DNA of 64,000 bases, from positions 1 through 64,000 of the IMG/VR virus record IMGVR_UViG_3300009509_001033; one strand, 5' to 3'. The stretch comes from a virus. Every line of letters starts with the position of its first letter. Position 1 is the first letter of the stretch. Below the pieces are notes generated by a model. That model searched no databases. It was given only the letters and a program-made list of their open reading frames with translations, and was not told where the DNA came from. Shown in pieces: positions 1 through 64,000 of this stretch. Made by a program: the position numbers and the translations under genes.

Positions 1-198
1 GGAATTATTACGTTTTCAAAAAAGTGACTTTGGGGCAGAAAAAAATTTCCCCAGAAAATATTTGAACCCCAAACCACTTTTCCTTTTTGCCTTTTGTATG
101 GTATGGGGAGTTTTTTTCTATTTTAATCAAAAAAAGGCAAAAAATGACCCCTATCCCATCTAAACTGTCCAAAATTAAAAAATTTAAGGGTTAATGAG
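1..198. other. Non-coding leader with nested inverted repeats
   Basis: No convincing gene lies here. Two inverted repeats are visible. Exact 12-base arms occur at 84-95 (TTTTTGCCTTTT) and 132-143. Imperfect 15-16-base arms occur at 20-35 and 67-81 (the right arm reads CCCCAAACCACTTTT), with a smaller GGGG/CCCC hairpin inside. The region may hold a terminator for a gene to the left and the 5' leader of the gene at 199. I found no clear -35/-10 pair. Confidence 0.5.
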
Positions 199-1200
199 AT
201 GAAATTAACAAATTTTATAGTAGAACAAAAAATGGCACTTGAGATGGAGGATGGTATCGTCACTGCATGGAATACCAAGGCACCCTATTGGCCAAGGGCT
301 ATGACCATATCAAGAGAGGTGCCTGATAATGTGGTAACCTACTTAAAGCAGCAAGGGGTACAAGGAAAGAGAGCAAAGAAAGTTGCACGAAAGAATGTGA
401 AGATCACCAAGCAGTGGGCTAGGTATGGTGGTGTAGACAATACACCTAAGACTGACATACTCATAGGTGCCTACAGGATAAGCCTTAAGACAGGTCCACG
501 TAGTAGGCTTATGAGTGGTGGTAAGGGAGAGAGTGCAGCTACCTTCTATAACATACTAGATAGAGTGGACCTTAAGGACTCTGAGTTAATTGACACCATC
601 TCTGGGATGTTGGATCAATGGGAGAAGAAGATAGTAGGCTCTGCCCCATTGAGCAAGGAGAAGAGGAAGAACACTCTGTTGAAGCAAGCAGACCAGATGC
701 ACAGGGACATGACAGGCATCCTTGATAATTTCTTCTCCACCAACAAGGACTTCCGTAATGCCTTTGCTAGAGAAGCAATGACAGGGGAGATCAAGTTCGG
801 TAAAGGGTCTCCTGGACAGGCTGAATATATACTAAAGGTGCTAGATCCCTTCTCAGGCAAGAAAAATGCCTTCAATTCCTGCTCTGACAGTGCATATATA
901 GCTAATATAGCCAAGCAAATGAACCTCAGAGTGGAATGGAAGAGCACCAAGACCAAGGGAGAGTACCGTTATTGGTCCGTTTTGAGCCTTGCACTTGATA
1001 AAATGAACGAAGAATTTGCTAAATATGAAGGGCAACAGCTTAATGAAGGCATTATATCGGCAATTTTAACCAAGTTAAAGGTATTTTTAGGCAATATTAT
1101 CGGTAAAATCAAGCAATATATAAGGAAAGGTATTGAATATGTCATAGAGTTCCTTGATATATCCCCTGATATTACCGTAAATAATGAAATAATATTCTAA
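199..1200 (+). CDS. Phage protein, possible PD-(D/E)XK-like nuclease fold
   Basis: A 333-aa protein of unknown function. Around residues 83-110 it has a Thr-Asp, a short hydrophobic strand, an Ile-Ser-Leu-Lys and then a Ser-Arg-Leu-Met-Ser-Gly-Gly-Lys-Gly-Glu stretch. This spacing resembles the D...xxK core of PD-(D/E)XK nucleases, but that is only a pattern match. The middle is basic and helical. The last 50 residues form amphipathic, hydrophobic helices (Ile/Leu/Lys-rich) that could bind membrane or another protein. The ATG is preceded by AAGGG about 9 bases upstream. A promoter follows the gene, so it is not part of the downstream operon. It could be a structural or injected protein. Confidence 0.6.
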   Translation: MKLTNFIVEQKMALEMEDGIVTAWNTKAPYWPRAMTISREVPDNVVTYLKQQGVQGKRAKKVARKNVKITKQWARYGGVDNTPKTDILIGAYRISLKTGPRSRLMSGGKGESAATFYNILDRVDLKDSELIDTISGMLDQWEKKIVGSAPLSKEKRKNTLLKQADQMHRDMTGILDNFFSTNKDFRNAFAREAMTGEIKFGKGSPGQAEYILKVLDPFSGKKNAFNSCSDSAYIANIAKQMNLRVEWKSTKTKGEYRYWSVLSLALDKMNEEFAKYEGQQLNEGIISAILTKLKVFLGNIIGKIKQYIRKGIEYVIEFLDISPDITVNNEIIF

Positions 1201-1236
1201 AACATGTTATACAAAGCTGTTGTAACATGTTATAAT
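1201..1236 (+). promoter_or_regulatory. Promoter with twin palindromic operator-like repeats
   Basis: A perfect -10 box TATAAT (1231-1236) lies 17 bases after a TATACA -35 (1208-1213, 4 of 6 consensus bases). The 10-base sequence AACATGTTAT occurs twice, at 1201-1210 and 1224-1233. Each copy contains the 8-base palindrome AACATGTT. One copy overlaps the -35 and the other the -10. This looks like a sigma70 promoter with a repressor or activator site, placed to drive the long plus-strand operon from 1253. The regulator is unknown. Confidence 0.6.
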
Positions 1237-1252
1237 AGGGAGTGGATTGATT

Positions 1253-2461
1253 ATGGATACTGCAATTGTATTAGGATATGATGGATATATAGGACATGCC
1301 CTCACACTAAGGCTATTAGCAAAGGGATATAAGGTAATTGGTATAGACAACTATACCAGACGAAAAGCTGTTGATGAAATGGGAAGCATCTCAGCAATCC
1401 CTATACTAAGCCCTACAGAGAGATCAGCACACCTTCAAAAACTAGGAGAGTTCATTCCTTTCTATATACACCTACACCTAGACTACGAATCATTAAAAAA
1501 TATTTTTACCATTCATAAACCCTCAGTAATAGTGAATCTAGCACAACAACCTTCAGCACCTTATTCACAGATATCAGTGGACCATGCTGTACACTCAGCA
1601 ATCAATAATATAGCATCTACCATTAACGTGCTATGGGCTATGAAAGATCATGCTCCAGATGCACAGCTTGTACAGATCGGCACCATGGGTGAATATAATC
1701 CTGCTATAGGGGTTCCCATACCAGAAGGCACCTGTGATCTGGCTCTAGTAGACCCTGGAGCAGAAAATAAGGTGGGGGAGAAAGAGTCTGATAAGGTGAT
1801 TAATAAACATGTTCTGAAGAACGTGATTTTTCCTAGGTCTGGAGGGTCTTTTTACCACACCTCAAAAATTTCTGCAACCTATTTCATTGAATATGCTTGT
1901 CGAGTGTATAACATAAATGCTACAGATATTATGCAAGGAGTGGTTTATGGAAATTATACCCCAGAGATCCTTGATACTGGCTTACATACACGTTGTGATA
2001 GTGATGAAGCATTCGGTACAGTGGTAAACAGATTTATCGTTCAAACTGCTATAGAACATCCATTGACTATCTATGGTGAAGGAGAGCATAAGAGAGGATT
2101 CTTAGCTTTGAATGATAGTGTACAGTGTCTTATGCTTGCTATAGAGAATAGTGATTATAGTGGCTATAGGGTATGGAATCAACTTGATACTGTACATAGT
2201 ATGAATGAGGTAGCTGATATGATTATACGTGCTGCATGTGAGAAGGGGTATTTCCCTATAAAGAAATTTATAGAGTCTCCCAGAGTAGAGGTTACATCAG
2301 ACTTCTATTATAATCCTGTTGTGGAGAAATTGAAGAAATTAGGTTTCTCTCCTACTAGGTCTATATATGATGAAGCTCTATTTACTTTTGATCATATTGA
2401 TAGGGCTAATGTGGGGCAACTGTTAAAAGTGGTTATGCCGAAAATATTGTGGAGGTCTTGA
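1253..2461 (+). CDS. sqd1-like: UDP-sulfoquinovose synthase-like NAD-dependent sugar enzyme
   Basis: An extended short-chain dehydrogenase closely resembling SQD1, which makes UDP-sulfoquinovose from UDP-glucose and sulfite. Visible features: GYDGYIG NAD loop (8-14), DNYTRR (32-37), GTMGEY with catalytic Thr144 (143-148), YHTSK with Tyr201 and Lys205, ATDIMQGVVYG (223-233), and the downstream HPLTIYGEG and RGFLALNDSVQC blocks, all of which have close SQD1 counterparts. At 402 aa it matches the mature SQD1 length. I prefer ATG 1253 to the in-frame TTG at 1247 because AGGGAG (1237-1242) is better spaced from it. It is first in the operon that also carries APS kinase and sulfotransferases. The exact sugar product is not proved. 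Confidence 0.85.
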   Translation: MDTAIVLGYDGYIGHALTLRLLAKGYKVIGIDNYTRRKAVDEMGSISAIPILSPTERSAHLQKLGEFIPFYIHLHLDYESLKNIFTIHKPSVIVNLAQQPSAPYSQISVDHAVHSAINNIASTINVLWAMKDHAPDAQLVQIGTMGEYNPAIGVPIPEGTCDLALVDPGAENKVGEKESDKVINKHVLKNVIFPRSGGSFYHTSKISATYFIEYACRVYNINATDIMQGVVYGNYTPEILDTGLHTRCDSDEAFGTVVNRFIVQTAIEHPLTIYGEGEHKRGFLALNDSVQCLMLAIENSDYSGYRVWNQLDTVHSMNEVADMIIRAACEKGYFPIKKFIESPRVEVTSDFYYNPVVEKLKKLGFSPTRSIYDEALFTFDHIDRANVGQLLKVVMPKILWRS

Positions 2462-2462
2462 T

Positions 2463-2999
2463 ATGGCTGAGAGAAGACTGTGGGCATTGGGGTTAGATAG
2501 GAAAGGAAGGAAACCCCTGCATACACTTGTTGAGAAGAAATACTATCAAGAAGGTCTGAACGGATATTATGAAAATGGGTTCTGGATCTGGACTCCTGGT
2601 AAGGTGAACTATCATGTATATATAAAATCCAATTTCTGGAAAAGGCTTAAAGAAATATACTTTGAGTCAGTAAATGAAATATGTGAAGGGTGTGGATCAG
2701 TGGCAAAGCAACTTCACCATATAACATATGATAATCTTGGAATGGAGCAGTGGAATGATTTAAAGGCTCTTTGTCTTGATTGTCATTATGAAGCCCATGG
2801 TGGTGTGATAGATATTGACTCCTATGAGCTAGGAGATTATGATGCCAATGAATATGGAAGGATTAATGATGCCAGATTGAAGCTTTGGAAACAGGAACGA
2901 TTAGATGAATTAAAGGCAGCAGAGAATAAACGGTTACTTGATAAACTGATCAGAAAATATGTTGAATTTGAAAACGATATCAATATAAAAAAAGGATAA
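2463..2999 (+). CDS. HNH endonuclease-like protein
   Basis: A 178-aa protein with a central HNH-type zinc module: Cys-Glu-Gly-Cys at about residue 77, a His-His pair (QLHHITYDN), and Cys-Leu-Asp-Cys-His at about 111-115. This is the beta-beta-alpha-metal pattern of HNH nucleases. The C-terminal third is a charged helix. The start follows one base after the stop of the SQD1-like gene. Free-standing HNH proteins in T4-like phages are often homing endonucleases, but no intron or split target is seen beside it. It could also be a packaging or recombination nuclease. Confidence 0.7.
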   Translation: MAERRLWALGLDRKGRKPLHTLVEKKYYQEGLNGYYENGFWIWTPGKVNYHVYIKSNFWKRLKEIYFESVNEICEGCGSVAKQLHHITYDNLGMEQWNDLKALCLDCHYEAHGGVIDIDSYELGDYDANEYGRINDARLKLWKQERLDELKAAENKRLLDKLIRKYVEFENDINIKKG

Positions 3000-3002
3000 C
3001 AT

Positions 3003-3146
3003 ATGTTTGGAGATATGGTATTATATGTCAAGTTAAAATGGAGACAATTCTGGTGTATCCATAATTATAAATATGATCCTATCGGCAGTGATGTCTGTAG
3101 AACCATATTAATGGAATGTGTTAAATGTGAAAGGATAAAGTCATGA
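3003..3146 (+). CDS. Small CxxC protein (47 aa)
   Basis: A 47-residue protein with a WCIHNYKY segment followed by DVC and ECVKCERIKS, giving a Cys/His zinc-ribbon-like pattern. Its stop overlaps the next ATG as ATGA. Length, spacing and motif argue that it is real despite its size. Function unknown. Confidence 0.65.
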   Translation: MFGDMVLYVKLKWRQFWCIHNYKYDPIGSDVCRTILMECVKCERIKS

Positions 3147-3415
3147 CAGATTGTTACTGCTTTCCACCACACAATTATACATGTCATAACTGCTATGAAG
3201 CAGAGACCAACAGGCAGAAAGTACATAAACGTAAAAAGGGCATATACTGGTGTGATCACTGTGATGCTGCACTTGTAGGGGATTGGGAAAAATGCCCTAC
3301 GTGTGGAAAGAGGTCTGGGGTGAGAAGGATCAAAGAAGGAAAGAGGAAAGGTGGGAAACTGCCAGTAGAGATTGCTTCTCTCAAAAAGGCAATATTACTA
3401 AAACTGTTGAGGTAA
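3143..3415 (+). CDS. Zinc-ribbon protein, unknown function
   Basis: A 90-aa basic protein with CHNC near the N terminus and a CDHC...CPTC ribbon at about residues 37-55, followed by a Lys/Arg/Gly-rich tail. It overlaps the small Cys protein upstream by 4 bases, so the two are probably translationally coupled. It probably binds zinc and possibly nucleic acid. No specific family recognised. Confidence 0.7.
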   Translation: MTDCYCFPPHNYTCHNCYEAETNRQKVHKRKKGIYWCDHCDAALVGDWEKCPTCGKRSGVRRIKEGKRKGGKLPVEIASLKKAILLKLLR

Positions 3416-3419
3416 TAAT

Positions 3420-3641
3420 ATGGAGACAAGAGACCTTATAAAAATGCTTCTTGATGAAGATGCCTATGTACAGGACATTGCAGTTGAGATGAATACAGAT
3501 GGATTTGTATTCCTGTCTGCAAAATTTGTCTTTGTCCCTAATAAGGTGGGCATACCCAAAGTGGTATTAATGGGCAAGGAGCAGCATGATAAAATAAAGG
3601 ACATAATAGAACCTTTAGAAGATGAGCTATTTGAGATATGA
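3420..3641 (+). CDS. Hypothetical acidic protein (73 aa)
   Basis: An acidic 73-residue protein with alternating hydrophobic strands in the middle (FVFLSAKFVFVPNK) and acidic helices at both ends. It starts 5 bases after the previous stop and overlaps the next gene by 4 bases (ATGA). No family recognised. Confidence 0.6.
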   Translation: METRDLIKMLLDEDAYVQDIAVEMNTDGFVFLSAKFVFVPNKVGIPKVVLMGKEQHDKIKDIIEPLEDELFEI

Positions 3642-3826
3642 AACGAGTAAACAGGCTTGAGAAGCACAAACGAATGAAATGCTTTATTGACTTCAAGAGA
3701 AGGTATGGTCTATATCAAAGGTGGATACCTGCCAATGGTGATTGCTGGCAATATAGGCAAATTGATTTTAACTTCAAATATAGATATGAACATGAATTTA
3801 CGATACCCCAGATATGGGCTAAATGA
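3638..3826 (+). CDS. Hypothetical basic aromatic protein (62 aa)
   Basis: A 62-residue protein rich in Arg, Lys, Tyr and Trp. It starts on the ATGA overlap with its upstream neighbour and its stop lies just before the glycosyltransferase start. No motif recognised. It is supported mainly by its position in a gapless operon. Confidence 0.55.
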   Translation: MKRVNRLEKHKRMKCFIDFKRRYGLYQRWIPANGDCWQYRQIDFNFKYRYEHEFTIPQIWAK

Positions 3827-3843
3827 AAATATGGAGAGATAGA

Positions 3844-6207
3844 ATGGCAATTGACGTACAGACAACTAGAATGAGAAGAGGTAGCACTGTATGGTTACCA
3901 CCTGATAAGCTGAAGGAAGCACAACAACAAGAAGAAGACAAGATACCTAGATTCACCATAATCATACCAACACTAAACAATTATGATGATGTCTGTATTG
4001 CCTTTAATAGTGTATATTCACAGCTAGGTAAACATGACAATATAGTAGTAGCTGATCAGGGGTCAACTGATGGAACTCAACCGGATACCTTTGCTGCTGA
4101 TCCCAGAATTGTATATGTGAAATATCCCAAAGCCAAGAAGCTGGAGATAATCAACTTTGCTATAGTGAATGTGGTGCAGACCAGATATGTCTTGTTATTG
4201 GACTCAAAAAGCTTTTTACAAAAGGGTGTATTAAATAAGCTTAGAGATTCACTAGGCAAGAAACCAGTATCTACCCTCATTATGTTTAAGAATGTTGGAA
4301 TCCAAAGGGGGCAGATAGGGCAAATTGTTGACTATCCCAGAGTGAAACCATCTCCCCCACCTACTACAACTACTGCAATAACACCAACTTCTAAATTAAT
4401 GCCATCGGTATATTCGTTTTCAGGATATGTATTTCAGAAGATAGATGCTATTAGAGCAGGTCTTTTTATAATCAATAATGACTTCTATGCACCTGCAATC
4501 TTCATGGAGAAAATGAAGAGACTAGGATGTAGCATTTCATATAGAGATGAATTTGTTGTTAATACCGTATATACCGATATTAAAGCAGAGGAATGGACAG
4601 AGGACCATAAGCAGGTTTTTGAAACTATAGTTGATAAGTCTTATTCGGGATATAAGGTCAATGGAATGGACCCTATTTCAATTATCATTATAGATAAGCA
4701 ATCTGAGGTAGAGGGGTTAATCAATCAGGTCAAAGTTCCTAATGATGAGATCAGGATGATAAACACATTGGCCACAGGAACCATTATTAAGAAATTTGAT
4801 GATGAAGTGAAGGAATGTAAGCATGATAAAATAATGGTTGTAAAGGGCAGAAACCCAGAGCCTATATATGACCCTATTACTAATTTGAGAATATTGTTTG
4901 ACAGGAACAGGGTATTGACCTCCGGTGTTGAGAGAGGAATCAACTGTACTATATTCTCCAAGCATCTATATAGAAAGCCTTCATCCAGAATGGATGAACC
5001 AAGTATTGAAAAGTTAATTAATGAAATAGCAAAAAAGGCTAGAACCTCAATTGATTTAACAGATCTTATAATTCATCCATCAAGGGTTCAGACACAGACA
5101 ATTATGAAAAGTGGTCATGCAATAGAAGAGCCTGTCCGTAACGTCCAGGCAGAAAGAAGAAGAAAAAAGCAAACTATATATGTGCCTAAAGGTAGAAAGG
5201 GAAAAGTAAAGAAAGAGATAACTAGACCACCATCAAAAACATCTGTAACAGTTGGGATACCTCAGTATTCAATGAAATGGAAACGAGTTCAGGATCTTCC
5301 TGGCATTCCAGGTATCAGAAATAGAGAACCCAAAATTCTTTTCATATGTGATGTTGAGGGATGGGCATGGCATTATAAATCAATGCAGTTAAAGAAACAT
5401 CTCAGTAACGAGTTCTCTATAGATATCATCTGGCTTATTGGTCCTGGTGCAAGGGCAATTAAGCCAAGGACATATGATTTGTATGTGACATTTGGATATT
5501 CGTATGTGGATTATCTAAAGGATGTCTCACCAAGAAAGAAGATAACAGGCATTACTGCCCATAGGCCACATTCAGTTTTATCACCACAAATGCAGAAAGC
5601 AGCAGTGGTTCATGCCAATAGCATAATGCTTTATCGTGAATTGAAAACTATGCATAGTATAGTCTATTATGTCCCTAATGGTGTTGATGAAGAAATGTTC
5701 TATCCACAAAAGCCGATACCAGATTATAGAGATAATATTGTAGTTGGTCATGTTGGAAAATTGTCTGTGATGAAGGGACAAGAGCAATTCATAAAACCTG
5801 CTATTCAGCAAGCAGGGGCAGTTCCTCTATTTCACTTCAATGATTATACTAATGCACTTCCTATTAGCAAGATGCCAGATATATATCAGGATATGGATGT
5901 CTTCATTGTTGCATCAACAGAAGATGGTACTCCGAATCCAGCATTGGAAGCAGCAGCATGTGGAAGACCAATTATCTCTAATGCAATTGGAAATATGCCT
6001 GAGTTAATAAAGAATGGATATAATGGCTTTATTGTGGAGAAGAGGATAGGGGCATATGTAGAGAAGATCAACTATCTTAGGAACAACAGACAAAAGCTTA
6101 TTGAGATGGGCAAGAATGCACGAAAGACCATTGAGGAAGAATGGACCTGGAAAATACAATCAGAGCATTGGAGAAGAATGTTCAGAGAGGTATTGGGATT
6201 GATATGA
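3844..6207 (+). CDS. Two-domain glycosyltransferase (GT2-like + GT4)
   Basis: A 787-aa fusion. Residues about 37-130 form a GT-A/family-2 nucleotide-sugar domain (FTIIIPTLNN, then DQGSTDGT), although the usual DxD is replaced by Asp-Ser-Lys at 120-122. A variable middle and a very basic linker follow. The last 290 residues are a GT-B/family-4 transferase: KILFICD, PNGVDEEMF, GKLSVMKG and the E-x7-E region in DGTPNPALEAAACG. ATG 3844 is chosen over 3823 because GGAGAG sits 5 bases upstream. A 53-base stretch is identical to the GT4 gene at 7980. It probably builds the phage-specified glycan; donor and acceptor are unknown. Confidence 0.85.
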   Translation: MAIDVQTTRMRRGSTVWLPPDKLKEAQQQEEDKIPRFTIIIPTLNNYDDVCIAFNSVYSQLGKHDNIVVADQGSTDGTQPDTFAADPRIVYVKYPKAKKLEIINFAIVNVVQTRYVLLLDSKSFLQKGVLNKLRDSLGKKPVSTLIMFKNVGIQRGQIGQIVDYPRVKPSPPPTTTTAITPTSKLMPSVYSFSGYVFQKIDAIRAGLFIINNDFYAPAIFMEKMKRLGCSISYRDEFVVNTVYTDIKAEEWTEDHKQVFETIVDKSYSGYKVNGMDPISIIIIDKQSEVEGLINQVKVPNDEIRMINTLATGTIIKKFDDEVKECKHDKIMVVKGRNPEPIYDPITNLRILFDRNRVLTSGVERGINCTIFSKHLYRKPSSRMDEPSIEKLINEIAKKARTSIDLTDLIIHPSRVQTQTIMKSGHAIEEPVRNVQAERRRKKQTIYVPKGRKGKVKKEITRPPSKTSVTVGIPQYSMKWKRVQDLPGIPGIRNREPKILFICDVEGWAWHYKSMQLKKHLSNEFSIDIIWLIGPGARAIKPRTYDLYVTFGYSYVDYLKDVSPRKKITGITAHRPHSVLSPQMQKAAVVHANSIMLYRELKTMHSIVYYVPNGVDEEMFYPQKPIPDYRDNIVVGHVGKLSVMKGQEQFIKPAIQQAGAVPLFHFNDYTNALPISKMPDIYQDMDVFIVASTEDGTPNPALEAAACGRPIISNAIGNMPELIKNGYNGFIVEKRIGAYVEKINYLRNNRQKLIEMGKNARKTIEEEWTWKIQSEHWRRMFREVLGLI
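5947..5999 (+). repeat. 53-base exact repeat shared by two GT4 genes (copy 1)
   Basis: These 53 bases are identical to 8760-8812. Both encode the same catalytic stretch (EAAACGRPIISNAIGNM) of the two GT4 domains. The flanking DNA differs, including at synonymous positions. Confidence 0.9.
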
Positions 6208-7145
6208 AAGTAGCTATATTGGGAAATACCAGATTAAACTATAGTTGGTTCGTATTGACACATAGACAGGGATTGAAGCTGAATGGTCATACCGTAATTG
6301 ATATAGACTATAAGACAACTCCACTAATGGAGATCTATAATAGGCTTGTAAGTGAGAATCCTAAATATGTCTTTACACATTTAACATTTCATTCTCATAT
6401 ACATCCACCTGATGTTATACTTAATGTCTTGAAGCAGGTGAAGAATAAGACAGGAACTAAATTTGTTCATGTATTAATGGATGCTCGACATGAACCAAGG
6501 TATAATAAAGATATCTCAGATGTCTTCCATATGGCATTTGTGAATCAAACAGAAAACCTTGAAAAATTCCAGGATTATTGGAGGATACCAGTTATCTTTG
6601 AACCATATTGCTCATTGGTGCAAGAAGAATTGGCAAACCCTGTAGGTGAATTGGCATTTGGTAATCGGCTTATTTTTCCTGGCAGTCCTATGGCACATCC
6701 ACCACGTAGGAATTTTTTACAGAGGGTACAGCAAATAATGCCGTTAGTATATTTGCAAACTCAGTCAGCAAATGATTTAAGGCATAGAACACCGGAACTG
6801 TCAATATCAGCTAAAGCTATTCTATCAGCATGTATTGGATATGATATAATGCATTATAATGAAGTAAGACCATGGCAATATCTAGGTGCTGGTGCCTGTT
6901 TGATACATAGGAAGTTTAAAGGTGAGGATGATTTAATACCAAGTGATCTCTATTTGGAATATAACTCACCAAAGGAAGTAAAAGAACAATTTACTAGAGC
7001 ATGTAATGAAGATACAATGCCGATGAGAAAGAAGGCATTTGAGTTCATGCAGAAACACCATAACAGTAAAGTTCGAATGTATAATGTAATGGAGTGTCTT
7101 GAGGAAAGACAGTTTACTACTAATTCATTTATATGGGAGTTATAA
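6204..7145 (+). CDS. CgeB-like GT-B glycosyltransferase
   Basis: A 313-aa protein with an N-terminal Rossmann-like start (MKVAILGNTRLNYSW), a central HVLMDARHEP segment, and a C-terminal half with FPGSP and RPWQYLGAGACLIHRKF. The latter matches the spore-maturation CgeB/glycosyltransferase group 1 pattern, in which a GAGAC-like loop contacts the nucleotide sugar. I place the start at ATG 6204, which overlaps the upstream stop as ATGA; longer in-frame extensions run into the previous gene. It sits between two GT4 proteins, so a role in the same glycan pathway is likely. Confidence 0.7.
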   Translation: MKVAILGNTRLNYSWFVLTHRQGLKLNGHTVIDIDYKTTPLMEIYNRLVSENPKYVFTHLTFHSHIHPPDVILNVLKQVKNKTGTKFVHVLMDARHEPRYNKDISDVFHMAFVNQTENLEKFQDYWRIPVIFEPYCSLVQEELANPVGELAFGNRLIFPGSPMAHPPRRNFLQRVQQIMPLVYLQTQSANDLRHRTPELSISAKAILSACIGYDIMHYNEVRPWQYLGAGACLIHRKFKGEDDLIPSDLYLEYNSPKEVKEQFTRACNEDTMPMRKKAFEFMQKHHNSKVRMYNVMECLEERQFTTNSFIWEL

Positions 7146-7363
7146 TGGCAAAGAAAATAATAGTATGTGAGGGCAAGAAAGTAAAACTAAAGCATCTAAA
7201 GAAAGGTCTCATTTTCAGTCTTCTTGAAAACCAGGAGTTCATAGGTAATTTTGAAGTAGCAGAGGAAATGGATGCTACAGGAACAGTAAAGGCAAGAATT
7301 GTCACTCCTAGTATAGGTGAGAAGTGGATAGAGACTAAGTTTACAGAGGATGATTTGCAATGA
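7145..7363 (+). CDS. Hypothetical protein (72 aa)
   Basis: A 72-aa, beta-rich and Lys-rich protein. ATG 7145 shares one base with the upstream stop and is preceded by GGGAG, so I prefer it to the in-frame ATG at 7133. It overlaps the downstream methyltransferase by 4 bases. Function unknown. Confidence 0.6.
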   Translation: MAKKIIVCEGKKVKLKHLKKGLIFSLLENQEFIGNFEVAEEMDATGTVKARIVTPSIGEKWIETKFTEDDLQ

Positions 7364-7983
7364 AAAATTATGTGAAGAACCAAATCGAAATTACAAATAA
7401 GAATATGAAGGACAAGTATTTCTATCTTCATAAACAAAGACATGATGAATATGCAAACTGGCTTAAACCTCATGTTAAAAAGGATATGAAGGTTCTGGAT
7501 ATAGGTTGTAGAGATGGTAGCTTTCTTGAATCTCTAAGAAACATAACTGGAGTATGGCAATTGTGGGGAATAGAGCTTAATGAGACTGCAAGCATGATTG
7601 CAGGTGATAAGGGGATAATGGTATATAATGTTGATGCTCATAATATATCATGTGAGAACTTACCGTCATGTGGTATGGAATTTTATGATCTTGTGTGTAT
7701 GACTCATTTTCTTGAACATACTCATTCTCCTATGTTGGTCCTGAAGGAAGCTTTAAGAGTATTAAAGACAGGTGGGATGCTTTTGATTGAAGTGCCACTT
7801 GAACCAATGCCAGATAAGCTACCCACACAGTGGGGTCACTATTTCACTTTTCAATCACATAGTGATCTGATTAAGTTACTTAATATGGTTCGTAGGGAAG
7901 AGGGATATAATTTTGAGACTGTCAAAGAGCTAAAAGACAAGAAGAAAAATAAATGGTATAGGATGCTGATAAGGAAGAAATGA
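7360..7983 (+). CDS. Class I SAM-dependent methyltransferase
   Basis: A 207-aa Rossmann-fold methyltransferase. Motif I is VLDIGCRDGSF (45-55), the acidic motif II end is GIELN (70-74), a DLVCMTHFLEHTHSP segment corresponds to motif IV, and LKTGGMLLIEVP corresponds to motif VI. This is the Methyltransf_11/23 layout often found in glycan and lipid clusters. It overlaps both neighbours by 4 bases. Its place between glycosyltransferases suggests O-methylation of a sugar, but the substrate is inferred. Confidence 0.85.
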   Translation: MKNYVKNQIEITNKNMKDKYFYLHKQRHDEYANWLKPHVKKDMKVLDIGCRDGSFLESLRNITGVWQLWGIELNETASMIAGDKGIMVYNVDAHNISCENLPSCGMEFYDLVCMTHFLEHTHSPMLVLKEALRVLKTGGMLLIEVPLEPMPDKLPTQWGHYFTFQSHSDLIKLLNMVRREEGYNFETVKELKDKKKNKWYRMLIRKK

Positions 7984-9017
7984 AAAAACCCAAAGTAAGA
8001 AAACCCAAAGTATATACACCTATTGATTATCCACCTCCACCATTGAAAGTTTCTCCATTAAAGGAATATGTATTCCCAAAAGTAAAGGGAAGACCTAAAG
8101 TATTGATGATAGCTGATCAAAAGGGATGGGGAGCATGGAAAAGAGGTGAGTATATACAGAAGCTTTTATCTGATGAGTTTGAGCTAGATTTAATTGACCT
8201 ACGAACTTTCTTAGATAATTTCGAAGATATCAAGGAGAAAAATTATAAGGTGCTCTATGCTCTGCTTCATATATTAATGAGATATGGTAAAGTCAGAGAG
8301 ATGTCAGAGAAGATCAAGACAATAGCAACCGTGACATCTAGACAAATTCTTAAACCAAGCTTTGGTCATGAAATGGAAGCAAGGATAAAGAACTTTAGAA
8401 TTTTTACAAAACATGTGAACATACTGATTGTCAATAATTTGCTCGTTAGGCCAGAAGCAGAGAAATATTTTCGTGGTCCTGTTAGATATGCTCCTAGGGG
8501 GGTAGATCCTGATGTCTTTAGGTTTACGAAATATCCTATGGACAAGCAGTTTACAGTCTTCTATGTTGGTAAGCCAGTAATTGAGAAGGGTCTTAAGTTT
8601 TATATAAAGCCAGCATGTAAAAGGGCAGGGGCTAGGTTGATAACTAATACAAGAAACTTTACTAATGCATTATCTGAGGAAGAAATGATGCTGGCTTATA
8701 ATAACTCCAATGCATATGTGGTTGCAAGCATAATTGATGGTACTCCAAACCCTGCACTAGAAGCAGCAGCATGTGGAAGACCAATTATCTCTAATGCAAT
8801 TGGAAATATGCCAGAATTTATTGAAGAAGGTGAGAATGGATTTCTTGTCCCTATGGAGGTTAGTGCATATGCTAGTAAGCTAAAGTGGATGGTGAATAAT
8901 AGAGAGAAAGCAGCAGCAATGGGACAAAGGGCTAGAGAAACAGTTTTAAAAGGATGGACATGGGATTATATACTTAACAAGTATCAAAGACACGTACTAA
9001 GAGAATTATTAAATTAA
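7980..9017 (+). CDS. GT4 glycosyltransferase
   Basis: A 345-aa GT-B transferase. After a Pro/Lys-rich N terminus it has KVLMIADQKGWGAW, PRGVDPDVF, FYVGKPVIEKGLKFY and the E-x7-E loop in DGTPNPALEAAACG. It is a paralogue of the C-terminal half of the gene at 3844 and shares a 53-base identical segment with it. The ATGA overlap with the methyltransferase implies coupled translation. Sugar donor unknown. Confidence 0.85.
   Translation: MKKPKVRKPKVYTPIDYPPPPLKVSPLKEYVFPKVKGRPKVLMIADQKGWGAWKRGEYIQKLLSDEFELDLIDLRTFLDNFEDIKEKNYKVLYALLHILMRYGKVREMSEKIKTIATVTSRQILKPSFGHEMEARIKNFRIFTKHVNILIVNNLLVRPEAEKYFRGPVRYAPRGVDPDVFRFTKYPMDKQFTVFYVGKPVIEKGLKFYIKPACKRAGARLITNTRNFTNALSEEEMMLAYNNSNAYVVASIIDGTPNPALEAAACGRPIISNAIGNMPEFIEEGENGFLVPMEVSAYASKLKWMVNNREKAAAMGQRARETVLKGWTWDYILNKYQRHVLRELLN
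8760..8812 (+). repeat. 53-base exact repeat shared by two GT4 genes (copy 2)
   Basis: Identical to 5947-5999. The identity ends abruptly at a synonymous difference on the left (CTA versus TTG leucine codons) and at a differing codon on the right. Confidence 0.9.
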
Positions 9018-9036
9018 AAATGGTAGGAGGTTTAAA

Positions 9037-9738
9037 ATGGTAGCAACACAACAAAAATGGAAAGTAGATCCAGAACTACATTCTTGTGATAGAGAAGATG
9101 GTAAGAAGGTGCTGGACTACTACACAACTTATGTGAAGGAGTTTCTAGATGCTGATCCTTTAAGAGATTGGGAGAGCATCGAAAGATGTAAGGAACTATG
9201 GAAGTTCTTTCTATCTCTGGATATCAAGCTACCTAAGAAATGCAGTGTATTGGATTGTGGTACAAAGGATGGTCAATTTCCAGCATGGCTTGTAGAGCAA
9301 GGATATGAAGGTGTTGGTATTGAAATATCAAAGCCATATGTCAAATATGCTACTGATAGAGGTAGACCTGTAGAGTTCGGAGATGTCACAGATCTTCATT
9401 TCAAAGATAGATCCTTTAATGTGGCCTTTGCTCATCACCTATTGGGTTTGGTGCCTGATTACCAGAAGGCATATGAAGAGATGATCAGGACTGTTAAAGC
9501 AGGTGGTTATATAATCACTCTAGATAATATTCCTGGTAACCCAAGGAAGCATTATCAGCTTGTGGAAAGCCCAGAGCAATTAACACAGATGGTTGATGGT
9601 GCATCTCTTAAGGTGGGTAATGGAGCACATGCAGTTGATCTTGTTTTCTTTGACTACTATCCACAGGGGTTTGAAAAGGGAAGAGAGTTCTTGACAGTGC
9701 TACAGAGAAAACGTGGAGCACCAAGAAAGAAGAAATAA
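9037..9738 (+). CDS. SAM-dependent methyltransferase
   Basis: A 233-aa class I methyltransferase. Motif I is VLDCGTKDGQF (about 70-80), with GVGIEIS after the next strand, GDVTDLHFKDRSFNVAFAHH as the motif III/IV region and VKAGGYIITLDNI as motif VI. The C terminus is very basic (RKRGAPRKKK). A strong AGGAGG lies 7 bases before the ATG, and the gene follows a 19-base gap, so it may be translated more independently than its neighbours. Substrate unknown; a sugar or lipid acceptor is likely from context. Confidence 0.8.
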   Translation: MVATQQKWKVDPELHSCDREDGKKVLDYYTTYVKEFLDADPLRDWESIERCKELWKFFLSLDIKLPKKCSVLDCGTKDGQFPAWLVEQGYEGVGIEISKPYVKYATDRGRPVEFGDVTDLHFKDRSFNVAFAHHLLGLVPDYQKAYEEMIRTVKAGGYIITLDNIPGNPRKHYQLVESPEQLTQMVDGASLKVGNGAHAVDLVFFDYYPQGFEKGREFLTVLQRKRGAPRKKK

Positions 9739-9750
9739 GGAGACTAGAAT

Positions 9751-10458
9751 ATGAATGCTTTTATTGTGGCTCAACAGAGAACAGGGTCTACTTTGCTCTA
9801 TGAGTTTCTAGATTCACATCCAGGAATATTCTGTGCAGATGAGCTATTTATTATCAAGGGGAAAATAGACTGGAGATTCAGAATGATCAAGGTCTATAAT
9901 TGGTATAGGAAAAATAAGGGATGGACCCCAGACCAGTTTATTGATTGGGTTTTTAGTTTGTCTCAGCATTCGTGCATGAAACTTTTATATCACCAAATAG
10001 AATTTTTCCATTTGCATGATAGAGTATTCAGTACACCTATAATTCATTTGACAAGGAGAAACTACTTTCATAGAGCAGTTTCACAGTTTGCAACTGTAGG
10101 CACTATTAATAATAAAAAACCTGAAGCTTACATCTTGGATATAAAGGAAGCAATTAGAAGAGATGAAATGTGGGAAAAGGCATTTAAGGAGAATCTTAAT
10201 ACGAAAAAATACCTTAGAGTGTATTATGAAGATCTTGTTGGTAGACATGAGAGTGTTAGAAGAGCAAGGTACACTTTTATGAAAGAAAGTATTGGGAAAA
10301 CTGTATGTAGCTTCTTTGGAGTTCCTTATTTCGAAATGTTTACATCAACACCAAAGGCACTTCAACAGAAGGACTATTGGAACTATATACCTGATAGACA
10401 TAAGAAGCTACTTAAATTGATGTTGGAAAATAGCCTTCCAGAGAGTGTATGGAAATGA
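9751..10458 (+). CDS. Stf0-like sulfotransferase
   Basis: A 235-aa P-loop-like protein. Residues 8-14 (QQRTGST) form the 5'-phosphosulfate-binding loop, followed by LLYEFLDSHPGIFCADELF, which is typical of the Stf0/trehalose-sulfotransferase type. Residues 96-113 (IIHLTRRNYFHRAVSQF) match the 3'-phosphate-binding Arg...Ser region. These enzymes move sulfate from PAPS to a carbohydrate hydroxyl. An APS kinase three genes downstream would supply PAPS. It overlaps the next gene by 10 bases. Acceptor unknown. Confidence 0.8.
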   Translation: MNAFIVAQQRTGSTLLYEFLDSHPGIFCADELFIIKGKIDWRFRMIKVYNWYRKNKGWTPDQFIDWVFSLSQHSCMKLLYHQIEFFHLHDRVFSTPIIHLTRRNYFHRAVSQFATVGTINNKKPEAYILDIKEAIRRDEMWEKAFKENLNTKKYLRVYYEDLVGRHESVRRARYTFMKESIGKTVCSFFGVPYFEMFTSTPKALQQKDYWNYIPDRHKKLLKLMLENSLPESVWK

Positions 10459-11024
10459 GACTAAGTATTTTTAGCATGAAACGTAGTGGTCAACATGCCA
10501 TTATAAATTGGCTCTGTGAACAGGGCAAACCTGCTTTACATTTTAATGCATGTGAGCTTAACTTGGAGCCTAGAAATTTTATTGTTGAATATGGTAACGA
10601 CAAAAAAGTTATTCACCATAAACGTGATTTTCAACCGTTGTTGAAAAACTACAAATTGGTGATATACAATTTTGAGGATATACCTGTTGTTGATACAGGC
10701 ATGAAACGAATGATCATCATTAGAGACCCATGGAACTGGAAGGCAAGCAGAAAGAGGTCCAAATTGGCTCTGAGAGATGATATCTGGATACAACATGCAC
10801 TCAACCCTACCCCTAAAGTGCTCTTTAATAGGTGGGTAATGGAAGAGGAATATCGAAAAAACCTTTGTAAAAGTCTCTCTGTTCCCTTTACTGATGCAGG
10901 TTTCAGGGAAGTGTTTTGGCATGGCAGAAGTCATTTTGATAATATGAATGTGCTGGAGAGATTCAAAGAAGAGAAAGTGACAGTTTCACCTGAAATGGAA
11001 AAATTATGGAAGGGCTTAAAGTAG
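10449..11024 (+). CDS. Divergent sulfotransferase-like P-loop protein
   Basis: A 191-aa protein with KRSGQHAIINWL (11-22) in the place of the 5'-phosphosulfate loop and RMIIIRDPWNWKASR (87-101) in the place of the 3'-phosphate motif. The order and spacing match sulfotransferases, but the loop (RSGQH) differs from the RTGST of its neighbours. It may use another acceptor or be a related P-loop transferase. The start lies within the end of the upstream sulfotransferase, so the two are probably made together. Confidence 0.65.
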   Translation: MEMRLSIFSMKRSGQHAIINWLCEQGKPALHFNACELNLEPRNFIVEYGNDKKVIHHKRDFQPLLKNYKLVIYNFEDIPVVDTGMKRMIIIRDPWNWKASRKRSKLALRDDIWIQHALNPTPKVLFNRWVMEEEYRKNLCKSLSVPFTDAGFREVFWHGRSHFDNMNVLERFKEEKVTVSPEMEKLWKGLK

Positions 11025-11593
11025 AAAAACCGGAAAATGAAAAACCTTCAGATTGGTATGATGATCATACAGGAAAGGGAAGGGCATTTTTCCAAAGTGA
11101 ATTTCATCAAGAACTATATCCTGAGATAGTGAAGTTTCTAGATCGAAAGGATAGAATCATTGATTTAGGTTGTGGTGGTGGAAGATTGATACAGGCTCTT
11201 CAAAAAGAGTTCATTCCCAAAAGCTATCTAGGTATAGACTTTTCAAATGCTAGAGTTGAAGTAGCAAATTCTGCATATGGTGGTAAGTGGTCTTTCAAAG
11301 TGGGAGATATTACAAGATACAATAAGATCTATGAGAAGTTCGATACGTTTGTGTTGATTACCGTTCTTGAGCATATAAATGAGGATAGAAAAGTTTTAGA
11401 GAATATACCATCTGGAAGTAAAGTAATAATGGCCAATCCTAATAAGATGTCTGAAAGTCATGTCAGACAATATATATCAGAAGAGTATATAATTGATAGA
11501 TATAATGATCTACTTGAGTTTCAGGATGTCAAGATATTATACAATGCTGATAGTAGTCCTAGAATGTTCATACATAAATGCAGGAGGTTATAG
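11006..11593 (+). CDS. Class I SAM-dependent methyltransferase
   Basis: A 195-aa methyltransferase with motif I IIDLGCGGGRL (51-61), YLGIDFS, GDITRY and FDTFVLITVLEHI, the last corresponding to motif IV. It overlaps the upstream sulfotransferase-like gene by 19 bases and shares one base with the next start (TAGTG). It is the third methyltransferase of the cluster. A role in capping or decorating the same glycan is inferred. Confidence 0.8.
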   Translation: MEGLKVEKPENEKPSDWYDDHTGKGRAFFQSEFHQELYPEIVKFLDRKDRIIDLGCGGGRLIQALQKEFIPKSYLGIDFSNARVEVANSAYGGKWSFKVGDITRYNKIYEKFDTFVLITVLEHINEDRKVLENIPSGSKVIMANPNKMSESHVRQYISEEYIIDRYNDLLEFQDVKILYNADSSPRMFIHKCRRL

Positions 11594-12459
11594 TGGAGAG
11601 ATTTGAGTTGGATGTTTTGATATGTGGATCAAGTAGACCTCAGTTGCTTATCTACTTACTGGAGTCATTGGAGAGATTTATTGTGTCACAATCTAAGAAT
11701 ACTGATTTTAGATTATTGATGCATGAGGATTTTGTTCAACCAGAAAAGAGCAAAGAGACAGTAGAATTGGCCAGAGAATGGGGAGCAAAAGTAATAGCAC
11801 ATAATCCACCTATCGGGTATGGACCTGCAATGAAGCTAATGCTAGATAACCATATCAAAACAGAGTACATGCTGAACCTTCAAGATGATTGGGAGTTTGA
11901 ACGAACAGGTATTGATATAGATAGAATCCTATGGACTATGGACAAACACTCTAAAATTAATTGCATCACCTTTAACAAGAGAAAGAATGACCAAGCAGGT
12001 CATATTGTCCCTAATGGGCAGTATAAATATGATGGTTTGTTATTGTCATTATCCAAAGCATGGCATGTATTACCAGGAGTGTGGAGAGTATCAGTGGCAA
12101 GAAATAAATGGGTTCCAGCACAGTCTAATCCTGCTGGTGCTTTTATAAAAGAGTTTGGTGGAGTGACAGACAATAAAAAATTTTTAGAGGAACATGTTGG
12201 TGCATACTTTTATGGACCAGCAGGGGATGAAAGATGGGTTAGGCATTTGGGGCATACATGGAAGACAACACCATGGGGAAAAAATAATCCAAAGCTTGAA
12301 GCTGATATATCAGCCATAACAAAATGGAGACCAAAGTGGTTGCCACTTGAAGCAAGACCTACTAATAAAAAAGTAACAATAAAACCACATAATGAAGAAC
12401 ACTTTTTAAAACTTTTAGAACAGATGCCAGAAGATGTAAAGAAAGAGTATAAACGATGA
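11593..12459 (+). CDS. GT-A type glycosyltransferase-like protein
   Basis: A 288-aa GT-A/family-2-like protein: FELDVLICGSSRPQLL at the N terminus, then ELAREWGAKVIAHNPP, a GYGPAMKLML helix and YMLNLQDDWEF, which carries the acidic DDxE metal/nucleotide site. I place the start at GTG 11593: AGGAGG (11582-11587) is 5 bases upstream and the codon overlaps the previous TAG. An in-frame ATG at 11578 lies upstream of this ribosome site and is less likely. Substrate unknown. Confidence 0.7.
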   Translation: MERFELDVLICGSSRPQLLIYLLESLERFIVSQSKNTDFRLLMHEDFVQPEKSKETVELAREWGAKVIAHNPPIGYGPAMKLMLDNHIKTEYMLNLQDDWEFERTGIDIDRILWTMDKHSKINCITFNKRKNDQAGHIVPNGQYKYDGLLLSLSKAWHVLPGVWRVSVARNKWVPAQSNPAGAFIKEFGGVTDNKKFLEEHVGAYFYGPAGDERWVRHLGHTWKTTPWGKNNPKLEADISAITKWRPKWLPLEARPTNKKVTIKPHNEEHFLKLLEQMPEDVKKEYKR

Positions 12460-13151
12460 ATGCCGTACAGATGAATAATACTAGAACAGGATCTACCCTG
12501 CTATATAGACTTCTTAATTCTCATCCTTCTATATTTGCATGTGATGAGCTATTTGCAAAGGAGTCACCACATAACAAACGAATATGTATGCTCAGACCAT
12601 ATGAGTTCTATAAGAAGAAGATGTCTATATACGAGTACCTGAAGATGTTTTTCAGCTATAACTCTCATACATGTTTTAAGGTCATTCCCCATATCCATTT
12701 TAAAAACTATCCTGATCTGGCAGGTGTGATAAAAGGACTTCCAGTGATTCATCTTAAAAGGGATTATATAGCCAGAGCAGTTTCGGCCTTTGCCCATAAC
12801 GGTAAGCTTGAGACTGTAACATATAAAGACTTTATTGATGAGATAGAAACAGCAGTTTTGATAGACAATTCCATTGAGTTGTTTGCAAAGAGCTTTCCTT
12901 CTATTCAAGTTAATTATGAGTGGATGATAAAACCAGAGAGAGTTACTTATTATGGCAAGGAACTTACCTTTGCATCTAACCGTCTTAACAAAGTGGTAAG
13001 TGACTTTTTCAAGGTTCCTTATTTTGAAATGTATGCAGATTCGGTAAAGGAACTTAAAGACGATTACTGGAGCTACATTAAAAAACCAATTGTAGAGAGG
13101 TTAAAAGAAGTTGCTAACGATTTGGCTACTAGGACTACCATCAGCAGGTAA
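12456..13151 (+). CDS. Stf0-like sulfotransferase
   Basis: A 231-aa paralogue of the protein at 9751. TRTGSTLLYRLLNSHP (9-24) holds the phosphosulfate loop at the same residue position. PVIHLKRDYIARAVSAF (96-112) is the 3'-phosphate-binding motif. Both proteins end with a ...FFxVPYFEMY...KDDYWSYI block, so they share a common origin. The start overlaps the preceding glycosyltransferase as ATGA. The last 41 bases overlap the APS kinase gene, a direct physical link between PAPS supply and use. Confidence 0.82.
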   Translation: MNAVQMNNTRTGSTLLYRLLNSHPSIFACDELFAKESPHNKRICMLRPYEFYKKKMSIYEYLKMFFSYNSHTCFKVIPHIHFKNYPDLAGVIKGLPVIHLKRDYIARAVSAFAHNGKLETVTYKDFIDEIETAVLIDNSIELFAKSFPSIQVNYEWMIKPERVTYYGKELTFASNRLNKVVSDFFKVPYFEMYADSVKELKDDYWSYIKKPIVERLKEVANDLATRTTISR

Positions 13152-13647
13152 GACAACAATATCAAGAGAACTATGTGCCAAGCTTGCATCTATGGGCTAT
13201 AAGGTGGAGCTACTGGATGGTGATGAAGTGAGAAAGAATCTTGGTGGTGGATATTCATATGAAGAGAGACATGCACAGATCAGGAGACTACGATACTTCT
13301 GTAAGATCCTTAACAAGCATGGTATAGTGCCTATAGTTGCTGCTATTACTCCTTACGAACTATGGAGAGTGGAGAACAGAAAAGAGATAGATCATTATCT
13401 TGAGGTCTATGTAAATGCCCCATTGGAGCTATGTCAGAAAAGGGACGTGAAAGGTCTCTATAAACGTGCTCTGGCAGGGGATATAAAGAATATGACTGGA
13501 GTGGATGATCCATTTGAAGAAGCTTACAATTCAGATGTTATATGTTATACTGATGATGAAGATGTAAGGCAAAGTGTAAATAAAATATATAACAAATTTG
13601 TGGAGGTTATGAAAAATGCCGTATATAGAGCCAGAGACAAAAAGTGA
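13111..13647 (+). CDS. cysC: Adenylylsulfate (APS) kinase
   Basis: A 178-aa APS kinase that phosphorylates APS to PAPS, the sulfate donor of sulfotransferases. P-loop GLPSAGKT (8-15), LDGDEVR (35-41), the RYFCKILNKHGIVPIVAAITP strand region, NAPLELCQKRDVKGLYKRA and MTGVDDPFE are all classic CysC features, and the length fits a stand-alone enzyme. The only possible start is TTG 13111, because an in-frame TAA lies at 13102-13104. AGAGAGG lies 10 bases upstream. The start is inside the preceding sulfotransferase gene. The 3' end overlaps the next gene by 32 bases. It needs APS from the host sulfate-assimilation pathway. Confidence 0.9.
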   Translation: MLTIWLLGLPSAGKTTISRELCAKLASMGYKVELLDGDEVRKNLGGGYSYEERHAQIRRLRYFCKILNKHGIVPIVAAITPYELWRVENRKEIDHYLEVYVNAPLELCQKRDVKGLYKRALAGDIKNMTGVDDPFEEAYNSDVICYTDDEDVRQSVNKIYNKFVEVMKNAVYRARDKK

Positions 13648-13933
13648 TAGAAGAGAACAGATGGACAAGATTGTTGATCTGATGTTGGAACAGGATGTAA
13701 AGGTTGATGGTGACCTTAACTATATCCTGTTTTCTTTTTTCTGCAAGCACATGATGAAGATAGGTCCATCATATAACAAGATGAAAAACTTTCGTGGTGA
13801 GCTAATGGAAATTCATGATCATATAGAATCACGATTCTTGGTATACTACGAAAGAAACAAGATGGAAGAGAATGGTGATGTTCCTGGTGCAGAGGAACTA
13901 GTAGAGTTTATAAAGAATATGAATGATAAGTAA
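13616..13933 (+). CDS. Conserved phage protein, DUF6899-like
   Basis: A 105-aa helical protein. The MPYIEPE start, the central DGDLNYILFSF, PSYNKMKNFRGELMEIHDHIESRF and the KMEENGDV end match a small conserved phage family that I recall as DUF6899; the family name is from memory. GGAGG (13602-13606) precedes the ATG, which is inside the APS kinase gene. Function unknown. Confidence 0.65.
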   Translation: MPYIEPETKSDRREQMDKIVDLMLEQDVKVDGDLNYILFSFFCKHMMKIGPSYNKMKNFRGELMEIHDHIESRFLVYYERNKMEENGDVPGAEELVEFIKNMNDK

Positions 13934-13944
13934 GGAGAAATGAT

Positions 13945-14160
13945 ATGGCAATTGTACCCATTGATCTAACAGGAAGAGGAAGACCATCTGTTTTTCTCAG
14001 AAAGAAACCTACTTTTGGGCATGAGGATATATTGAGAAGAAGAAAGGTTCTTGGTGGTGGTTTCTCTAGACCTATTAAAACTGACCCACCAGTAAAGAAA
14101 CCAAGAGAGAAGACAGAAATAGAATTATATTTGGAGAGAATAGGCTATGGTGACAAATGA
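13945..14160 (+). CDS. Hypothetical basic protein (71 aa)
   Basis: A 71-aa basic, Arg/Lys/Pro-rich, probably poorly folded protein, with GGAGA upstream of the ATG. It overlaps the following gene by 14 bases. No family recognised. Confidence 0.55.
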   Translation: MAIVPIDLTGRGRPSVFLRKKPTFGHEDILRRRKVLGGGFSRPIKTDPPVKKPREKTEIELYLERIGYGDK

Positions 14161-14617
14161 TGATTGGTTAGATGAAGTATTATCAAAGACAGAAAAGCAG
14201 GAGATAAAAGAACGTATAAAGCTTGCCATTGGTAGAATAGAGAATTTGAGAATTGATGAAGCACTGCTTTTTTTAAAGGCACTATATCATGATCTTGATG
14301 ATCATATTGAAGAGAGTGTAGAGAAGTTGCTAACCGATATTGAATCAATGCCACAACCAAAGTACTGGTCACAACCACATGTACATAAATTAACAGATGG
14401 TCATTCTCATACTGCTAGTGGTACTTATACAGCATCAGTACCTAACTATGATGAAGATATAATTTCTGAGATACAGACAATAAGAGAAGAGTTATTGAAG
14501 ATGCAAAAAAAACATGAGCAGCAAGTGATAGAAGAACGAATGTTAGCATTTGAAGAAGATGCTGAAGCAGAGCCATTTAAAGAATATATTAAAGCTATAC
14601 GAGATGGGAGATGGTAA
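14147..14617 (+). CDS. Hypothetical protein with His cluster
   Basis: A 156-aa acidic, mostly helical protein. Around residues 78-92 it has HVHKLTDGHSHTASG, an H-x-H...H-x-H cluster that could bind a metal. A charged coiled-coil-like helix follows. It overlaps the gene upstream. Function unknown. Confidence 0.6.
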   Translation: MVTNDDWLDEVLSKTEKQEIKERIKLAIGRIENLRIDEALLFLKALYHDLDDHIEESVEKLLTDIESMPQPKYWSQPHVHKLTDGHSHTASGTYTASVPNYDEDIISEIQTIREELLKMQKKHEQQVIEERMLAFEEDAEAEPFKEYIKAIRDGRW

Positions 14618-14618
14618 T

Positions 14619-14852
14619 ATGGAAACAGGAACAGATGCAGCAAAAAAGAGTTTAGTAGAGCAAAGAGATGAACATTTGGAATTGATAACAATGGAGATCA
14701 ATGATTTAAGAACCATACTGCTTCCTGCTGAAGGTTTTGATGAAGCAGATGGAGAGGTTTTCATTACTATCTATATTCTTAGAGTTATAGGTGGATGGAT
14801 ATATTGGAGTGATGATGTTAACATGAATGTATTTGTACCGGAGAGGAAGTAA
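14619..14852 (+). CDS. Hypothetical protein (77 aa)
   Basis: I place the start at ATG 14619 because GGGAG (14606-14610) precedes it and it follows directly on the upstream stop. It encodes 77 residues with an acidic helix and a hydrophobic, Trp-containing segment (ILRVIGGWIYW). No family recognised. Confidence 0.55.
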   Translation: METGTDAAKKSLVEQRDEHLELITMEINDLRTILLPAEGFDEADGEVFITIYILRVIGGWIYWSDDVNMNVFVPERK

Positions 14853-15070
14853 TGATATTACTGGATGATATTGCTGAGACAATAAGAGTAGGTGATATGA
14901 TGATAACATATGATGAAGCATTTTATCTGCAACTTGATAAAGGCAACCAGACCTTTATTAATTCATTTAGATGGATATATGCTTATGATCATATTCATCC
15001 AGAAGGTGGTGAGCCAGATCATGAGAAGATTTTGGCCTATTTGGGATTGCCTGGAGGTGGAGACAGATGA
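14852..15070 (+). CDS. Hypothetical protein (72 aa)
   Basis: An acidic 72-residue protein whose start shares a base with the previous stop (TAATG) and whose stop overlaps the epimerase start. No motif recognised; supported by operon packing. Confidence 0.55.
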   Translation: MILLDDIAETIRVGDMMITYDEAFYLQLDKGNQTFINSFRWIYAYDHIHPEGGEPDHEKILAYLGLPGGGDR

Positions 15071-15888
15071 AACGAATACTTGTGACCGGAAGTAGAGGAT
15101 ATAGAGGAGAGAATTTGTATAAGTTCCTTGAGAGTGCAGGATATGATGTAATTGGTATAGATTCTAAAAAGGGACAACGTGCAGAGAAGTTTCCAATGTA
15201 TGATAATATAGATGGTATAGTTCACTTAGCTGCAATCCCAGGAATAGCAGCATGTGAAGACAAGCCAGCAGAAGCTATAGTCAGTAACTTGGAATCAACT
15301 ATCTATATGTTCAATATATCCAGGAAGAAAGGCATTCCATGTGTGTTTACATCATCTCAAGCTGCAAAGGAACCCAAGTCGAGTATATATGCATTTACTA
15401 AATATGCATCTGAAGTCATAGGGAATAGGCTTATTGATGAAGGTGCTAAAATAAGGATACTGAGACTGTCAAATGTATATGGTGGTTACAATTACCTGGA
15501 GAAGAAAAATTCTGTAGTAGCTAGGTTTGCAAAGGCAACATTAGCTAGAAAGCCTTTCGTAGTGCATGGTCATGGCACACAAATTCGAGACTTTATTCAT
15601 GTAGATGATGTTTGTAGAGCAATATATTTAGCTCTTCTTACAGAAAACGTAGTAGATCTTCCAATTGACATCGGAACAGGTATAGGAACCCAGATCAGTA
15701 CAGTTGCCTTCTATTTCCAACAACTTTTTCGTGCCAAGTTTACATTTGACTTTTCATCTGATAGAATAGGTAAAGAGAGTAATATAGCAGATACTAAAGA
15801 TGCAGAAAAAGTTCTGGGCTTTAAAGCTGAAGATAGATTGGTGCAGTATGTAGAATCATTGAGAGAGGAATATAATGGACACAATTAG
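15067..15888 (+). CDS. NAD-dependent sugar epimerase/dehydratase
   Basis: A 273-aa extended SDR of the GalE/WbpP type. It has the NAD loop GSRGYRG (8-14), IVHLAA (51-56), a TSS active-site triplet (95-97), the YAFTK dyad (Tyr108, Lys112), LRLSNVYGG, and RDFIHVDDVCRAI in the C-terminal substrate domain. It is slightly shorter than a typical UDP-glucose 4-epimerase. It would supply a nucleotide sugar for the cluster's glycosyltransferases; which sugar cannot be told. The stop overlaps a 36-residue gene. Confidence 0.85.
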   Translation: MKRILVTGSRGYRGENLYKFLESAGYDVIGIDSKKGQRAEKFPMYDNIDGIVHLAAIPGIAACEDKPAEAIVSNLESTIYMFNISRKKGIPCVFTSSQAAKEPKSSIYAFTKYASEVIGNRLIDEGAKIRILRLSNVYGGYNYLEKKNSVVARFAKATLARKPFVVHGHGTQIRDFIHVDDVCRAIYLALLTENVVDLPIDIGTGIGTQISTVAFYFQQLFRAKFTFDFSSDRIGKESNIADTKDAEKVLGFKAEDRLVQYVESLREEYNGHN

Positions 15889-15985
15889 AGTCTATATACT
15901 AGCAATCAAATATTGGCTTAGTGGTGATGAATGGAAGTTTGCCAAGGAGTATGCAGAAGCTCTAGTAAAGGGATTTAAGAAATGA
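15875..15985 (+). CDS. Small phage protein (36 aa)
   Basis: A 36-residue protein with a hydrophobic N-terminal helix (RVYILAIKYWLSG) followed by EWKFAKEYAEALVKGF. It overlaps both neighbours, ending as ATGA. Similar tiny proteins (aromatic helix, W...A...GF end) are common in large phages. Function unknown. Confidence 0.55.
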   Translation: MDTIRVYILAIKYWLSGDEWKFAKEYAEALVKGFKK

Positions 15986-16251
15986 ACTTTGATGATATAT
16001 TTGACCAGATAGAAAACCTTATTGATGGTACAAGTGTTGAGGGTAAGATAGAACTCGACTATACTGCAAAGTGTCTTCTCTGGACTATTAGAGCACTAGA
16101 TGAACTGCATAAGCTAGGTTTAGTATCTGAGGGACCATTCAGAATTAATAATGTAGAATGGGCCAATGAATTGTTAGGTGATTTTAAGCCAGCAATGCAA
16201 GATATAGAAGATGTAATGACTTGGATGAAAAAGGAGGGTTTTGTAGGATGA
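15982..16251 (+). CDS. Hypothetical protein with FDDIFDQI N terminus
   Basis: An 89-aa acidic helical protein. Its first residues (MNFDDIFDQIENLIDG) nearly repeat those of the next gene (MSFDDIFDQINDLIDN), then the two diverge. The shared end may be a docking tag or the trace of a duplication. ATGA overlaps occur on both sides. Confidence 0.6.
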   Translation: MNFDDIFDQIENLIDGTSVEGKIELDYTAKCLLWTIRALDELHKLGLVSEGPFRINNVEWANELLGDFKPAMQDIEDVMTWMKKEGFVG

Positions 16252-17012
16252 GTTTTGATGATATATTTGACCAAATCAATGATTTGATTGACAATCCCAT
16301 AGAAGATAGAACTGATAAGAAGACACAATATGTTGCATTTGTTCTTGATATGAGTGGATCAATGTTCAGCATTAAGGATGTGGCCATTAACAGCTTTAAT
16401 GAGCAACTTCAGGAATTGAAAAAGCAAGATGATATTGAAACTAAAGTTATTATCACTATCTTTAATAGTGCTCCTGTAATGATGGATGGTGTTGATGTAG
16501 TCTCATTGGAAAGTGTTGAAGAGTTAAATGAACATACTTATTTTCCAAATGGAATGACTGCTCTTTATGATGCAATTGGGTTCACAGTTAATAAGGTGTT
16601 ACAGACATATAAAGATGATAAAGATGATACTGCTGTTCTGTTTGTAGTTATTACTGATGGACAAGAAAATAACTCCATGGAGTTTAATCAACAATCTATC
16701 AAGAAAATGACAGAGGAACTAGAGAAGACCGAAAGATGGACCTTTACCTATCTTGGAGCCAATGTCAATCCTCTTGAGACTGCTGTTGCAGCTATGTCAT
16801 ATCAACTTAGCAATACAATGTCATGGCAAGCTGATCAACAGGGTACAGTAAGAATGAGTGATACACTATCAAAGGGCATTAATGAATATTATACAATGAG
16901 AAGAGGTGGTGGTAATATGACCTCTTGTTTCTTCAATGATACCAAAACAGATGATGAGGATGATAGTCAAAGGCTTGCAACATTAACCGATGGAACAACA
17001 AGCAAGGAGTAG
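16248..17012 (+). CDS. von Willebrand factor A (vWA) domain protein
   Basis: A 254-aa protein with a complete vWA fold. The MIDAS metal site is Asp34-x-Ser36-x-Ser38 (DMSGSM), Thr104 (NGMTALYD) and Asp137 (ITDGQEN). A C-terminal Gly/Asn-rich and acidic tail follows. I place the start at ATG 16248, which overlaps the upstream stop as ATGA. vWA proteins bind partners through a metal ion, and in phages they are usually of unknown role. The N-terminal FDDIFDQI is shared with the gene before and resembles the start of the gene after. Confidence 0.8.
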   Translation: MSFDDIFDQINDLIDNPIEDRTDKKTQYVAFVLDMSGSMFSIKDVAINSFNEQLQELKKQDDIETKVIITIFNSAPVMMDGVDVVSLESVEELNEHTYFPNGMTALYDAIGFTVNKVLQTYKDDKDDTAVLFVVITDGQENNSMEFNQQSIKKMTEELEKTERWTFTYLGANVNPLETAVAAMSYQLSNTMSWQADQQGTVRMSDTLSKGINEYYTMRRGGGNMTSCFFNDTKTDDEDDSQRLATLTDGTTSKE

Positions 17013-17015
17013 ACA

Positions 17016-17387
17016 ATGGGTTTATTTGATGATCTTTTCACTCCTGATGATTTCAGGATTGATGATGATGATGAGCCACAAGTAGAGGAAGAGAGTTTAG
17101 AGGAAGAAGAGGATAAATGTGATCATGCAGAAACGGATCAAACATGTGGACCTGACTGTGATCCTGATGCCTGTAGCTGTGATTGTGATCATGATCCTGA
17201 CTTTGATCAAGATCCTACCCTTCTAGACGATGATTATTGTGATGATTGTGGTTGTGACCCATGTGAGTGTTTTGAAGATCTTGATGATGAAGATGATGAA
17301 GAACAAGACAGTGGAACATGGGATACTGGTTACAGGAAACCTCCAGTCCCTAAAGGTGTGTGGAAACCCAAACATTGGAAAGCATAG
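17016..17387 (+). CDS. Extremely acidic Cys-rich protein
   Basis: A 123-aa protein dominated by Asp and Glu, with about a dozen cysteines arranged as CxPDxC, CxCDC and CDDCGCDPCEC between residues about 35 and 90. It looks like a low-complexity metal-binding protein. The C terminus turns basic and Trp-rich. MGLFDDLF resembles the FDDIF start of the two preceding proteins, hinting at a joint function. No family recognised. Confidence 0.65.
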   Translation: MGLFDDLFTPDDFRIDDDDEPQVEEESLEEEEDKCDHAETDQTCGPDCDPDACSCDCDHDPDFDQDPTLLDDDYCDDCGCDPCECFEDLDDEDDEEQDSGTWDTGYRKPPVPKGVWKPKHWKA

Positions 17388-17396
17388 GAGGATGAA

Positions 17397-17675
17397 ATGA
17401 AAAAATGTGCTGCTATTTTGATAGGATTAATGTTTTTGTTGTCTGCTTGTGGTATGTTTGTCAAAGAGGATAAAATTACTAAAGCAGTGGAGAAACAAGG
17501 TTATACAAATGTTCAGGTGCTCGACAAACATATTTTCTTTGTTGGTTGGAGAGGTTGTTCCAAAAGTGATGAAGCAGCATTTGATGTACTTGCAACAAAT
17601 GCTTTAGGTCAAAATGTTGATTTAGTTGTTTGTGCAGGTTGGCCTTTTAAGGGTGTAACAGTTAGAAGTAAATGA
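17397..17675 (+). CDS. Small lipoprotein
   Basis: A 92-aa protein with a lipoprotein signal: MKKC, a hydrophobic stretch (AAILIGLMFLL) and lipobox LSAC, predicting lipidation at Cys18. AGGAGG is 5 bases before the ATG. The mature part is short and has two further cysteines. It is probably placed in the host membrane, perhaps for superinfection exclusion or envelope effects; that role is inferred from general phage biology only. Confidence 0.75.
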   Translation: MKKCAAILIGLMFLLSACGMFVKEDKITKAVEKQGYTNVQVLDKHIFFVGWRGCSKSDEAAFDVLATNALGQNVDLVVCAGWPFKGVTVRSK

Positions 17676-18733
17676 GACAAGCATTAACATATGATGATGT
17701 AATATTAGTCCCTGCTTATAATCATTATGAATCCAGAAAGGACGTGGATATCTCTATGGTTGATAAGACAGGGACTTTGCATTTAGACCTACCTATAATG
17801 TCTGCCAACATGGATACTATCACTGAAGATGCCATGGCAAAATGGATAAGAAAAAAAGGTGGAATTGGTGTGATCCATAGATTCATGCCAATTGATGAAA
17901 ATGTAGAGGTCTTTAAACGAACTATTGATTATACTGGTCCTGAAGATCCCACTAATCCAGCACATGTTCCTCCAGGAATGATGAACTATAAATGCTTTGT
18001 CTCTATAGGGACAGGTGAAAAGGAACTAGAGAGAGCAGATGCATTAAGAAGTGTTGGTGCTCAGAATTTTTGTGTTGATGTAGCTCATGCACATGCAAAG
18101 TATGTAGGTAAGGTATTAAAAAAGTTAAGAGACATTCTTGGAAGTAATGCTCTTATCATGGCAGGAAATGTTGCAACATATGCTGGAGCAGATTACTTAG
18201 CATCCATGGGAGCAGATATAATCAAAGTCGGTATAGGCTCTGGATCTGCATGTACTACACGTTTAAAGACAGGTCACGGTGTGCCTATGATAACTGCAAT
18301 CCAGGAGTGCTCTAGAGTAGGTAGATCTATAGTGGCTGATGGTGGAATTAGATATCCAGGAGATATTGTAAAGGCTCTTGCTTTTGGTGCTGATTTTGTA
18401 ATGATAGGTGGGATGCTTGCTGGAACTACACCAACTCCTGGTGACCCACAGTTTGCTTATGATGGTGCTGAAGGTCTATGTAAAATATACCGTGGAATGG
18501 CAAGTGAAGAAGTTCAAGGTAATGCAGATTGGAAAACTGCTGAAGGTATATCAGTTAGGGTTCCTTTTCGTAGGGATGAAGATAAGATAATTCAAGATAT
18601 AATTGGTGGGCTAAGATCTGGGCTTACTTATGCTGGAGCTATTAACATCAGGGAACTTCAAAGAAAGCTGAACTGGCTTACCGTCACTTCTAATGGGCTT
18701 AGAGAAGCTTTTCCTCATATTAGGTCTACCTGA
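17672..18733 (+). CDS. guaC-like: GMP reductase/IMP dehydrogenase family enzyme
   Basis: A 353-aa TIM-barrel nucleotide oxidoreductase. It has LTYDDVILVPA (5-15), SANMDTIT, the IMP-binding loop GSGSACTTRLKTG with catalytic Cys194, ADGGIRYPGDIVKALAFGAD, and RGMAS...EGI...VPFRRD in the flap. There are no CBS domains; the length and the TRxKTG loop favour GMP reductase (GMP to IMP, NADPH) over IMP dehydrogenase, but the two are hard to separate by eye. It would adjust the purine pool during infection. It is last in the rightward operon. Its 3' end overlaps a convergent gene by 123 bases. Confidence 0.8.
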   Translation: MRQALTYDDVILVPAYNHYESRKDVDISMVDKTGTLHLDLPIMSANMDTITEDAMAKWIRKKGGIGVIHRFMPIDENVEVFKRTIDYTGPEDPTNPAHVPPGMMNYKCFVSIGTGEKELERADALRSVGAQNFCVDVAHAHAKYVGKVLKKLRDILGSNALIMAGNVATYAGADYLASMGADIIKVGIGSGSACTTRLKTGHGVPMITAIQECSRVGRSIVADGGIRYPGDIVKALAFGADFVMIGGMLAGTTPTPGDPQFAYDGAEGLCKIYRGMASEEVQGNADWKTAEGISVRVPFRRDEDKIIQDIIGGLRSGLTYAGAINIRELQRKLNWLTVTSNGLREAFPHIRST

Positions 18734-18937
18734 ACAATCATCACACATCAACCAATCTCTCCAATGATATGGTAATGTACTCATAAAATTTTCAGAGAAG
18801 ACATCTCCCATTCTTGTCATTGTGTTTGTCTTTTGAGGTTGATTGCAGTGAGAACATGGAGTCTCATCTGGATAATGACCCCATCTCCTATAAAAATTTT
18901 GTCGTTCTATATCTCTTTCTTCTTCAAAACTAAGCAT
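18611..18937 (-). CDS. Zinc-ribbon protein, convergent with guaC-like gene
   Basis: A 108-aa protein with CSHC (about 28-31) and CDDC (about 65-68), a plausible zinc site, then a basic tail. The last third of the gene is antisense to the end of the GMP-reductase-like gene. The Cys pairs lie outside the overlap, which supports it being a real gene. It is the last gene of the leftward operon. Confidence 0.65.
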   Translation of the reverse strand: MLSFEEERDIERQNFYRRWGHYPDETPCSHCNQPQKTNTMTRMGDVFSENFMSTLPYHWRDWLMCDDCSGRPNMRKSFSKPIRSDGKPVQLSLKFPDVNSSSISKPRS

Positions 18938-18960
18938 CTTGCATCCTAACTCTATAGCTG

Positions 18961-19329
18961 TTATTGTGCATCTCTTTTGTATTTCCTGTGACCATATTGA
19001 TAACTACCACCAAAAAAGTCAAGTAGGTAATCTATCCTTTCTACATCTTCAACAAAGGCAAACTTATCATTGCTTCTTTCACTTTCTTTCACTCTGAGAA
19101 CTTTGATTGTTTTTTCTACTGAGAGGTATGGAGGTTCGTAATCATCATAAAAGCCAAATCTTCCATAGATTCCCTTTCCTCCCATATATGTTCCTTCTTG
19201 CCTGTATGTATAACCAGTATAGATCATTTTCTTTGGAGGATCTAGCTCTTTCCTTATCAATGTTCTATTATTGTCTACATATACAGGCTCTACTAATGCT
19301 TTTACTATTACTTCATCACCTATCTTCAT
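18961..19329 (-). CDS. Hypothetical protein (122 aa)
   Basis: A 122-aa protein rich in Tyr, Gly and charged residues, with a beta-strand-rich N terminus (GDEVIVKALVEPVYVD) that could be a small barrel. It overlaps the upstream gene by 14 bases. No family recognised. Confidence 0.6.
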   Translation of the reverse strand: MKIGDEVIVKALVEPVYVDNNRTLIRKELDPPKKMIYTGYTYRQEGTYMGGKGIYGRFGFYDDYEPPYLSVEKTIKVLRVKESERSNDKFAFVEDVERIDYLLDFFGGSYQYGHRKYKRDAQ

Positions 19330-19666
19330 TTAAATCCCTCTTAACTTCATCAATAAGTTCGTTAATTTCATTTGTTATATTTGTATAACAGCTTGGATGG
19401 TACTTATCATCTAGCTTAAATCTTGGTTTTGTATGTACAGTTTTAAGGGTTTTGATTAAGAACTCTCGTAAGTAATAGCCAAGACATGTATCACATATAT
19501 CAAGTTTCCAGGAAAGTGTAAACCAGATGGGCTTGTTAACAGTAGTTTGTTTCTCTAACATCTCTCTAGATGGTTGAACCAGTATTCCCTCTGGATCTTC
19601 TCTAGAAGACCATTCCCAGAACTGTTTACTGCATATTTCACAATAGTATATTGCTTTTCTACTCAT
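19316..19666 (-). CDS. Zinc-ribbon-like protein (116 aa)
   Basis: CEIC near residue 9 and CDTC near 58 form a likely zinc site. A helical C-terminal part follows. It overlaps the lipoprotein gene upstream by 4 bases. Function unknown. Confidence 0.6.
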   Translation of the reverse strand: MSRKAIYYCEICSKQFWEWSSREDPEGILVQPSREMLEKQTTVNKPIWFTLSWKLDICDTCLGYYLREFLIKTLKTVHTKPRFKLDDKYHPSCYTNITNEINELIDEVKRDLNEDR

Positions 19667-20256
19667 TTCTTAGTTCCATAATCAAAGGGCTGATCTATAA
19701 GCATTATAACTATGGCATTCCAGAACTTCTTTAGATAGATGAAATAGTATGGATCTATGACATCATCCATGTATGTAACATCACCATATTCAATGCCAAG
19801 CTTTTTGTTTTCCACCTTCCATATACTTTTAACATACCTGTCTGGAATACCATCAATATTATCGTCATAGAAGATCCAGTTCCATCTTTCCTTGACTATA
19901 CGTTCCTTCCTGACTTCATCAAGTACATAAATTATTTTTGTAGCATGTACTTCTACTCCAGATTCAGGATCGTTTGTTCTCTTTGTAAGTTGGAACATGT
20001 AGAAGAGGTCTCTGTTTTCACTACCATCTGGATGTTCACCATATGCATTCACATAATGTGTTCTCCATTGATATACAGGACGTTCCTCTATATCTCCAAG
20101 AAGTATGAGATGTCTTACCATCTTTGCATAGTCTTCTTGTGTATAGTCATATTCCCATACTATTGGTGCTTCTTCAGGAACAACAAGATCTGGTTTAGGT
20201 GGTGCTGTTACACAAGAGACCATAAACAACAACAAAAACAATAATAGCTTTTTCAT
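19663..20256 (-). CDS. Lipoprotein (197 aa)
   Basis: A hydrophobic signal (MKKLLLFLLLFMVSC) ends in lipobox MVSC with the lipid Cys at 15, followed by a Pro-rich spacer (VTAPPKPD). The mature region is acidic and aromatic, with alternating strands, and contains DNIDGIPD, a possible calcium-type loop. This is the second predicted lipoprotein of the window. Probably anchored in the host envelope; exact role unknown. Confidence 0.75.
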   Translation of the reverse strand: MKKLLLFLLLFMVSCVTAPPKPDLVVPEEAPIVWEYDYTQEDYAKMVRHLILLGDIEERPVYQWRTHYVNAYGEHPDGSENRDLFYMFQLTKRTNDPESGVEVHATKIIYVLDEVRKERIVKERWNWIFYDDNIDGIPDRYVKSIWKVENKKLGIEYGDVTYMDDVIDPYYFIYLKKFWNAIVIMLIDQPFDYGTKK

Positions 20257-20265
20257 GGTTCTTTC

Positions 20266-21150
20266 CTAGTAGTCTGTTGTTATTGTCAAATGAAACGGAT
20301 CATTACACTCTTTTCTTCTAAGCCACAACCAGGAATCTATTTCTGATGCATTCCATCCTGTTTTTGATTGTAGCTCACTACACACAACAATTGTGGCAGC
20401 ACGAATCTCACATTCCATCAGGTCATTTTTCGGTATCAGGTTTTGATTATTAACCATAGTTTTTAGTGGATCAAGGTATCTAATGCAGTCAAAATGCCTA
20501 AGCATTTTTGGAACCTGATAGTCAGCAGGTATAGGTAGGTAGAGCATCATGTCTTTATACCATCCTAGTCTTCTGTATAGCTGGAGAAAAAACAGAGATG
20601 CCCTTTTCAAAAAGATGTCAGATGCAAAGCCAGGAAAGTTTTCTATAAGAGTTCTAAGATAAGTATATCCATCATTTTCAGGCTTAAGCTGATTATTGAT
20701 GTATCCATGGTGGATATGAGAAACAAGACCTTCTCCTATGATTGCAACCTCTGTTAAGTGCTTTATCCTTTCTTCAAGGAGAGGAAATCTATTCAGTGAC
20801 AGTTTCATAGTGAGTCTATCAATACTTGCTTTTGCTGAAGTTGCATATCCATGAGGATCATAGCCTGTAAAAGCTTCATTGACAAGATCATACATCAATC
20901 CAGAGCCACACCCACCAGGACGTATAGTTGATTTGCCATACCAATAACAGTAATTGATAGAACTGGCAACCAATTCTTTTATAACTATATGTCTTTCATT
21001 TTCCCCTGTTGATTGTGGGGGAAATGGTGTGATGCCTGTCTTTGACATTTCATTTGCAAGTGCTTCTACATTTTCACCCAGAATATCTACATATTTGGCA
21101 TTCTTCATGAACTCCCTTGATATCTCAAATACACTAGTAACCATCTCCAT
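20266..21150 (-). CDS. Queuosine 5'-phosphate nucleosidase-like protein (Qng1/DUF2419)
   Basis: A 294-aa protein that I match to the DUF2419/Qng1 queuosine-salvage family, which releases queuine base from queuosine 5'-phosphate. Family-like blocks are SREFMKNAKYVDILGENVEAL at the N terminus, INYCYW (65-70), NFPGF...LKRASLF (171-187), PADYQVPKMLRHF (208-220), CEIRAATIVVCSEL (247-260) and IDSWLW (271-276). The PADYQVP block corresponds to the family's ADYRVPQ. AGGAGG lies 7 bases before the ATG. It may feed queuine to host tRNA modification or act on a related modified nucleotide. It has no neighbour in the same pathway. Confidence 0.7.
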   Translation of the reverse strand: MEMVTSVFEISREFMKNAKYVDILGENVEALANEMSKTGITPFPPQSTGENERHIVIKELVASSINYCYWYGKSTIRPGGCGSGLMYDLVNEAFTGYDPHGYATSAKASIDRLTMKLSLNRFPLLEERIKHLTEVAIIGEGLVSHIHHGYINNQLKPENDGYTYLRTLIENFPGFASDIFLKRASLFFLQLYRRLGWYKDMMLYLPIPADYQVPKMLRHFDCIRYLDPLKTMVNNQNLIPKNDLMECEIRAATIVVCSELQSKTGWNASEIDSWLWLRRKECNDPFHLTITTDY

Positions 21151-21345
21151 TTAAAGTCCTCCTTGTCTTAATAGCCATTCAAGATGGTTCTCACTCTTTT
21201 CGATTACATGGTGAGTCCATCCCTCTTTTGTGGGAAAATCGTTTTTGATGCTTGCCATTAAACCAAAGGCTTGTAATGAGTCTTTGCAACCTTGGTGCAA
21301 GACCTCTTCTGTTTCCCAATTAACTGATATTAACATTGCTTTCAT
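21151..21345 (-). CDS. Hypothetical protein (64 aa)
   Basis: A 64-aa protein that ends directly at the start of the Qng1-like gene and carries that gene's ribosome site in its 3' end. No family recognised. Confidence 0.55.
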   Translation of the reverse strand: MKAMLISVNWETEEVLHQGCKDSLQAFGLMASIKNDFPTKEGWTHHVIEKSENHLEWLLRQGGL

Positions 21346-21599
21346 TTGTAATCTCCATCTTCAAGGAAAAATTGATCACTCCAGTAATACCTATACCACC
21401 ACCAGAAGAAAAATTTTTTCATCTTCACTCCAATACATTCTTGTTGTATATAAGCAGTCTCTAACCATCTCCACTGTGCTAGATCAGATGGATCATATCT
21501 TCCTACTGGTAGTCTCTTAGGTATGAAGAGGAACTTCTTTTTAGAACGTACATCATACCTCTTGTGTTTTGGATCTGGTAATTTATCCCCCCATCTCAT
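21342..21599 (-). CDS. Hypothetical Trp-rich basic protein (85 aa)
   Basis: An 85-aa protein with WRWLETAYIQQE in the middle and an aromatic C terminus (FFFWWWYRYYW) that could sit at a membrane surface. Overlaps of 4 bases on both sides. Function unknown. Confidence 0.6.
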   Translation of the reverse strand: MRWGDKLPDPKHKRYDVRSKKKFLFIPKRLPVGRYDPSDLAQWRWLETAYIQQECIGVKMKKFFFWWWYRYYWSDQFFLEDGDYK

Positions 21600-21913
21600 T
21601 TTCCTAAGACCTCTTCAAGGCAAACATTTTTTGCTTTTTCATATTGTGCTTCTACTGATTTCCTTTTACAATTTATTCTATACTGGTGTTGCTTGATTCG
21701 TTCTGTTATACCAAGCATATAATCAACCATTTTGTGTCCATGTGTCTCTGGGTGACAAAGAACTTCTTCAAGGCATTCATCATGATAGGCCCAATGTCTC
21801 ATTATATAGCCATAATCACTATATTCAGGAACAAGCTTTACGTTTTTACGTGAACGACAAAAAGGACATTTTTTCCAGTACGTTAAAAAATTAAACCTAG
21901 CTATTTCAGCCAT
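21596..21913 (-). CDS. Hypothetical CxxC protein (105 aa)
   Basis: CPFC near residue 16 and a later HDEC suggest a zinc site. The C-terminal half is a charged helix. It overlaps its downstream neighbour by 4 bases. No family recognised. Confidence 0.55.
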   Translation of the reverse strand: MAEIARFNFLTYWKKCPFCRSRKNVKLVPEYSDYGYIMRHWAYHDECLEEVLCHPETHGHKMVDYMLGITERIKQHQYRINCKRKSVEAQYEKAKNVCLEEVLGK

Positions 21914-21926
21914 ATCCTACTCCTTT

Positions 21927-22697
21927 CTAATCTTCATCGAACATGCTAATAACACCTTCCTCTTCTTCCTCTTGTATTTCCATAGAAGCAGTGGCAAGGT
22001 CTTTAGCAGCATCTATTTCTGCCTGTGCCTGTAGCACTATTGGTCTTCCAAAGTCTTCCCATACACGTCTAGCTTTAATCTGATAATCCTGTGCTGTACC
22101 TGCTGAGATTGAATCTTCACTTGCATAAGCTGTGAAGAATGCTTCTGGACAAGGAATGCCAATATAACCATATTGAAAGAACTTTAACCATAATGCCCAA
22201 TCAAGGAGTCTCTTATATTTCTGCTCCATTACAGGACCACCAATGAACTCAAGGTAGTCATATTTGATTAGGCTATTTGATGAAATGTAGTTACCTTTGA
22301 TAAGTCTGTTAATATCGTAAGGTTCACATGGGAATTGCCTATTGATTGCACCTTTGAACTCAAAGCTGCAATAACAGAATGCATGTCGTTCACTTGATTG
22401 CTTGATAACAGCTAATAGTCTATCTAGCATGTGTCTACCAAGCTTGATATCTTTGTCGAGTGGCAGTATATAGGGGATCTTCAGGGTACTTCTCATTTGG
22501 AAGTATTTTCTGCTACCATACCACCAGTTTGTGGGAATGTTATATTCTCCGGTACATGTAATCCAGGTAAAGGGTAATTCATTTCTTTTGATAGTTACTT
22601 TTGTTTCTCTGGAAATTTTGTGTCCTGGTAGCAATGGAGTAGCTACTAGGATTTCTGAGTAATCATCTTCTCTAACAATCTGTATATCTACATTCAT
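21927..22697 (-). CDS. GT-A (family 2-like) glycosyltransferase
   Basis: A 256-aa protein with IPTNWWYGSRKYF, then PYILPLDKDIKLGRHMLDRL, in which Asp81-Lys-Asp83 is a DxD metal/nucleotide-sugar site. CYCSFEFKG and a DWALWLKFFQYGYIG block complete a pattern common in phage-encoded family-2-like transferases. The C terminus is acidic. The start is ATG 22697, overlapping the upstream stop (ATGA); an in-frame upstream codon is inside the previous gene. Substrate unknown. Confidence 0.65.
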   Translation of the reverse strand: MNVDIQIVREDDYSEILVATPLLPGHKISRETKVTIKRNELPFTWITCTGEYNIPTNWWYGSRKYFQMRSTLKIPYILPLDKDIKLGRHMLDRLLAVIKQSSERHAFCYCSFEFKGAINRQFPCEPYDINRLIKGNYISSNSLIKYDYLEFIGGPVMEQKYKRLLDWALWLKFFQYGYIGIPCPEAFFTAYASEDSISAGTAQDYQIKARRVWEDFGRPIVLQAQAEIDAAKDLATASMEIQEEEEEGVISMFDED

Positions 22698-23002
22698 ATT
22701 TTTATCCCTACTCTTAGGCACCAATTAATAAAGTCAGGATCTACTGTCTCTTTAATAGGTTTAAATTCTTTCCTCTCACTTTTAGGTATACGAAAACACT
22801 TAGAGCATCTGTCAAAATATTCAGTGGGAAGAGATAGTTCTTCAGTTGGATTGTTTATATATGCCAATCCACACATTGAATGTCTCCCATTGCCACTTAA
22901 CACTTTATGAAGCTTACCAGTACCACTAAAACCATATCTCATGGTATTCTCCCTTTCTGACATCATCAATATTCTGCCAGTTAGTCTTCCACCACCTACC
23001 AT
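22694..23002 (-). CDS. Hypothetical CG...CxxC protein (102 aa)
   Basis: Contains GKLHKVLSGNGRHSMCG and a later CSKC, similar in layout to the next gene upstream (GKVHKMGKYDDFKCG...CRRC), so the two are probably paralogues. The start at 23002 has TAGGAG 7 bases upstream. An internal ATG about 24 codons in, with GGGAG before it, is also possible. It may bind zinc through the Cys residues. Confidence 0.55.
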   Translation of the reverse strand: MVGGGRLTGRILMMSERENTMRYGFSGTGKLHKVLSGNGRHSMCGLAYINNPTEELSLPTEYFDRCSKCFRIPKSERKEFKPIKETVDPDFINWCLRVGIKI

Positions 23003-23014
23003 ATATAACTCCTA

Positions 23015-23293
23015 TTATAACCTAAAAAGATCATCTGGTAAACTCATATCTTGATAAATTACTAGATCTGGAAAACATCGTCTACAAAAGGTCTTTCTGC
23101 CTAGATCTAGAGCTTCTTGAGGAAGCTCTTTATATCTGATATCAGACCATTGTTCATATCTTGAAGAACCACATTTAAAATCGTCATACTTGCCCATCTT
23201 ATGGACTTTTCCAACTGGACCTGGAATCCAATAGTGCTTCTTTCTATTTTCCTTTTTGTTTTTCCAGACGTATTTCCAAACTCTTTTACTCAT
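23015..23293 (-). CDS. Hypothetical CG...CxxC protein (92 aa)
   Basis: A 92-aa protein with a very basic start, GPVGKVHKMGKYDDFKCG, and a later FCRRCFPD. It is a paralogue of the gene at 22694. It overlaps the gene upstream by 4 bases. Function unknown. Confidence 0.55.
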   Translation of the reverse strand: MSKRVWKYVWKNKKENRKKHYWIPGPVGKVHKMGKYDDFKCGSSRYEQWSDIRYKELPQEALDLGRKTFCRRCFPDLVIYQDMSLPDDLFRL

Positions 23294-23577
23294 ATCTCAA
23301 ATAGTTCATCTTCTAGTGTTATATCAAATGGGAAAACCTCTTCTTCTTCCTCACAAACACAATCATAATATGGGAGATTGCAACCTATACATAATAGGTC
23401 TGGTTGAGGATATTTGGGAAAATATTTTGACTGCCCTGGAGGTCTTTTGTAGTTAAGTTTTCTATCAAGAAACTCTCCATCCGATAGGTGAAGCCATTCA
23501 CCTTTATCATCATCCCATATTGAAATATCTCTATTATCTGGATTTATATATAGTTCACCATGTCGTGGTTTAGCCAT
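23290..23577 (-). CDS. Hypothetical Cys-rich acidic protein (95 aa)
   Basis: The N terminus looks like a small beta unit (GELYINPDNRDISIWDDDKGEW). LLCIGCNLPYYDCVC forms a four-Cys site, followed by a Glu run. It shares one base with the upstream gene's stop. No family recognised. Confidence 0.55.
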   Translation of the reverse strand: MAKPRHGELYINPDNRDISIWDDDKGEWLHLSDGEFLDRKLNYKRPPGQSKYFPKYPQPDLLCIGCNLPYYDCVCEEEEEVFPFDITLEDELFEI

Positions 23578-23885
23578 TAATCGTTCTCCATCAATCTACA
23601 GAGCACTCTAACGTGACCGTCTAGCTTCTCTTTTATATTATCTAGTGCAGATTGAAGTGCATCTCTATACATTCCCCAACCCTCTTCACTAATGCTTTTC
23701 ATCTCTTCTGTTAAAGCAAGTGTCTCAAGAGCCATGAGTGAATCTACAATTGCAGATAAATGATTATATATGTCGTGGATATCCTCAAGTTCATGAACCA
23801 AGGATATAGATACGGAAGGTTTAATATTAGAGAAGTTACCAGTGTTAATGGTCATTTCTCTAGACAATTCTAGTTTTGTTTTCAT
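23577..23885 (-). CDS. Hypothetical helical protein (102 aa)
   Basis: A mostly helical acidic protein, likely coiled-coil after residue 30. The start overlaps the stop of the CgeB-like gene by 4 bases. Function unknown. Confidence 0.55.
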   Translation of the reverse strand: MKTKLELSREMTINTGNFSNIKPSVSISLVHELEDIHDIYNHLSAIVDSLMALETLALTEEMKSISEEGWGMYRDALQSALDNIKEKLDGHVRVLCRLMEND

Positions 23886-24739
23886 CTCTCAACACACTTT
23901 CGTATTACATCTACTGTATTAGTTATAAGCATCTCTGGAAAAACCTTAGAGATATTCTTATATATATCTAATAAAACAATTTCTTTGACACCACAATATG
24001 AATCAATTTCAAGAGCAAGCTGCATCAGATTCTTTATAGGTGGGAAAACAGCATGATAATATCTATGCTCTTCTGGTAATAACGGATAACAACCCATATA
24101 CATGGCATCAAAAATATCAGGATTCAAATACCCTATCTCATAATTGTTAGGTGTATCTATTAGTACAAAGCATTTTATATTACTCCAAGAAAAGTCCTTT
24201 CTTGTAACTCCTGCATTCTTATATTCGTCTATTTTATGTTTCGGTAAAGATGCAGTATAGTGTACTTTGTATTTTGGAAAATGTTCAGATAGTTCTACAT
24301 AATAGGCTTCAAATCCTTTAAGCCTATTCTTTAGTGTACCTATATGCCCCAAGTCAATTTCCTTTTTATCACCACCATCTGGAAGAGTGTTGATTGTTAT
24401 CTCTTCTGTCCATGGGGGAAGAAAAGAAAATCCTTCTCTATGATTTATTGCTGGTTCAAAGAAGGAGACATTAAACTTCTTTAGATAGTTAAACTCTCTT
24501 TCAATAATGTCTAGATACCTATCAAATAAGACAACTGGCTTTTTTGATGATGCATAAAAGTCTACCACTGCTGCTTGTGTGGCAAGCTTATCTTTATCTT
24601 TTACATAACGTGGTATCCAGTCAATTAATATAGAGTCTACATCTGGAAGTTTATCTTCATTCTCAAGATATACCAGTTCGTATGTTTTAGGCATGTGACC
24701 TAAAAGCCTTTTATCACAGTTAAATACACCTAGTCTCAT
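23882..24739 (-). CDS. CgeB-like GT-B glycosyltransferase
   Basis: A 285-aa protein with alternating strands and helices. DLGHIGTLKNRLKGFEAYY is a hinge-like segment, and IGYLNPDIFDAMYMGCYPLLPEEH resembles the sugar-binding C-terminal part of CgeB-type transferases. The N terminus is short and less typical. It probably acts with the other transferases of the leftward cluster. The call is based on pattern, not on a single diagnostic motif. Confidence 0.55.
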   Translation of the reverse strand: MRLGVFNCDKRLLGHMPKTYELVYLENEDKLPDVDSILIDWIPRYVKDKDKLATQAAVVDFYASSKKPVVLFDRYLDIIEREFNYLKKFNVSFFEPAINHREGFSFLPPWTEEITINTLPDGGDKKEIDLGHIGTLKNRLKGFEAYYVELSEHFPKYKVHYTASLPKHKIDEYKNAGVTRKDFSWSNIKCFVLIDTPNNYEIGYLNPDIFDAMYMGCYPLLPEEHRYYHAVFPPIKNLMQLALEIDSYCGVKEIVLLDIYKNISKVFPEMLITNTVDVIRKCVER

Positions 24740-25029
24740 TATTCACCTTTCGGTACTATTGATCTTTTTTGAGCCTGTTTCTGTGGATTATCACTACTTT
24801 TCTTTGGTAGCATAGGTTCTGCTATTTTCTTTCTTACCGGATCGGTAACTGCATCTAATCTGCATTCTGTACTTAAAGAATTTATAATTATTCTTCTAGT
24901 ATTGAGCAAAGTATATAAATACCTAGTTGCTTCATCTGAAGAATAAGCTGCAATGTATGCAGTCCATGATTGATCACGGTTACCATCCATTTCATAATCA
25001 AGTCTGTAAACTTCAACTCTTTTAGCCAT
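24739..25029 (-). CDS. Hypothetical protein (96 aa)
   Basis: The N-terminal part looks like a small alpha/beta unit (VEVYRLDYEMDG...AYIAAYSSDEATRYL), similar to phage proteins that process an integer-like amino-acid string, and the C terminus is basic and disordered. One-base and 8-base overlaps with its neighbours. Function unknown. Confidence 0.55.
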   Translation of the reverse strand: MAKRVEVYRLDYEMDGNRDQSWTAYIAAYSSDEATRYLYTLLNTRRIIINSLSTECRLDAVTDPVRKKIAEPMLPKKSSDNPQKQAQKRSIVPKGE

Positions 25030-25351
25030 AATAATCTTCTCCTTCTTCTTCTAGTACCTTCTTTAAGAAAGTACGTGTCATTGCCAAGAGGATTTTCGGT
25101 TTTAATGCTACCGTTTCATCATCGTCTTGGTTATAATATTCTATTTTAATATCGTTTAGTTCTTCATCATCAAGATCTATTCCCATCTGGTCACATAGTT
25201 GTTTAATAGCTTCCTCTAAACAACCTTCACATTGACATTCTTCTGAATGCTTACCTAATGCAGCTTCTTTAGCTTGATTGTCTCTGTAGAAACCATAATC
25301 ATCATAGTCTTTTGATGAATTTTTGTTTGGTCCTAGAATATCCTTAAACAT
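25022..25351 (-). CDS. Hypothetical acidic protein (109 aa)
   Basis: An acidic protein with a CQCEGC cluster near residue 40 and two helices. It overlaps both neighbours by 8 bases. No family recognised. Confidence 0.55.
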   Translation of the reverse strand: MFKDILGPNKNSSKDYDDYGFYRDNQAKEAALGKHSEECQCEGCLEEAIKQLCDQMGIDLDDEELNDIKIEYYNQDDDETVALKPKILLAMTRTFLKKVLEEEGEDYYG

Positions 25352-25706
25352 TTTCTTTGCCCTCTTTCTGTTCTTGATATGTCTCCTTAAGAGATCTTAA
25401 AATAGCATTAATGCTTCCTAGAGCTTCCTCCATATTGGACATAAAGTTATAGAAGTAGTCTTCTAGGAAACGTAGCTCATTCTCAAGTTGTCCTATAGTA
25501 AAGAGAGTTGTCCCTTCTGCTGGAACTTGCTCTCCACTTTTTATTAGTGAATCTGCAATACACTTATCACATCTTAAAATAGTAAAAGTGAAATTCTCAG
25601 GATCATATTTTTCAAGCTTTAGTTGTGTATCATAAAGAGTACAGCATATATGGTCAGTACCTATATCCATAAACTCACATTCACGTACACATTCTCTTTT
25701 AGACAT
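25344..25706 (-). CDS. Hypothetical Cys-rich, coiled-coil protein
   Basis: About 120 aa. The N terminus holds CVREC, ICC and CDKC. The C-terminal half is a long charged helix. I favour ATG 25706 because GGTGG lies about 9-11 bases upstream; ATG 25715 and GTG 25721 in the same frame are too close to it. Function unknown. Confidence 0.55.
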   Translation of the reverse strand: MSKRECVRECEFMDIGTDHICCTLYDTQLKLEKYDPENFTFTILRCDKCIADSLIKSGEQVPAEGTTLFTIGQLENELRFLEDYFYNFMSNMEEALGSINAILRSLKETYQEQKEGKENV

Positions 25707-25727
25707 TTCAATCATCACCACCTTTCA

Positions 25728-26702
25728 TTAGAGATATAACCACTTTTTATTCTCCTTAGATTTAAAGTACCACTTTACAGTTCGTTCTAAGGATCGTTCA
25801 AAATCAACCGGAAGATCCCATCCCATTTTTTCCATTTTAGATCCATCTAGAGCATATCTTAAATCGTGTCCAGGTCTGCTTGAATGAAAGTCAACTAATT
25901 GATATTCTAATGGTTTTTCTAGTATATCTGCTATTAACATTGCTAGTTTTAAATTGGTTACTTCTTTTTCTCCTACGATGTTATATTTTTCTCTAAATTG
26001 AAACTTGTCTAATAGAAAATGCAGTGCATGAGCAACATTTCTACAATGAATATAAAACCTAGATCCTGGAATGGTTTTTGTAGCATCCGAATGAATTGTT
26101 ACTACTTCATTATTTAACACCTTTCTTATAATCAATGGTATGAATTTTTCTGGGTGTTGTCTTTCACCAAAGCAATTCATTCCATGTGTTATAAAGACTG
26201 GTACTCTATATGTATTAGCATATGCAAGTGCTAACTCTTCTCCACCTGCCTTTGTAGCTGCATATGGGTTAGTGCTATTATATCTATCCCACTCTTTGTA
26301 ATTCATTCCTTTAGGAGCAGGACCAAAAACTTCATCAGTACTGAAATAATTGAACCCTCTAAGATCCTCTAGCTCTTTTGCATAGTTTAACATGTGCATG
26401 GTCCCTACTACATTTGACATAACAAATGGTTCTGGATCATCTATTGAATTATCTACATGTGTCTCTGCTGCTAAATGAAGAATATAGTCAACATTTTTTG
26501 TTTCTTGAATAACTCCAGGTGGGATAGGTCTGGTGAGATCTGTTGTGAAGAAAGATACTCGTTTATCATCGAAAGCTTTAATATCTCTAACACGGTCAAA
26601 GCCACTTGCTGCATAAGTAAGCTTGTCAAATATTACTATCTCCCATTTTGTGTTCTTAAGAAAGTGTTCTACTACATGGTGACCTGTTATTAAAATTTTC
26701 AT
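25728..26702 (-). CDS. rmlB-like: RmlB-like dTDP-glucose 4,6-dehydratase with deleted NAD loop
   Basis: A 324-aa extended SDR resembling RmlB. It has FDKLTYAAS (25-33), ILHLAAETHVDNSIDDP (74-90), the catalytic STDEVFG with Thr122-Asp123-Glu124, and YAATK with Tyr147 and Lys151. However, the N terminus reads MKILITGHHVVEHF: the Gly-rich GxxGxxG cofactor loop normally after ITG is missing, as if six codons were lost in frame. The catalytic residues are intact. It may use a changed cofactor mode or be inactive. It is expected to make a 4-keto-6-deoxy sugar nucleotide for the glycosyltransferases. Confidence 0.8.
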   Translation of the reverse strand: MKILITGHHVVEHFLKNTKWEIVIFDKLTYAASGFDRVRDIKAFDDKRVSFFTTDLTRPIPPGVIQETKNVDYILHLAAETHVDNSIDDPEPFVMSNVVGTMHMLNYAKELEDLRGFNYFSTDEVFGPAPKGMNYKEWDRYNSTNPYAATKAGGEELALAYANTYRVPVFITHGMNCFGERQHPEKFIPLIIRKVLNNEVVTIHSDATKTIPGSRFYIHCRNVAHALHFLLDKFQFREKYNIVGEKEVTNLKLAMLIADILEKPLEYQLVDFHSSRPGHDLRYALDGSKMEKMGWDLPVDFERSLERTVKWYFKSKENKKWLYL

Positions 26703-26718
26703 GTTTCATGAATCCCCC

Positions 26719-26952
26719 TTAATATTCTAGTTCTCCATCTGTTAATAATCTTGGGTTTTGTGCAACTTCAGCATCAATTCGTTCTTTCATATACCCTATA
26801 TAGTCTCTGACAGTATCTTCTCCGGTAGTAAAACTATCTTCAAGTATGTACCCATCAGAGAGTCTTATTATTGAAAAGTAGAGGTTATCCCATCCACCTA
26901 AAGCCCTTTCTCTTCTGACATCTATTTCAAAGCCCCTGTATATGACTTTCAT
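26719..26952 (-). CDS. Hypothetical protein (77 aa)
   Basis: A 77-aa small alpha/beta protein (VIYRGFEIDVRRE, then a DSFTTGEDTVRDYIGYMKERID helix). No family recognised. 10 to 16 base gaps on both sides. Confidence 0.55.
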   Translation of the reverse strand: MKVIYRGFEIDVRRERALGGWDNLYFSIIRLSDGYILEDSFTTGEDTVRDYIGYMKERIDAEVAQNPRLLTDGELEY

Positions 26953-26962
26953 ATTATCTCCA

Positions 26963-27151
26963 TTAAAAGTTTTTATGGTTTGAATAAAACTCTATTTCCT
27001 TTTTTATATTATCCCATTCTGGTATTATATTTGGTTCAGGTGTTGTATTGCCTTTACCAAACATCCACTCTTCTAGAGCTTTGGCTTTCTTTTTGTAGGC
27101 TTCAACTAATCCCTCTAATCTTTCTATTTCTCTATGATTCAAGTTCATCAT
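26963..27151 (-). CDS. Hypothetical helical protein (62 aa)
   Basis: A charged N-terminal helix (HREIERLEGLVEAYKKKAKALEEW) that is likely coiled-coil. It overlaps the upstream gene by 20 bases. A start one codon later is equally possible. Function unknown. Confidence 0.5.
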   Translation of the reverse strand: MMNLNHREIERLEGLVEAYKKKAKALEEWMFGKGNTTPEPNIIPEWDNIKKEIEFYSNHKNF

Positions 27152-27542
27152 AGATTCCTTTCATTGTCTCAGGTGGAGAGGTAGAACAGTGCTCCGTTTT
27201 TATATCTTGGAATTGCCCCTTCTCTCCTGAAAGCTTATTTTTGACCTTTACTCTTTGGGCATTATAGTTTCGTATTTCTAATGCTCTTCTCCCAACTTCT
27301 TCTAATCCCATTTCCCCTTCTTTTCCTAATCTAATATCAGCTTCTAATGCCCAAATAATTCCATTTATCCTGTGTAATTGTCTAATACACTTTACCATAT
27401 CTTCAAAGTCTTCTGGTTTAGAATTGAGCAGTACTTCTTTAGCAAAGGCATAAAATTCTGGCAGTGCTTTCTCACCTGCCTTTTCTACTTTATGAAAGAG
27501 AATGGATAGTCTATCACATATTTCTCCTATATTCATTTCCAT
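27132..27542 (-). CDS. Conserved helical phage protein (136 aa)
   Basis: A 136-aa helical protein with NIGEICDRLSILFHKVEKA at the start, RINGIIWALEADIR in the middle and ALEIRNYNAQRVKVKN later. This GEI-D-R-L-IL...N-x3-W...E-x2-IR...N-x2-R pattern recurs in small proteins near sugar-biosynthesis genes (I recall the DUF6165 group, not confirmed). It ends where UvsX begins upstream, sharing one base. Confidence 0.55.
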   Translation of the reverse strand: MEMNIGEICDRLSILFHKVEKAGEKALPEFYAFAKEVLLNSKPEDFEDMVKCIRQLHRINGIIWALEADIRLGKEGEMGLEEVGRRALEIRNYNAQRVKVKNKLSGEKGQFQDIKTEHCSTSPPETMKGIYDELES

Positions 27543-28612
27543 TACTCTTCTTCACCATCCTCTACTAGTTTTGCAGCTTCTTCTATTTCTTCATTAATAG
27601 TAGAATAGCCTGTATCGGCAATCCATTCTTCTAGTTTTTCCAGAATACTTTCATCTTCAAATAGATATTGTTTTAAAGCTTCCCTTCCCTGAATCTTTTT
27701 CTCTTCACCAACATCATACCAGGAACCAGAAGCAACAATAATACCTGATCCAAGTGCTTGTTCTATAATACCTGCATATGGATCAATACCTTTTCTATAG
27801 TCAATATCTACTATTGCTTCTTGGAATGGTGGATATAGATTATTCTTCAGAGTATATGCTTTGAGTCTTGTGCCTATGATTTGTTTCTTACTGGTGCCTT
27901 CCTCATCAGCATCCCCACCTTCTGTGATATACTCCTTTTTAAGGTTGATAAGGATTCTGGGAAGGTATCTCATTGCCTTACCACCACCAATTTGATCGGG
28001 CATTGGAACTAGTCCAGGTCTTCCATATAAATGGCCACAGGCAATACCGATAGAGTTCTGTTTAATACATAATGCAAGGAAGAGTCTGAACATTGCTTTA
28101 AGATCTTTTTGTAGGAGACCCTGATCTTGTTTGTATTTCCCCTTCTTTGCATCCTTTAATGCTTTCTGTCTCTGTAGGTTACCAATACTATCAATACCGA
28201 TTATATATTTATCTCCAGAACCTTCTAATTGGCCAAGTATAGCTATAACCTCTTCAACAAAAGGTGTGTAAATATACATGCAGCTTTCAATATCTAATCC
28301 CCATCTCTCACAGAAAGTATTATTAATACCACCTTCCGTATCAATTATGACCGGAGTATAGCCTTTCTTCTGTGCTTCAACCATGCAGAGCACCATGAAG
28401 GAAGATTTCATACTTGCTTCTGGTCCAACAATACCAACAATGATCTTATTAGGAATACCTCTGAAAAAGCTACCGGAGATTATTCTATTAAGATCATAAC
28501 ACGGTGATTGTATCCAGTCTCGTTCTGCTGCTATGTTTGAATCTGCAAGAACAGAGACATGTACTCCTTTAACATTTGCTTCGATTCGTTTTTTTATGTC
28601 TGCTAGTTTCAT
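27542..28612 (-). CDS. uvsX: UvsX/RecA-like recombinase
   Basis: A 356-aa strand-exchange protein. Walker A is GPEASMKSS (63-71), of the T4 UvsX type G-P-x-x-S-x-K-S. The Walker B strand is YIIGIDSIG (136-144), and the DNA-binding loop region follows around VPMPDQIGGGKAMRYLPR. The C terminus is acidic, as in RecA/UvsX. It forms filaments on single-stranded DNA for recombination-dependent replication and repair. It is followed upstream by gp46/gp47, a natural functional group. Confidence 0.9.
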   Translation of the reverse strand: MKLADIKKRIEANVKGVHVSVLADSNIAAERDWIQSPCYDLNRIISGSFFRGIPNKIIVGIVGPEASMKSSFMVLCMVEAQKKGYTPVIIDTEGGINNTFCERWGLDIESCMYIYTPFVEEVIAILGQLEGSGDKYIIGIDSIGNLQRQKALKDAKKGKYKQDQGLLQKDLKAMFRLFLALCIKQNSIGIACGHLYGRPGLVPMPDQIGGGKAMRYLPRILINLKKEYITEGGDADEEGTSKKQIIGTRLKAYTLKNNLYPPFQEAIVDIDYRKGIDPYAGIIEQALGSGIIVASGSWYDVGEEKKIQGREALKQYLFEDESILEKLEEWIADTGYSTINEEIEEAAKLVEDGEEE

Positions 28613-28613
28613 A

Positions 28614-29063
28614 TTATCCCCAACTCATATGTTTTGCTCCTGGTTTTTCTGGCTCTGGCTCTGATGGTTCTGGTTCTGGCTCTTCTTCTCCATCTCTTAC
28701 TCTATGAAGGCTTTCACGGTCAAGTATCAAATGACCCATACCAAGAGCTTGTAAAGCTGATCTTTGTTCATTTATAATTCGTAGGTAGTCTTGCTCTATG
28801 CTTCGTATTTCTTCAGCATTCTTATATACTTTTAACTCTTCTACCTTCTGCTCTAGATCATCTACTCTTTCTTCCAGAAAGGCTATGTATTCTTCTCTTT
28901 CCTCCGTAACGAATGTTTCAAAAGAGTCTATATCCTTATTTATAAGACTATATAGGATATCTTCAATTTCCCATCCTGCATATTTTTTAGTAAGCCTTTC
29001 AATGAACAGTTTTACTTGTTCTTTATCAATTAATATGCCATTAATTAATTCAAATCTGTCCAT
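28614..29063 (-). CDS. Hypothetical coiled-coil protein
   Basis: About 149 aa: a helical N terminus, a long coiled coil (residues about 50-100, EEREEYIAFLEERVDDLEQK) and a Pro/Glu repeat tail (PEPEPSEPEPEKP). ATG 29063 is preferred because GGAGG sits just upstream; an ATG at 29075 contains that ribosome site. It lies between UvsX and gp46, where a recombination mediator might be expected, but it does not resemble UvsY. Confidence 0.6.
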   Translation of the reverse strand: MDRFELINGILIDKEQVKLFIERLTKKYAGWEIEDILYSLINKDIDSFETFVTEEREEYIAFLEERVDDLEQKVEELKVYKNAEEIRSIEQDYLRIINEQRSALQALGMGHLILDRESLHRVRDGEEEPEPEPSEPEPEKPGAKHMSWG

Positions 29064-29092
29064 ATTTTCCTCCATTATATCATCAGCTATCC

Positions 29093-30034
29093 TTATTGTA
29101 AAGTAATTGTACTAAACCCACTTATCTTTTCTACTAGATAAGTTCTATCAACATCTATATCAGCTACTTCTTTACGATGAGAGATAAGAAATATCTTTAA
29201 ACTATCTTCTTGTTGTTTCCATTTAACTATCCTCATTAATTTCTCTATACCGTAGCTATCAATAGATGAATCAAGAAGTTCATCAGTAACAAGGATGTCA
29301 GGAAAAATTCCAGCTTTGAGCCTAGCAAAGTCGAGAAGTGCCATTTGTAGTGATAGATCTATGCTACGTCCTTCTCCACCTGATAGACTTCCATAGGAAG
29401 CATTAGTTATTCCTGGTCCTTTAATTTCTGCTTCTAACCACTTATCTATTATAGCATAAAAACCATGCCCTGTTTCGGATAAATGATGATTTGTTCTTCT
29501 ATTGAGATAGGGCATATTTGCAGAGATCACGAACTGCTTGATATTCTCATCTTTACAACACTCCTTAATGAAGTTTATATAGTCACTAAGAAGTTGGAGT
29601 TTTTCTGTTTCTTTTTGGTGTATTTCATTCTCTCCAGACAGAGAGACTATCTTTGCTCTCTCTGATTCGATTATCTCTTCAAAGCTTGCTCTTGTTTCTT
29701 TTTCACTTACAACTTTGTTTTCAAGGTTATCTATTAACCTCTCCAGGTTTTCTAACTTTTCAATTGCTAGTTTGTAGTCTTTAATAGAATGCTCTACATC
29801 TGCAAGTTCTTTACCTGCTTTGGTGCATTTTGTATTATACTTGGTGCTAATATCATCAAGCTTTTTCAAAGCATTTTTGTATCGTTCAACTATGCCCTTA
29901 TTCTTTTTGATGTCAAGAGACTTTAGGACTGCTTTCTTTTCTTTAATATCACCATCTAGTCTTATGATGGTCATTAAGGTATCTTTCATTTTATGTATAC
30001 TTTCACTCCTAATATTAACTTCCTTTCTGACCAT
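29093..30034 (-). CDS. 46: gp46/SbcC-like ATPase, C-terminal half
   Basis: A 313-aa protein that starts inside a coiled coil and ends with the C-terminal ATPase lobe: ABC signature SLSGGEGR (216-223), Walker B DILVTDEL (246-253) and H-loop SHR (285-287). It lacks Walker A, which is on the separate gene at 30069. The start has no clear ribosome site. The reading frame continues upstream of ATG 30034 to a TAA only a few codons beyond the stop of the N-terminal half, in the +1 register. So this is either a frameshifted gp46 or a true split protein. With gp47 it forms the DNA-end-processing nuclease complex. Confidence 0.85.
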   Translation of the reverse strand: MVRKEVNIRSESIHKMKDTLMTIIRLDGDIKEKKAVLKSLDIKKNKGIVERYKNALKKLDDISTKYNTKCTKAGKELADVEHSIKDYKLAIEKLENLERLIDNLENKVVSEKETRASFEEIIESERAKIVSLSGENEIHQKETEKLQLLSDYINFIKECCKDENIKQFVISANMPYLNRRTNHHLSETGHGFYAIIDKWLEAEIKGPGITNASYGSLSGGEGRSIDLSLQMALLDFARLKAGIFPDILVTDELLDSSIDSYGIEKLMRIVKWKQQEDSLKIFLISHRKEVADIDVDRTYLVEKISGFSTITLQ

Positions 30035-30068
30035 ACTTTTTTGAGCAACAGCTTCCTTTCTTCCCTCT

Positions 30069-31259
30069 TTAGCTCTCCATCTTTCTTTTTAGATCTGTAA
30101 TCTTCTCTTCTGTTATCTTTTCACCACAAAGAGGACACTCATCTTCTTCCTCCATTACTCTAAGGTGTCCTACATCCTGTTCAATGAGAGTTTCAAGGGA
30201 AGAGATTTCTTTCTCATAGTTCATTTCACGAATAAGATGTTGGTCTCCTTCTGCTACAATTTCATCTCTTTCTTTTTCAGCTTCTTCTATTCCCTTTTCA
30301 AGTTTTTTCGGGTCACCATATTTAGCTCTTTCACTTTCAATCTGTTTTATCTCTGCTAAAGCCCCTCTAACTCTATCCATGTCAACTTGTTTTTCAAGAG
30401 TTTTAATTTTAAACTCTACATTTTCGACCTTGCTATTTATACTCAGAACGATATTCATTAGTACAGCATGGTTTTCTCCAGCTTTAATGATCTGTTTTTG
30501 GAGTCTTTCGTACTCTTTTCTATCTTCTGCATATCTCTCTTTAAGCTTTTCGTATTTGTCCTGTGCATCTTCCAGTTCTGAAGCTGAAGAGACAAGAGTT
30601 CTTATTTTGCTCTGGATGTTAGCAATGGTCCTGTTTGATTCATTAATAGTCTGCTCATTGAACTGAGACTTCATCAAGTGGTCACTAAGTTTCTTATCAA
30701 TAGATCTCAACTTCTCATTACATTTCTCATTGATCTTGTTGAAAAGCTGAAGATTGAAAATACGTTCCAGGAACTTTCTTTTTTCAGGCTTTTTCATTGT
30801 GAGTACTGGAGAAGTAGTGTTGATGTTGGTGTAGACAAGAGACATGAAGGTGTTGAAGTCAATTCCTAGAACCTCTTCCTCCAGTTGCTTTTGGAATATA
30901 TCTTTTCTTGCATCTATAGGAACATCAGTGCCGTTCTTTGAGACTGTGAATGCATCTGGCTTCAATGCTCTATAAATAATATATTCATCCTTGCCTTTAT
31001 GGAAAGTGATTGCAACTTCACAATTCTTTCTGTTTCTCCAATTGACTATCTGTTCAAGTTTTATATCACGATTTACCTTTCCAAAGAGGGCAAAAGGAAT
31101 GGTTTCAAGAAAAGAGGATTTTCCTGATGCATTTGATCTGTCCTTGGCATGATCAAGACCAAGAATCAAATTAAGCCCATAAAGAAAATCCACTTCTTGC
31201 CATCTGCTACCAAAGCTTAGGAAGTTACGGAATCTTATTGAATCAATTTCTAATCTCAC
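30069..31259 (-). CDS. 46: gp46/SbcC-like ATPase, N-terminal half
   Basis: A 396-aa protein with the N-terminal SMC-like ATPase lobe (Walker A GLDHAKDRSNASGKSS, 34-49), a coiled-coil arm and, 20 residues before the stop, the zinc hook CPLC (375-378). The normal second arm and ATPase lobe are absent and encoded at 29093. The two parts add up to about 709 aa, longer than T4 gp46. The start overlaps gp47 by 4 bases (ATGA). It acts in recombination-dependent replication and host DNA degradation. Confidence 0.88.
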   Translation of the reverse strand: MRLEIDSIRFRNFLSFGSRWQEVDFLYGLNLILGLDHAKDRSNASGKSSFLETIPFALFGKVNRDIKLEQIVNWRNRKNCEVAITFHKGKDEYIIYRALKPDAFTVSKNGTDVPIDARKDIFQKQLEEEVLGIDFNTFMSLVYTNINTTSPVLTMKKPEKRKFLERIFNLQLFNKINEKCNEKLRSIDKKLSDHLMKSQFNEQTINESNRTIANIQSKIRTLVSSASELEDAQDKYEKLKERYAEDRKEYERLQKQIIKAGENHAVLMNIVLSINSKVENVEFKIKTLEKQVDMDRVRGALAEIKQIESERAKYGDPKKLEKGIEEAEKERDEIVAEGDQHLIREMNYEKEISSLETLIEQDVGHLRVMEEEDECPLCGEKITEEKITDLKRKMES

Positions 31260-32275
31260 TTCATTTCCTCTATCACAACATCTATAAAGTTATGGAACAT
31301 AGTAAGGGCAGTTTTAAATTCAAGCCCCTCTGGTATTTCTGATTTTTCCAGGTAGCTCTTGACTATCTCTTTCTCACTTTTCATTTCTACTTCTTCATCA
31401 ATGATGTCTCCTGTAAGATCAACAGCAGCATTGGCAAAGTCAGTATAAACTTGAAGGGGATTTCTCATTTGGATTTCTTCAAGCATTTCTGTGTTTTTAG
31501 TAGTTCCATAGTCTCTATCATAAATTATTTTAATTATATTACCTTCTATATTTGTAAGGTCTCCAAAACAATCTGTATTAATGATAATGAATTTTGGTGC
31601 CTTGTTATATTCAACAAAATCAAAGTCTCCACCATTGTCAGTGTTGGGATAATAGAAATAATATCCTCTAGAGCTACCTGCATCTCCAAAGTCCTGTTGA
31701 TATGGAGAACCCAAATATTTGATGCCATCAATCCCATGAGTAGGTGTATGAAAATGACCCGAAACAACCATCTTAAATTTTTTAAAATCACTGGCATTAA
31801 GGTTTGCCCTTCTCATTATATATCCATCATTCATCTTGAAACCATTGATTTCGAAATGCCCCATGAGTACAGGACATTCAAGATGTTGGAAGTTCTGGCT
31901 CCATGGCACTAAACCTATTTGCCAAGGTTCAAGACAAATTGGATCATCTACTATATGAATGTTTGTAAATTCTTTGAGTGTAACTAGGGAGTGAGGGTGA
32001 GTTTGGTTTTTAAAGTATTGATCATGGTTGCCTACCACTATCCATGTTTCAAATTGATTGAGAATGTTTCCTATTTGATGTGCATAATTGAGAGTTTTAA
32101 CATTAAGTGCTCTTCTATTATCATAGAAATCACCAAGATGTATTATGGTATTTACATTACGTCTATCACATTCATCTGCAATTTCTTTGAAGAGTTCTAA
32201 TACAACCTCATGCCATATATCAGCAGATTTGAAAATTCCTAAATGTGTATCGGTAACGATACAAAGTGGGTCCAC
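31256..32275 (-). CDS. 47: gp47/SbcD-like nuclease
   Basis: A 339-aa calcineurin-like phosphoesterase with all nuclease motifs: TDTHLG (8-13), HLGDFYDN (46-53), VVGNHDQY (80-87), a GHFE segment and SGHFHTP. It is the Mre11/SbcD partner of gp46. The start is GTG 32275 with AGGAG 7 bases upstream. Length is like T4 gp47. It overlaps gp46 by 4 bases, consistent with a 1:1 complex. Confidence 0.9.
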   Translation of the reverse strand: MDPLCIVTDTHLGIFKSADIWHEVVLELFKEIADECDRRNVNTIIHLGDFYDNRRALNVKTLNYAHQIGNILNQFETWIVVGNHDQYFKNQTHPHSLVTLKEFTNIHIVDDPICLEPWQIGLVPWSQNFQHLECPVLMGHFEINGFKMNDGYIMRRANLNASDFKKFKMVVSGHFHTPTHGIDGIKYLGSPYQQDFGDAGSSRGYYFYYPNTDNGGDFDFVEYNKAPKFIIINTDCFGDLTNIEGNIIKIIYDRDYGTTKNTEMLEEIQMRNPLQVYTDFANAAVDLTGDIIDEEVEMKSEKEIVKSYLEKSEIPEGLEFKTALTMFHNFIDVVIEEMK

Positions 32276-32278
32276 ACA

Positions 32279-32479
32279 TTAACTCCTTTGTTTCTTAATA
32301 AGACTTTTAAATACAGAGTCCATCCAATTGGAGGATCTATTCGGATTATAGCTCATATTTCTTATAAAGTGCTTCAGGAAGAGTTCTGGGTTATGTTTCA
32401 CTTCTTCTAGCCAGTTAACCAGTTCTTCTTTCTCTTCTTGTTCTTTTTCTAGTTCTTTTATCCAGTCAATTTGTTCCAT
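32279..32479 (-). CDS. Hypothetical helical protein (66 aa)
   Basis: A 66-aa protein with an acidic coiled-coil-like first half (IKELEKEQEEKEELVNWLEE) and a basic end. It shares a base with the upstream stop. Function unknown. Confidence 0.55.
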   Translation of the reverse strand: MEQIDWIKELEKEQEEKEELVNWLEEVKHNPELFLKHFIRNMSYNPNRSSNWMDSVFKSLIKKQRS

Positions 32480-32658
32480 TAATCAGTCCTGTAAAATCTA
32501 CGAGTAGCACCACATTTGGGGCATTTAAAAGACCAGTTTTTAACCTGTCTAGCTTTGACTTTCGTATCATAATCACATTTTTCACATCGTGTTCTTAGTA
32601 TACCTTTTTCAGCCTGTTCCTCAACAGCTTCCCAATATTGCCAAGAATCCATTTCCAT
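32479..32658 (-). CDS. Zinc-ribbon protein (59 aa)
   Basis: CEKC...CPKC ribbon at the centre. ATG 32658 is chosen because GGAGG lies 8 bases upstream; an in-frame GTG at 32673 overlaps that ribosome site. It may bind nucleic acid, but there is no further evidence. Confidence 0.6.
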   Translation of the reverse strand: MEMDSWQYWEAVEEQAEKGILRTRCEKCDYDTKVKARQVKNWSFKCPKCGATRRFYRTD

Positions 32659-32684
32659 AAATACAACCTCCACAAATTGTTTTC

Positions 32685-34319
32685 CTATATTACAAGCTTT
32701 AGGGCTTGTTCTACTACATCTTCTGGATCTGGGAGATATGGTCTTATATCCCCATCTTTAACCCAATCAAGTGTTGCACCATGGACCTCAGTTGGATTAG
32801 AGCTAATATCATCACAGGTCAGTCTTTTGTAAAGAGAGATAGTTTTGTAGTCTCTTCCACCCTCTATACCACCACCTCTCCATGGAAGCACATGGGATGG
32901 GTGTTTACAAGTGGGAATAAATAAAATCCAATTATCAAATGCACCTGCAATATGAATAGGTGCAGAGCAATTTGATATAGTTACTCTAGCTTTGCTTATT
33001 ATAGCAAACAAACCTTTAACTGTTAACATATCACGAAAATCTCTTATACCTTTTGGCAAATCTACCTCAACATATCCTTGTTCGTCTGATATGTGCTTTC
33101 CTATAATACCAGTATTTTTATGTTCCTTGTAGATGCCGTTAATTACTGCTTCCCACCAGTCTTTAGGAAATGTTTTACTTTCCCATCCTCTGCCAGGATG
33201 AATTAGAATCATGTTTGAAAACCCTCTTAATGACCCACCATTTAAATTTCTTAATTCGTTAAGTGCATCTTCTGTTACTTCTAATTGTATTTGTCTGTGC
33301 TCATCTGGTAGGATTTTTCGTATACATGAAAGACTTGAAAAATCTTGTGAATGCATTAGTGTTTGTGCTGCTACATTCCAAACATCTGGTCTTCCTTCAG
33401 GACTTGGCATTGTCTCCATATGATAATCAGGAACTCTTTTGGTATTATATGCCCTTGAGTGATATATTCTAATTCTGTCTTTCATGTGATGATAAATTTC
33501 TGGCCAATCTGTTCTAACAACCATATCAGAGACCGGAAATGCAACATCCTTTATATATCTAACAACAGGTTCAGCATCTATTTGATCACCTATACCACCA
33601 CCAACAGTAATAACAATATTTCGTGGATATTTGTCTTTGTGATCACCTTCATTTGCTTTCCATATCTCAAGATCTTGATTAATAATGCTCATTAATTCTG
33701 TTGTATTAACATTGTCGGGAGCACCAGCATAATGGATTATATAAGAATTATATCTTTGGTCACCTGTTATTTCATCCATACATGTCATTCTATTATAAGG
33801 ATATGGTAAATCAAACATCTTCCATTCATCTCTGAAGATCTTTAAATTAATATAGCCTTGTTCATACATTCCTAGTTTAATAAGTCTTTCGGGTAGTTTG
33901 AAAAGAACTCTATGTTTTTTAGATAAAACCATTACACCGGAATTGTAATAGGATCTACCATCCCATTTAGGAATTTCCTCTTTATAAGCCATTACAGCTT
34001 CACGTAGGGATTCCATTCGTGAAACAAAATGACCTTCATTAAACATTCCTATTTTATCTGAGGGAACTATTTCGGTAAGGTCAGGACAATCATCTCTAAC
34101 AATAATGTCTGTGTCGAGAAAAATTATTCTGTCATAATCTGGAAGCAGATCATAGAGCAAGAATTTGCTCCAGTGAGGTTGATTACAAGTTAACATATCA
34201 CTTAATACTATGAAATCTGCTTTGATCCTTTTTGCATATGCTTCTAAGGTAGGATGAGTTAATGTAGCTAATGCTTCAAATTTATTTCCAATTGTTAAAG
34301 TTACTACAGCTTTCTTCAT
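32685..34319 (-). CDS. GT8-like and GT9-like glycosyltransferase fusion
   Basis: A 544-aa protein. Residues 1-230 form a GT8-like GT-A domain: IIFLDTDIIVRDD with the DTD metal site (69-71) and SYYNSGVMVL. Residues about 235-544 form a GT9-like (ADP-heptose LPS heptosyltransferase-type) domain: IVITVGGGIGDQIDAEP, ILIHPGRGWESKTFPKDWW and ISNCSAPIHIAGAF. ATG 34319 is used because GGAGG is 11 bases before it; the GTG at 34337 lies on that site. It is the first gene after the promoter at 34353. It probably extends the phage-specified glycan. Confidence 0.8.
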   Translation of the reverse strand: MKKAVVTLTIGNKFEALATLTHPTLEAYAKRIKADFIVLSDMLTCNQPHWSKFLLYDLLPDYDRIIFLDTDIIVRDDCPDLTEIVPSDKIGMFNEGHFVSRMESLREAVMAYKEEIPKWDGRSYYNSGVMVLSKKHRVLFKLPERLIKLGMYEQGYINLKIFRDEWKMFDLPYPYNRMTCMDEITGDQRYNSYIIHYAGAPDNVNTTELMSIINQDLEIWKANEGDHKDKYPRNIVITVGGGIGDQIDAEPVVRYIKDVAFPVSDMVVRTDWPEIYHHMKDRIRIYHSRAYNTKRVPDYHMETMPSPEGRPDVWNVAAQTLMHSQDFSSLSCIRKILPDEHRQIQLEVTEDALNELRNLNGGSLRGFSNMILIHPGRGWESKTFPKDWWEAVINGIYKEHKNTGIIGKHISDEQGYVEVDLPKGIRDFRDMLTVKGLFAIISKARVTISNCSAPIHIAGAFDNWILFIPTCKHPSHVLPWRGGGIEGGRDYKTISLYKRLTCDDISSNPTEVHGATLDWVKDGDIRPYLPDPEDVVEQALKLVI

Positions 34320-34352
34320 ATGTACATATTCCTCCACAGGTAATTTTTTTAC

Positions 34353-34381
34353 ATTGTATCATAAGTTATTTAGATTGTAAA
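34353..34381 (-). promoter_or_regulatory. Sigma70-like promoter for leftward operon
   Basis: Read on the minus strand: -35 TTTACA (34381-34376), 17-base spacer, -10 TACAAT (34358-34353), about 30 bases before the ATG at 34319. It is one of the few gaps on this strand. It probably starts the leftward operon down to 18611 and abuts the end of the RCC1 gene. Confidence 0.6.
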
Positions 34382-37300
34382 TTATGGATTTCCATATGCA
34401 GGTGTCCATCCAGCAGGAGGGGCAACACTGCTTGCCTTTATCCAATCAAAAGTAACACCAAAGGATATAACAGCAGGTGGATTGACAGGATCTTCATCGG
34501 CATGGTTTGCAAACAAGCCAATGAAACCTGACTTTCCTGCAAATTGGCTAATAGTCCAGTTTCCTATAAGATTCCAGGTAGTGCCATTGTTTGACCACCA
34601 TACAGAAATACTAGTATTTGATCTATAGATTTGGAAACCCAAATTCATATCTGTATTTCCTGCTGCTGATCTTGTAGATCCAACACCATTTATTACTTGT
34701 CTTACCTCTCTCTTTTCACCATCTGCATAAGTTCTCCAAGCACCGAACCAGTTCAAATGGTCAATCCAGAAGAACATACCACATCTCTGCCAGTTTGAAC
34801 TTACCCAGAAAGAAGGATTGATTCTAAAGAAACAGTTAATAGTAAATACTGAAGAACCCACATAGGAAACGGCATAAGCCATATTTTGTGTATCAGTGGA
34901 AGCTCCATCACCGGACCACATTTGCATCCCATTACTTCTACCAACTTGACCCCATGTTAACCAATGTGGAGCTAGATTAGAAGAAGCACCATATGATGTA
35001 TCAAAGAAATCATATCCAGGGAAGAACATTTCATCAAAACATGGTAGAGTTGAAGCTGGAGTATATAATGGTGTTCCACCAACTGTTTCTATTGTATCTA
35101 TGCCCAATCTTCCTCCACCACCATAACCCCATTTCCAGGTTCTACATCCTTCAGGTCTTTGCTCTAAGCCAATATTATGGTAGTACCCTGCTTTGATATC
35201 TGTAAAAGAGATTGCTTTACCAACAGGATCAAACAAATCATCACGATAATCGTCAGTCCATATTGATCTAGTTCCAGGTGCAAGATTATAGCCAGGACCA
35301 ATACCACTTGCTAACCTGTCGAAAATCCAACTTCTATATACTGATATAGGAGAACTATAATTAGTACCAGAAGATTCTATTCCAAGAGCACAACCATGAC
35401 TAACTCCAGCTTCTTCACCTCTACCCCATGCCCATACAGAACCATCTTCTTTTAATCCCATGGAGTGTAAAGAACCTGCTGCCATTTTTACAAATTTGTG
35501 ACCTCCAGCAATTGGTGTTGGTGATCCTCTGTTGGTTTGTGTACCATCACCAACTTCTCCATAATCATTAGTACCCCATCCAAAGGCATTACCACCAACA
35601 TCACAACCAAGAACAGTGTAGTTAGTTCCAGGGGAAATCATTCTCCAATTATAATCACCATAAACGGATACTGGAGTGCTTGCATCACCTCCTGGTGCTC
35701 CAAGAGCACCATCATAATCTCTTCCCCATGCCCATGCTTCACCATTTGCTTTGATTCCAAAGGTTGTTCTACCATTACATACTAAGTCTACAAAAGAATG
35801 TCCACCAAAAACGGATACAGGAGAACTTCTTGAAGTATTAGGAAGATTGGCACCAAGTTCACCATATGTATTACCCCCCCAACACCATACAGAACCATCG
35901 GCTTTCATACCACATGTATGAGAAAACCCTGCACAAACTTTTTCAAAAACATGCCCACCAGCAACGGAAACAGGGTAGCTACTGTCAGTTGTTGAATTGT
36001 TACCCAATTGACCTGCTGAATTATCTCCAAATGTTCTGGCAGTTCCATCTACTTCTAATACGATGTTATGATAAGTTCCAACACCTATTGCTTTAAAACT
36101 TCTGGATTTAATTAAAGTTGGAACCCACCTATCGGTAATATCACCTATACCTAATTGACCTTGACTGTTATCTCCCCATCCCCAGAGAGAACCAGACATT
36201 AAAGTAGTTTGGTAAGCACATTCTATATCAAACTCACATGGTAGAGGTATTGCAACTGGAGTAGATGTTGGATTATCACATGGAATATCTCCCCATTGCC
36301 ATATTTGACCATTTGCATCTAGAGCATAACTGTATTGTGTTCCAGCAGCAATGTCAATAATGTTTGAAAGTCCTGGTACTGAAATTGGAGATGATTTATT
36401 AGTTGTAGTACCATCACCTAATTGCCCTCCAGCATTGTCTCCCCATGCCCACACTTCATCAATTTCCGATATTGCTAGGTTATGATTGTCACCTGCTGCT
36501 ATATCTTTGAAGAGAATATCAGTTGGAACTAATGTTGGGGATGCTTTAACTGTTTCAGGTGTAATTTGAGCTAATGATGTTGCAGTGGGTATTGATTTTC
36601 CTGCTGTTGTATTATCACCAATATGTTGCCAACTACCCCATGCCCAGACTTGACCATCAGAGTCAATAGCAACAGTTCCACTCTCACCACCAATTACAAA
36701 ATTAACAAAACTATATGACTGACCACTTCCAAGAACTGATGTTGGGCTTGATACAACAGTAACAGTGCCAACACCACACTCTCCATTATTGTTTTCTCCC
36801 CACATCCAAAGGGAACCATCTGCTCTAAGGAAACCGTGAGTTGCTGATTGTATTCCAGTTGCAACTTTGATTGCATTATGTGGTGAACCCAAAACTATTG
36901 TTGGAGTGCTTCTGTTTATCGGACCTCCCATAAAAGCCCAAGGTGGAGACATAGCATTGTAGTATTCGTTATAACCACACATCCAAACATTACCACTATT
37001 ATCTAACCATATAGAATTAGCTTCTCCCATACTTGCATTTTTCCAAACTGAGGGCCAACCCACACCTGTAGCCACAGGGTCAGGTGACCCTCTGCCTGTT
37101 GTATCATTTGTACATAGTCTACCTTGGCTATTTTCCCCCCAGACAAACCCACCACCAGCAAAGTCAAGAGTTAGACCACCATTTGAACCCATAGAGAGAA
37201 GTTTGTGTGCTCTTGCTATAAATGGATGAGTACAACCAACACCACAAGCAGAGTGCATAATTGCTTCTACATCTTTTGGGCTTGAAAAACTAGTTGCTCC

Positions 37301-38272
37301 ACCAAGACCTGCTAATGGATACTGACCTGTATTCCCCCAACAGAATAGATATCCAAATTCGTCTAAAGCACATGCAGTATTACCAGCACCAGTAGCACCA
37401 ATCCAGAATTTGTAGGCACCAGAATAGAGAACCGATGTTGGAGATGATTTATTAACTTCCCATTGACCATTTCCAAGATTTCCTTGAGTTGCTTCCCCCC
37501 ACATCCACATAGAACCATCTTCTTTAATTGCCCATGATTGATTGTCTCCAAATACTCCAATACCTGCACAAACTCCAGGAACACCACAAGCTTCATCTCT
37601 ATCTAAAGCAGAGTTAAGAATATTTCTTGTATCTGCTGCCCATCCTTGAGGTCCAGCTACGGTAACAGGAGAACTTCTATCGGTTAAAGTACCATCTCCA
37701 AGTAAACCCCATCCAGGAGAAAAAACATAGTTAAGACCCCACATCCAAAGTTTTCCTGTATTACGATCTATTGCACCAGAAAAACCAGTAGAACCAGCAC
37801 CAATTGCTCCTATTTCAAATTGAACTCCACCAAGCTGACCAGCATCATCACATCCCCATGACCATACAGTACCGTCTGCTTTAAGACCTATAGAGTGGCA
37901 TTCACCAGCATCAACCTTAATAAATTCGTGATCACCAAGGACAGAAACAGGAGAAGATGCAGTAACAGGAGCAGTTCCAGTGCCTAATTGTCCAGTTGTT
38001 CCTCTACCCCATGACCATAGAGAACTATTTCGTTTTAGACCTAGTATATGATACCATCCAGCAGCAATATAGTCGAATTTATGAATACCAGCAACTATAC
38101 CTGGAGTGCTTTTTCCTGTAAGAGTACCATCACCTAATTGACCGTATTGGTTGTCTCCCCATGAAAAAACTCTACCGTCATTCCTAAGTCCATAACCAGA
38201 CTTAAGACCTGCTGTTACTTGAGTAAAAATTCCATCTGACAAAACTGCTATTGGACTGCTTCTATCTGCCAT
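34382..38272 (-). CDS. Giant RCC1-repeat protein (1296 aa)
   Basis: I count about 19 RCC1-type repeats of about 50 residues (WxWGxNxxGQLGDGT, then SSPxxV, a hydrophobic strand, and AGxxHxxGLxxDG). These fold as beta-propellers. Several repeats have Cys (HTCGMK...VWCWG), typical of secreted bacterial forms. Residues about 1105-1296 form a separate concanavalin-like domain. The protein begins mid-repeat (MADRSSPIAV), exactly where the upstream protein stops after LGDG, and in the same frame. Probably a virion fibre or adhesin. There is no signal peptide, so virion assembly or another export route is needed. Confidence 0.85.
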   Translation of the reverse strand: MADRSSPIAVLSDGIFTQVTAGLKSGYGLRNDGRVFSWGDNQYGQLGDGTLTGKSTPGIVAGIHKFDYIAAGWYHILGLKRNSSLWSWGRGTTGQLGTGTAPVTASSPVSVLGDHEFIKVDAGECHSIGLKADGTVWSWGCDDAGQLGGVQFEIGAIGAGSTGFSGAIDRNTGKLWMWGLNYVFSPGWGLLGDGTLTDRSSPVTVAGPQGWAADTRNILNSALDRDEACGVPGVCAGIGVFGDNQSWAIKEDGSMWMWGEATQGNLGNGQWEVNKSSPTSVLYSGAYKFWIGATGAGNTACALDEFGYLFCWGNTGQYPLAGLGGATSFSSPKDVEAIMHSACGVGCTHPFIARAHKLLSMGSNGGLTLDFAGGGFVWGENSQGRLCTNDTTGRGSPDPVATGVGWPSVWKNASMGEANSIWLDNSGNVWMCGYNEYYNAMSPPWAFMGGPINRSTPTIVLGSPHNAIKVATGIQSATHGFLRADGSLWMWGENNNGECGVGTVTVVSSPTSVLGSGQSYSFVNFVIGGESGTVAIDSDGQVWAWGSWQHIGDNTTAGKSIPTATSLAQITPETVKASPTLVPTDILFKDIAAGDNHNLAISEIDEVWAWGDNAGGQLGDGTTTNKSSPISVPGLSNIIDIAAGTQYSYALDANGQIWQWGDIPCDNPTSTPVAIPLPCEFDIECAYQTTLMSGSLWGWGDNSQGQLGIGDITDRWVPTLIKSRSFKAIGVGTYHNIVLEVDGTARTFGDNSAGQLGNNSTTDSSYPVSVAGGHVFEKVCAGFSHTCGMKADGSVWCWGGNTYGELGANLPNTSRSSPVSVFGGHSFVDLVCNGRTTFGIKANGEAWAWGRDYDGALGAPGGDASTPVSVYGDYNWRMISPGTNYTVLGCDVGGNAFGWGTNDYGEVGDGTQTNRGSPTPIAGGHKFVKMAAGSLHSMGLKEDGSVWAWGRGEEAGVSHGCALGIESSGTNYSSPISVYRSWIFDRLASGIGPGYNLAPGTRSIWTDDYRDDLFDPVGKAISFTDIKAGYYHNIGLEQRPEGCRTWKWGYGGGGRLGIDTIETVGGTPLYTPASTLPCFDEMFFPGYDFFDTSYGASSNLAPHWLTWGQVGRSNGMQMWSGDGASTDTQNMAYAVSYVGSSVFTINCFFRINPSFWVSSNWQRCGMFFWIDHLNWFGAWRTYADGEKREVRQVINGVGSTRSAAGNTDMNLGFQIYRSNTSISVWWSNNGTTWNLIGNWTISQFAGKSGFIGLFANHADEDPVNPPAVISFGVTFDWIKASSVAPPAGWTPAYGNP

Positions 38273-38275
38273 GTT

Positions 38276-41200
38276 TTATCCATCTCCTAATTGTCCTAGG
38301 GCATCATCTCCCCATGCCCATATCTTGCCATCCTCATCAATACCAAGGGTGAAGTCTCCACCACCTGACATATCAATCCATTTCTTATTTCCTATTACTT
38401 GCACTGGAGAACGTCTATTTGTTATTGTACCGTCACCAAGTTTTCCATCAGTATTACAACCCCATGCCCATGCTTGCCATGAGGTAGTACATTTTAATAA
38501 TGTTGAATGTAAATAATTACCAGTGTTAGGTAGTAAGTTTACACACTCTTCTGCTCCGATTGCTCCACAATGTGGAATACTTCTAGCACTCTGGTCAGTA
38601 TGATGAAGCAATTTTCCATATTCACCTGCTCCCCATGTACAAATAGTTCCATCCTTTTTTAATGCATATGTATGCATTTCACCAGCAGCAAAATCAATAA
38701 ATGTGTGATCACCATAAACAGAAGTTGGTGTGCTTTTCTGATCTAATGAATTAACTCCAAGCTGACCATAATCATTTCTGCCCCATGCCCATACTTTATA
38801 ATTGCTATCTAAGGCAATATTGTGGTAACCACCTGCATCAATGTCAATAAAATCCTGACCACTTGCAGGAACTTCACCACCTGATGGTAAAATAGGTATT
38901 TCATCTCCAGTATCAACACCTATAGTTCTAATTATTTCTTTACCATTAACAGCAACACCAATCCAGTCAACAAAACCTGCTGTATCTGCTAACATGCCCC
39001 AATCTGCTCCAAATCCCCAAGTACCAGCACCAGTAATGTCATTATCCTCTATTATCATATCCCATCCTCTTGGCATAGGATATCCATAAGGCCAAGCTTT
39101 GCCTTTTAGTATATTTCCTTGGATTCTGAGCCTAATCCACATCCAATCTCCGTTTCTCCAAAGATTGCCTTGTAATGGGACATAAACACCTGTATCAGTG
39201 TTATATCCAGGGCAACGGTGATGTCCAGGATTTTCAACACAGAATACACAATGTCTAGGTACAAGCATTTCTCCTAGACTAGTAAACGAACCATTTACAA
39301 TTTTCATCATTCTTACTCCACCATCATTTCCATGGTTAAAGGCAAAACGATAATATGTATTAGTGGTTTGGCTTATATCTTTAACTCTTCCACAAATATG
39401 GAGAAAGTCATGATAACTTTCATCACCATGTAGTTTCATTAAAGCTAATATATCTTGATCTTCATAATTATCTAGTATTCTGTTGGCAATAATATTGTCA
39501 TTAGTAGCACCTGAATGTTTTCTTCTTGCAGTCACAGGACCGAATTTATTTGTTGTTCCAAAATCTCCAGGGTCAATAATTGTCCATTCACCATTTGGAT
39601 ATTGTCCATGCTCCCAATCATTGCTAAATCCCAATCCAGGACCAAAACATGGGTGTGTTCCATATTGGCAGAAAAATCCAAGAGAGAATGTAATTCCACC
39701 ATCCCAACAACAATAGCCAGAATATTCTGTATATTGGCTGAAATCTGTATACCAATCGGGTGTTATTATTTCCTGTTGTCCTGGAACTTCTATTGCTGCT
39801 TCAGTTCCACCACCACCAGCACCAATATCAATACCTGCTGCTGTTGATGCTTGTGTAAATGTATTGTCTCCCCATGCATATACTTGACCATCTTGAGCCA
39901 ATGCTAATGAGTGCTCTGCTCCAGCAGCAACTTTAACATATTTCTTTGATGGAAGACCTGTAACAGCAACCGGAGAACTTCTGTTAATTAAGTCACCTAC
40001 TCCCAATTGTCCTTTATTATTTCTGCCCCATGCCCATACACTTCCTGTTGAATCAATTCCAAGAGAGTGATAGAGTCCAGCAGCAGCAGTTTCGAATCTT
40101 CCTATACTTCTTGGTGAAGCTTGATTTGATAAGAATCCTAATAGATATTGTGCTTCATCTGCTGGAAAGTAAGGACTTGTTTTTCCTTGTACTGCAAGAA
40201 CACTTACCGGAGAACTAAAGCTTGTACTTCTAAAGTTTCCATATGGAAATCCCCATCCCCAGAGAAGACCGTCTTCATCAAGTGCAAAAGTAGAATTTGC
40301 TGCACAAATAATTGTAACAAAGGAACGTCCACCTACTACTGATTTTGGAGAATTTCTTTGTGTTCTTGTATTGTCACCTAACTGTCCGTAGGTGTTCCAT
40401 CCCCAACACCATGCAGTACCGTCACTTGCTCTTAATGCACATGTATGTCTATATCCACATGAGAAATCTTTCCAGCCACTATTATCATTAATCGGTCCTG
40501 CCACTGCAACCGGAGCACTTGTCCAATTACCTGTAGTATCCCCTAATTGATTATAATCATTATATCCCCAACAGAAAATTCTACCACCACTTTTTCCTAT
40601 ATCTGATGCACAGGCAAAATTTTGTCCTTGGTCAACATGTGTTACATACCATCCTTGTTCACATTGATAATCAAGCAGTCCTTGTATCAAGTAAGGGACA
40701 GGCATTTCATATGGAGCACAACATGTTACTGGTGAACTTCTATGTACATTATCCCAATCAGGTACTTTCCATTGAGCACCTGCTGCCATTAGAATCCCTC
40801 TAGTTTGAACCCCTCTAATTCTATAACCCCAATCAGGTACTTCCTCTCTTCCTAAAAGATTGTCACTCCATCCAATAGTAAAGGTGTTATCATATTCGGC
40901 ACTAACATGACCTACTTTACCCCAAAGAGGAAGTGCAATTGGAGATGTTACACTATTAGTATTACCTCTTCCTAACTGACCATAGTTGTTATATCCCCAT
41001 CCGTATAAAGTACCATCTTCACCTATGGCAAGACTATGATTAGATCCAGCATCAACTATTCCTTTCTTTCCACAACTATTACACATTAAGTCTGTTCCAG
41101 GTCTCATTACCTTTACCCCTCCAGGTAGAGGAAGGACTGCTCTTGGAGTGCTAGTATTTACTAAGGCACCAATACCACATCTATGGTAGTTATTATAGCT

Positions 41201-42499
41201 ACAATAACCCCATGCCCAAAGGTCACCAGTTGCATCTACTGCTATGTTAAAATAGTTGCCCCCATTTCCTATATCAAGAAAAATATGTCCACCATAAACT
41301 GACAATGGAGAGGATTGATTACCACTTATATTAGCACCTAAGCTACCTAGGGTCTGTTGCCCCCATGTCCATGCTTGACCTGTTGATTTTTCTAATATAA
41401 ATCCTGCTGACTCTGAACCTTTAGTAAGCCAAGGATAGGTCAATTCTTGTGAGTATTCGATTAAGGCACCTTGTTCACCCAACTCTTCTGGGGTAGCACC
41501 AGAAGGTGCCACAAATCCCAATTGACCATAATCATTTCTGCCCCATCCCCATAAAACTCCATTTATATCTATTGCCATGCTATGGTCTGCTGAAGACGAA
41601 ACTTCTACAAACTTTCTATTTCCTTGAACGGCAACCGGAGAGGATTTACTAATATTAGTACCATCACCTAATTGTCCATAAGTGTTATCTCCCCATGCAT
41701 ATACTTTACCGTCATAATTTAAACCTAGTGAATGGTTTCTTCCACCTGCAATGTCAATAAGGTTCAGATCTCCCACTAATTCTACTGCTTGTGGGTCTAC
41801 TGCTGGTACTACGTCAAAATCACTGAAACTGACATTAAAAGGAGTACCACTTCCAGCTTGTGCTGCCCATAGACCAATATATAGAGGTTCAGAAGAAGTA
41901 ATCAAAAAACCAGTTTCAGGATTTGCATCAACAAAGTTTATACCATCAATGCTATAAGAACATTCAATTACTCCATTTGTTCTTGATATTCTCATCCAAA
42001 TTGGGGAAACATTTATTAAAGGATCTGCACCAGTACCATCGAAATTTCTATTATTGTTTAGGGTAGCATCAAAATGATAACAGTTAAGATATTTAAAACC
42101 ACTATAAATCACACGAAGTCCAGCTTTTTTAGAAGCAGCAGATGAACTTTCTGCTACTACAAGACCTGCTTGTTCAGAGTTTTGGTTGATAGTATCAACA
42201 TGATATATTTTAGCAGTTACTATAAAATCAGATTCGTTAACTATCTGGTATACCCAAGTCGGTGTAAAAGTGGCAGAACTTTGACTTCCTGCACCTGCTG
42301 TTATAGTTAGATAACCAGCACTTGCTGCTTCAGTGAAAGAACCCCCTCCACCAAGGTCTTGTTGAGTCCAGTAGTCAGCTATAACAGCATCTTCAAAAAC
42401 ATCAGGATATAATCCAGTGAGTGTACTATATTTAGTATAGTCTCCTAATTGACCATATTTGTTACTTCCCCATGAAAAGATCTTACCTGTAATTGGCAT
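38276..42499 (-). CDS. Giant RCC1-repeat protein (1407 aa)
   Basis: About 15 RCC1-type repeats, interrupted by two inserted domains. A concanavalin/DUF1349-like jelly roll at about residues 30-235 splits the first repeat. A second beta-rich insert with many Cys/His/Trp lies at about 880-1190. The last residues are AWGDDALGQLGDG and then TAA, so the repeat is cut and resumed at the next gene. It shares Cys-rich blocks and a 48-base exact DNA match with the gene at 42504. A likely host- or particle-binding protein next to tail genes. Confidence 0.85.
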   Translation of the reverse strand: MPITGKIFSWGSNKYGQLGDYTKYSTLTGLYPDVFEDAVIADYWTQQDLGGGGSFTEAASAGYLTITAGAGSQSSATFTPTWVYQIVNESDFIVTAKIYHVDTINQNSEQAGLVVAESSSAASKKAGLRVIYSGFKYLNCYHFDATLNNNRNFDGTGADPLINVSPIWMRISRTNGVIECSYSIDGINFVDANPETGFLITSSEPLYIGLWAAQAGSGTPFNVSFSDFDVVPAVDPQAVELVGDLNLIDIAGGRNHSLGLNYDGKVYAWGDNTYGQLGDGTNISKSSPVAVQGNRKFVEVSSSADHSMAIDINGVLWGWGRNDYGQLGFVAPSGATPEELGEQGALIEYSQELTYPWLTKGSESAGFILEKSTGQAWTWGQQTLGSLGANISGNQSSPLSVYGGHIFLDIGNGGNYFNIAVDATGDLWAWGYCSYNNYHRCGIGALVNTSTPRAVLPLPGGVKVMRPGTDLMCNSCGKKGIVDAGSNHSLAIGEDGTLYGWGYNNYGQLGRGNTNSVTSPIALPLWGKVGHVSAEYDNTFTIGWSDNLLGREEVPDWGYRIRGVQTRGILMAAGAQWKVPDWDNVHRSSPVTCCAPYEMPVPYLIQGLLDYQCEQGWYVTHVDQGQNFACASDIGKSGGRIFCWGYNDYNQLGDTTGNWTSAPVAVAGPINDNSGWKDFSCGYRHTCALRASDGTAWCWGWNTYGQLGDNTRTQRNSPKSVVGGRSFVTIICAANSTFALDEDGLLWGWGFPYGNFRSTSFSSPVSVLAVQGKTSPYFPADEAQYLLGFLSNQASPRSIGRFETAAAGLYHSLGIDSTGSVWAWGRNNKGQLGVGDLINRSSPVAVTGLPSKKYVKVAAGAEHSLALAQDGQVYAWGDNTFTQASTAAGIDIGAGGGGTEAAIEVPGQQEIITPDWYTDFSQYTEYSGYCCWDGGITFSLGFFCQYGTHPCFGPGLGFSNDWEHGQYPNGEWTIIDPGDFGTTNKFGPVTARRKHSGATNDNIIANRILDNYEDQDILALMKLHGDESYHDFLHICGRVKDISQTTNTYYRFAFNHGNDGGVRMMKIVNGSFTSLGEMLVPRHCVFCVENPGHHRCPGYNTDTGVYVPLQGNLWRNGDWMWIRLRIQGNILKGKAWPYGYPMPRGWDMIIEDNDITGAGTWGFGADWGMLADTAGFVDWIGVAVNGKEIIRTIGVDTGDEIPILPSGGEVPASGQDFIDIDAGGYHNIALDSNYKVWAWGRNDYGQLGVNSLDQKSTPTSVYGDHTFIDFAAGEMHTYALKKDGTICTWGAGEYGKLLHHTDQSARSIPHCGAIGAEECVNLLPNTGNYLHSTLLKCTTSWQAWAWGCNTDGKLGDGTITNRRSPVQVIGNKKWIDMSGGGDFTLGIDEDGKIWAWGDDALGQLGDG
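40400..40447 (-). repeat. 48-base exact repeat between two RCC1 genes (copy 1)
   Basis: Identical to 45558-45605 in the neighbouring RCC1 gene. It encodes the block HTCALRASDGTAWCWG. The surrounding protein is similar but not identical, so recent exchange or conversion is likely. Confidence 0.9.
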
Positions 42500-42503
42500 A
42501 TTT

Positions 42504-45500
42504 TTAGTACTCCAAGTAAAGTGAGTGGTCTTCTAAATAACCTCTTCCTAATATATTTAGTGTAATTAAGTTAAAATCTGGTATTGATACAGGACTACAA
42601 TAGTTTGTTCCAGCACAAAATGGAGTCTTGCCCCATACCCATACAGAACCATCTAATTTGATTGCTATAGTATTATATCCATCTTTTGCTGCCCATACAT
42701 CAATGAAAGAATGTCTACCAATAACTGATGTTGGTGTGCTTCTATCTGAGTAATCACATACACCAAGTTGACCATAATTGTTTCTTCCCCAACACCATAC
42801 AGAACCATCGGCCTTTAATCCACATGCATGACCTTCTGATATACGTCCACCAGCAGTAACTTGAATAAATGAGTGCCTACCTGATACTGATACTGGTATT
42901 GATTTATCAACAGTTGTACCGTCACCTAATTGTCCATAGGTATTATCTCCCCATGTCCAGAGTTTGCCGTTTATGTCAATACCATAACTTGACTGTGCTC
43001 CAGCAGCAACTTCTATGAATCTTGTTTCTAATGTTCTAGGTGAACCACCACCTATTAATAGTTGACCATCTGATATATCCTCTTTCCACAAATGGATTTC
43101 ATCTATTCTTCCATGAAATTGTGCATCACCTATCCATCCATGGTTCATTATAGAAAAGGTAGTAACTGGAACAATAGTTAATGGAGCAGCAAGTACCCTT
43201 TGAGTTACAAAAGTTCCATTAAGAAAATATTTTTCAATCTGTGTTGTGCTATTATAAGTTACATGTAATGTATACCAAGTTTCTGGATCAAGAGTAGCAA
43301 CAAGTTGGTTTTCACCTTCATGACCTGCATAAAGTTCTCTTGTGCTCTTTACATAATAGGCTCTGATTTGCTCTCTCCAGTTTGTTTGACTTCCATACCA
43401 GAATAATACCTGTCCACTTCCAACACCAGCACCAGCAATTGGAGTTCTGAAAACAACTTTGTAACTAAAATCAAAATTGCCTGTTCCCCAATTTCCGTAA
43501 TGAGCCTGTACCCAAACATCAGCTAGTGGAGCACCAGTATTAAAATCGAAACCTGTTGCACCATCCAATGAACCAAAAGTTCTAGTTTTTGCTTTTGGTG
43601 TATTAGGTCTATATCTCCATCCAGTGCTTTGCTCATCAAGGTTGTCAAACTCAATAACATCATATATTGTCAGACCATGGTGAAAACCATCATAGGCATT
43701 ATTACCTCTGCTACCCTGTACCCAACAATATGGGTTCATGTTATATCCACCATAGCCAGGAGGATCACCTGTTCCCCATTCCATATAGACTTGTAATGAA
43801 TCAAGAAAACCAAGTCTGTTAACTGATAATCCTTGGGGATTTGGTGCAATAATAGCAGAGAAATCACCATTAACACCAAAGAAACTTTCATATCCAGCAC
43901 TTCCACCAGGATAAACATTTTGATCCCAATCAGTAAGATTTGTAGTCCAATCAAGTTTTTTGGTATCTTGGTCATACCATTTGTTTACCGATTTAGTACC
44001 ATCCAAGAAAGTAATAGCTTGGCCTACCATATCAGCTACTCTTCCTGTAACAGTATTTCCAGCAGATGATTGAAAATTGTAAAATGCTGGTTCGAACCAT
44101 GCTTGAAGTGTATTATTAGGACTATTATCATTTGAATTGATTTTCCATGATATGAGATTTAGCATCTTGTCTGCATTTCCCTTAGTTATTGCAGATGATG
44201 AATATACACCGGAACCATCAACATGTTGCCATTCTCTGGTTTGAACAATAAAGCCATAATCATCAAGAGATTCTACAACCCACCATCCAACATCCATATC
44301 ACCACTTCCATCATATCTATCAATTAATATACTAGTAGGACTGGTAATTTTAGCCCTTACCATAGCATCTCTCCATACATTATTAGTGCCTTCACATCTC
44401 CAAGAGTGATAGATAAAAGCTTTTGACATACTAACAGGATCAATTGTTATAGTTGCACTTTGACCACCTGCATCAATTCTACCTTTTTGTACTCTAACTC
44501 TATTAGAATTAAATTCTACTAAGAATACACCTATCTTTAATTGACTTCCTGTTGTTGTTCCTCTAGAACATCTAACACTTCCACCTTCCAATAGTATTCT
44601 ACAGAAGTCTCTATTGAAGTTTGTGCTACCAGTTGCAGTAACATGTTGTATTCCAGACATGAACGGAACACAGTTATCTAAAATTTGTCCTTTAGATGGT
44701 GATTGATATTCATTTGTTTCACCTGAAGATAAGTTAAATTCAAAAAACTCTACTGATAGAACTAGTGGTTCAATCCATGGTACAGGATTATTAGGGTCTC
44801 CTTCAGAAAATTCAAATCCTCCTGTTTGCCACTGACATGGATAAACACCTGTTCTATTGAAAACAATACCAGCAGGATCTAGACTATCTGATACAATTCC
44901 ATCTCTCCAAGTATATGATACGTCTGGTTGTGCTACTTCTTGAGGTAAAGTTGGATAAGCAGAATCATCATTTGTTCCATCACCTAACTGTCCATATGCA
45001 TTACTTCCCCATGTCCATACTTTTCCTCTTTGGTCAAGTGTAATAGTATGCTCATCTCCAGCATCTATTTTTCTGAATCGTCTTCCAGCACCAAGAGCAA
45101 TTTCTTCAGGTGAATATCTATCAGTTGTGTCTCCCACTCCAAGTTGACCATAATTATTCAATCCCCATGCCCATGCTTTGCTATCAGTTTGATCAATCAT
45201 TAATGAGTGACCCCATCCAGCAGCAGCAGCATTTCCATATATTCCTAATAATCCACCATCGGTATTGCCTTTTACTATTTTTACATAATCTCTATCTACT
45301 CCTGGACCTAAATAGAAATTTGTTGGTCTAGCACTAGGTGGTGAAACAGATGGTAGTTGAACAGGGGAATTAACACTTGTATTTAAGCCTGATAAATACC
45401 CTGATCCCCAACAATAAACAGAACCATCTTCTAATAAACCACATGTTGCATTATCACTGGCACCAATTGAAACAAATGACATACCACCTAAAACAGATAC

Positions 45501-46967
45501 AGGGGAACTACTACTTACATTAAATGCTCCTGTTCCTAATTGACCAGATGTTCCTCTTCCCCAACACCATGCAGTACCGTCACTTGCTCTTAATGCACAT
45601 GTATGGTCTTGACCACAAGAGAAGTCTTTCCAGTACACCCCACCAGCAACACTTACAGCAGCACTTTTGTTTGCTATAGTATTATCTCCAAGTTGACCAT
45701 AGGTGTTCCTACCCCAACAGAATAATTGACCACCATTATTGTCTATAGCAGCAGCACATGCATGAGTATTACCAGCACTAATCTTATTTGCTGCAAGTTG
45801 CTGTCCACCAACTTCTTTAATGACTTCTACTGGACTATTTATGGAAGTGGTTGTACCGTCACCTAACTGACCAAAACTATTTTGTCCTGTTGCCCAAACA
45901 AATGCTGCTGGTTGTAATGCTCCCCTAGGTCTTGGCCAACTAGGTAATACTGGATTTTCTGGTAAAGGTTCCCATTCAATACCATATGATGATGATTCTC
46001 CACATGCAATTTCTCCTATTTGCATTCCATACCAAACTGATACCGGAGAACTTTTATCAACATATGTTCCATCACCCAAAGCACCACCACGAACATTTGA
46101 ATTTCTTCCCATACCATAGACTTGTCTATCTTCACCAATAAGCAAAGAAAACTCATCACCACCACATATAAGCCCATGTTTATTACAATCATTGCACATA
46201 TAGGTTGTACCAGGATACATGGCTTTTATTCCTCCTGGTAATGCAAGAATCTGTACAGGACTATCATAAGCTGTGAGATTACCAGTTCCTAGTTGTCCGT
46301 AACTATTATTTCCCCATGCATAGACATCTCCATTAACAGTAATAGCTAGACCGTGATTTGAACCTAATCCCATGTTTACCCAAAAAAGATTACTTAAAAC
46401 TGAGGAAGGAGGGGTTCTATTTACTATACCAAACCCAAATCCACTACCATGACTACCTAAAATACCACTACCCCATGTAAATATCATTCCAGTTGCTCTT
46501 TCTAAAATCTGTCCTGTTCCCGATGCATTTCCATCAAATAACCATGGGTAATAGTTACCATCACCTAATTGACCATAAGTATTATTTCCCCATGTATATG
46601 GAGCACCACTGACATCAAGAGCAAGTGTGTGTGCTCTTCCGGTTGCAAAAACTCTTGAAAAGTCTAACTCACCTGTATCAATCAATGTTGGTATTTCTGT
46701 TGGCTCTGTGCTTCCTGTTCCTAACTGACCACCAGCAGCACTACATCCCCAACTCCAAAGATTTCCACTTTGTCTTCTAGCAATAACAAAACCATTACCA
46801 TATCGTGCTGCCATAATTCTGTAGTATTTGAATTGTACTTTAGGATCTTCATAGTCTTCACCAATATTGAAAAGTGTTTGCTTTACTTTTGCAATTTTGG
46901 TTCTATCTAGAGTTCTACTTCTTATATCAATAGATTCTAATGGGTTTGTGGGATTCACTCTTGCCAT
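42504..46967 (-). CDS. Giant RCC1-repeat and LamG-like protein (1487 aa)
   Basis: About 11 RCC1 repeats in the first 690 residues, then about 580 residues of other beta-rich domains, including a LamG/concanavalin-like one (about 1130-1265: YTLHVTYN, then FHGRIDEIHLWKEDI), then about three more RCC1 repeats. The C terminus stops inside a repeat (DHSLYLEY), and the next gene starts with the remainder (GKIFSWGSNKYGQLGD). The long insert suggests a binding domain displayed on a propeller scaffold. Confidence 0.85.
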   Translation of the reverse strand: MARVNPTNPLESIDIRSRTLDRTKIAKVKQTLFNIGEDYEDPKVQFKYYRIMAARYGNGFVIARRQSGNLWSWGCSAAGGQLGTGSTEPTEIPTLIDTGELDFSRVFATGRAHTLALDVSGAPYTWGNNTYGQLGDGNYYPWLFDGNASGTGQILERATGMIFTWGSGILGSHGSGFGFGIVNRTPPSSVLSNLFWVNMGLGSNHGLAITVNGDVYAWGNNSYGQLGTGNLTAYDSPVQILALPGGIKAMYPGTTYMCNDCNKHGLICGGDEFSLLIGEDRQVYGMGRNSNVRGGALGDGTYVDKSSPVSVWYGMQIGEIACGESSSYGIEWEPLPENPVLPSWPRPRGALQPAAFVWATGQNSFGQLGDGTTTSINSPVEVIKEVGGQQLAANKISAGNTHACAAAIDNNGGQLFCWGRNTYGQLGDNTIANKSAAVSVAGGVYWKDFSCGQDHTCALRASDGTAWCWGRGTSGQLGTGAFNVSSSSPVSVLGGMSFVSIGASDNATCGLLEDGSVYCWGSGYLSGLNTSVNSPVQLPSVSPPSARPTNFYLGPGVDRDYVKIVKGNTDGGLLGIYGNAAAAGWGHSLMIDQTDSKAWAWGLNNYGQLGVGDTTDRYSPEEIALGAGRRFRKIDAGDEHTITLDQRGKVWTWGSNAYGQLGDGTNDDSAYPTLPQEVAQPDVSYTWRDGIVSDSLDPAGIVFNRTGVYPCQWQTGGFEFSEGDPNNPVPWIEPLVLSVEFFEFNLSSGETNEYQSPSKGQILDNCVPFMSGIQHVTATGSTNFNRDFCRILLEGGSVRCSRGTTTGSQLKIGVFLVEFNSNRVRVQKGRIDAGGQSATITIDPVSMSKAFIYHSWRCEGTNNVWRDAMVRAKITSPTSILIDRYDGSGDMDVGWWVVESLDDYGFIVQTREWQHVDGSGVYSSSAITKGNADKMLNLISWKINSNDNSPNNTLQAWFEPAFYNFQSSAGNTVTGRVADMVGQAITFLDGTKSVNKWYDQDTKKLDWTTNLTDWDQNVYPGGSAGYESFFGVNGDFSAIIAPNPQGLSVNRLGFLDSLQVYMEWGTGDPPGYGGYNMNPYCWVQGSRGNNAYDGFHHGLTIYDVIEFDNLDEQSTGWRYRPNTPKAKTRTFGSLDGATGFDFNTGAPLADVWVQAHYGNWGTGNFDFSYKVVFRTPIAGAGVGSGQVLFWYGSQTNWREQIRAYYVKSTRELYAGHEGENQLVATLDPETWYTLHVTYNSTTQIEKYFLNGTFVTQRVLAAPLTIVPVTTFSIMNHGWIGDAQFHGRIDEIHLWKEDISDGQLLIGGGSPRTLETRFIEVAAGAQSSYGIDINGKLWTWGDNTYGQLGDGTTVDKSIPVSVSGRHSFIQVTAGGRISEGHACGLKADGSVWCWGRNNYGQLGVCDYSDRSTPTSVIGRHSFIDVWAAKDGYNTIAIKLDGSVWVWGKTPFCAGTNYCSPVSIPDFNLITLNILGRGYLEDHSLYLEY
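45558..45605 (-). repeat. 48-base exact repeat between two RCC1 genes (copy 2)
   Basis: Identical to 40400-40447. It lies in a repeat whose other parts differ (GRGTSGQLG against GWNTYGQLG). Confidence 0.9.
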
Positions 46968-46970
46968 ATA

Positions 46971-48404
46971 TTATCTTCCTTGTATGCTATGTATTCTTCT
47001 TCTTTGTATTCTTCTGTATCTATGTACTATTGCTTCACTGAAGTAAGGATAGTCATAAGGCCAAAATTCATTTTCAGTCCATACAGCTTTGTTAATTAAC
47101 AGTCTTAGCTCATCCATATATCCATGGTATAGGTCTGTATCACTGGTTCCTCTACCAATCCACATAGGTCCGGTTAGGTTAGGAATATTGAAGTTTTCTG
47201 CTGTTTGCACCTGTTTAATTCCTTTAATATACATTCTCCAAACTTGTCCTGTATTTCCAGCACCAGTTACTTCTAATGATCTTGTTAGTGCAGCATGTGA
47301 CCATTCATTTAATGGAACTGTACCGGATGTTTGTAATGAAAATGTAGCAAGACCATCTTGTATATAGAAATTCAATTTCCCTGCTGAGTCAATATACCAG
47401 TACCATCTGGTATTTTGAAGCATGAGACCTGCATAATTAAAATGACTTAATGGATATAACCAAGCATCTAAAGTAAAATCTTTGTCATTTATATACCAGT
47501 TAGAATGATCTGGCAGTTGTAGTGAATATGGTGTAAAACCATCTTGTGAGCCAGGAAAATATCCACACTGAGTGCCAAATCTAAAAATTCTTAATCCTGT
47601 ATCTACTCCACCTCTGGTTACTTGAACAGGGTTCCATATAGGTAATCCTGCTTGTGCTTCATCTTCTATATCAGTTCCGAAATTAATTAATAGGTGTGTA
47701 TTAGCATCTGTTTCGTATACACTATAAATATCAAAGTCAGGAGAAAAAGTGTTTACAAATCTTGTTGTTGTACTTATACGGAACTTTCTCATTGTTCCAC
47801 TATAGTAATTTGCTGTATTACCGTCTTGACCTATAAATATATCACTATCTATTAATTCATTGCCGAACTCATAAACATCAGAATCTTCTAATATACCATC
47901 AAGAAACAGTCTGAATGTATCACCTTCTTTTGTTAATGCTATATGATGCTCGTCAGTATCGGTAATTTCAGTTCCAGTTAATGATACCAAGTCTACTCCA
48001 CCAAATCTGAAGAGAAATTCTATACCAGTTCCGTTTATATGCTGCAAATGGCATCTGTTATTAGAATCATCATATTTGCCATAATATGTCTGAGATCCAC
48101 CAAGGCTAGAATGTTTTATGATGAAATCAATTTCCCAATCAGGATTAACAGGTGATAGTGTATTTGCTTTGGCAACCTGAAGATATGCACTGCCATTGAA
48201 CACACCTTTCCCATAACCACTGACAGAATCAGCCCATGTTGCTCCACTTACTGTAATGGTTTTGTTTTGTCCTGAAGAATCTGTAAATGGCCATTCATCA
48301 AACTGGAGTAGTAAACCATCTAGTACTTGTAGTCTAGGGAAACGTAATGTGAAAGGACAACTTCCAACACCTGTTAATGCTTGGTTGAAATTGAAATCAG
48401 GCAT
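46971..48404 (-). CDS. Double LamG/concanavalin-like protein
   Basis: A 477-aa protein with two jelly-roll domains. Domain 1 is at about residues 28-215 (YGKGVFNGSAYLQV...WEIDFIIK...HHIALTKEGDTFRLFLDG...MRKFRIS). Domain 2 is at about 270-455 (FTLDAWLYP...WSHAALTRS...GYMDELRLLINKAVWT). LamG domains usually bind glycans or proteins. The C terminus is a short Arg-rich tail (HRYRRIQRRRIHSIQGR). Its stop is one codon, in frame, before the RCC1 gene. It is probably a virion adhesin. Confidence 0.8.
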   Translation of the reverse strand: MPDFNFNQALTGVGSCPFTLRFPRLQVLDGLLLQFDEWPFTDSSGQNKTITVSGATWADSVSGYGKGVFNGSAYLQVAKANTLSPVNPDWEIDFIIKHSSLGGSQTYYGKYDDSNNRCHLQHINGTGIEFLFRFGGVDLVSLTGTEITDTDEHHIALTKEGDTFRLFLDGILEDSDVYEFGNELIDSDIFIGQDGNTANYYSGTMRKFRISTTTRFVNTFSPDFDIYSVYETDANTHLLINFGTDIEDEAQAGLPIWNPVQVTRGGVDTGLRIFRFGTQCGYFPGSQDGFTPYSLQLPDHSNWYINDKDFTLDAWLYPLSHFNYAGLMLQNTRWYWYIDSAGKLNFYIQDGLATFSLQTSGTVPLNEWSHAALTRSLEVTGAGNTGQVWRMYIKGIKQVQTAENFNIPNLTGPMWIGRGTSDTDLYHGYMDELRLLINKAVWTENEFWPYDYPYFSEAIVHRYRRIQRRRIHSIQGR

Positions 48405-48413
48405 GTTCTCTCC

Positions 48414-49733
48414 TTATATTGAACTATACTGCTCTGGTGTTTGCACACCGTATGCTATCAATGCTTTATCAGAGTTCCTTTCTGCAATAATGTGCATCTC
48501 TCTATCATCTGGTAAACCTACAAATTCATAATCACCAGCAGAAACACCTTCCTGTAATCTCCATACTTTCCATGTATCTGGGTCAATAACTCTAATTGCA
48601 CAATCATGAGTACATGTACCACAAAACTTATAGGCTTTCACAGGAACATCATAAACAGTAAAATAGTTAGGACTATTTAAAATGCCAAATACTCCTTGTG
48701 GTGTTTCATGAAATTCAAAATTTGAAAGCCAGTCATTTGGTGTTTCTGTTGGTGATGTGTCTGAATCTAACCATACAGGTGAAGAAGGTGATGATAAATC
48801 GAATACTGCTGGTCCATCGTGAGTTATATTATTTGAACCACCTGCAACATATACATAATTTCCTACAAAATGACTCCATCCACCACCATATAGGCTTTCA
48901 TATTTGCCCAGATAATCCCAATTTGCAGGGTCATTTTCTCCATCAACATCCCATATGTACCATCCTGCATAACAATCTACTTCACCAGTACAACCACTGT
49001 AATGCCAATAAGGATAAAATAGATAGTATTTTCCACCTATCTTTTTAATTGTAGGGTTGTACCAATTAGTCCAACTAGGAACTGTAAACCAATCACTAAG
49101 TTGTTTAGTTGTGGAAAGTGTAGGTGAAGCTTTTGTTGAAACATCCACTTCACATATTCTACTTGCTGCTATAACATATACAGAGTTTGGAAACTCTGGA
49201 TGAAGAAATGGGCTTTGTGGACCTCCAAAGGAAAATTGACCTTCTGGAGTTTTTCCAGTATATCCTACAAGATTGCTTGGATCTCTAACATCATATACAT
49301 AGAGATGTGACCAAACATGTGCTCCAGAATCTCTAGTTATATAACAATAATCACCATCACTAATACCTTGAAAAGTAGCACCAGGACTTGAACTACCTTC
49401 TAAAGCTTGATAATCTAGCTGAGTAACACTTGAGGGAGCACTTGATAAATCGAAAGCTGCAAGCCTACCAATAGTATCATAACCTGAGACTTGAAATAGA
49501 ATATTTCCAAAAATTCCACAAAACTTCAGATAGTCTTGATTGTTATTCATAGTCCATGTAGTTGCACCACCATCCCATGCCTGTGTTTGTGTTGGATTGT
49601 CTGGATCTGTAATATCCCATATATATACATATCTATTCCCACGGTAAAGTTCTACCAGATAGTTAGTATCTGGGATTCTATGTACCCACCTTTTGCTTGC
49701 TTGGCTTACTTGCCCTCTCTGTGTTAAAGCCAT
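48414..49733 (-). CDS. Beta-propeller (LVIVD-like) virion protein
   Basis: A 439-aa protein with repeated blades of the form YxWDITDPDNPT, AAFDLSSAPSSVT, LYVYDVRDPSNL, IWDVDGENDPAN and AVFDLSSPSSPVW, a propeller pattern seen in LVIVD-repeat surface proteins. The last 75 residues look like a small carboxypeptidase-regulatory or tail-associated domain (RVIDPDTWKVWRL...GDYEFVGLPDDREMHIIAE) ending GVQTPEQY. It was probably acquired from a bacterial surface protein. AAGGAG precedes the ATG. Confidence 0.7.
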   Translation of the reverse strand: MALTQRGQVSQASKRWVHRIPDTNYLVELYRGNRYVYIWDITDPDNPTQTQAWDGGATTWTMNNNQDYLKFCGIFGNILFQVSGYDTIGRLAAFDLSSAPSSVTQLDYQALEGSSSPGATFQGISDGDYCYITRDSGAHVWSHLYVYDVRDPSNLVGYTGKTPEGQFSFGGPQSPFLHPEFPNSVYVIAASRICEVDVSTKASPTLSTTKQLSDWFTVPSWTNWYNPTIKKIGGKYYLFYPYWHYSGCTGEVDCYAGWYIWDVDGENDPANWDYLGKYESLYGGGWSHFVGNYVYVAGGSNNITHDGPAVFDLSSPSSPVWLDSDTSPTETPNDWLSNFEFHETPQGVFGILNSPNYFTVYDVPVKAYKFCGTCTHDCAIRVIDPDTWKVWRLQEGVSAGDYEFVGLPDDREMHIIAERNSDKALIAYGVQTPEQYSSI

Positions 49734-49744
49734 TTTTTATCTCC

Positions 49745-51553
49745 TTATAGTACCTCTGTAGTGGTCTTATCTCTATCAAAGAATATAATGTTTGTATCGA
49801 ATGCCCATCCGATAACTTGTACAATGTCACCACTTACTGCTGGTTGTGTTTCTGTTAATTCACCTGCATCAGTATCAACATAGATGTCTGCTCCAGGAGT
49901 CCATGACCATGAATCATCTCTAATATAACCAAACATTAGAACATTCTTTAATCCCACTCCTGTTTCTAATGCTAGACAATGACACGGCATGGTGCTTATA
50001 TCGGATGCATCTGCTTCATAGAATGCATCTGTTGCTCTATAGAGAGCAGCACCAAAGCCAGTATCATTAGCACTGACAGTTACAGTTGTTGTGATACCAC
50101 TGGCAGTTAAATCAGTAGTAGGTGGTATGATCTGTAAACCACCAGCAGGTGGAATATACTGGTCAAAAACTTCTAAAGCATCCTGAACATCCTGAACACC
50201 TGCTGCTGAAAGGTTTCCTGTCATGGTTGTTTTATCTATTGATATAGATGCTGCTGGATGTTGTGCAGACTCATCTCTACCTGCTAAACTACCATGAACT
50301 AAAACAGAAGGTTGACCTGTTGGTAAACTTGTTACTGCTCTATAGTCTTCGATGTCTCTAATTACAGCTTTTGGCTGATTTCCATATATGGTATGTACTT
50401 GCCAGATAATTCTGTAAAGCATCTTAAATTCAGTAAATGGAAAAGTACCGAATGAAAGTGAATTAAGCTGATTCCCATTTTCTGCTGCTTCAAGTGATCC
50501 ATCTTCTCTTTGACCACATATAACTGCTACAGGCTCATCTTTATCATTTGTTCCCATTACCCATGTAGCAATGTACCATCCACTTGTAGCTTCAGTTAGA
50601 CTAAAATTATTATTTGGATCGTTCCATGCAGGTAATGTATATCCGAACCCTGATGTTGCTTCCGAACCTGACCAGAGCAATGGAAATTCATCTGCATTTG
50701 ATCTTCTCCAGTTGCCTAATGCACCACTTCTATAGTAAACAGGACAGTGGGCAACAGGATCTAATACTTGTTCCCAAAGATCAGATGGTGCTATTGCATT
50801 TTTGATGTCAATGGTAATATCTTCATCCATCAATTTACCATCTGATATTGCAATTTCTGCTTGAGAATCACTACTTCCATCAAAACCCGATGGAGTACCT
50901 GTTGCTGCTATTGTCAGTGATAGACCAGATCTGTATCTAGTGTTAACAGTTGTGTGAAGATATTCATGTGTTGAGCAGTCCATTGTTACACCATGTCTTT
51001 CTTCACCAAACAATATAGCTCTTTGATTAACAGTATCCCAATGAATGATTGCAGCAAAAGCATGTTCACAGAATTGCCATGGAACTTGACTTGTGGTAAG
51101 ATTAGCACTAGGTGTTTGTGAGCCAGTTCCTATCTTTTCGAAATATATAAAATGCAATCCTTCACTATTTGGAATTGCTACAGTTTTTGGTTCTGTTATA
51201 GTAAACTTTCTTCCTTTGAGATAAATGTCATAGTTACCACCTGGATAACCTGTAGGAGTAATAGTAAAGGTTCTAGTGGCTTCATCAAATTCGGTTATAG
51301 AATGTATATATTGATCAACAAAACCTAAAGGCTCAAAAGTGTCAGTTCCAAGTCTTTCTGGACCTTCATCAACATACCTTTTAGGAACCATATGTCTGGG
51401 TTCAACAGGGGGATATGCACTTAAGCCAAGGTTTTCAGTCCATATAACCTCTCCTAATCCTGGTAGAAATTTTACTTCATTTTGACCAAGAGAACCAAAT
51501 ATTATTTTCTCTTCATCATCTATTCTTAGATGTCTTTCTTTAAATCTAGCCAT
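49745..51553 (-). CDS. Tail-fibre-like structural protein (602 aa)
   Basis: The N terminus resembles a tail-attachment segment (RHMVPKRYVDEG). Beta-rich domains and a Thr/Ser/Ala-rich part follow. The C terminus has DISTMPCHCLALETGVG...DIYVDTDAGELTETQPAVSGDIVQVIGWAF, a module shared by many phage tail proteins. It sits between the propeller protein and another fibre-like protein. Probably a tail fibre or baseplate-attached subunit. Confidence 0.7.
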   Translation of the reverse strand: MARFKERHLRIDDEEKIIFGSLGQNEVKFLPGLGEVIWTENLGLSAYPPVEPRHMVPKRYVDEGPERLGTDTFEPLGFVDQYIHSITEFDEATRTFTITPTGYPGGNYDIYLKGRKFTITEPKTVAIPNSEGLHFIYFEKIGTGSQTPSANLTTSQVPWQFCEHAFAAIIHWDTVNQRAILFGEERHGVTMDCSTHEYLHTTVNTRYRSGLSLTIAATGTPSGFDGSSDSQAEIAISDGKLMDEDITIDIKNAIAPSDLWEQVLDPVAHCPVYYRSGALGNWRRSNADEFPLLWSGSEATSGFGYTLPAWNDPNNNFSLTEATSGWYIATWVMGTNDKDEPVAVICGQREDGSLEAAENGNQLNSLSFGTFPFTEFKMLYRIIWQVHTIYGNQPKAVIRDIEDYRAVTSLPTGQPSVLVHGSLAGRDESAQHPAASISIDKTTMTGNLSAAGVQDVQDALEVFDQYIPPAGGLQIIPPTTDLTASGITTTVTVSANDTGFGAALYRATDAFYEADASDISTMPCHCLALETGVGLKNVLMFGYIRDDSWSWTPGADIYVDTDAGELTETQPAVSGDIVQVIGWAFDTNIIFFDRDKTTTEVL

Positions 51554-51568
51554 TTTTATTACTCCCTT

Positions 51569-52066
51569 TTATAATATTAGATCTCTAGATGCTATCCAGA
51601 ATAATTGATAATTGCCTGAATCTAGTGCTCCAGAAAAATCAATTGTAAAGCCATTTATAGTTTTTCCAGAAATGGTTAAAGCATATTGTGATGGTGGTGA
51701 ATCTACAGTATTTGAAAGAGATGCAACAACCTGGAAGTTCAAATCGTCAAATGGATAGTCAAAGGTAACACCTACCTGCACAATTCCATTTGCAAGTGTT
51801 ACTCTGCCCCTTTGAGTGTCTGTAACTTGGCCTATAAGTAACCATCTCTTATTTCCACCACTATCTAGTTCTGTATCAGGTGCAATTATTTTTGGAACAT
51901 CCTCTGCTGCCCCAGAGTTTTCATCTAGGTTGTAGACATATACGGCAGTTTCGGTTGCAACAAAACACTTATCCTGGTCATTTAATCTATCACCATGGAT
52001 TTTGTCCATTGCACCTACACCACCACCATATAATGCTCTTGCTCCATATGCTCTTGTAGTAGACAT
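51569..52066 (-). CDS. Small tail-fibre-like protein (165 aa)
   Basis: A beta-rich 165-aa protein: N-terminal ARALYGGGVGAMDKIHGDRLNDQD, then CFVATETAVYVYNLDE and a C-terminal jelly-roll-like pattern. Similar short modules join fibres to baseplates in other phages. No enzyme motif. Function inferred from composition and position. Confidence 0.6.
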   Translation of the reverse strand: MSTTRAYGARALYGGGVGAMDKIHGDRLNDQDKCFVATETAVYVYNLDENSGAAEDVPKIIAPDTELDSGGNKRWLLIGQVTDTQRGRVTLANGIVQVGVTFDYPFDDLNFQVVASLSNTVDSPPSQYALTISGKTINGFTIDFSGALDSGNYQLFWIASRDLIL

Positions 52067-52076
52067 TTATCTCTCC

Positions 52077-52490
52077 TTACTCTTGTAGTCTTTGATAATC
52101 TATGCCTTTATTAGTATATGTAGGTCCATCAAAAAGTATTTCTCGTTTTTGATAACAGATATCTTTTATATTGCTGTGCTTCCCCTGCTTCTTTATATAG
52201 TTAATAAAAGCATGTCTAAAAATAGTTGTTATATATGCAAACGGATTAGGCTTGTTTTGCTTTTCAGGATCAAAGTTCTTGAGGTATGTGAGACATATTT
52301 GAATAGCATCACTCACCATATCATCAATCCAGGTATAATTTGCAAAATTGCCCTTGGTTGCATATTTGTATCCAATGCTTAATAACATACTACCTAGTTC
52401 TTCCGATGCAATGCCAGTCTCTTTGAACCTAATCACTTCAGGTAGCAGGTCTTTGTTGGATATGTACTTTCGTCTAAAATTTTTTCTCAT
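52077..52490 (-). CDS. 55: Late-transcription sigma factor gp55
   Basis: A 137-aa protein matching T4 gp55, the sigma subunit that directs host RNA polymerase to late promoters. NKDLLPEVIRFKE at the start, WIDDMVSDAIQICLTYLKNFD (54-74) and NPFAYITTIFRHAFINYIKK (82-101) align with the region-2-like part of gp55. It is shorter than T4 gp55 (185 aa), mainly at the C terminus. I use ATG 52490; a start 18 bases upstream would cover the ribosome site GGGGTG. A hairpin upstream can hide that site. It lies inside the structural cluster. Confidence 0.85.
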   Translation of the reverse strand: MRKNFRRKYISNKDLLPEVIRFKETGIASEELGSMLLSIGYKYATKGNFANYTWIDDMVSDAIQICLTYLKNFDPEKQNKPNPFAYITTIFRHAFINYIKKQGKHSNIKDICYQKREILFDGPTYTNKGIDYQRLQE

Positions 52491-52495
52491 TGTTA

Positions 52496-52565
52496 ACACC
52501 CCCCACATATTATGGTAATAGTATATAAAGTCTTTAAATCATTTTACCATAGCTTGGGGGTTTTG
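52496..52565 (-). promoter_or_regulatory. Hairpin leader that can mask the gp55 ribosome site
   Basis: On the minus strand, AACCCCC and TATGGTAA form the 5' arm (+ strand 52565-52556 and 52551-52544) and TTACCATA and GGGGGG the 3' arm (52518-52511 and 52504-52499). Eight plus about five base pairs enclose an AT-rich loop. The G-run of the 3' arm is also the Shine-Dalgarno of gp55, 9 bases before its ATG. The loop also contains TATACT, a possible -10. There is no U-run, so it is not an ordinary terminator. Confidence 0.6.
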
Positions 52566-52569
52566 TTAA

Positions 52570-52935
52570 TTAACTTTTCTGTTCTTTTAAGTAACTTTCT
52601 AATTTTCTTTGACACTTTGCTAATACATCTACAAATTCATAAGCCTTTTTCTTTATATGTTTCTTTCTTCCTGGCTTAATTTTAAGAGTATCTACAGGTT
52701 CTCCTTCATCAATTGTAAAGTCAAACTTGTATTTCCCTTTATAATACCTTCTAAGGTCTTTATTTAATAGTTCATAAAGATCCAATATGTCGTTACCAAG
52801 CTCATACTTCTCTACAACTTTTTCTACAAGCTCTTTATGACCTGTTTCTTTGTCTACAAGTTTACAAGTAAGTGCTCTGAACTTGGTTCTCTCTTCGTCT
52901 GAATCTGATTGGGAAAGATATTTTAAAAGCTTCAT
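52570..52935 (-). CDS. Hypothetical helical basic protein (121 aa)
   Basis: Charged, mostly helical, with a basic centre (KPGRKKHIKKKAYEF). It precedes gp55 in the same direction, so a late-transcription partner is conceivable, but it does not match T4 gp33 by eye. The start shares a base with the preceding stop (TAATG). Confidence 0.55.
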   Translation of the reverse strand: MKLLKYLSQSDSDEERTKFRALTCKLVDKETGHKELVEKVVEKYELGNDILDLYELLNKDLRRYYKGKYKFDFTIDEGEPVDTLKIKPGRKKHIKKKAYEFVDVLAKCQRKLESYLKEQKS

Positions 52936-53465
52936 TATCCTATAACAGCTATCTCCAGTATTTGTGTATTATTAATCATCCATATTCGTGTGACTGATGT
53001 TGAAATAGTTTCAATCAATAGTGGATCTACTATTGTTCTAGATGAAGCATCATATGCTTGAACTAGTGGAAATTGATTATTTAAACCATGCCCCACATCT
53101 CCATAGTATCCAGATGCCCCTGAAGTCCAGCTTGTAATTGTTGTGTGATAAAATCGTGGAGCATTAGGAAGAATATCAATGAAGTCAATCAATCCGGTAG
53201 CAACACCAATTTTCTCCCATGAGAGTTTAAATTTCTGTGGTGTGGCATAACCTGCAACTTCATTAACATCTCCTATCCAGAACTCAAAGTAGCCTTCTGA
53301 ATTAGTTGTTAGCTGTGGTGCTGTATCTGTATAAGTACCACCTGCTTCTTGTAGATATATATCTGCTGGAACAACAGTACCAGCAAGATATATTGTTACA
53401 TCTGCATTTTGAAGTGGTTGCCCTTCTTCGTTTAGCAAATATGACCAGAAATGAATACGTGCCAT
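52935..53465 (-). CDS. Tail/fibre structural protein (176 aa)
   Basis: N-terminal transthyretin/Ig-like domain (ADVTIYLAGTVV...TTNSEGYFEFWIGD) and a C-terminal beta domain with HGLNNQFPLVQAYDASSRTIVDP, similar to repeats in the next gene upstream. It probably attaches to the baseplate periphery. No enzyme motif. Confidence 0.65.
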   Translation of the reverse strand: MARIHFWSYLLNEEGQPLQNADVTIYLAGTVVPADIYLQEAGGTYTDTAPQLTTNSEGYFEFWIGDVNEVAGYATPQKFKLSWEKIGVATGLIDFIDILPNAPRFYHTTITSWTSGASGYYGDVGHGLNNQFPLVQAYDASSRTIVDPLLIETISTSVTRIWMINNTQILEIAVIG

Positions 53466-53477
53466 GATATCTCTCCC

Positions 53478-55877
53478 TTATCTTGTTATTCTATAATGTA
53501 ATGTAATCCCTACATCAGACGGTTTGTAGACTGGATCACATCTAGTATAAAACCATAGTTTGTCGAATCTATCAAAGATTCCAATTTCAGTAATATCTGT
53601 TTCCACTCCAGGTGCTAAGAAGTCACAGTTAAAGTGGAACATTGATGTTCGTCTTGTTAAAGACCAATTTGGCCAATAAACTGTGTAAACAGGACTTTTT
53701 AAATCATTATTAAAAGCTGGATTCCAGATTTCTAATCCAGTTCCATTTCCGACTTTAATATATCCTCCAGGCTCAATTTTATCCATAACAGCAGTTTGAG
53801 TTAGAGGTTGTCCAACTGCTTTAACTAATACCCATCCAGTCATTGCTGTTTCAAAATTAACTAAACACTCTGTATCAGATAATAGTGTTATTGATGAAGG
53901 TTGTATCATTTCACGTCCACTATCAAATACCTGTACTTGAATGCCTTTTACATTTAATCCATGATTAACTTGCCATGTAGCAGCAGGAACAATTTGATGA
54001 TATGTAAAGTCAGCAGTATTTGTTATAGCCCATCCATCTCTTGCTTCACTAAATTGTGCTTGAAGAGAATTGTTAGTTATAAGATCTACTGTTAATGGGA
54101 TCATCTTTCTTCTTTCATCTGGATCAGGTTCAGTGAAGATAGAGTCATATTGTGAAAGAACATCCCATTGTCCTTGATTATGAATAACATTCCATGTTGT
54201 GCTTGCTGCTCCCTGTGTAAATACTGCACCTGCTTTGATATATGCAAATGCCTGTCCCGAAACAGGTCTATCCCAAACAATTCTTACATTATTACTATTT
54301 TCAACTACAATTTCTTCTGGATAGATAAGCTGATAGGTATTATCATATGTTTGAACAATAAGATCTACTGTACCTAAACCATGAAAGAAATTCCATTCAT
54401 CACTATTGTAAATCTGTACCAAAATAGCACCACCAGGAAGGACACCAATAATAGGATCAGTAATAATAGAGTTCATTACTGCTGAATATTCAGCAGAATA
54501 TAATGGTATCCAGGCTCCATCAAAGTTAGTTATAGGTGATAATAGGTAACGATAATGTGAAACTCTTGCTACAGGTCTCACCAATTCAAAGTAGTCTACT
54601 AACGATTCTATAGTAAACTGATCTATAATATAGTTAGGTCCAAGAGGTTCACATGATAAGTCTAATTCCACTTTATAGTGTGGTGATAGATACATTGCAG
54701 CACTTGGTGGTGTTGCTGTAGTAGCTGGACCATAAGTATCTGGATATCCACTTACACCAAGAGATGCATAATATTCATCACCTGCTCCATTTGTACAAGT
54801 GCCACTAACAGGTGGTGTGTAGTCCATACCATAATAAGCAAGATAGTTGAAATCTTGGAAATATGGTAAAACAGGACTTGTAACCGATTGGTCACCTATT
54901 GCATCACCAGGAGGATTTTTTCCTCTATGCCATCTTTCATAGATATTCAATCTATTGGAAGTATTACCCATCATAATACGGAAAATGGAGAAAATTGATG
55001 TATATGTGCCTTTTCTCTTAAGCCAGTTAATAATACTTTCAACAAATTGTCTTTTTCTTAGTTCATCTGGTATTTCTTCAACCAGAGTGACATTAAATAA
55101 GTTGGATATTAGACCAAGATAATCTATATCAACTTCGATAGGATCTAATAATGTTGCAACTTCTTTCAATGCTTGATATGCTTCATGATGAAGTCTATCG
55201 AAATATAGATTAAATAATTCTTGTATCCTTTCAGTTCTATTTAACATTGGTAAGGCAGCAACAGTCCAGTCTTTTAATCCCCAAAATTCAATATGGAAGA
55301 ACTGATCACCTTCTGATGTCGGATTGCCAATAGGAAATATAGGACCAAAATACATAAATGGTCTTTCAGTATTAACATATCGTTTATATAGATCCCTCTG
55401 TCCTCTTAGCCATTCATGAAAAAGGCTATTTTTTCTGAAGAACACAGAAGATCCTGGTTCCCATTCTTGTGTTTCCACATTATGGTTTTTGAAAAACTTG
55501 AAAAAATTACCGTCTATATCAGTGAAAAGAAGTTTGATCTTTTTAAATTGCTGACCTTCACCAGTTGCAGGTGTTAATACCCAAAATTCTGTTCCTGCCC
55601 CACCTTTAGCTACAATACCATGTCCCTGTCCAGCACCAGGATATTGTCCATGCATCGAACATCCGTCACTCCATCCACCTGTGGTATAGACTACCCATCT
55701 TACCCATGACCAAAAGTTAGCATCTTTCCATTTCCAATCATCCCAATCTTGCCAAACGGTATCACTCCACCATAGACCAGAGGTATCTAATTCTAGAACA
55801 GGTGGGACTCCTGGTACTTGTTGCCCATCGAAAAAGTTTTTCAATAGAAAGTATGGAGGATCTGTAAATTGTGGCAT
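53478..55877 (-). CDS. Baseplate protein, P2 gpI-like with beta repeats (799 aa)
   Basis: Residues about 215-320 resemble phage tail protein I: YFDRLHHEAYQALKEVATLLDP, DYLGLISNLF and RKRQFVESIINWLKRKGTY with ...FRIMMG. The second half has about three repeats of a 70-80-residue module (WxxxHGLG...V.VQ.YD....I.P..I.......V.W). It is probably the wedge component that links the baseplate ring to fibres (a gp7/gpI counterpart). It ends 2 bases before the gp6-like gene. Confidence 0.75.
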   Translation of the reverse strand: MPQFTDPPYFLLKNFFDGQQVPGVPPVLELDTSGLWWSDTVWQDWDDWKWKDANFWSWVRWVVYTTGGWSDGCSMHGQYPGAGQGHGIVAKGGAGTEFWVLTPATGEGQQFKKIKLLFTDIDGNFFKFFKNHNVETQEWEPGSSVFFRKNSLFHEWLRGQRDLYKRYVNTERPFMYFGPIFPIGNPTSEGDQFFHIEFWGLKDWTVAALPMLNRTERIQELFNLYFDRLHHEAYQALKEVATLLDPIEVDIDYLGLISNLFNVTLVEEIPDELRKRQFVESIINWLKRKGTYTSIFSIFRIMMGNTSNRLNIYERWHRGKNPPGDAIGDQSVTSPVLPYFQDFNYLAYYGMDYTPPVSGTCTNGAGDEYYASLGVSGYPDTYGPATTATPPSAAMYLSPHYKVELDLSCEPLGPNYIIDQFTIESLVDYFELVRPVARVSHYRYLLSPITNFDGAWIPLYSAEYSAVMNSIITDPIIGVLPGGAILVQIYNSDEWNFFHGLGTVDLIVQTYDNTYQLIYPEEIVVENSNNVRIVWDRPVSGQAFAYIKAGAVFTQGAASTTWNVIHNQGQWDVLSQYDSIFTEPDPDERRKMIPLTVDLITNNSLQAQFSEARDGWAITNTADFTYHQIVPAATWQVNHGLNVKGIQVQVFDSGREMIQPSSITLLSDTECLVNFETAMTGWVLVKAVGQPLTQTAVMDKIEPGGYIKVGNGTGLEIWNPAFNNDLKSPVYTVYWPNWSLTRRTSMFHFNCDFLAPGVETDITEIGIFDRFDKLWFYTRCDPVYKPSDVGITLHYRITR

Positions 55878-55879
55878 AA

Positions 55880-57574
55880 TTATACCTCTTGTGAAAATCT
55901 AGTATTTATTATATCTATAGCAGGAAATTGATCAACACCTAGCTCAATAGTTCTTAATTTGTTATCACCTACATATGGTGTATGTATATATCTTGGAAAC
56001 ATTGATGGATTGGGTTCATATACAACGGAGTTTTGAACATCAATGTCTCTAAATATAAGATTTTTAACACCAGCAACATTTGGAAATGTATCTGCTTCTG
56101 AAAACAATGTTCCTTCAGATACAATAGATCTATCAAGTATAAAGTTTTCAAGATCTCTAAAGTTAACCTGCTCATTAAAGCTTCTTAAAGTTGGATCAAA
56201 ATAGTATATTAATTTACGTCTTACATCATCTCTGACTGCTGCATAACTATATGTTCTTTGAATACGAATACCTATATCATATCTAAAGTAGATCAGAACT
56301 GGTAGTTCATATTGTTCATATACGGTTAAGATTTTACGTGCTTCAAGATATTCGGTAAGATCTGTTCTGAAAGCATCTGTGAAATTATACGGAACTATAT
56401 ACTCTGCTCCATTTGCACCTGATGCAGCAGATGTTTCAATAGATGCAGATCCCCATGGGTTTGGATATACGACAATATGAACTTTGTTATATTCTGAGGT
56501 ATCACCCGATGGTGCTACTTCTTGCTCTCCCCAAACATTAGAAGTTATGATATCTGACCTTTGATTTAGATTTGTAATATAGTCAATAGCAGTTACATTT
56601 CTAAACTGTGCATGTAACTGTCCCTGTGCATTATCTTTAATAGAGTCAATTGGTTCTGGGTTTGCAGCACCAATTGTTGCTGCACTGTTTGTGCATGTGA
56701 TAGTGGAATTATCAAGATATAAACTAGTATTTGTGTTATAGATAAATTCATCCTGTGGATTAGTAATGGTATAGGGACCAACACCACTATTTTCTCCAAG
56801 AGACTGCAAACAGGTTATTTCAATGGTTTGATAATCTTCTGGAACCTGTCTAAGTGAAGAAAAGACAACTTTATATCTTTGATACTTATCATATTCAAAT
56901 TTATAGACAGTTCTGGTTTCTTGAAGACCAGAGATCAAATCAAAAAAATCCGAAACTCTAGTCCATAGAACACCATCAACTCTAACTTCAAGAGTATTAT
57001 ACTCATCTATTAAACTATCATCGTAACCATAATCACCAAGAGGAAGTAAAAGCTCATTGCTTACAATATCGTCACCTGTATAAGAAAGATTAATAACATT
57101 ACCCTGTCTTACAAATATATCGAACTTATACGGCACCTCTGTAGCTGTAAGTGTATAGCTTTCTGTTGTAGCATATTGAATTGCTTCACCTGTATCTGGA
57201 TCATCTTGAGTAGATTCTATTTGTTTCCAGGCATCAATGTTTAATATATCCCCAACACCGACACCTGCTGATACAGTAATAGAGCAAGTTCCCCTTGCCC
57301 CTCTATGTCCTTTCGGATCATATCCAATAAGAGTAGCTAGTCTATGGACGTTTTCATAAATATCTGCTGTTTCCATATACATATTTTTTGCTACTTTATT
57401 TGTGTAGAAGGTCTGTAGTTCTCCTATATATGCCATTAATTCTGCTATAAGAGTTACGTTTGCCCCTTCATAATCTGTATCCCTGAAGATATCACTATCT
57501 TTTATCTGCTCTTTTAGCCTAGATACCAGTGTATTGAAATCAATTTGTAAATATTCCGGTACTAATGTAGGCAT
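55880..57574 (-). CDS. 6: Baseplate wedge gp6-like (baseplate J family)
   Basis: A 564-aa protein. The start resembles T4 gp6/gpJ: MPTLVPEYLQIDFNTLVSRLKEQIK, then DYEGANVTLIAELMAYIGELQTFYTNKVAKNMYMETAD. The remainder is beta-rich, with a C-terminal helix-strand domain. It is shorter than T4 gp6 (660 aa). It follows gp25 directly, as in many contractile systems. AGGAGG is upstream. Confidence 0.85.
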   Translation of the reverse strand: MPTLVPEYLQIDFNTLVSRLKEQIKDSDIFRDTDYEGANVTLIAELMAYIGELQTFYTNKVAKNMYMETADIYENVHRLATLIGYDPKGHRGARGTCSITVSAGVGVGDILNIDAWKQIESTQDDPDTGEAIQYATTESYTLTATEVPYKFDIFVRQGNVINLSYTGDDIVSNELLLPLGDYGYDDSLIDEYNTLEVRVDGVLWTRVSDFFDLISGLQETRTVYKFEYDKYQRYKVVFSSLRQVPEDYQTIEITCLQSLGENSGVGPYTITNPQDEFIYNTNTSLYLDNSTITCTNSAATIGAANPEPIDSIKDNAQGQLHAQFRNVTAIDYITNLNQRSDIITSNVWGEQEVAPSGDTSEYNKVHIVVYPNPWGSASIETSAASGANGAEYIVPYNFTDAFRTDLTEYLEARKILTVYEQYELPVLIYFRYDIGIRIQRTYSYAAVRDDVRRKLIYYFDPTLRSFNEQVNFRDLENFILDRSIVSEGTLFSEADTFPNVAGVKNLIFRDIDVQNSVVYEPNPSMFPRYIHTPYVGDNKLRTIELGVDQFPAIDIINTRFSQEV

Positions 57575-57575
57575 T

Positions 57576-57965
57576 TTATCCTCCTGGGCTTAATATAAAG
57601 TCAACGGTTACTTCTTGTCTTGTTGTTTGAATCCTAAAAGTTAATTTTACTTCATATTGATTATTATCATAATTTGCATGAACATGGATTCTTTGTACAA
57701 TAACTCTGTCCTCCCATGTCTCAATTGCTCTTAAAAAGTCATTACCAATTCTAAAAGCTGTATCTTCATCCATGGGTTCAAAGAGATATCCCCAAATATC
57801 AGTTGCAAATTCTGGTAGCATTCTTCTTGTTCTTGGTTGAGTATTAAAAATATTTGTAAGAGAATTTATAACAGCATCATATTCGATATCCCTAGTGAAA
57901 TCACCATCTGTTTGTGGCTCTAGTTTGATATCAATGTCTGAATAAAAAGCTTTTCCTACTGCCAT
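57576..57965 (-). CDS. 25: Baseplate wedge gp25-like
   Basis: A 129-aa protein of the gp25/GPW family: DIDIKLEPQTDGDFTRDIEYDAVINSLTNIFNTQPRTRRMLPEFATDIWGYLFEPMD and a C-terminal VKLTFRIQTTRQEVTVDF strand pair. Length matches T4 gp25 (132 aa). It forms the core of the wedge with gp6. Confidence 0.88.
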   Translation of the reverse strand: MAVGKAFYSDIDIKLEPQTDGDFTRDIEYDAVINSLTNIFNTQPRTRRMLPEFATDIWGYLFEPMDEDTAFRIGNDFLRAIETWEDRVIVQRIHVHANYDNNQYEVKLTFRIQTTRQEVTVDFILSPGG

Positions 57966-57976
57966 TTAACCCTCCA

Positions 57977-58729
57977 TTATGTTGGTGTAGCAAAGTCTGT
58001 ATAGGTATCTTCCATACCTTGTGTCTTCAATAAGTTTTTATAAATAATACTTCTTCCCTGTGTTAATGCTGCTTTAAGATCTATAATTCCATATGTTCCA
58101 CCAGTGCCTAATGGTGCATGTATATGATCAAGTGTAAAATCATAATCATCTATCTTGCCTTGAATAACAGTATCACCATCCCATCCTACACCTAGGTACT
58201 CGTAAACTAGCTTCCAGACTCCATTTACAGTTGCTAAAACAATAGCTGTATCTACTTCAATATAGGTGCTATTAGCTGGATAAAACGGAGCACCTGTTAC
58301 CATTACTGTGAGTGTGGTTGCAGGAGCACTATATACACCACCATTAGTAACAATTATTTTTCTACCAACAGGGATTTGACCTGTTAAATTTACACTCTGC
58401 ACTACAAATTCGGTTGTACTAACTTGTGTGAATACAGCAGTGTTGTTTACCAAGTCATATACACCAAAATCAGTAACATTGCCACTTGCATCATAGCTTC
58501 CATAATTACCAAATGTATAAACATAAGGATTGGTTGCTTTTGCTGGAAGAAGAGTGTTCTTCATTTGATCTATGGCAATTATACTTAGAACACCATCTTC
58601 TAATGCAGACTTTTGTTCTCCAAGATCATCAATTTGGAGTGTGATAGATTGATAAGATTTATTAAGACTATCAATCTTATCTGGATATCCATCAACCATT
58701 TCACGAATTTTGTCACTAGCTACACTCAT
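57977..58729 (-). CDS. Structural protein, unknown (250 aa)
   Basis: A 60-residue N-terminal coiled coil, then beta-rich Gly/Thr/Val sequence. It lies between the PAAR tip and gp25. It may be a fibre-like accessory of the baseplate. AAGGAG precedes the ATG. No T4 counterpart recognised. Confidence 0.6.
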   Translation of the reverse strand: MSVASDKIREMVDGYPDKIDSLNKSYQSITLQIDDLGEQKSALEDGVLSIIAIDQMKNTLLPAKATNPYVYTFGNYGSYDASGNVTDFGVYDLVNNTAVFTQVSTTEFVVQSVNLTGQIPVGRKIIVTNGGVYSAPATTLTVMVTGAPFYPANSTYIEVDTAIVLATVNGVWKLVYEYLGVGWDGDTVIQGKIDDYDFTLDHIHAPLGTGGTYGIIDLKAALTQGRSIIYKNLLKTQGMEDTYTDFATPT

Positions 58730-58754
58730 TCTATCTCCTTATATTTATATTATT

Positions 58755-59060
58755 TTATCCTGCTGTTACTGTTCCTGCTGCTGTAACTACTGTACCTTTG
58801 AAACAACCTGAAAATTGGGAACCCAACTGTGCCACAGGAGCACCTTCTGCAAAGACTGTTCCTGCTCCTGTGATAATTAAACCCCAATGACCATCCCCTC
58901 TAACTACAAAGGAAATACCTACTTGTCCTACAGGTGAACCCTCTGCTTTAACTGTTCCTGCTCCATTGACTATAACTCCAGAGACATTGTGTTTAGTGCT
59001 ATCATGACAAGTATCATCACCAACACCAATATCTCCTATCCTTGCTACCGGAACACCCAT
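58755..59060 (-). CDS. PAAR-type spike tip protein
   Basis: A 101-aa protein with PVARIGDIGVGDDTCHDSTKH, then Gly-Ala-Gly-Thr-Val repeats (VNGAGTVKAEGSPV, ITGAGTVFAEGAPVA, TAAGTVTAG), the PAAR pattern. It would cap the spike encoded next to it. Cys and His residues may bind a metal. It is adjacent to gp5 in the operon. Confidence 0.85.
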   Translation of the reverse strand: MGVPVARIGDIGVGDDTCHDSTKHNVSGVIVNGAGTVKAEGSPVGQVGISFVVRGDGHWGLIITGAGTVFAEGAPVAQLGSQFSGCFKGTVVTAAGTVTAG

Positions 59061-60193
59061 TAGTTCAAATTAATTGCTGAAGCACTTACATTTACAACAC
59101 CACTGGCAGTGATATCAGCATTTCCTCCTATAGTTACTCTTGCATTACCACCTATTGATATATTTGCATCGGCACCGATAGTTATCTCTAGTTTTCCTCC
59201 AATGTCTTTTACTTCATCACCTGTTACTTGTATATTTTTGTCTGCACCAACTGACTGATTATATTCATTGCCAATATCTACATTTAAGTCTTTGGCAATG
59301 GTTTTATTCTCATGTCTATCAATCTTAGTTATCTTGTCTTTCTTTATATATGTAGTTTGGTTTAAATCAATTGTTTTATCTTCATTGGCTAAAATATAGA
59401 TCTTTTTATTTCGTGTTACTATTTCAAAACTGTCTCTTTGGTTTCTAATTACAATATCTCCTTCTTCACTCACTTCAACAAATGTGTGGGAAGGATGATA
59501 TACATGAACTCTTCTTTTACCTTGTTCTGGTTCTTGTTCACTTGCTGGAGGAATTACAGTATTATCTATTTCGATTACAATTCCACCATGTGTTGCCAGA
59601 ACAATATTTTCAGGATACCTAGCATCATAGTATGGAAGAGGTTCGTTCCATTGATTACCGTCTGCTGTTTGAATTTCAGTAATTCTTCTATCTTTCTTTT
59701 CATTAACAATTGTCTGTTGAATTATTCCTCTTGCCAATTTATGAACGTCAGGTTCATTAAGTGCATTGGGCTTAAGTGGAGGTTCTGCTGCTGCAATTGG
59801 ATAGACACCATCAGGATCTTGAAATCCAAGATCTGGATCTGTGCCTGGACCCTCTATTGGTATTCCTGGTACAGTGGCAAAATATCTTGGTTGCATTATA
59901 TGACCATTTTCAAAGAACACAAAAACATGAGACCCCTGTAAAGGCACAGACCACATACCAAAACCAGACATAGATCCCTCTATAAGACCCATTGCTGGTT
60001 CTGCCCATGGAAGCTCTTCTGTTGGTATTCCTTCACGAAGATCTTTAGTTCTGAGATTACTGTGAAGACCCCAAACTCTTACTCTTACTCTTCCTGCCTG
60101 TTCTGGATCATTTCTGTCTTCCACAATACCACGATATATGCCATACATACGTTCTGAAGGTGGAATAAAATCTTCTGGCTTGTTTTTTATCAT
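59060..60193 (-). CDS. 5: gp5/VgrG-like spike without lysozyme
   Basis: A 377-aa protein: N-terminal OB fold (IYRGIVEDRNDPEQAGRVRVRVWG...FVFFENGHIMQPRYFATVPG), a linker, then a C-terminal beta-helix of short repeats (VDIGNEYNQSVGADKNIQVTGD...ITIGADANISIGGNARVTIGGNADI). The lysozyme domain of T4 gp5 is absent. It forms the membrane-piercing needle. It overlaps gp27 by 4 bases. Confidence 0.85.
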   Translation of the reverse strand: MIKNKPEDFIPPSERMYGIYRGIVEDRNDPEQAGRVRVRVWGLHSNLRTKDLREGIPTEELPWAEPAMGLIEGSMSGFGMWSVPLQGSHVFVFFENGHIMQPRYFATVPGIPIEGPGTDPDLGFQDPDGVYPIAAAEPPLKPNALNEPDVHKLARGIIQQTIVNEKKDRRITEIQTADGNQWNEPLPYYDARYPENIVLATHGGIVIEIDNTVIPPASEQEPEQGKRRVHVYHPSHTFVEVSEEGDIVIRNQRDSFEIVTRNKKIYILANEDKTIDLNQTTYIKKDKITKIDRHENKTIAKDLNVDIGNEYNQSVGADKNIQVTGDEVKDIGGKLEITIGADANISIGGNARVTIGGNADITASGVVNVSASAINLN

Positions 60194-61470
60194 GTTAAAC
60201 TTCCTATAATGGTACTAACAGTAGATCCATAGAGATTCTTCCTAGTTGCCCTGACCAAATCTCTGTTCCTTGAGTCAGTATATCCGTTTTTCAAAAGTAC
60301 TAACTTCTGAATCCATGGTGGTTTTGTAGTTGAACTCCACTGGTTAGTTACAGATTTGACTAGATATAGACCTTTCATTTGTTTATTGAATAACTGATCT
60401 TGTCTTTCTGTACTTGGCCACTCAATTTCTACCATATCTCCAGCATATCTAGTTTCATATCCCTGAACAATTATTTTTACAGCTTGTTGTAGTGAATATC
60501 TTTTCTGCCAATCACTAACAAACATAGCATCTAAAATATTTGGATCTGGTTCACCCTCTAAAACATAATCTGCCCTTGGTATTCCTATATCTGAATATAG
60601 GGATCTATTACCCAATACAGTTGTCTTTTTTACTAGGTCTGAGTACTCATACTGTTGAGTCACAAAAGCCTTTTTGGAAAAATCATATCCATATTTATGA
60701 CCACCTCTTAGAAAAGACATTTGATAATTATCAACACCCTGTAAAGTCATACTTAAAATTTTATTCAAATAGTAAGATTCTCCTGGCCTATCGAATGCAT
60801 ATGGAACTGATGTCTTTTTTCCAGATTGTGGAGAACCCTGTAATAAACTATCAAGAGTTACAAAATTAGTTCCTTTAATATTATTGTAGAAGAGATATCC
60901 TGGTTGTTTGGTTATTTTTGCCCTTCCCCTTCTACATAACCAAGTAAGTGCTTGCTTTGGATACCAATAGGGCATAACAAAATCAAGTTTTTCACCTGAT
61001 TCCTCAAATTTAGCAAAAGACTTCACACCAAGCATATTATTTGCAATGTGCTTTACAATATTAGAAATACTTTCTTGTTGCCATGATCTGCTGAACTTTT
61101 GTTGTGTTAATAGCTGATACATATCATCAACAAAAGTAACTTCTATAACAGCTTGCCCTTGGCTTTGACTTGGGTTTTGACTGGCAATCTCTTTTACTTC
61201 ATAAACATCAAAAGTTAAATCAATGTCTTTATCAACACCATATGTTATAGTTATTTTTTCATTGTCACCTGTTAGTGGTGCAAATTCATAGAAACCATAC
61301 ATATCTCTGAATCGAAGTACACCAACTATACAATGAGAAAAAATGTCTTCAATGAAATAGAAAAGTTCCAGATCTTTCATATCTATCTGGAAACCCCTAT
61401 CAAAGCAATTATAAGCAATACTCAGATTTTGATATGTTTCGACTATATTTCCAGAATCAACAATACCCAT
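60190..61470 (-). CDS. 27: Baseplate hub gp27-like
   Basis: A 426-aa hub protein with two beta-barrel-like domains: LELFYFIEDIFSHCIVGVLRFRDMYGF...LTGDNEKITITYG, then SISNIVKHIANNMLGV...PYWYPKQALTWLCRRGRA and AGDMVEIEWPS. This resembles gp27/gpD hubs. It overlaps gp5 by 4 bases, and the two form the central spike complex. Confidence 0.8.
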   Translation of the reverse strand: MGIVDSGNIVETYQNLSIAYNCFDRGFQIDMKDLELFYFIEDIFSHCIVGVLRFRDMYGFYEFAPLTGDNEKITITYGVDKDIDLTFDVYEVKEIASQNPSQSQGQAVIEVTFVDDMYQLLTQQKFSRSWQQESISNIVKHIANNMLGVKSFAKFEESGEKLDFVMPYWYPKQALTWLCRRGRAKITKQPGYLFYNNIKGTNFVTLDSLLQGSPQSGKKTSVPYAFDRPGESYYLNKILSMTLQGVDNYQMSFLRGGHKYGYDFSKKAFVTQQYEYSDLVKKTTVLGNRSLYSDIGIPRADYVLEGEPDPNILDAMFVSDWQKRYSLQQAVKIIVQGYETRYAGDMVEIEWPSTERQDQLFNKQMKGLYLVKSVTNQWSSTTKPPWIQKLVLLKNGYTDSRNRDLVRATRKNLYGSTVSTIIGSLT

Positions 61471-61866
61471 TTATCCCTCTCTTCCAAGTTCAGATATAAT
61501 TTCTATTTCTTTTATAACTTGGTAAATATAATTGTCTCTTAGTATGTTAGTTTCCTTTCCAGGGTACACTTCTTCAAAGGGGTTTTGAACATTATTCATG
61601 ACACACAAAATCCACCAAAGGCCAGGAGTTTCATAAGCAGCATAGGATATGTTATCCCACCAATCATCATCATTCATATTGTATGCCTGGAAAAATAAAG
61701 TCTCTTCTGCAATTAATGGATTTAATGAATATGATCTCCAAATGTTTTGAAATTTAACACCTTCTTCATCTTGTAGAATATTAAATAGTTTAAGTTGGGA
61801 TGCATTACTTAAATCCTTTCCAGTTAAATCGGTGAAATTTTCTGTCAATCTAACTGTATTAGCCAT
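61471..61866 (-). CDS. 53: Baseplate wedge gp53-like
   Basis: A 131-aa protein: WWDNISYAAYETPGLWWILCVMNNVQNPFEEVYPG, then ILRDNYIYQVIKEIEII. The LysM-like W-x-x-ISY...PGLWW...NNVQNPFE pattern is typical of gp53. The length is shorter than T4 gp53 (196 aa). Confidence 0.8.
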   Translation of the reverse strand: MANTVRLTENFTDLTGKDLSNASQLKLFNILQDEEGVKFQNIWRSYSLNPLIAEETLFFQAYNMNDDDWWDNISYAAYETPGLWWILCVMNNVQNPFEEVYPGKETNILRDNYIYQVIKEIEIISELGREG

Positions 61867-61869
61867 TAA

Positions 61870-62961
61870 TTAACCTCCTGTTCCTGCTGTTTTTGTTGCA
61901 GCACTAATCTTATCAACATATTTTCTAGTTGATATACCAGCAACAGATAGATCTTGTTGCTCACCAAAAGTAGCCCTTACTCCTGGAGTTATTGATACTG
62001 TAACAGAACCTTGACCACCTTCTCTATCATAGTTTTTTCTATAGAGAGGATCTATTTCTGTGAAAGTTAAATTCAATTCACAGTAAGCAGGATGTCCATC
62101 TCTATATGGTTGTCTATAGATAGGTTGAATAGCTGTAAGTGCTGCATTATCTATTTTTATAAATTTACTATCCGGTACTGTTTGTACTGTAAAAACAAAA
62201 GGAGGATCGTAAGCAATTTGAGTTCCTTCCTTATAAGATGCAGCAGCATATTTCTGCAATAACTTAACCGGATAAACAACATCCTTATATGCATTGCCCT
62301 CATCAATTAATTGGAAAGCAAAGGTATACATTCTTCTAGTAGAATCTTGAAAAACCAATGGAGTATCAAGCTTTACTCTGGGTACAGGTGATTGAACAAT
62401 GCTTGATATAATATTATTCAAACTTTGTTTCATTTCACTAGTATCTGTAAGCTTTTCTGTTTGTAGTCGAAGAAGGTATTTTCCCCATTTTTCCAGTTCT
62501 CTTCCAATAGGTCTTCCAACTGCAAGAGTTTCGTCTATGAGTTTTGTAAGATCAACACCCTTTTGTAAAAGTCTTGTTGCAATACTTTCATATGCTTCCC
62601 ATTGATGTACAATGTTTTCTTGTATTTCAACAGGTGCCAGAAATTTAAAAGAAGGGAAAGATCCCTTAGAATTGGTAAGGTCATTATATTCCTGTGCCTG
62701 TGCTATATTGAGGTCTTGTACGTTGTCACTTGTTTTAATTGCATTCTTACCTCTAGCACCTCTGGTTTGTGATACTAAACGTCTGGGTTTAATTTCTATC
62801 CAAACAGCATCTTTCATACCAGCATGGGGTATTCTTGTACCTTTAGGACGTTGAATTATTTTTTCATCAGGAAGAAGAATACCTGCTAAAGCAGCAAGAT
62901 TCTTTCCTGTGCCAACTACCTGTTCGGCTAAATTTAAAGCTTTATCAAAATCGAAACCCAT
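61870..62961 (-). CDS. 48: Baseplate tail-tube cap gp48/54-like
   Basis: A 363-aa protein, the length of T4 gp48 (364 aa). The second half has PLVFQDSTRRMYTFAFQLIDEG...VYPVKLLQKYAAASY...PPFVFTVQTVPDSKFIKI...PAYCELNLTFTEIDP, as in the gp48/gp54 family. It sits between the tape measure and gp53, matching the T4 order 29-48. It would cap the baseplate and start tube growth. Confidence 0.7.
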   Translation of the reverse strand: MGFDFDKALNLAEQVVGTGKNLAALAGILLPDEKIIQRPKGTRIPHAGMKDAVWIEIKPRRLVSQTRGARGKNAIKTSDNVQDLNIAQAQEYNDLTNSKGSFPSFKFLAPVEIQENIVHQWEAYESIATRLLQKGVDLTKLIDETLAVGRPIGRELEKWGKYLLRLQTEKLTDTSEMKQSLNNIISSIVQSPVPRVKLDTPLVFQDSTRRMYTFAFQLIDEGNAYKDVVYPVKLLQKYAAASYKEGTQIAYDPPFVFTVQTVPDSKFIKIDNAALTAIQPIYRQPYRDGHPAYCELNLTFTEIDPLYRKNYDREGGQGSVTVSITPGVRATFGEQQDLSVAGISTRKYVDKISAATKTAGTGG

Positions 62962-62975
62962 CTAAGTGACCTCCA

Positions 62976-64000
62976 TTATTGTTTGTTATATAGCAATACC
63001 CCAGGATTGGCTAATTCTTCTTTTGGTTCTGTTGCTATCCTTGCAGCAGCAGCAGGTGCAGTTATAGGGTTCATCATCATTGCAGCATTTGCAACTGATT
63101 GGCCTACTCTCTCTGGGGATACTGGCTTACCTTCCATAACATCTGCCAAGAGATTAATAGTATCTGTAAGTTTACCAATATTTTTATTAATCAAATTTCC
63201 TACATCTAGATTTTCTTTTAACCATTTACCAATACCTGATTGTTCCCACTTTTCTTTTCTTGCTGCTAATTCTTCTGGAGATAATTTTGATTCTCTAGGA
63301 GCATATACTTCTCCAGGAAAGGCTTGTTGTATCTGTATTTCCCTTTGTGCTGGTGTCAATTTTTCAAATTCTTCCTGTGCTTTCCTTCTTGCTTCTTCAC
63401 CGAAATGCCTTTCCCACCAATCAGTTAATTTATCTCTCCAGTCTTTCATCATTTCAATAAAAGCTTTTCTAGCTCTTTCTGTTGCTTCATTAAGTTCACT
63501 AAAAGTTTTCTCTGTCTCTGGATCTTCTATGTAATTTTTAATAGGAGTAATAAACCATTCATTAAATTTATCACCTATCCAGTGAATGCTTTTAGCTATT
63601 GTCTCTATGGAAAAATACTGAGAAAGGTTTGTTTCAATACCAAGAACTTTCTTCATTACCCAATCGAAAGCTTTTGCTGGTAATTGAAAAATACCAGAAG
63701 CTATACCTGCAATTGCAGATTCAATAGCTTCTCGTAAACCTGCATGTTTTCCGAATATTTTTTTATACTTTGAAAGACCCCTCAAGGCATCAAAAAATAG
63801 GAATAATGGAAATAGGATCTTACCACCAACAAATTTTCCTAGTCTAAACATTTTTCCAATCCAAGGATTTTTGGCCAGATACTCAAAGACTCTTCCTAGG
63901 ATGGGAATTTTCTTTATCCATCCTAACCATCGTGGCATACCTTTTGTTGCCTTTTCTAATGGCTTTGCCACTTTAGGAATAAAACCTAATGCTCTCCCTA
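62976..64000 (-). CDS. 29: Tail tape-measure protein (C-terminal part, cut by window)
   Basis: At least 340 residues; the frame stays open to the right edge, so the true start is outside the window. Helical, basic and hydrophobic segments (ILFPLFLFFDALRGLSKY, AGIASGIFQLPAKAFDWV), Trp-rich helices and an Ala/Met/Pro C-terminal region (MMMNPITAPAAAARIA) fit a tape-measure C terminus. Its place before gp48 matches T4 gp29. GTG 63971 is probably internal. Confidence 0.75.
   Translation of the reverse strand, partial: GRALGFIPKVAKPLEKATKGMPRWLGWIKKIPILGRVFEYLAKNPWIGKMFRLGKFVGGKILFPLFLFFDALRGLSKYKKIFGKHAGLREAIESAIAGIASGIFQLPAKAFDWVMKKVLGIETNLSQYFSIETIAKSIHWIGDKFNEWFITPIKNYIEDPETEKTFSELNEATERARKAFIEMMKDWRDKLTDWWERHFGEEARRKAQEEFEKLTPAQREIQIQQAFPGEVYAPRESKLSPEELAARKEKWEQSGIGKWLKENLDVGNLINKNIGKLTDTINLLADVMEGKPVSPERVGQSVANAAMMMNPITAPAAAARIATEPKEELANPGVLLYNKQ

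Follow-up and report, generated by a model that had tools for sequence, protein, structure and literature searches.

Does the cluster of sulfur and sugar genes carried by a T4-like myovirus encode a pathway for a sulfated glycan, and on what would such a glycan be built? The window analysed here is a stretch of 64,000 nucleotides from a 69.8-kb viral record (IMGVR_UViG_3300009509_001033); the cluster lies at positions 1253-13647 on the plus strand and comprises an SQD1-family enzyme, an APS kinase, three sulfotransferases (ST1, ST2 and ST3), glycosyltransferases and three methyltransferases. Sulfated glycans influence recognition at the surfaces of many cells, yet we came across no paper on a phage that produces one itself. 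We propose that with this cluster the phage makes a sulfated, methylated glycan, built in the cytosol on an acceptor that it also encodes, and give this reading a probability of roughly 0.55.

Organization of the cluster

The tail and baseplate genes point to a T4-like phage, which is probably virulent. Baseplate, sheath and tail genes share the contig with the cluster and rule out bacterial contamination. The E-values, and matching clusters elsewhere among phages, exclude a chance origin of the gene set. The initial annotation placed the sulfotransferase, APS kinase and SQD1-like genes on one strand, interleaved with glycosyltransferases and methyltransferases, and all of this is confirmed on the plus strand. 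Its description of the genes as touching holds for 7360-13933, where they overlap or are separated by gaps of at most 20 bp, but not at about 3.0-3.8 kb, where a short ORF and gaps follow an HNH gene, nor at 7145-7360.

The SQD1-family gene (1253-2461) is followed by one for an HNH-like protein (2463-2999; 17.5 bits on Pfam HNH, below threshold), a probable homing endonuclease that has inserted between the SQD1 and glycosyltransferase genes. Next come a two-domain glycosyltransferase (3823-6207; N-terminal GT2 and C-terminal GT4 by Pfam), a putative glycosyltransferase with a weak, sub-threshold GT-B match (6204-7145; Pfam, 20.8 bits), a SAM methyltransferase (7360-7983; Methyltransf_23, 5.5e-19), a GT4 glycosyltransferase (7980-9017; Glycos_transf_1, 1.2e-19) and a second SAM methyltransferase (9037-9738; Methyltransf_11, 1.1e-14). 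ST1 (9751-10458) and ST2 (10449-11024) precede the third SAM methyltransferase (11006-11593; Methyltransf_31, 1.3e-12) and a protein with no Pfam or NCBIfam match (11578-12459), which is possibly a glycosyltransferase, judged only from its gene context. ST3 (12456-13151) and the APS kinase (13111-13647) complete the cluster; an NAD-dependent nucleotide-sugar epimerase/dehydratase further along the same strand (15067-15888; Pfam Epimerase, 4.7e-34) probably belongs to its sugar pathway.

Enzymes predicted to activate and transfer sulfate

The APS kinase is of the CysC type, begins at a TTG codon and overlaps ST3. It scores 151 bits against a Pfam cut-off of 21.1 and 170.8 bits on the NCBIfam apsK model (TIGR00455), whose cut-off is 138.7. 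In common with CysC-type kinases it keeps the P-loop, DGD, KGLY and TG motifs; however, it has RxxQIRR where RxxNIRR is usual, and its gene adjoins a sulfotransferase rather than lying within a cysteine operon. The asparagine is retained in the copy of the related phage G036 and in the other aligned sequences. Its replacement by glutamine is conservative, and we do not regard it as decisive. The earlier description of an APS kinase with intact motifs is thus supported by the curated-model scores and by the P-loop, KGLY and TG motifs, but has to be amended at RxxQIRR.

ST1 and ST3 match Sulfotransfer_3 above the Pfam cut-off (51 bits, and 30.7 bits against a cut-off of 27), contain RTGSTLL and R-x7-S motifs (R103-x7-S111 in ST1) and align to each other with 36% identity. 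The AlphaFold model of ST1 (pLDDT 47) is too poor for a fold search, and its putative active site is assigned from the sequence motifs. ST2 has no Pfam match and contains KRSGQHA and R92-x7-S100; R12, G14, H16, A17 and R92-x7-S100 are invariant in the alignment of its viral family. Its AlphaFold model (pLDDT 78) has the sulfotransferase 4gox as top match in VIA-align (Z 11.8), and among the matches listed 50 of 50 are sulfotransferases, so that the predicted fold confirms ST2 as the divergent sulfotransferase it had been taken for. These proteins therefore resemble the PAPS-dependent enzymes of the Sulfotransfer_3 and Sulfotransfer_1 families in their RTGSTLL and R-x7-S motifs and in the predicted fold of ST2; they differ in that the viral family of ST2 matches nothing in Pfam and has KRSG[QH]HA where a [RK][ST]GTT-type motif is usual. 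The other two had been called Stf0-like: they are sulfotransferases, but their family is Sulfotransfer_3, and in Pfam searches ST1 reaches just 15.7 of the 22 bits required for Stf0 (PF09037), which ST2 and ST3 do not match at all.

The putative PAPS-site residues are present in all three proteins, as judged from the motifs and, for ST2, also from the model. Together with the APS kinase and the co-occurrence of such genes in other phages, they lend good support to the part of the initial proposal that concerns PAPS.

The SQD1-family enzyme

The first protein of the cluster is an SDR enzyme resembling UDP-sulfoquinovose synthases. It matches Arabidopsis SQD1 (1qrr) over residues 3-401 in phmmer (E=2.8e-68), with 39% identity in a pair alignment, and scores 386 bits on NCBIfam NF041015, against a cut-off of 575 that Arabidopsis SQD1 itself, at only 485, does not reach. 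It is similar to SQD1, SqdB and Agl3 over its full length and shares their GTMGEY, YHxSK, QGVVYG, NRF and RG motifs. In a residue table of 86 sequences it keeps the counterparts of Agl3 T144, M145, E147, Y182 and K186, but has Asn for His95 and Pro for Arg101, two residues that are essential in Agl3, where Ala at either position abolishes activity (PMC4388408). Among the 86 sequences Asn at the His95 position is confined to three phage proteins. Of the 80 cellular homologues, 66 have Pro at the Arg101 position, one of them an archaeal protein with 572 bits on the model for UDP-sulfoquinovose synthase, so this position alone is not diagnostic. The proteins of the window and of two other phages (L125 and L221) group together in a phage clade (SH-aLRT 99) that falls outside the clade of Arg-type SQD1 proteins, and the neighbourhoods of the 80 cellular homologues show no consistent sulfur or glycan gene context.

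UDP-sulfoquinovose synthases use sulfite, not PAPS (PMC4388408), which makes the SQD1-family enzyme a branch separate from the PAPS route. A search for PAPS reductase (PF01507) in three records, all fragments (G000, G036 and G037), found none and thus no sulfite-producing gene. The initial annotation had joined sulfate activation and sulfonated or sulfated sugars into one route, which on these grounds was overstated. Its assignment of the enzyme to the SQD1 family stands, but sulfonation of UDP-glucose to a sulfoquinovose product is unproven. We see an even chance that the product of the enzyme is not UDP-sulfoquinovose but something else, such as a 4-keto, 5,6-ene or other sulfur-free hexose, in which case the sulfonate half of the proposal would be wrong and the sulfate half would stand. 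The two replacements, the restriction of Asn to phage proteins and the failure to find a sulfite-producing gene in the three records argue for this; the prevalence of Pro among cellular homologues and the retention of the remaining catalytic residues argue against it.

Related phages with the same core

Relatives were identified in IMG/VR by profile scans with three alignments (A1, A2 and A3). A related 110-kb phage contig (L125/G036), which has baseplate homologues in common with the window phage, carries SQD1, GT4, a second glycosyltransferase, a sulfotransferase and an APS kinase, all on the same strand in the 17 kb from 58.8 to 75.4 kb. Pair comparisons give 57% identity for SQD1, 55% between the gene that follows it and the GT4 part of the two-domain protein, 45% for the second glycosyltransferase (GTx), the counterpart of 6204-7145, which adjoins the GT4 gene in both phages, 33% between ST1 and the sulfotransferase at L125:14027-14794, and 49% for the APS kinase. 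A third phage (L221/G046) has SQD1 (44%), GT4 and a member of the ST2 family (39%), with no APS kinase found in its 60-kb fragment; the compared records are fragments, and missing genes prove little. Single-protein IMG/VR scans with the APS kinase and ST1, and a scan with the ST1-ST3 alignment, gave no matches. A set of 50,697 phage records contained nothing closely related to the cluster at the DNA level; tblastn against it returned weak matches for SQD1 and none for ST1, the ST1 homologue of L125 or the ST2 protein of L221.

A model for glycan assembly and its acceptor

In our model the APS kinase would convert host-made APS to PAPS, which ST1-ST3 would spend on O-sulfation of sugars assembled by the cluster's glycosyltransferases, and the methyltransferases would cap some of these sugars. 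The SQD1-family enzyme and the nearby GT4 may make and transfer a special UDP-glucose-derived sugar; this could be sulfoquinovose, with the sulfite supplied by the host, or else a modified hexose akin to it. Pfam revealed no flippase, polymerase or oligosaccharyltransferase in the clusters, and hydropathy no polytopic membrane protein. The lack of the former makes cytosolic assembly likely, directly on a phage-encoded acceptor; we infer that a protein of the phage, whether part of the virion or not, is the most likely one.

The glycan could instead be placed on the host surface during infection, on LPS or capsule precursors carried by the host's export machinery, and so alter adsorption or exclude other phages. 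Phages do carry seroconversion genes, and the GT4s, methyltransferases and epimerases resemble O-antigen sugar genes, as do the DegT aminotransferase, PglD/hexapeptide acyltransferase and Gfo/Idh oxidoreductase that G036 also encodes. We nevertheless consider this target unlikely: the clusters show no flippase, polymerase, initiating transferase or Gtr-type membrane protein, and a T4-like, probably virulent phage would presumably gain less from surface remodelling.

T4-like phages glucosylate their DNA, and the sugars and sulfates might accordingly be added to hypermodified bases as protection against host restriction. G036 and G046 each have a thymidylate-synthase-family gene, and sulfotransferase-based nucleotide modification is stated to have been reported in phages (PMC10829341). 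This is less probable still, since the 69.8-kb record has no thymidylate-synthase-family gene, the G036 protein weakly matches thymidylate synthase, not hydroxymethylase, in PHROG, and so large a number of glycosyltransferases, together with three distinct sulfotransferases, points to an oligosaccharide more than to a modified base.

Linkage of APS kinases and sulfotransferases in phages

The initial annotation proposed a search of other large phages for co-occurrence of cysC and Stf0 genes; co-occurrence of cysC with sulfotransferase genes was found in G036 and beyond. In unrelated phages the APS kinase adjoins a sulfotransferase (L027 and L028), lies 2 kb from one (L025), shares a glycan operon with one (L042) or is apparently fused to one (L046). 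A divergent phage APS-kinase-like protein also abuts a sulfotransferase in many loci, with a sulfotransferase within 2.5 kb in 16 of 57. Sulfotransfer_3 occurs on 6 of 23 APS-kinase contigs (window left out), 15 of 36 APS-kinase-like contigs and 0 of 27 other viral contigs; the contigs are not a random sample, and Fisher tests, which took a looser count of 7 of 23 for the true kinases, are indicative only. The 27 were used as the negative control because many of the 36 carry the kinase-sulfotransferase pair. That cysC merely boosts host sulfate assimilation to cysteine, with the sulfotransferases and glycosyltransferases as unrelated passengers, accords with the usual listing of viral cysC under assimilatory sulfate reduction (PMC12713726) but is very improbable, given that no PAPS reductase was found in three fragmentary records, which argues against use in cysteine synthesis, the absence of ATP sulfurylase from 12 fragmentary records in a search limited to PF01747, the kinases beside or joined to sulfotransferases in several phages, and the conservation of the combination in G036.

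The proposed pathway recalls the Agl3/Agl16 route to the S-layer glycan of Sulfolobus acidocaldarius, in which an SQD1-family enzyme and a glycosyltransferase likewise serve a glycoprotein glycan; that route is cellular and archaeal, whereas the phage cluster also brings sulfotransferases and a PAPS supply of its own. Viral cysC, cysD and cysH, single phage sulfotransferases and UDP-sulfoquinovose synthase have been reported from viromes (PMC12713726, PMC8066274, PMC10580990, PMC7785012); these belong to the same families, but there they are single or of unclear function and do not form one glycan operon. The initial claim, that no phage system described so far combines all of these genes, holds for the literature, where we found single genes of each kind and no published description of the module in a phage, but not for uncultured phages, since G036 has the same core. 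A bolder reading, which we consider improbable rather than likely, is that this T4-like lineage makes a doubly sulfur-decorated glycan on virions or phage proteins, with O-sulfate from PAPS of its own making and a C-sulfonated sugar from the unusual SQD1, and that, more widely, the sulfotransferases of phages are often what viral cysC-type genes supply, instead of the route to cysteine. The linkage data suggest such a further use, PAPS supply to phage sulfotransferases, for a gene that surveys assign to sulfate assimilation.

Composition of the cluster

Our analysis identifies a phage-encoded glycan cluster, which carries its own means of sulfate activation and transfer. The APS kinase (13111-13647) scores above the cut-offs of curated models, and two sulfotransferases, ST1 (9751-10458) and ST3 (12456-13151), which share 36% identity, both exceed the Pfam cut-off for Sulfotransfer_3. 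The SQD1-like protein (1253-2461) aligns with Arabidopsis SQD1 over its full length at 39% identity. Genes between 7360 and 13933 overlap or almost touch. The glycosyltransferases and methyltransferases of the initial annotation stand, except that 6204-7145 gives a weak glycosyltransferase match and 11578-12459 has no family match. An HNH-like open reading frame (2463-2999), possibly a homing endonuclease, separates the SQD1 gene from the glycosyltransferases.

The divergent sulfotransferase ST2 (10449-11024) has no Pfam match; its viral family was reached through a two-sequence alignment of ST2 with a homologue from another phage, and displays an invariant R-x-G-x-H-A core and R-x7-S motif. 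With the AlphaFold model of ST2 (pLDDT 78), Foldseek gives a single match below 0.001, to a sulfotransferase, and the matches after it mix sulfotransferases with other P-loop proteins; the best 50 entries in VIA-align are all sulfotransferases (top Z 11.8).

The source IMG/VR virus record of 69,803 bases, of which the window is bases 1-64000, is identified as a T4-like myovirus, since it encodes tail sheath, baseplate wedge, hub and tail proteins; the best matches of the sheath among cultured phages are at about 33-41% identity. These structural genes lie on the minus strand and the cluster on the plus strand. An IMP dehydrogenase/GMP reductase gene (17672-18733; Pfam 300 bits) is found 3' of the cluster.

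Linkage of APS kinase and sulfotransferase genes in phages

A profile scan found true APS kinase on 23 viral contigs besides the window, and Sulfotransfer_3 is present in six of these (7/24 with the window); the Fisher p of 0.002 was calculated with 7/23 where the actual count is 6/23, and is indicative only. The two genes are adjacent in loci L027 and L028 and about 2 kb apart in L025, and L046:2630-3808 encodes a single 393-residue protein with a C-terminal APS kinase and an N-terminal sulfotransferase-like region that falls below the Pfam threshold for Sulfotransfer_1 (19.6 versus 22). A glycan operon in L042 holds an APS kinase and an ST2-type gene; here the kinase is joined to a nucleotidyltransferase-like domain (L042:9992-10798), and the operon also contains sugar-nucleotide genes.

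The same scan revealed a divergent APS-kinase-like protein in 57 loci (L047-L103; examples are L052:9162-10441, L072:9220-10402 and L066:10001-11205), with Pfam APS_kinase scores of 52-67 bits in three examples. It corresponds to PHROG 10255, named only 'kinase'; PHROG 27463, noted alongside, is annotated without function. The protein is often fused to a nucleotidyltransferase-like domain with the motif GRYQPWHEGH, and this fusion may be a mini PAPS synthase. A sulfotransferase gene lies within 2.5 kb, mostly abutting, in 16 of the 57 loci. By Pfam search, sulfotransferases occur in 15/36 APS-kinase-like contigs versus 0/27 viral contigs picked for other genes (Fisher p = 5e-5). All of these figures, those for the true kinases included, are indicative only, as the sets are non-random and some contigs are near-duplicates. 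On an 87-kb phage contig, an SQD1-like gene (L124:9992-12412) with GSTGVY for GTMGEY lies two genes 5' of a sulfotransferase gene.

Related phages with the cluster core

An SQD1 profile scan led to L125, on a phage contig of 110,776 bases (G036) that has baseplate and other homologues in common with the window. Identities to the window proteins are 57% for SQD1, 55% for the GT4 glycosyltransferase, 45% for the next glycosyltransferase, 33% for a sulfotransferase and 49% for the APS kinase; another sulfotransferase gene and further sugar genes are present too. All of these genes share one strand and fall within 58.8-75.4 kb of the contig, where the APS kinase adjoins a homologue of window 21930-22724. 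A third contig (L221 on G046) encodes SQD1 (44%), GT4, an ST2 family member and a further protein in which a sulfotransferase-like motif is seen by eye, with no Pfam match; a search of the 60 kb of this contig turned up no APS kinase. L125 and L221 have in common a gene shortly 5' of SQD1 (41% identity), for which no homologue is detectable in the window.

The SQD1 gene of L125 (9119-11758) contains two intein-like insertions, both at active-site motifs: one within GTMGEY, the other between YYHA and SK. Without them the protein has 392 residues and the motif reads GSMGEY. The ribonucleotide reductase large subunit in the same locus (38-3571) is split by an intein, with LAGLIDADG domains.

Active site of the SQD1-like protein

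Alanine substitution of His95, Arg101, Met145, Tyr182 or Lys186 abolishes the activity of Agl3, the UDP-sulfoquinovose synthase of Sulfolobus acidocaldarius (PMC4388408). From primer sequences we located His95 and Arg101 within AIVHFAEQRSAP, where the window protein has VIVNLAQQPSAP. Asparagine at the His95 position is confined to the three phage proteins (window, L125 and L221); proline at the Arg101 position is present in 66/80 cellular homologues. Tree reconstruction places the phage proteins in a single clade inside the proline-type part. The NCBIfam cut-off does not discriminate here, because Arabidopsis SQD1 itself scores below it. On these sequence comparisons the window protein may make either UDP-sulfoquinovose or another product.

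Proposed pathway and acceptor

Among the genes reported in viromic papers are viral cysC, cysD and cysH (PMC12713726, PMC8066274), sulfotransferases of phages whose role is unclear (PMC10580990), and a single UDP-sulfoquinovose synthase, carried by a Mu-like phage (PMC7785012). Searches of the open-access literature found no description of a module like the present cluster.

The initial annotation placed all these enzymes on one route from sulfate activation to a methylated glycan. UDP-sulfoquinovose synthase adds sulfite and not PAPS-derived sulfate (PMC4388408), so SQD1 does not lie downstream of the APS kinase. For the remainder, the established chemistry of these families suggests a scheme in which the phage kinase would convert host APS to PAPS for consumption by the sulfotransferases; the acceptors are probably sugars under assembly by the cluster glycosyltransferases, and some of these sugars would be methylated. 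That the APS kinase instead serves cysteine synthesis is unlikely, since searches detected no PAPS reductase in three of the records and no ATP sulfurylase in twelve, all of these being fragments.

As to where the sulfated glycan is attached, a simple hydropathy scan found no polytopic membrane protein encoded in the clusters, which favors a cytosolic acceptor. G036 and G046 carry a gene of the thymidylate synthase family, which speaks neither for nor against modified DNA. We prefer a phage protein as acceptor, ahead of the host surface and DNA. At 34382-48404 the window encodes very large proteins that carry RCC1-type repeats (34382-38272), along with a lectin protein of LamG type (46971-48404); these are possible adhesins and possible glycan acceptors.
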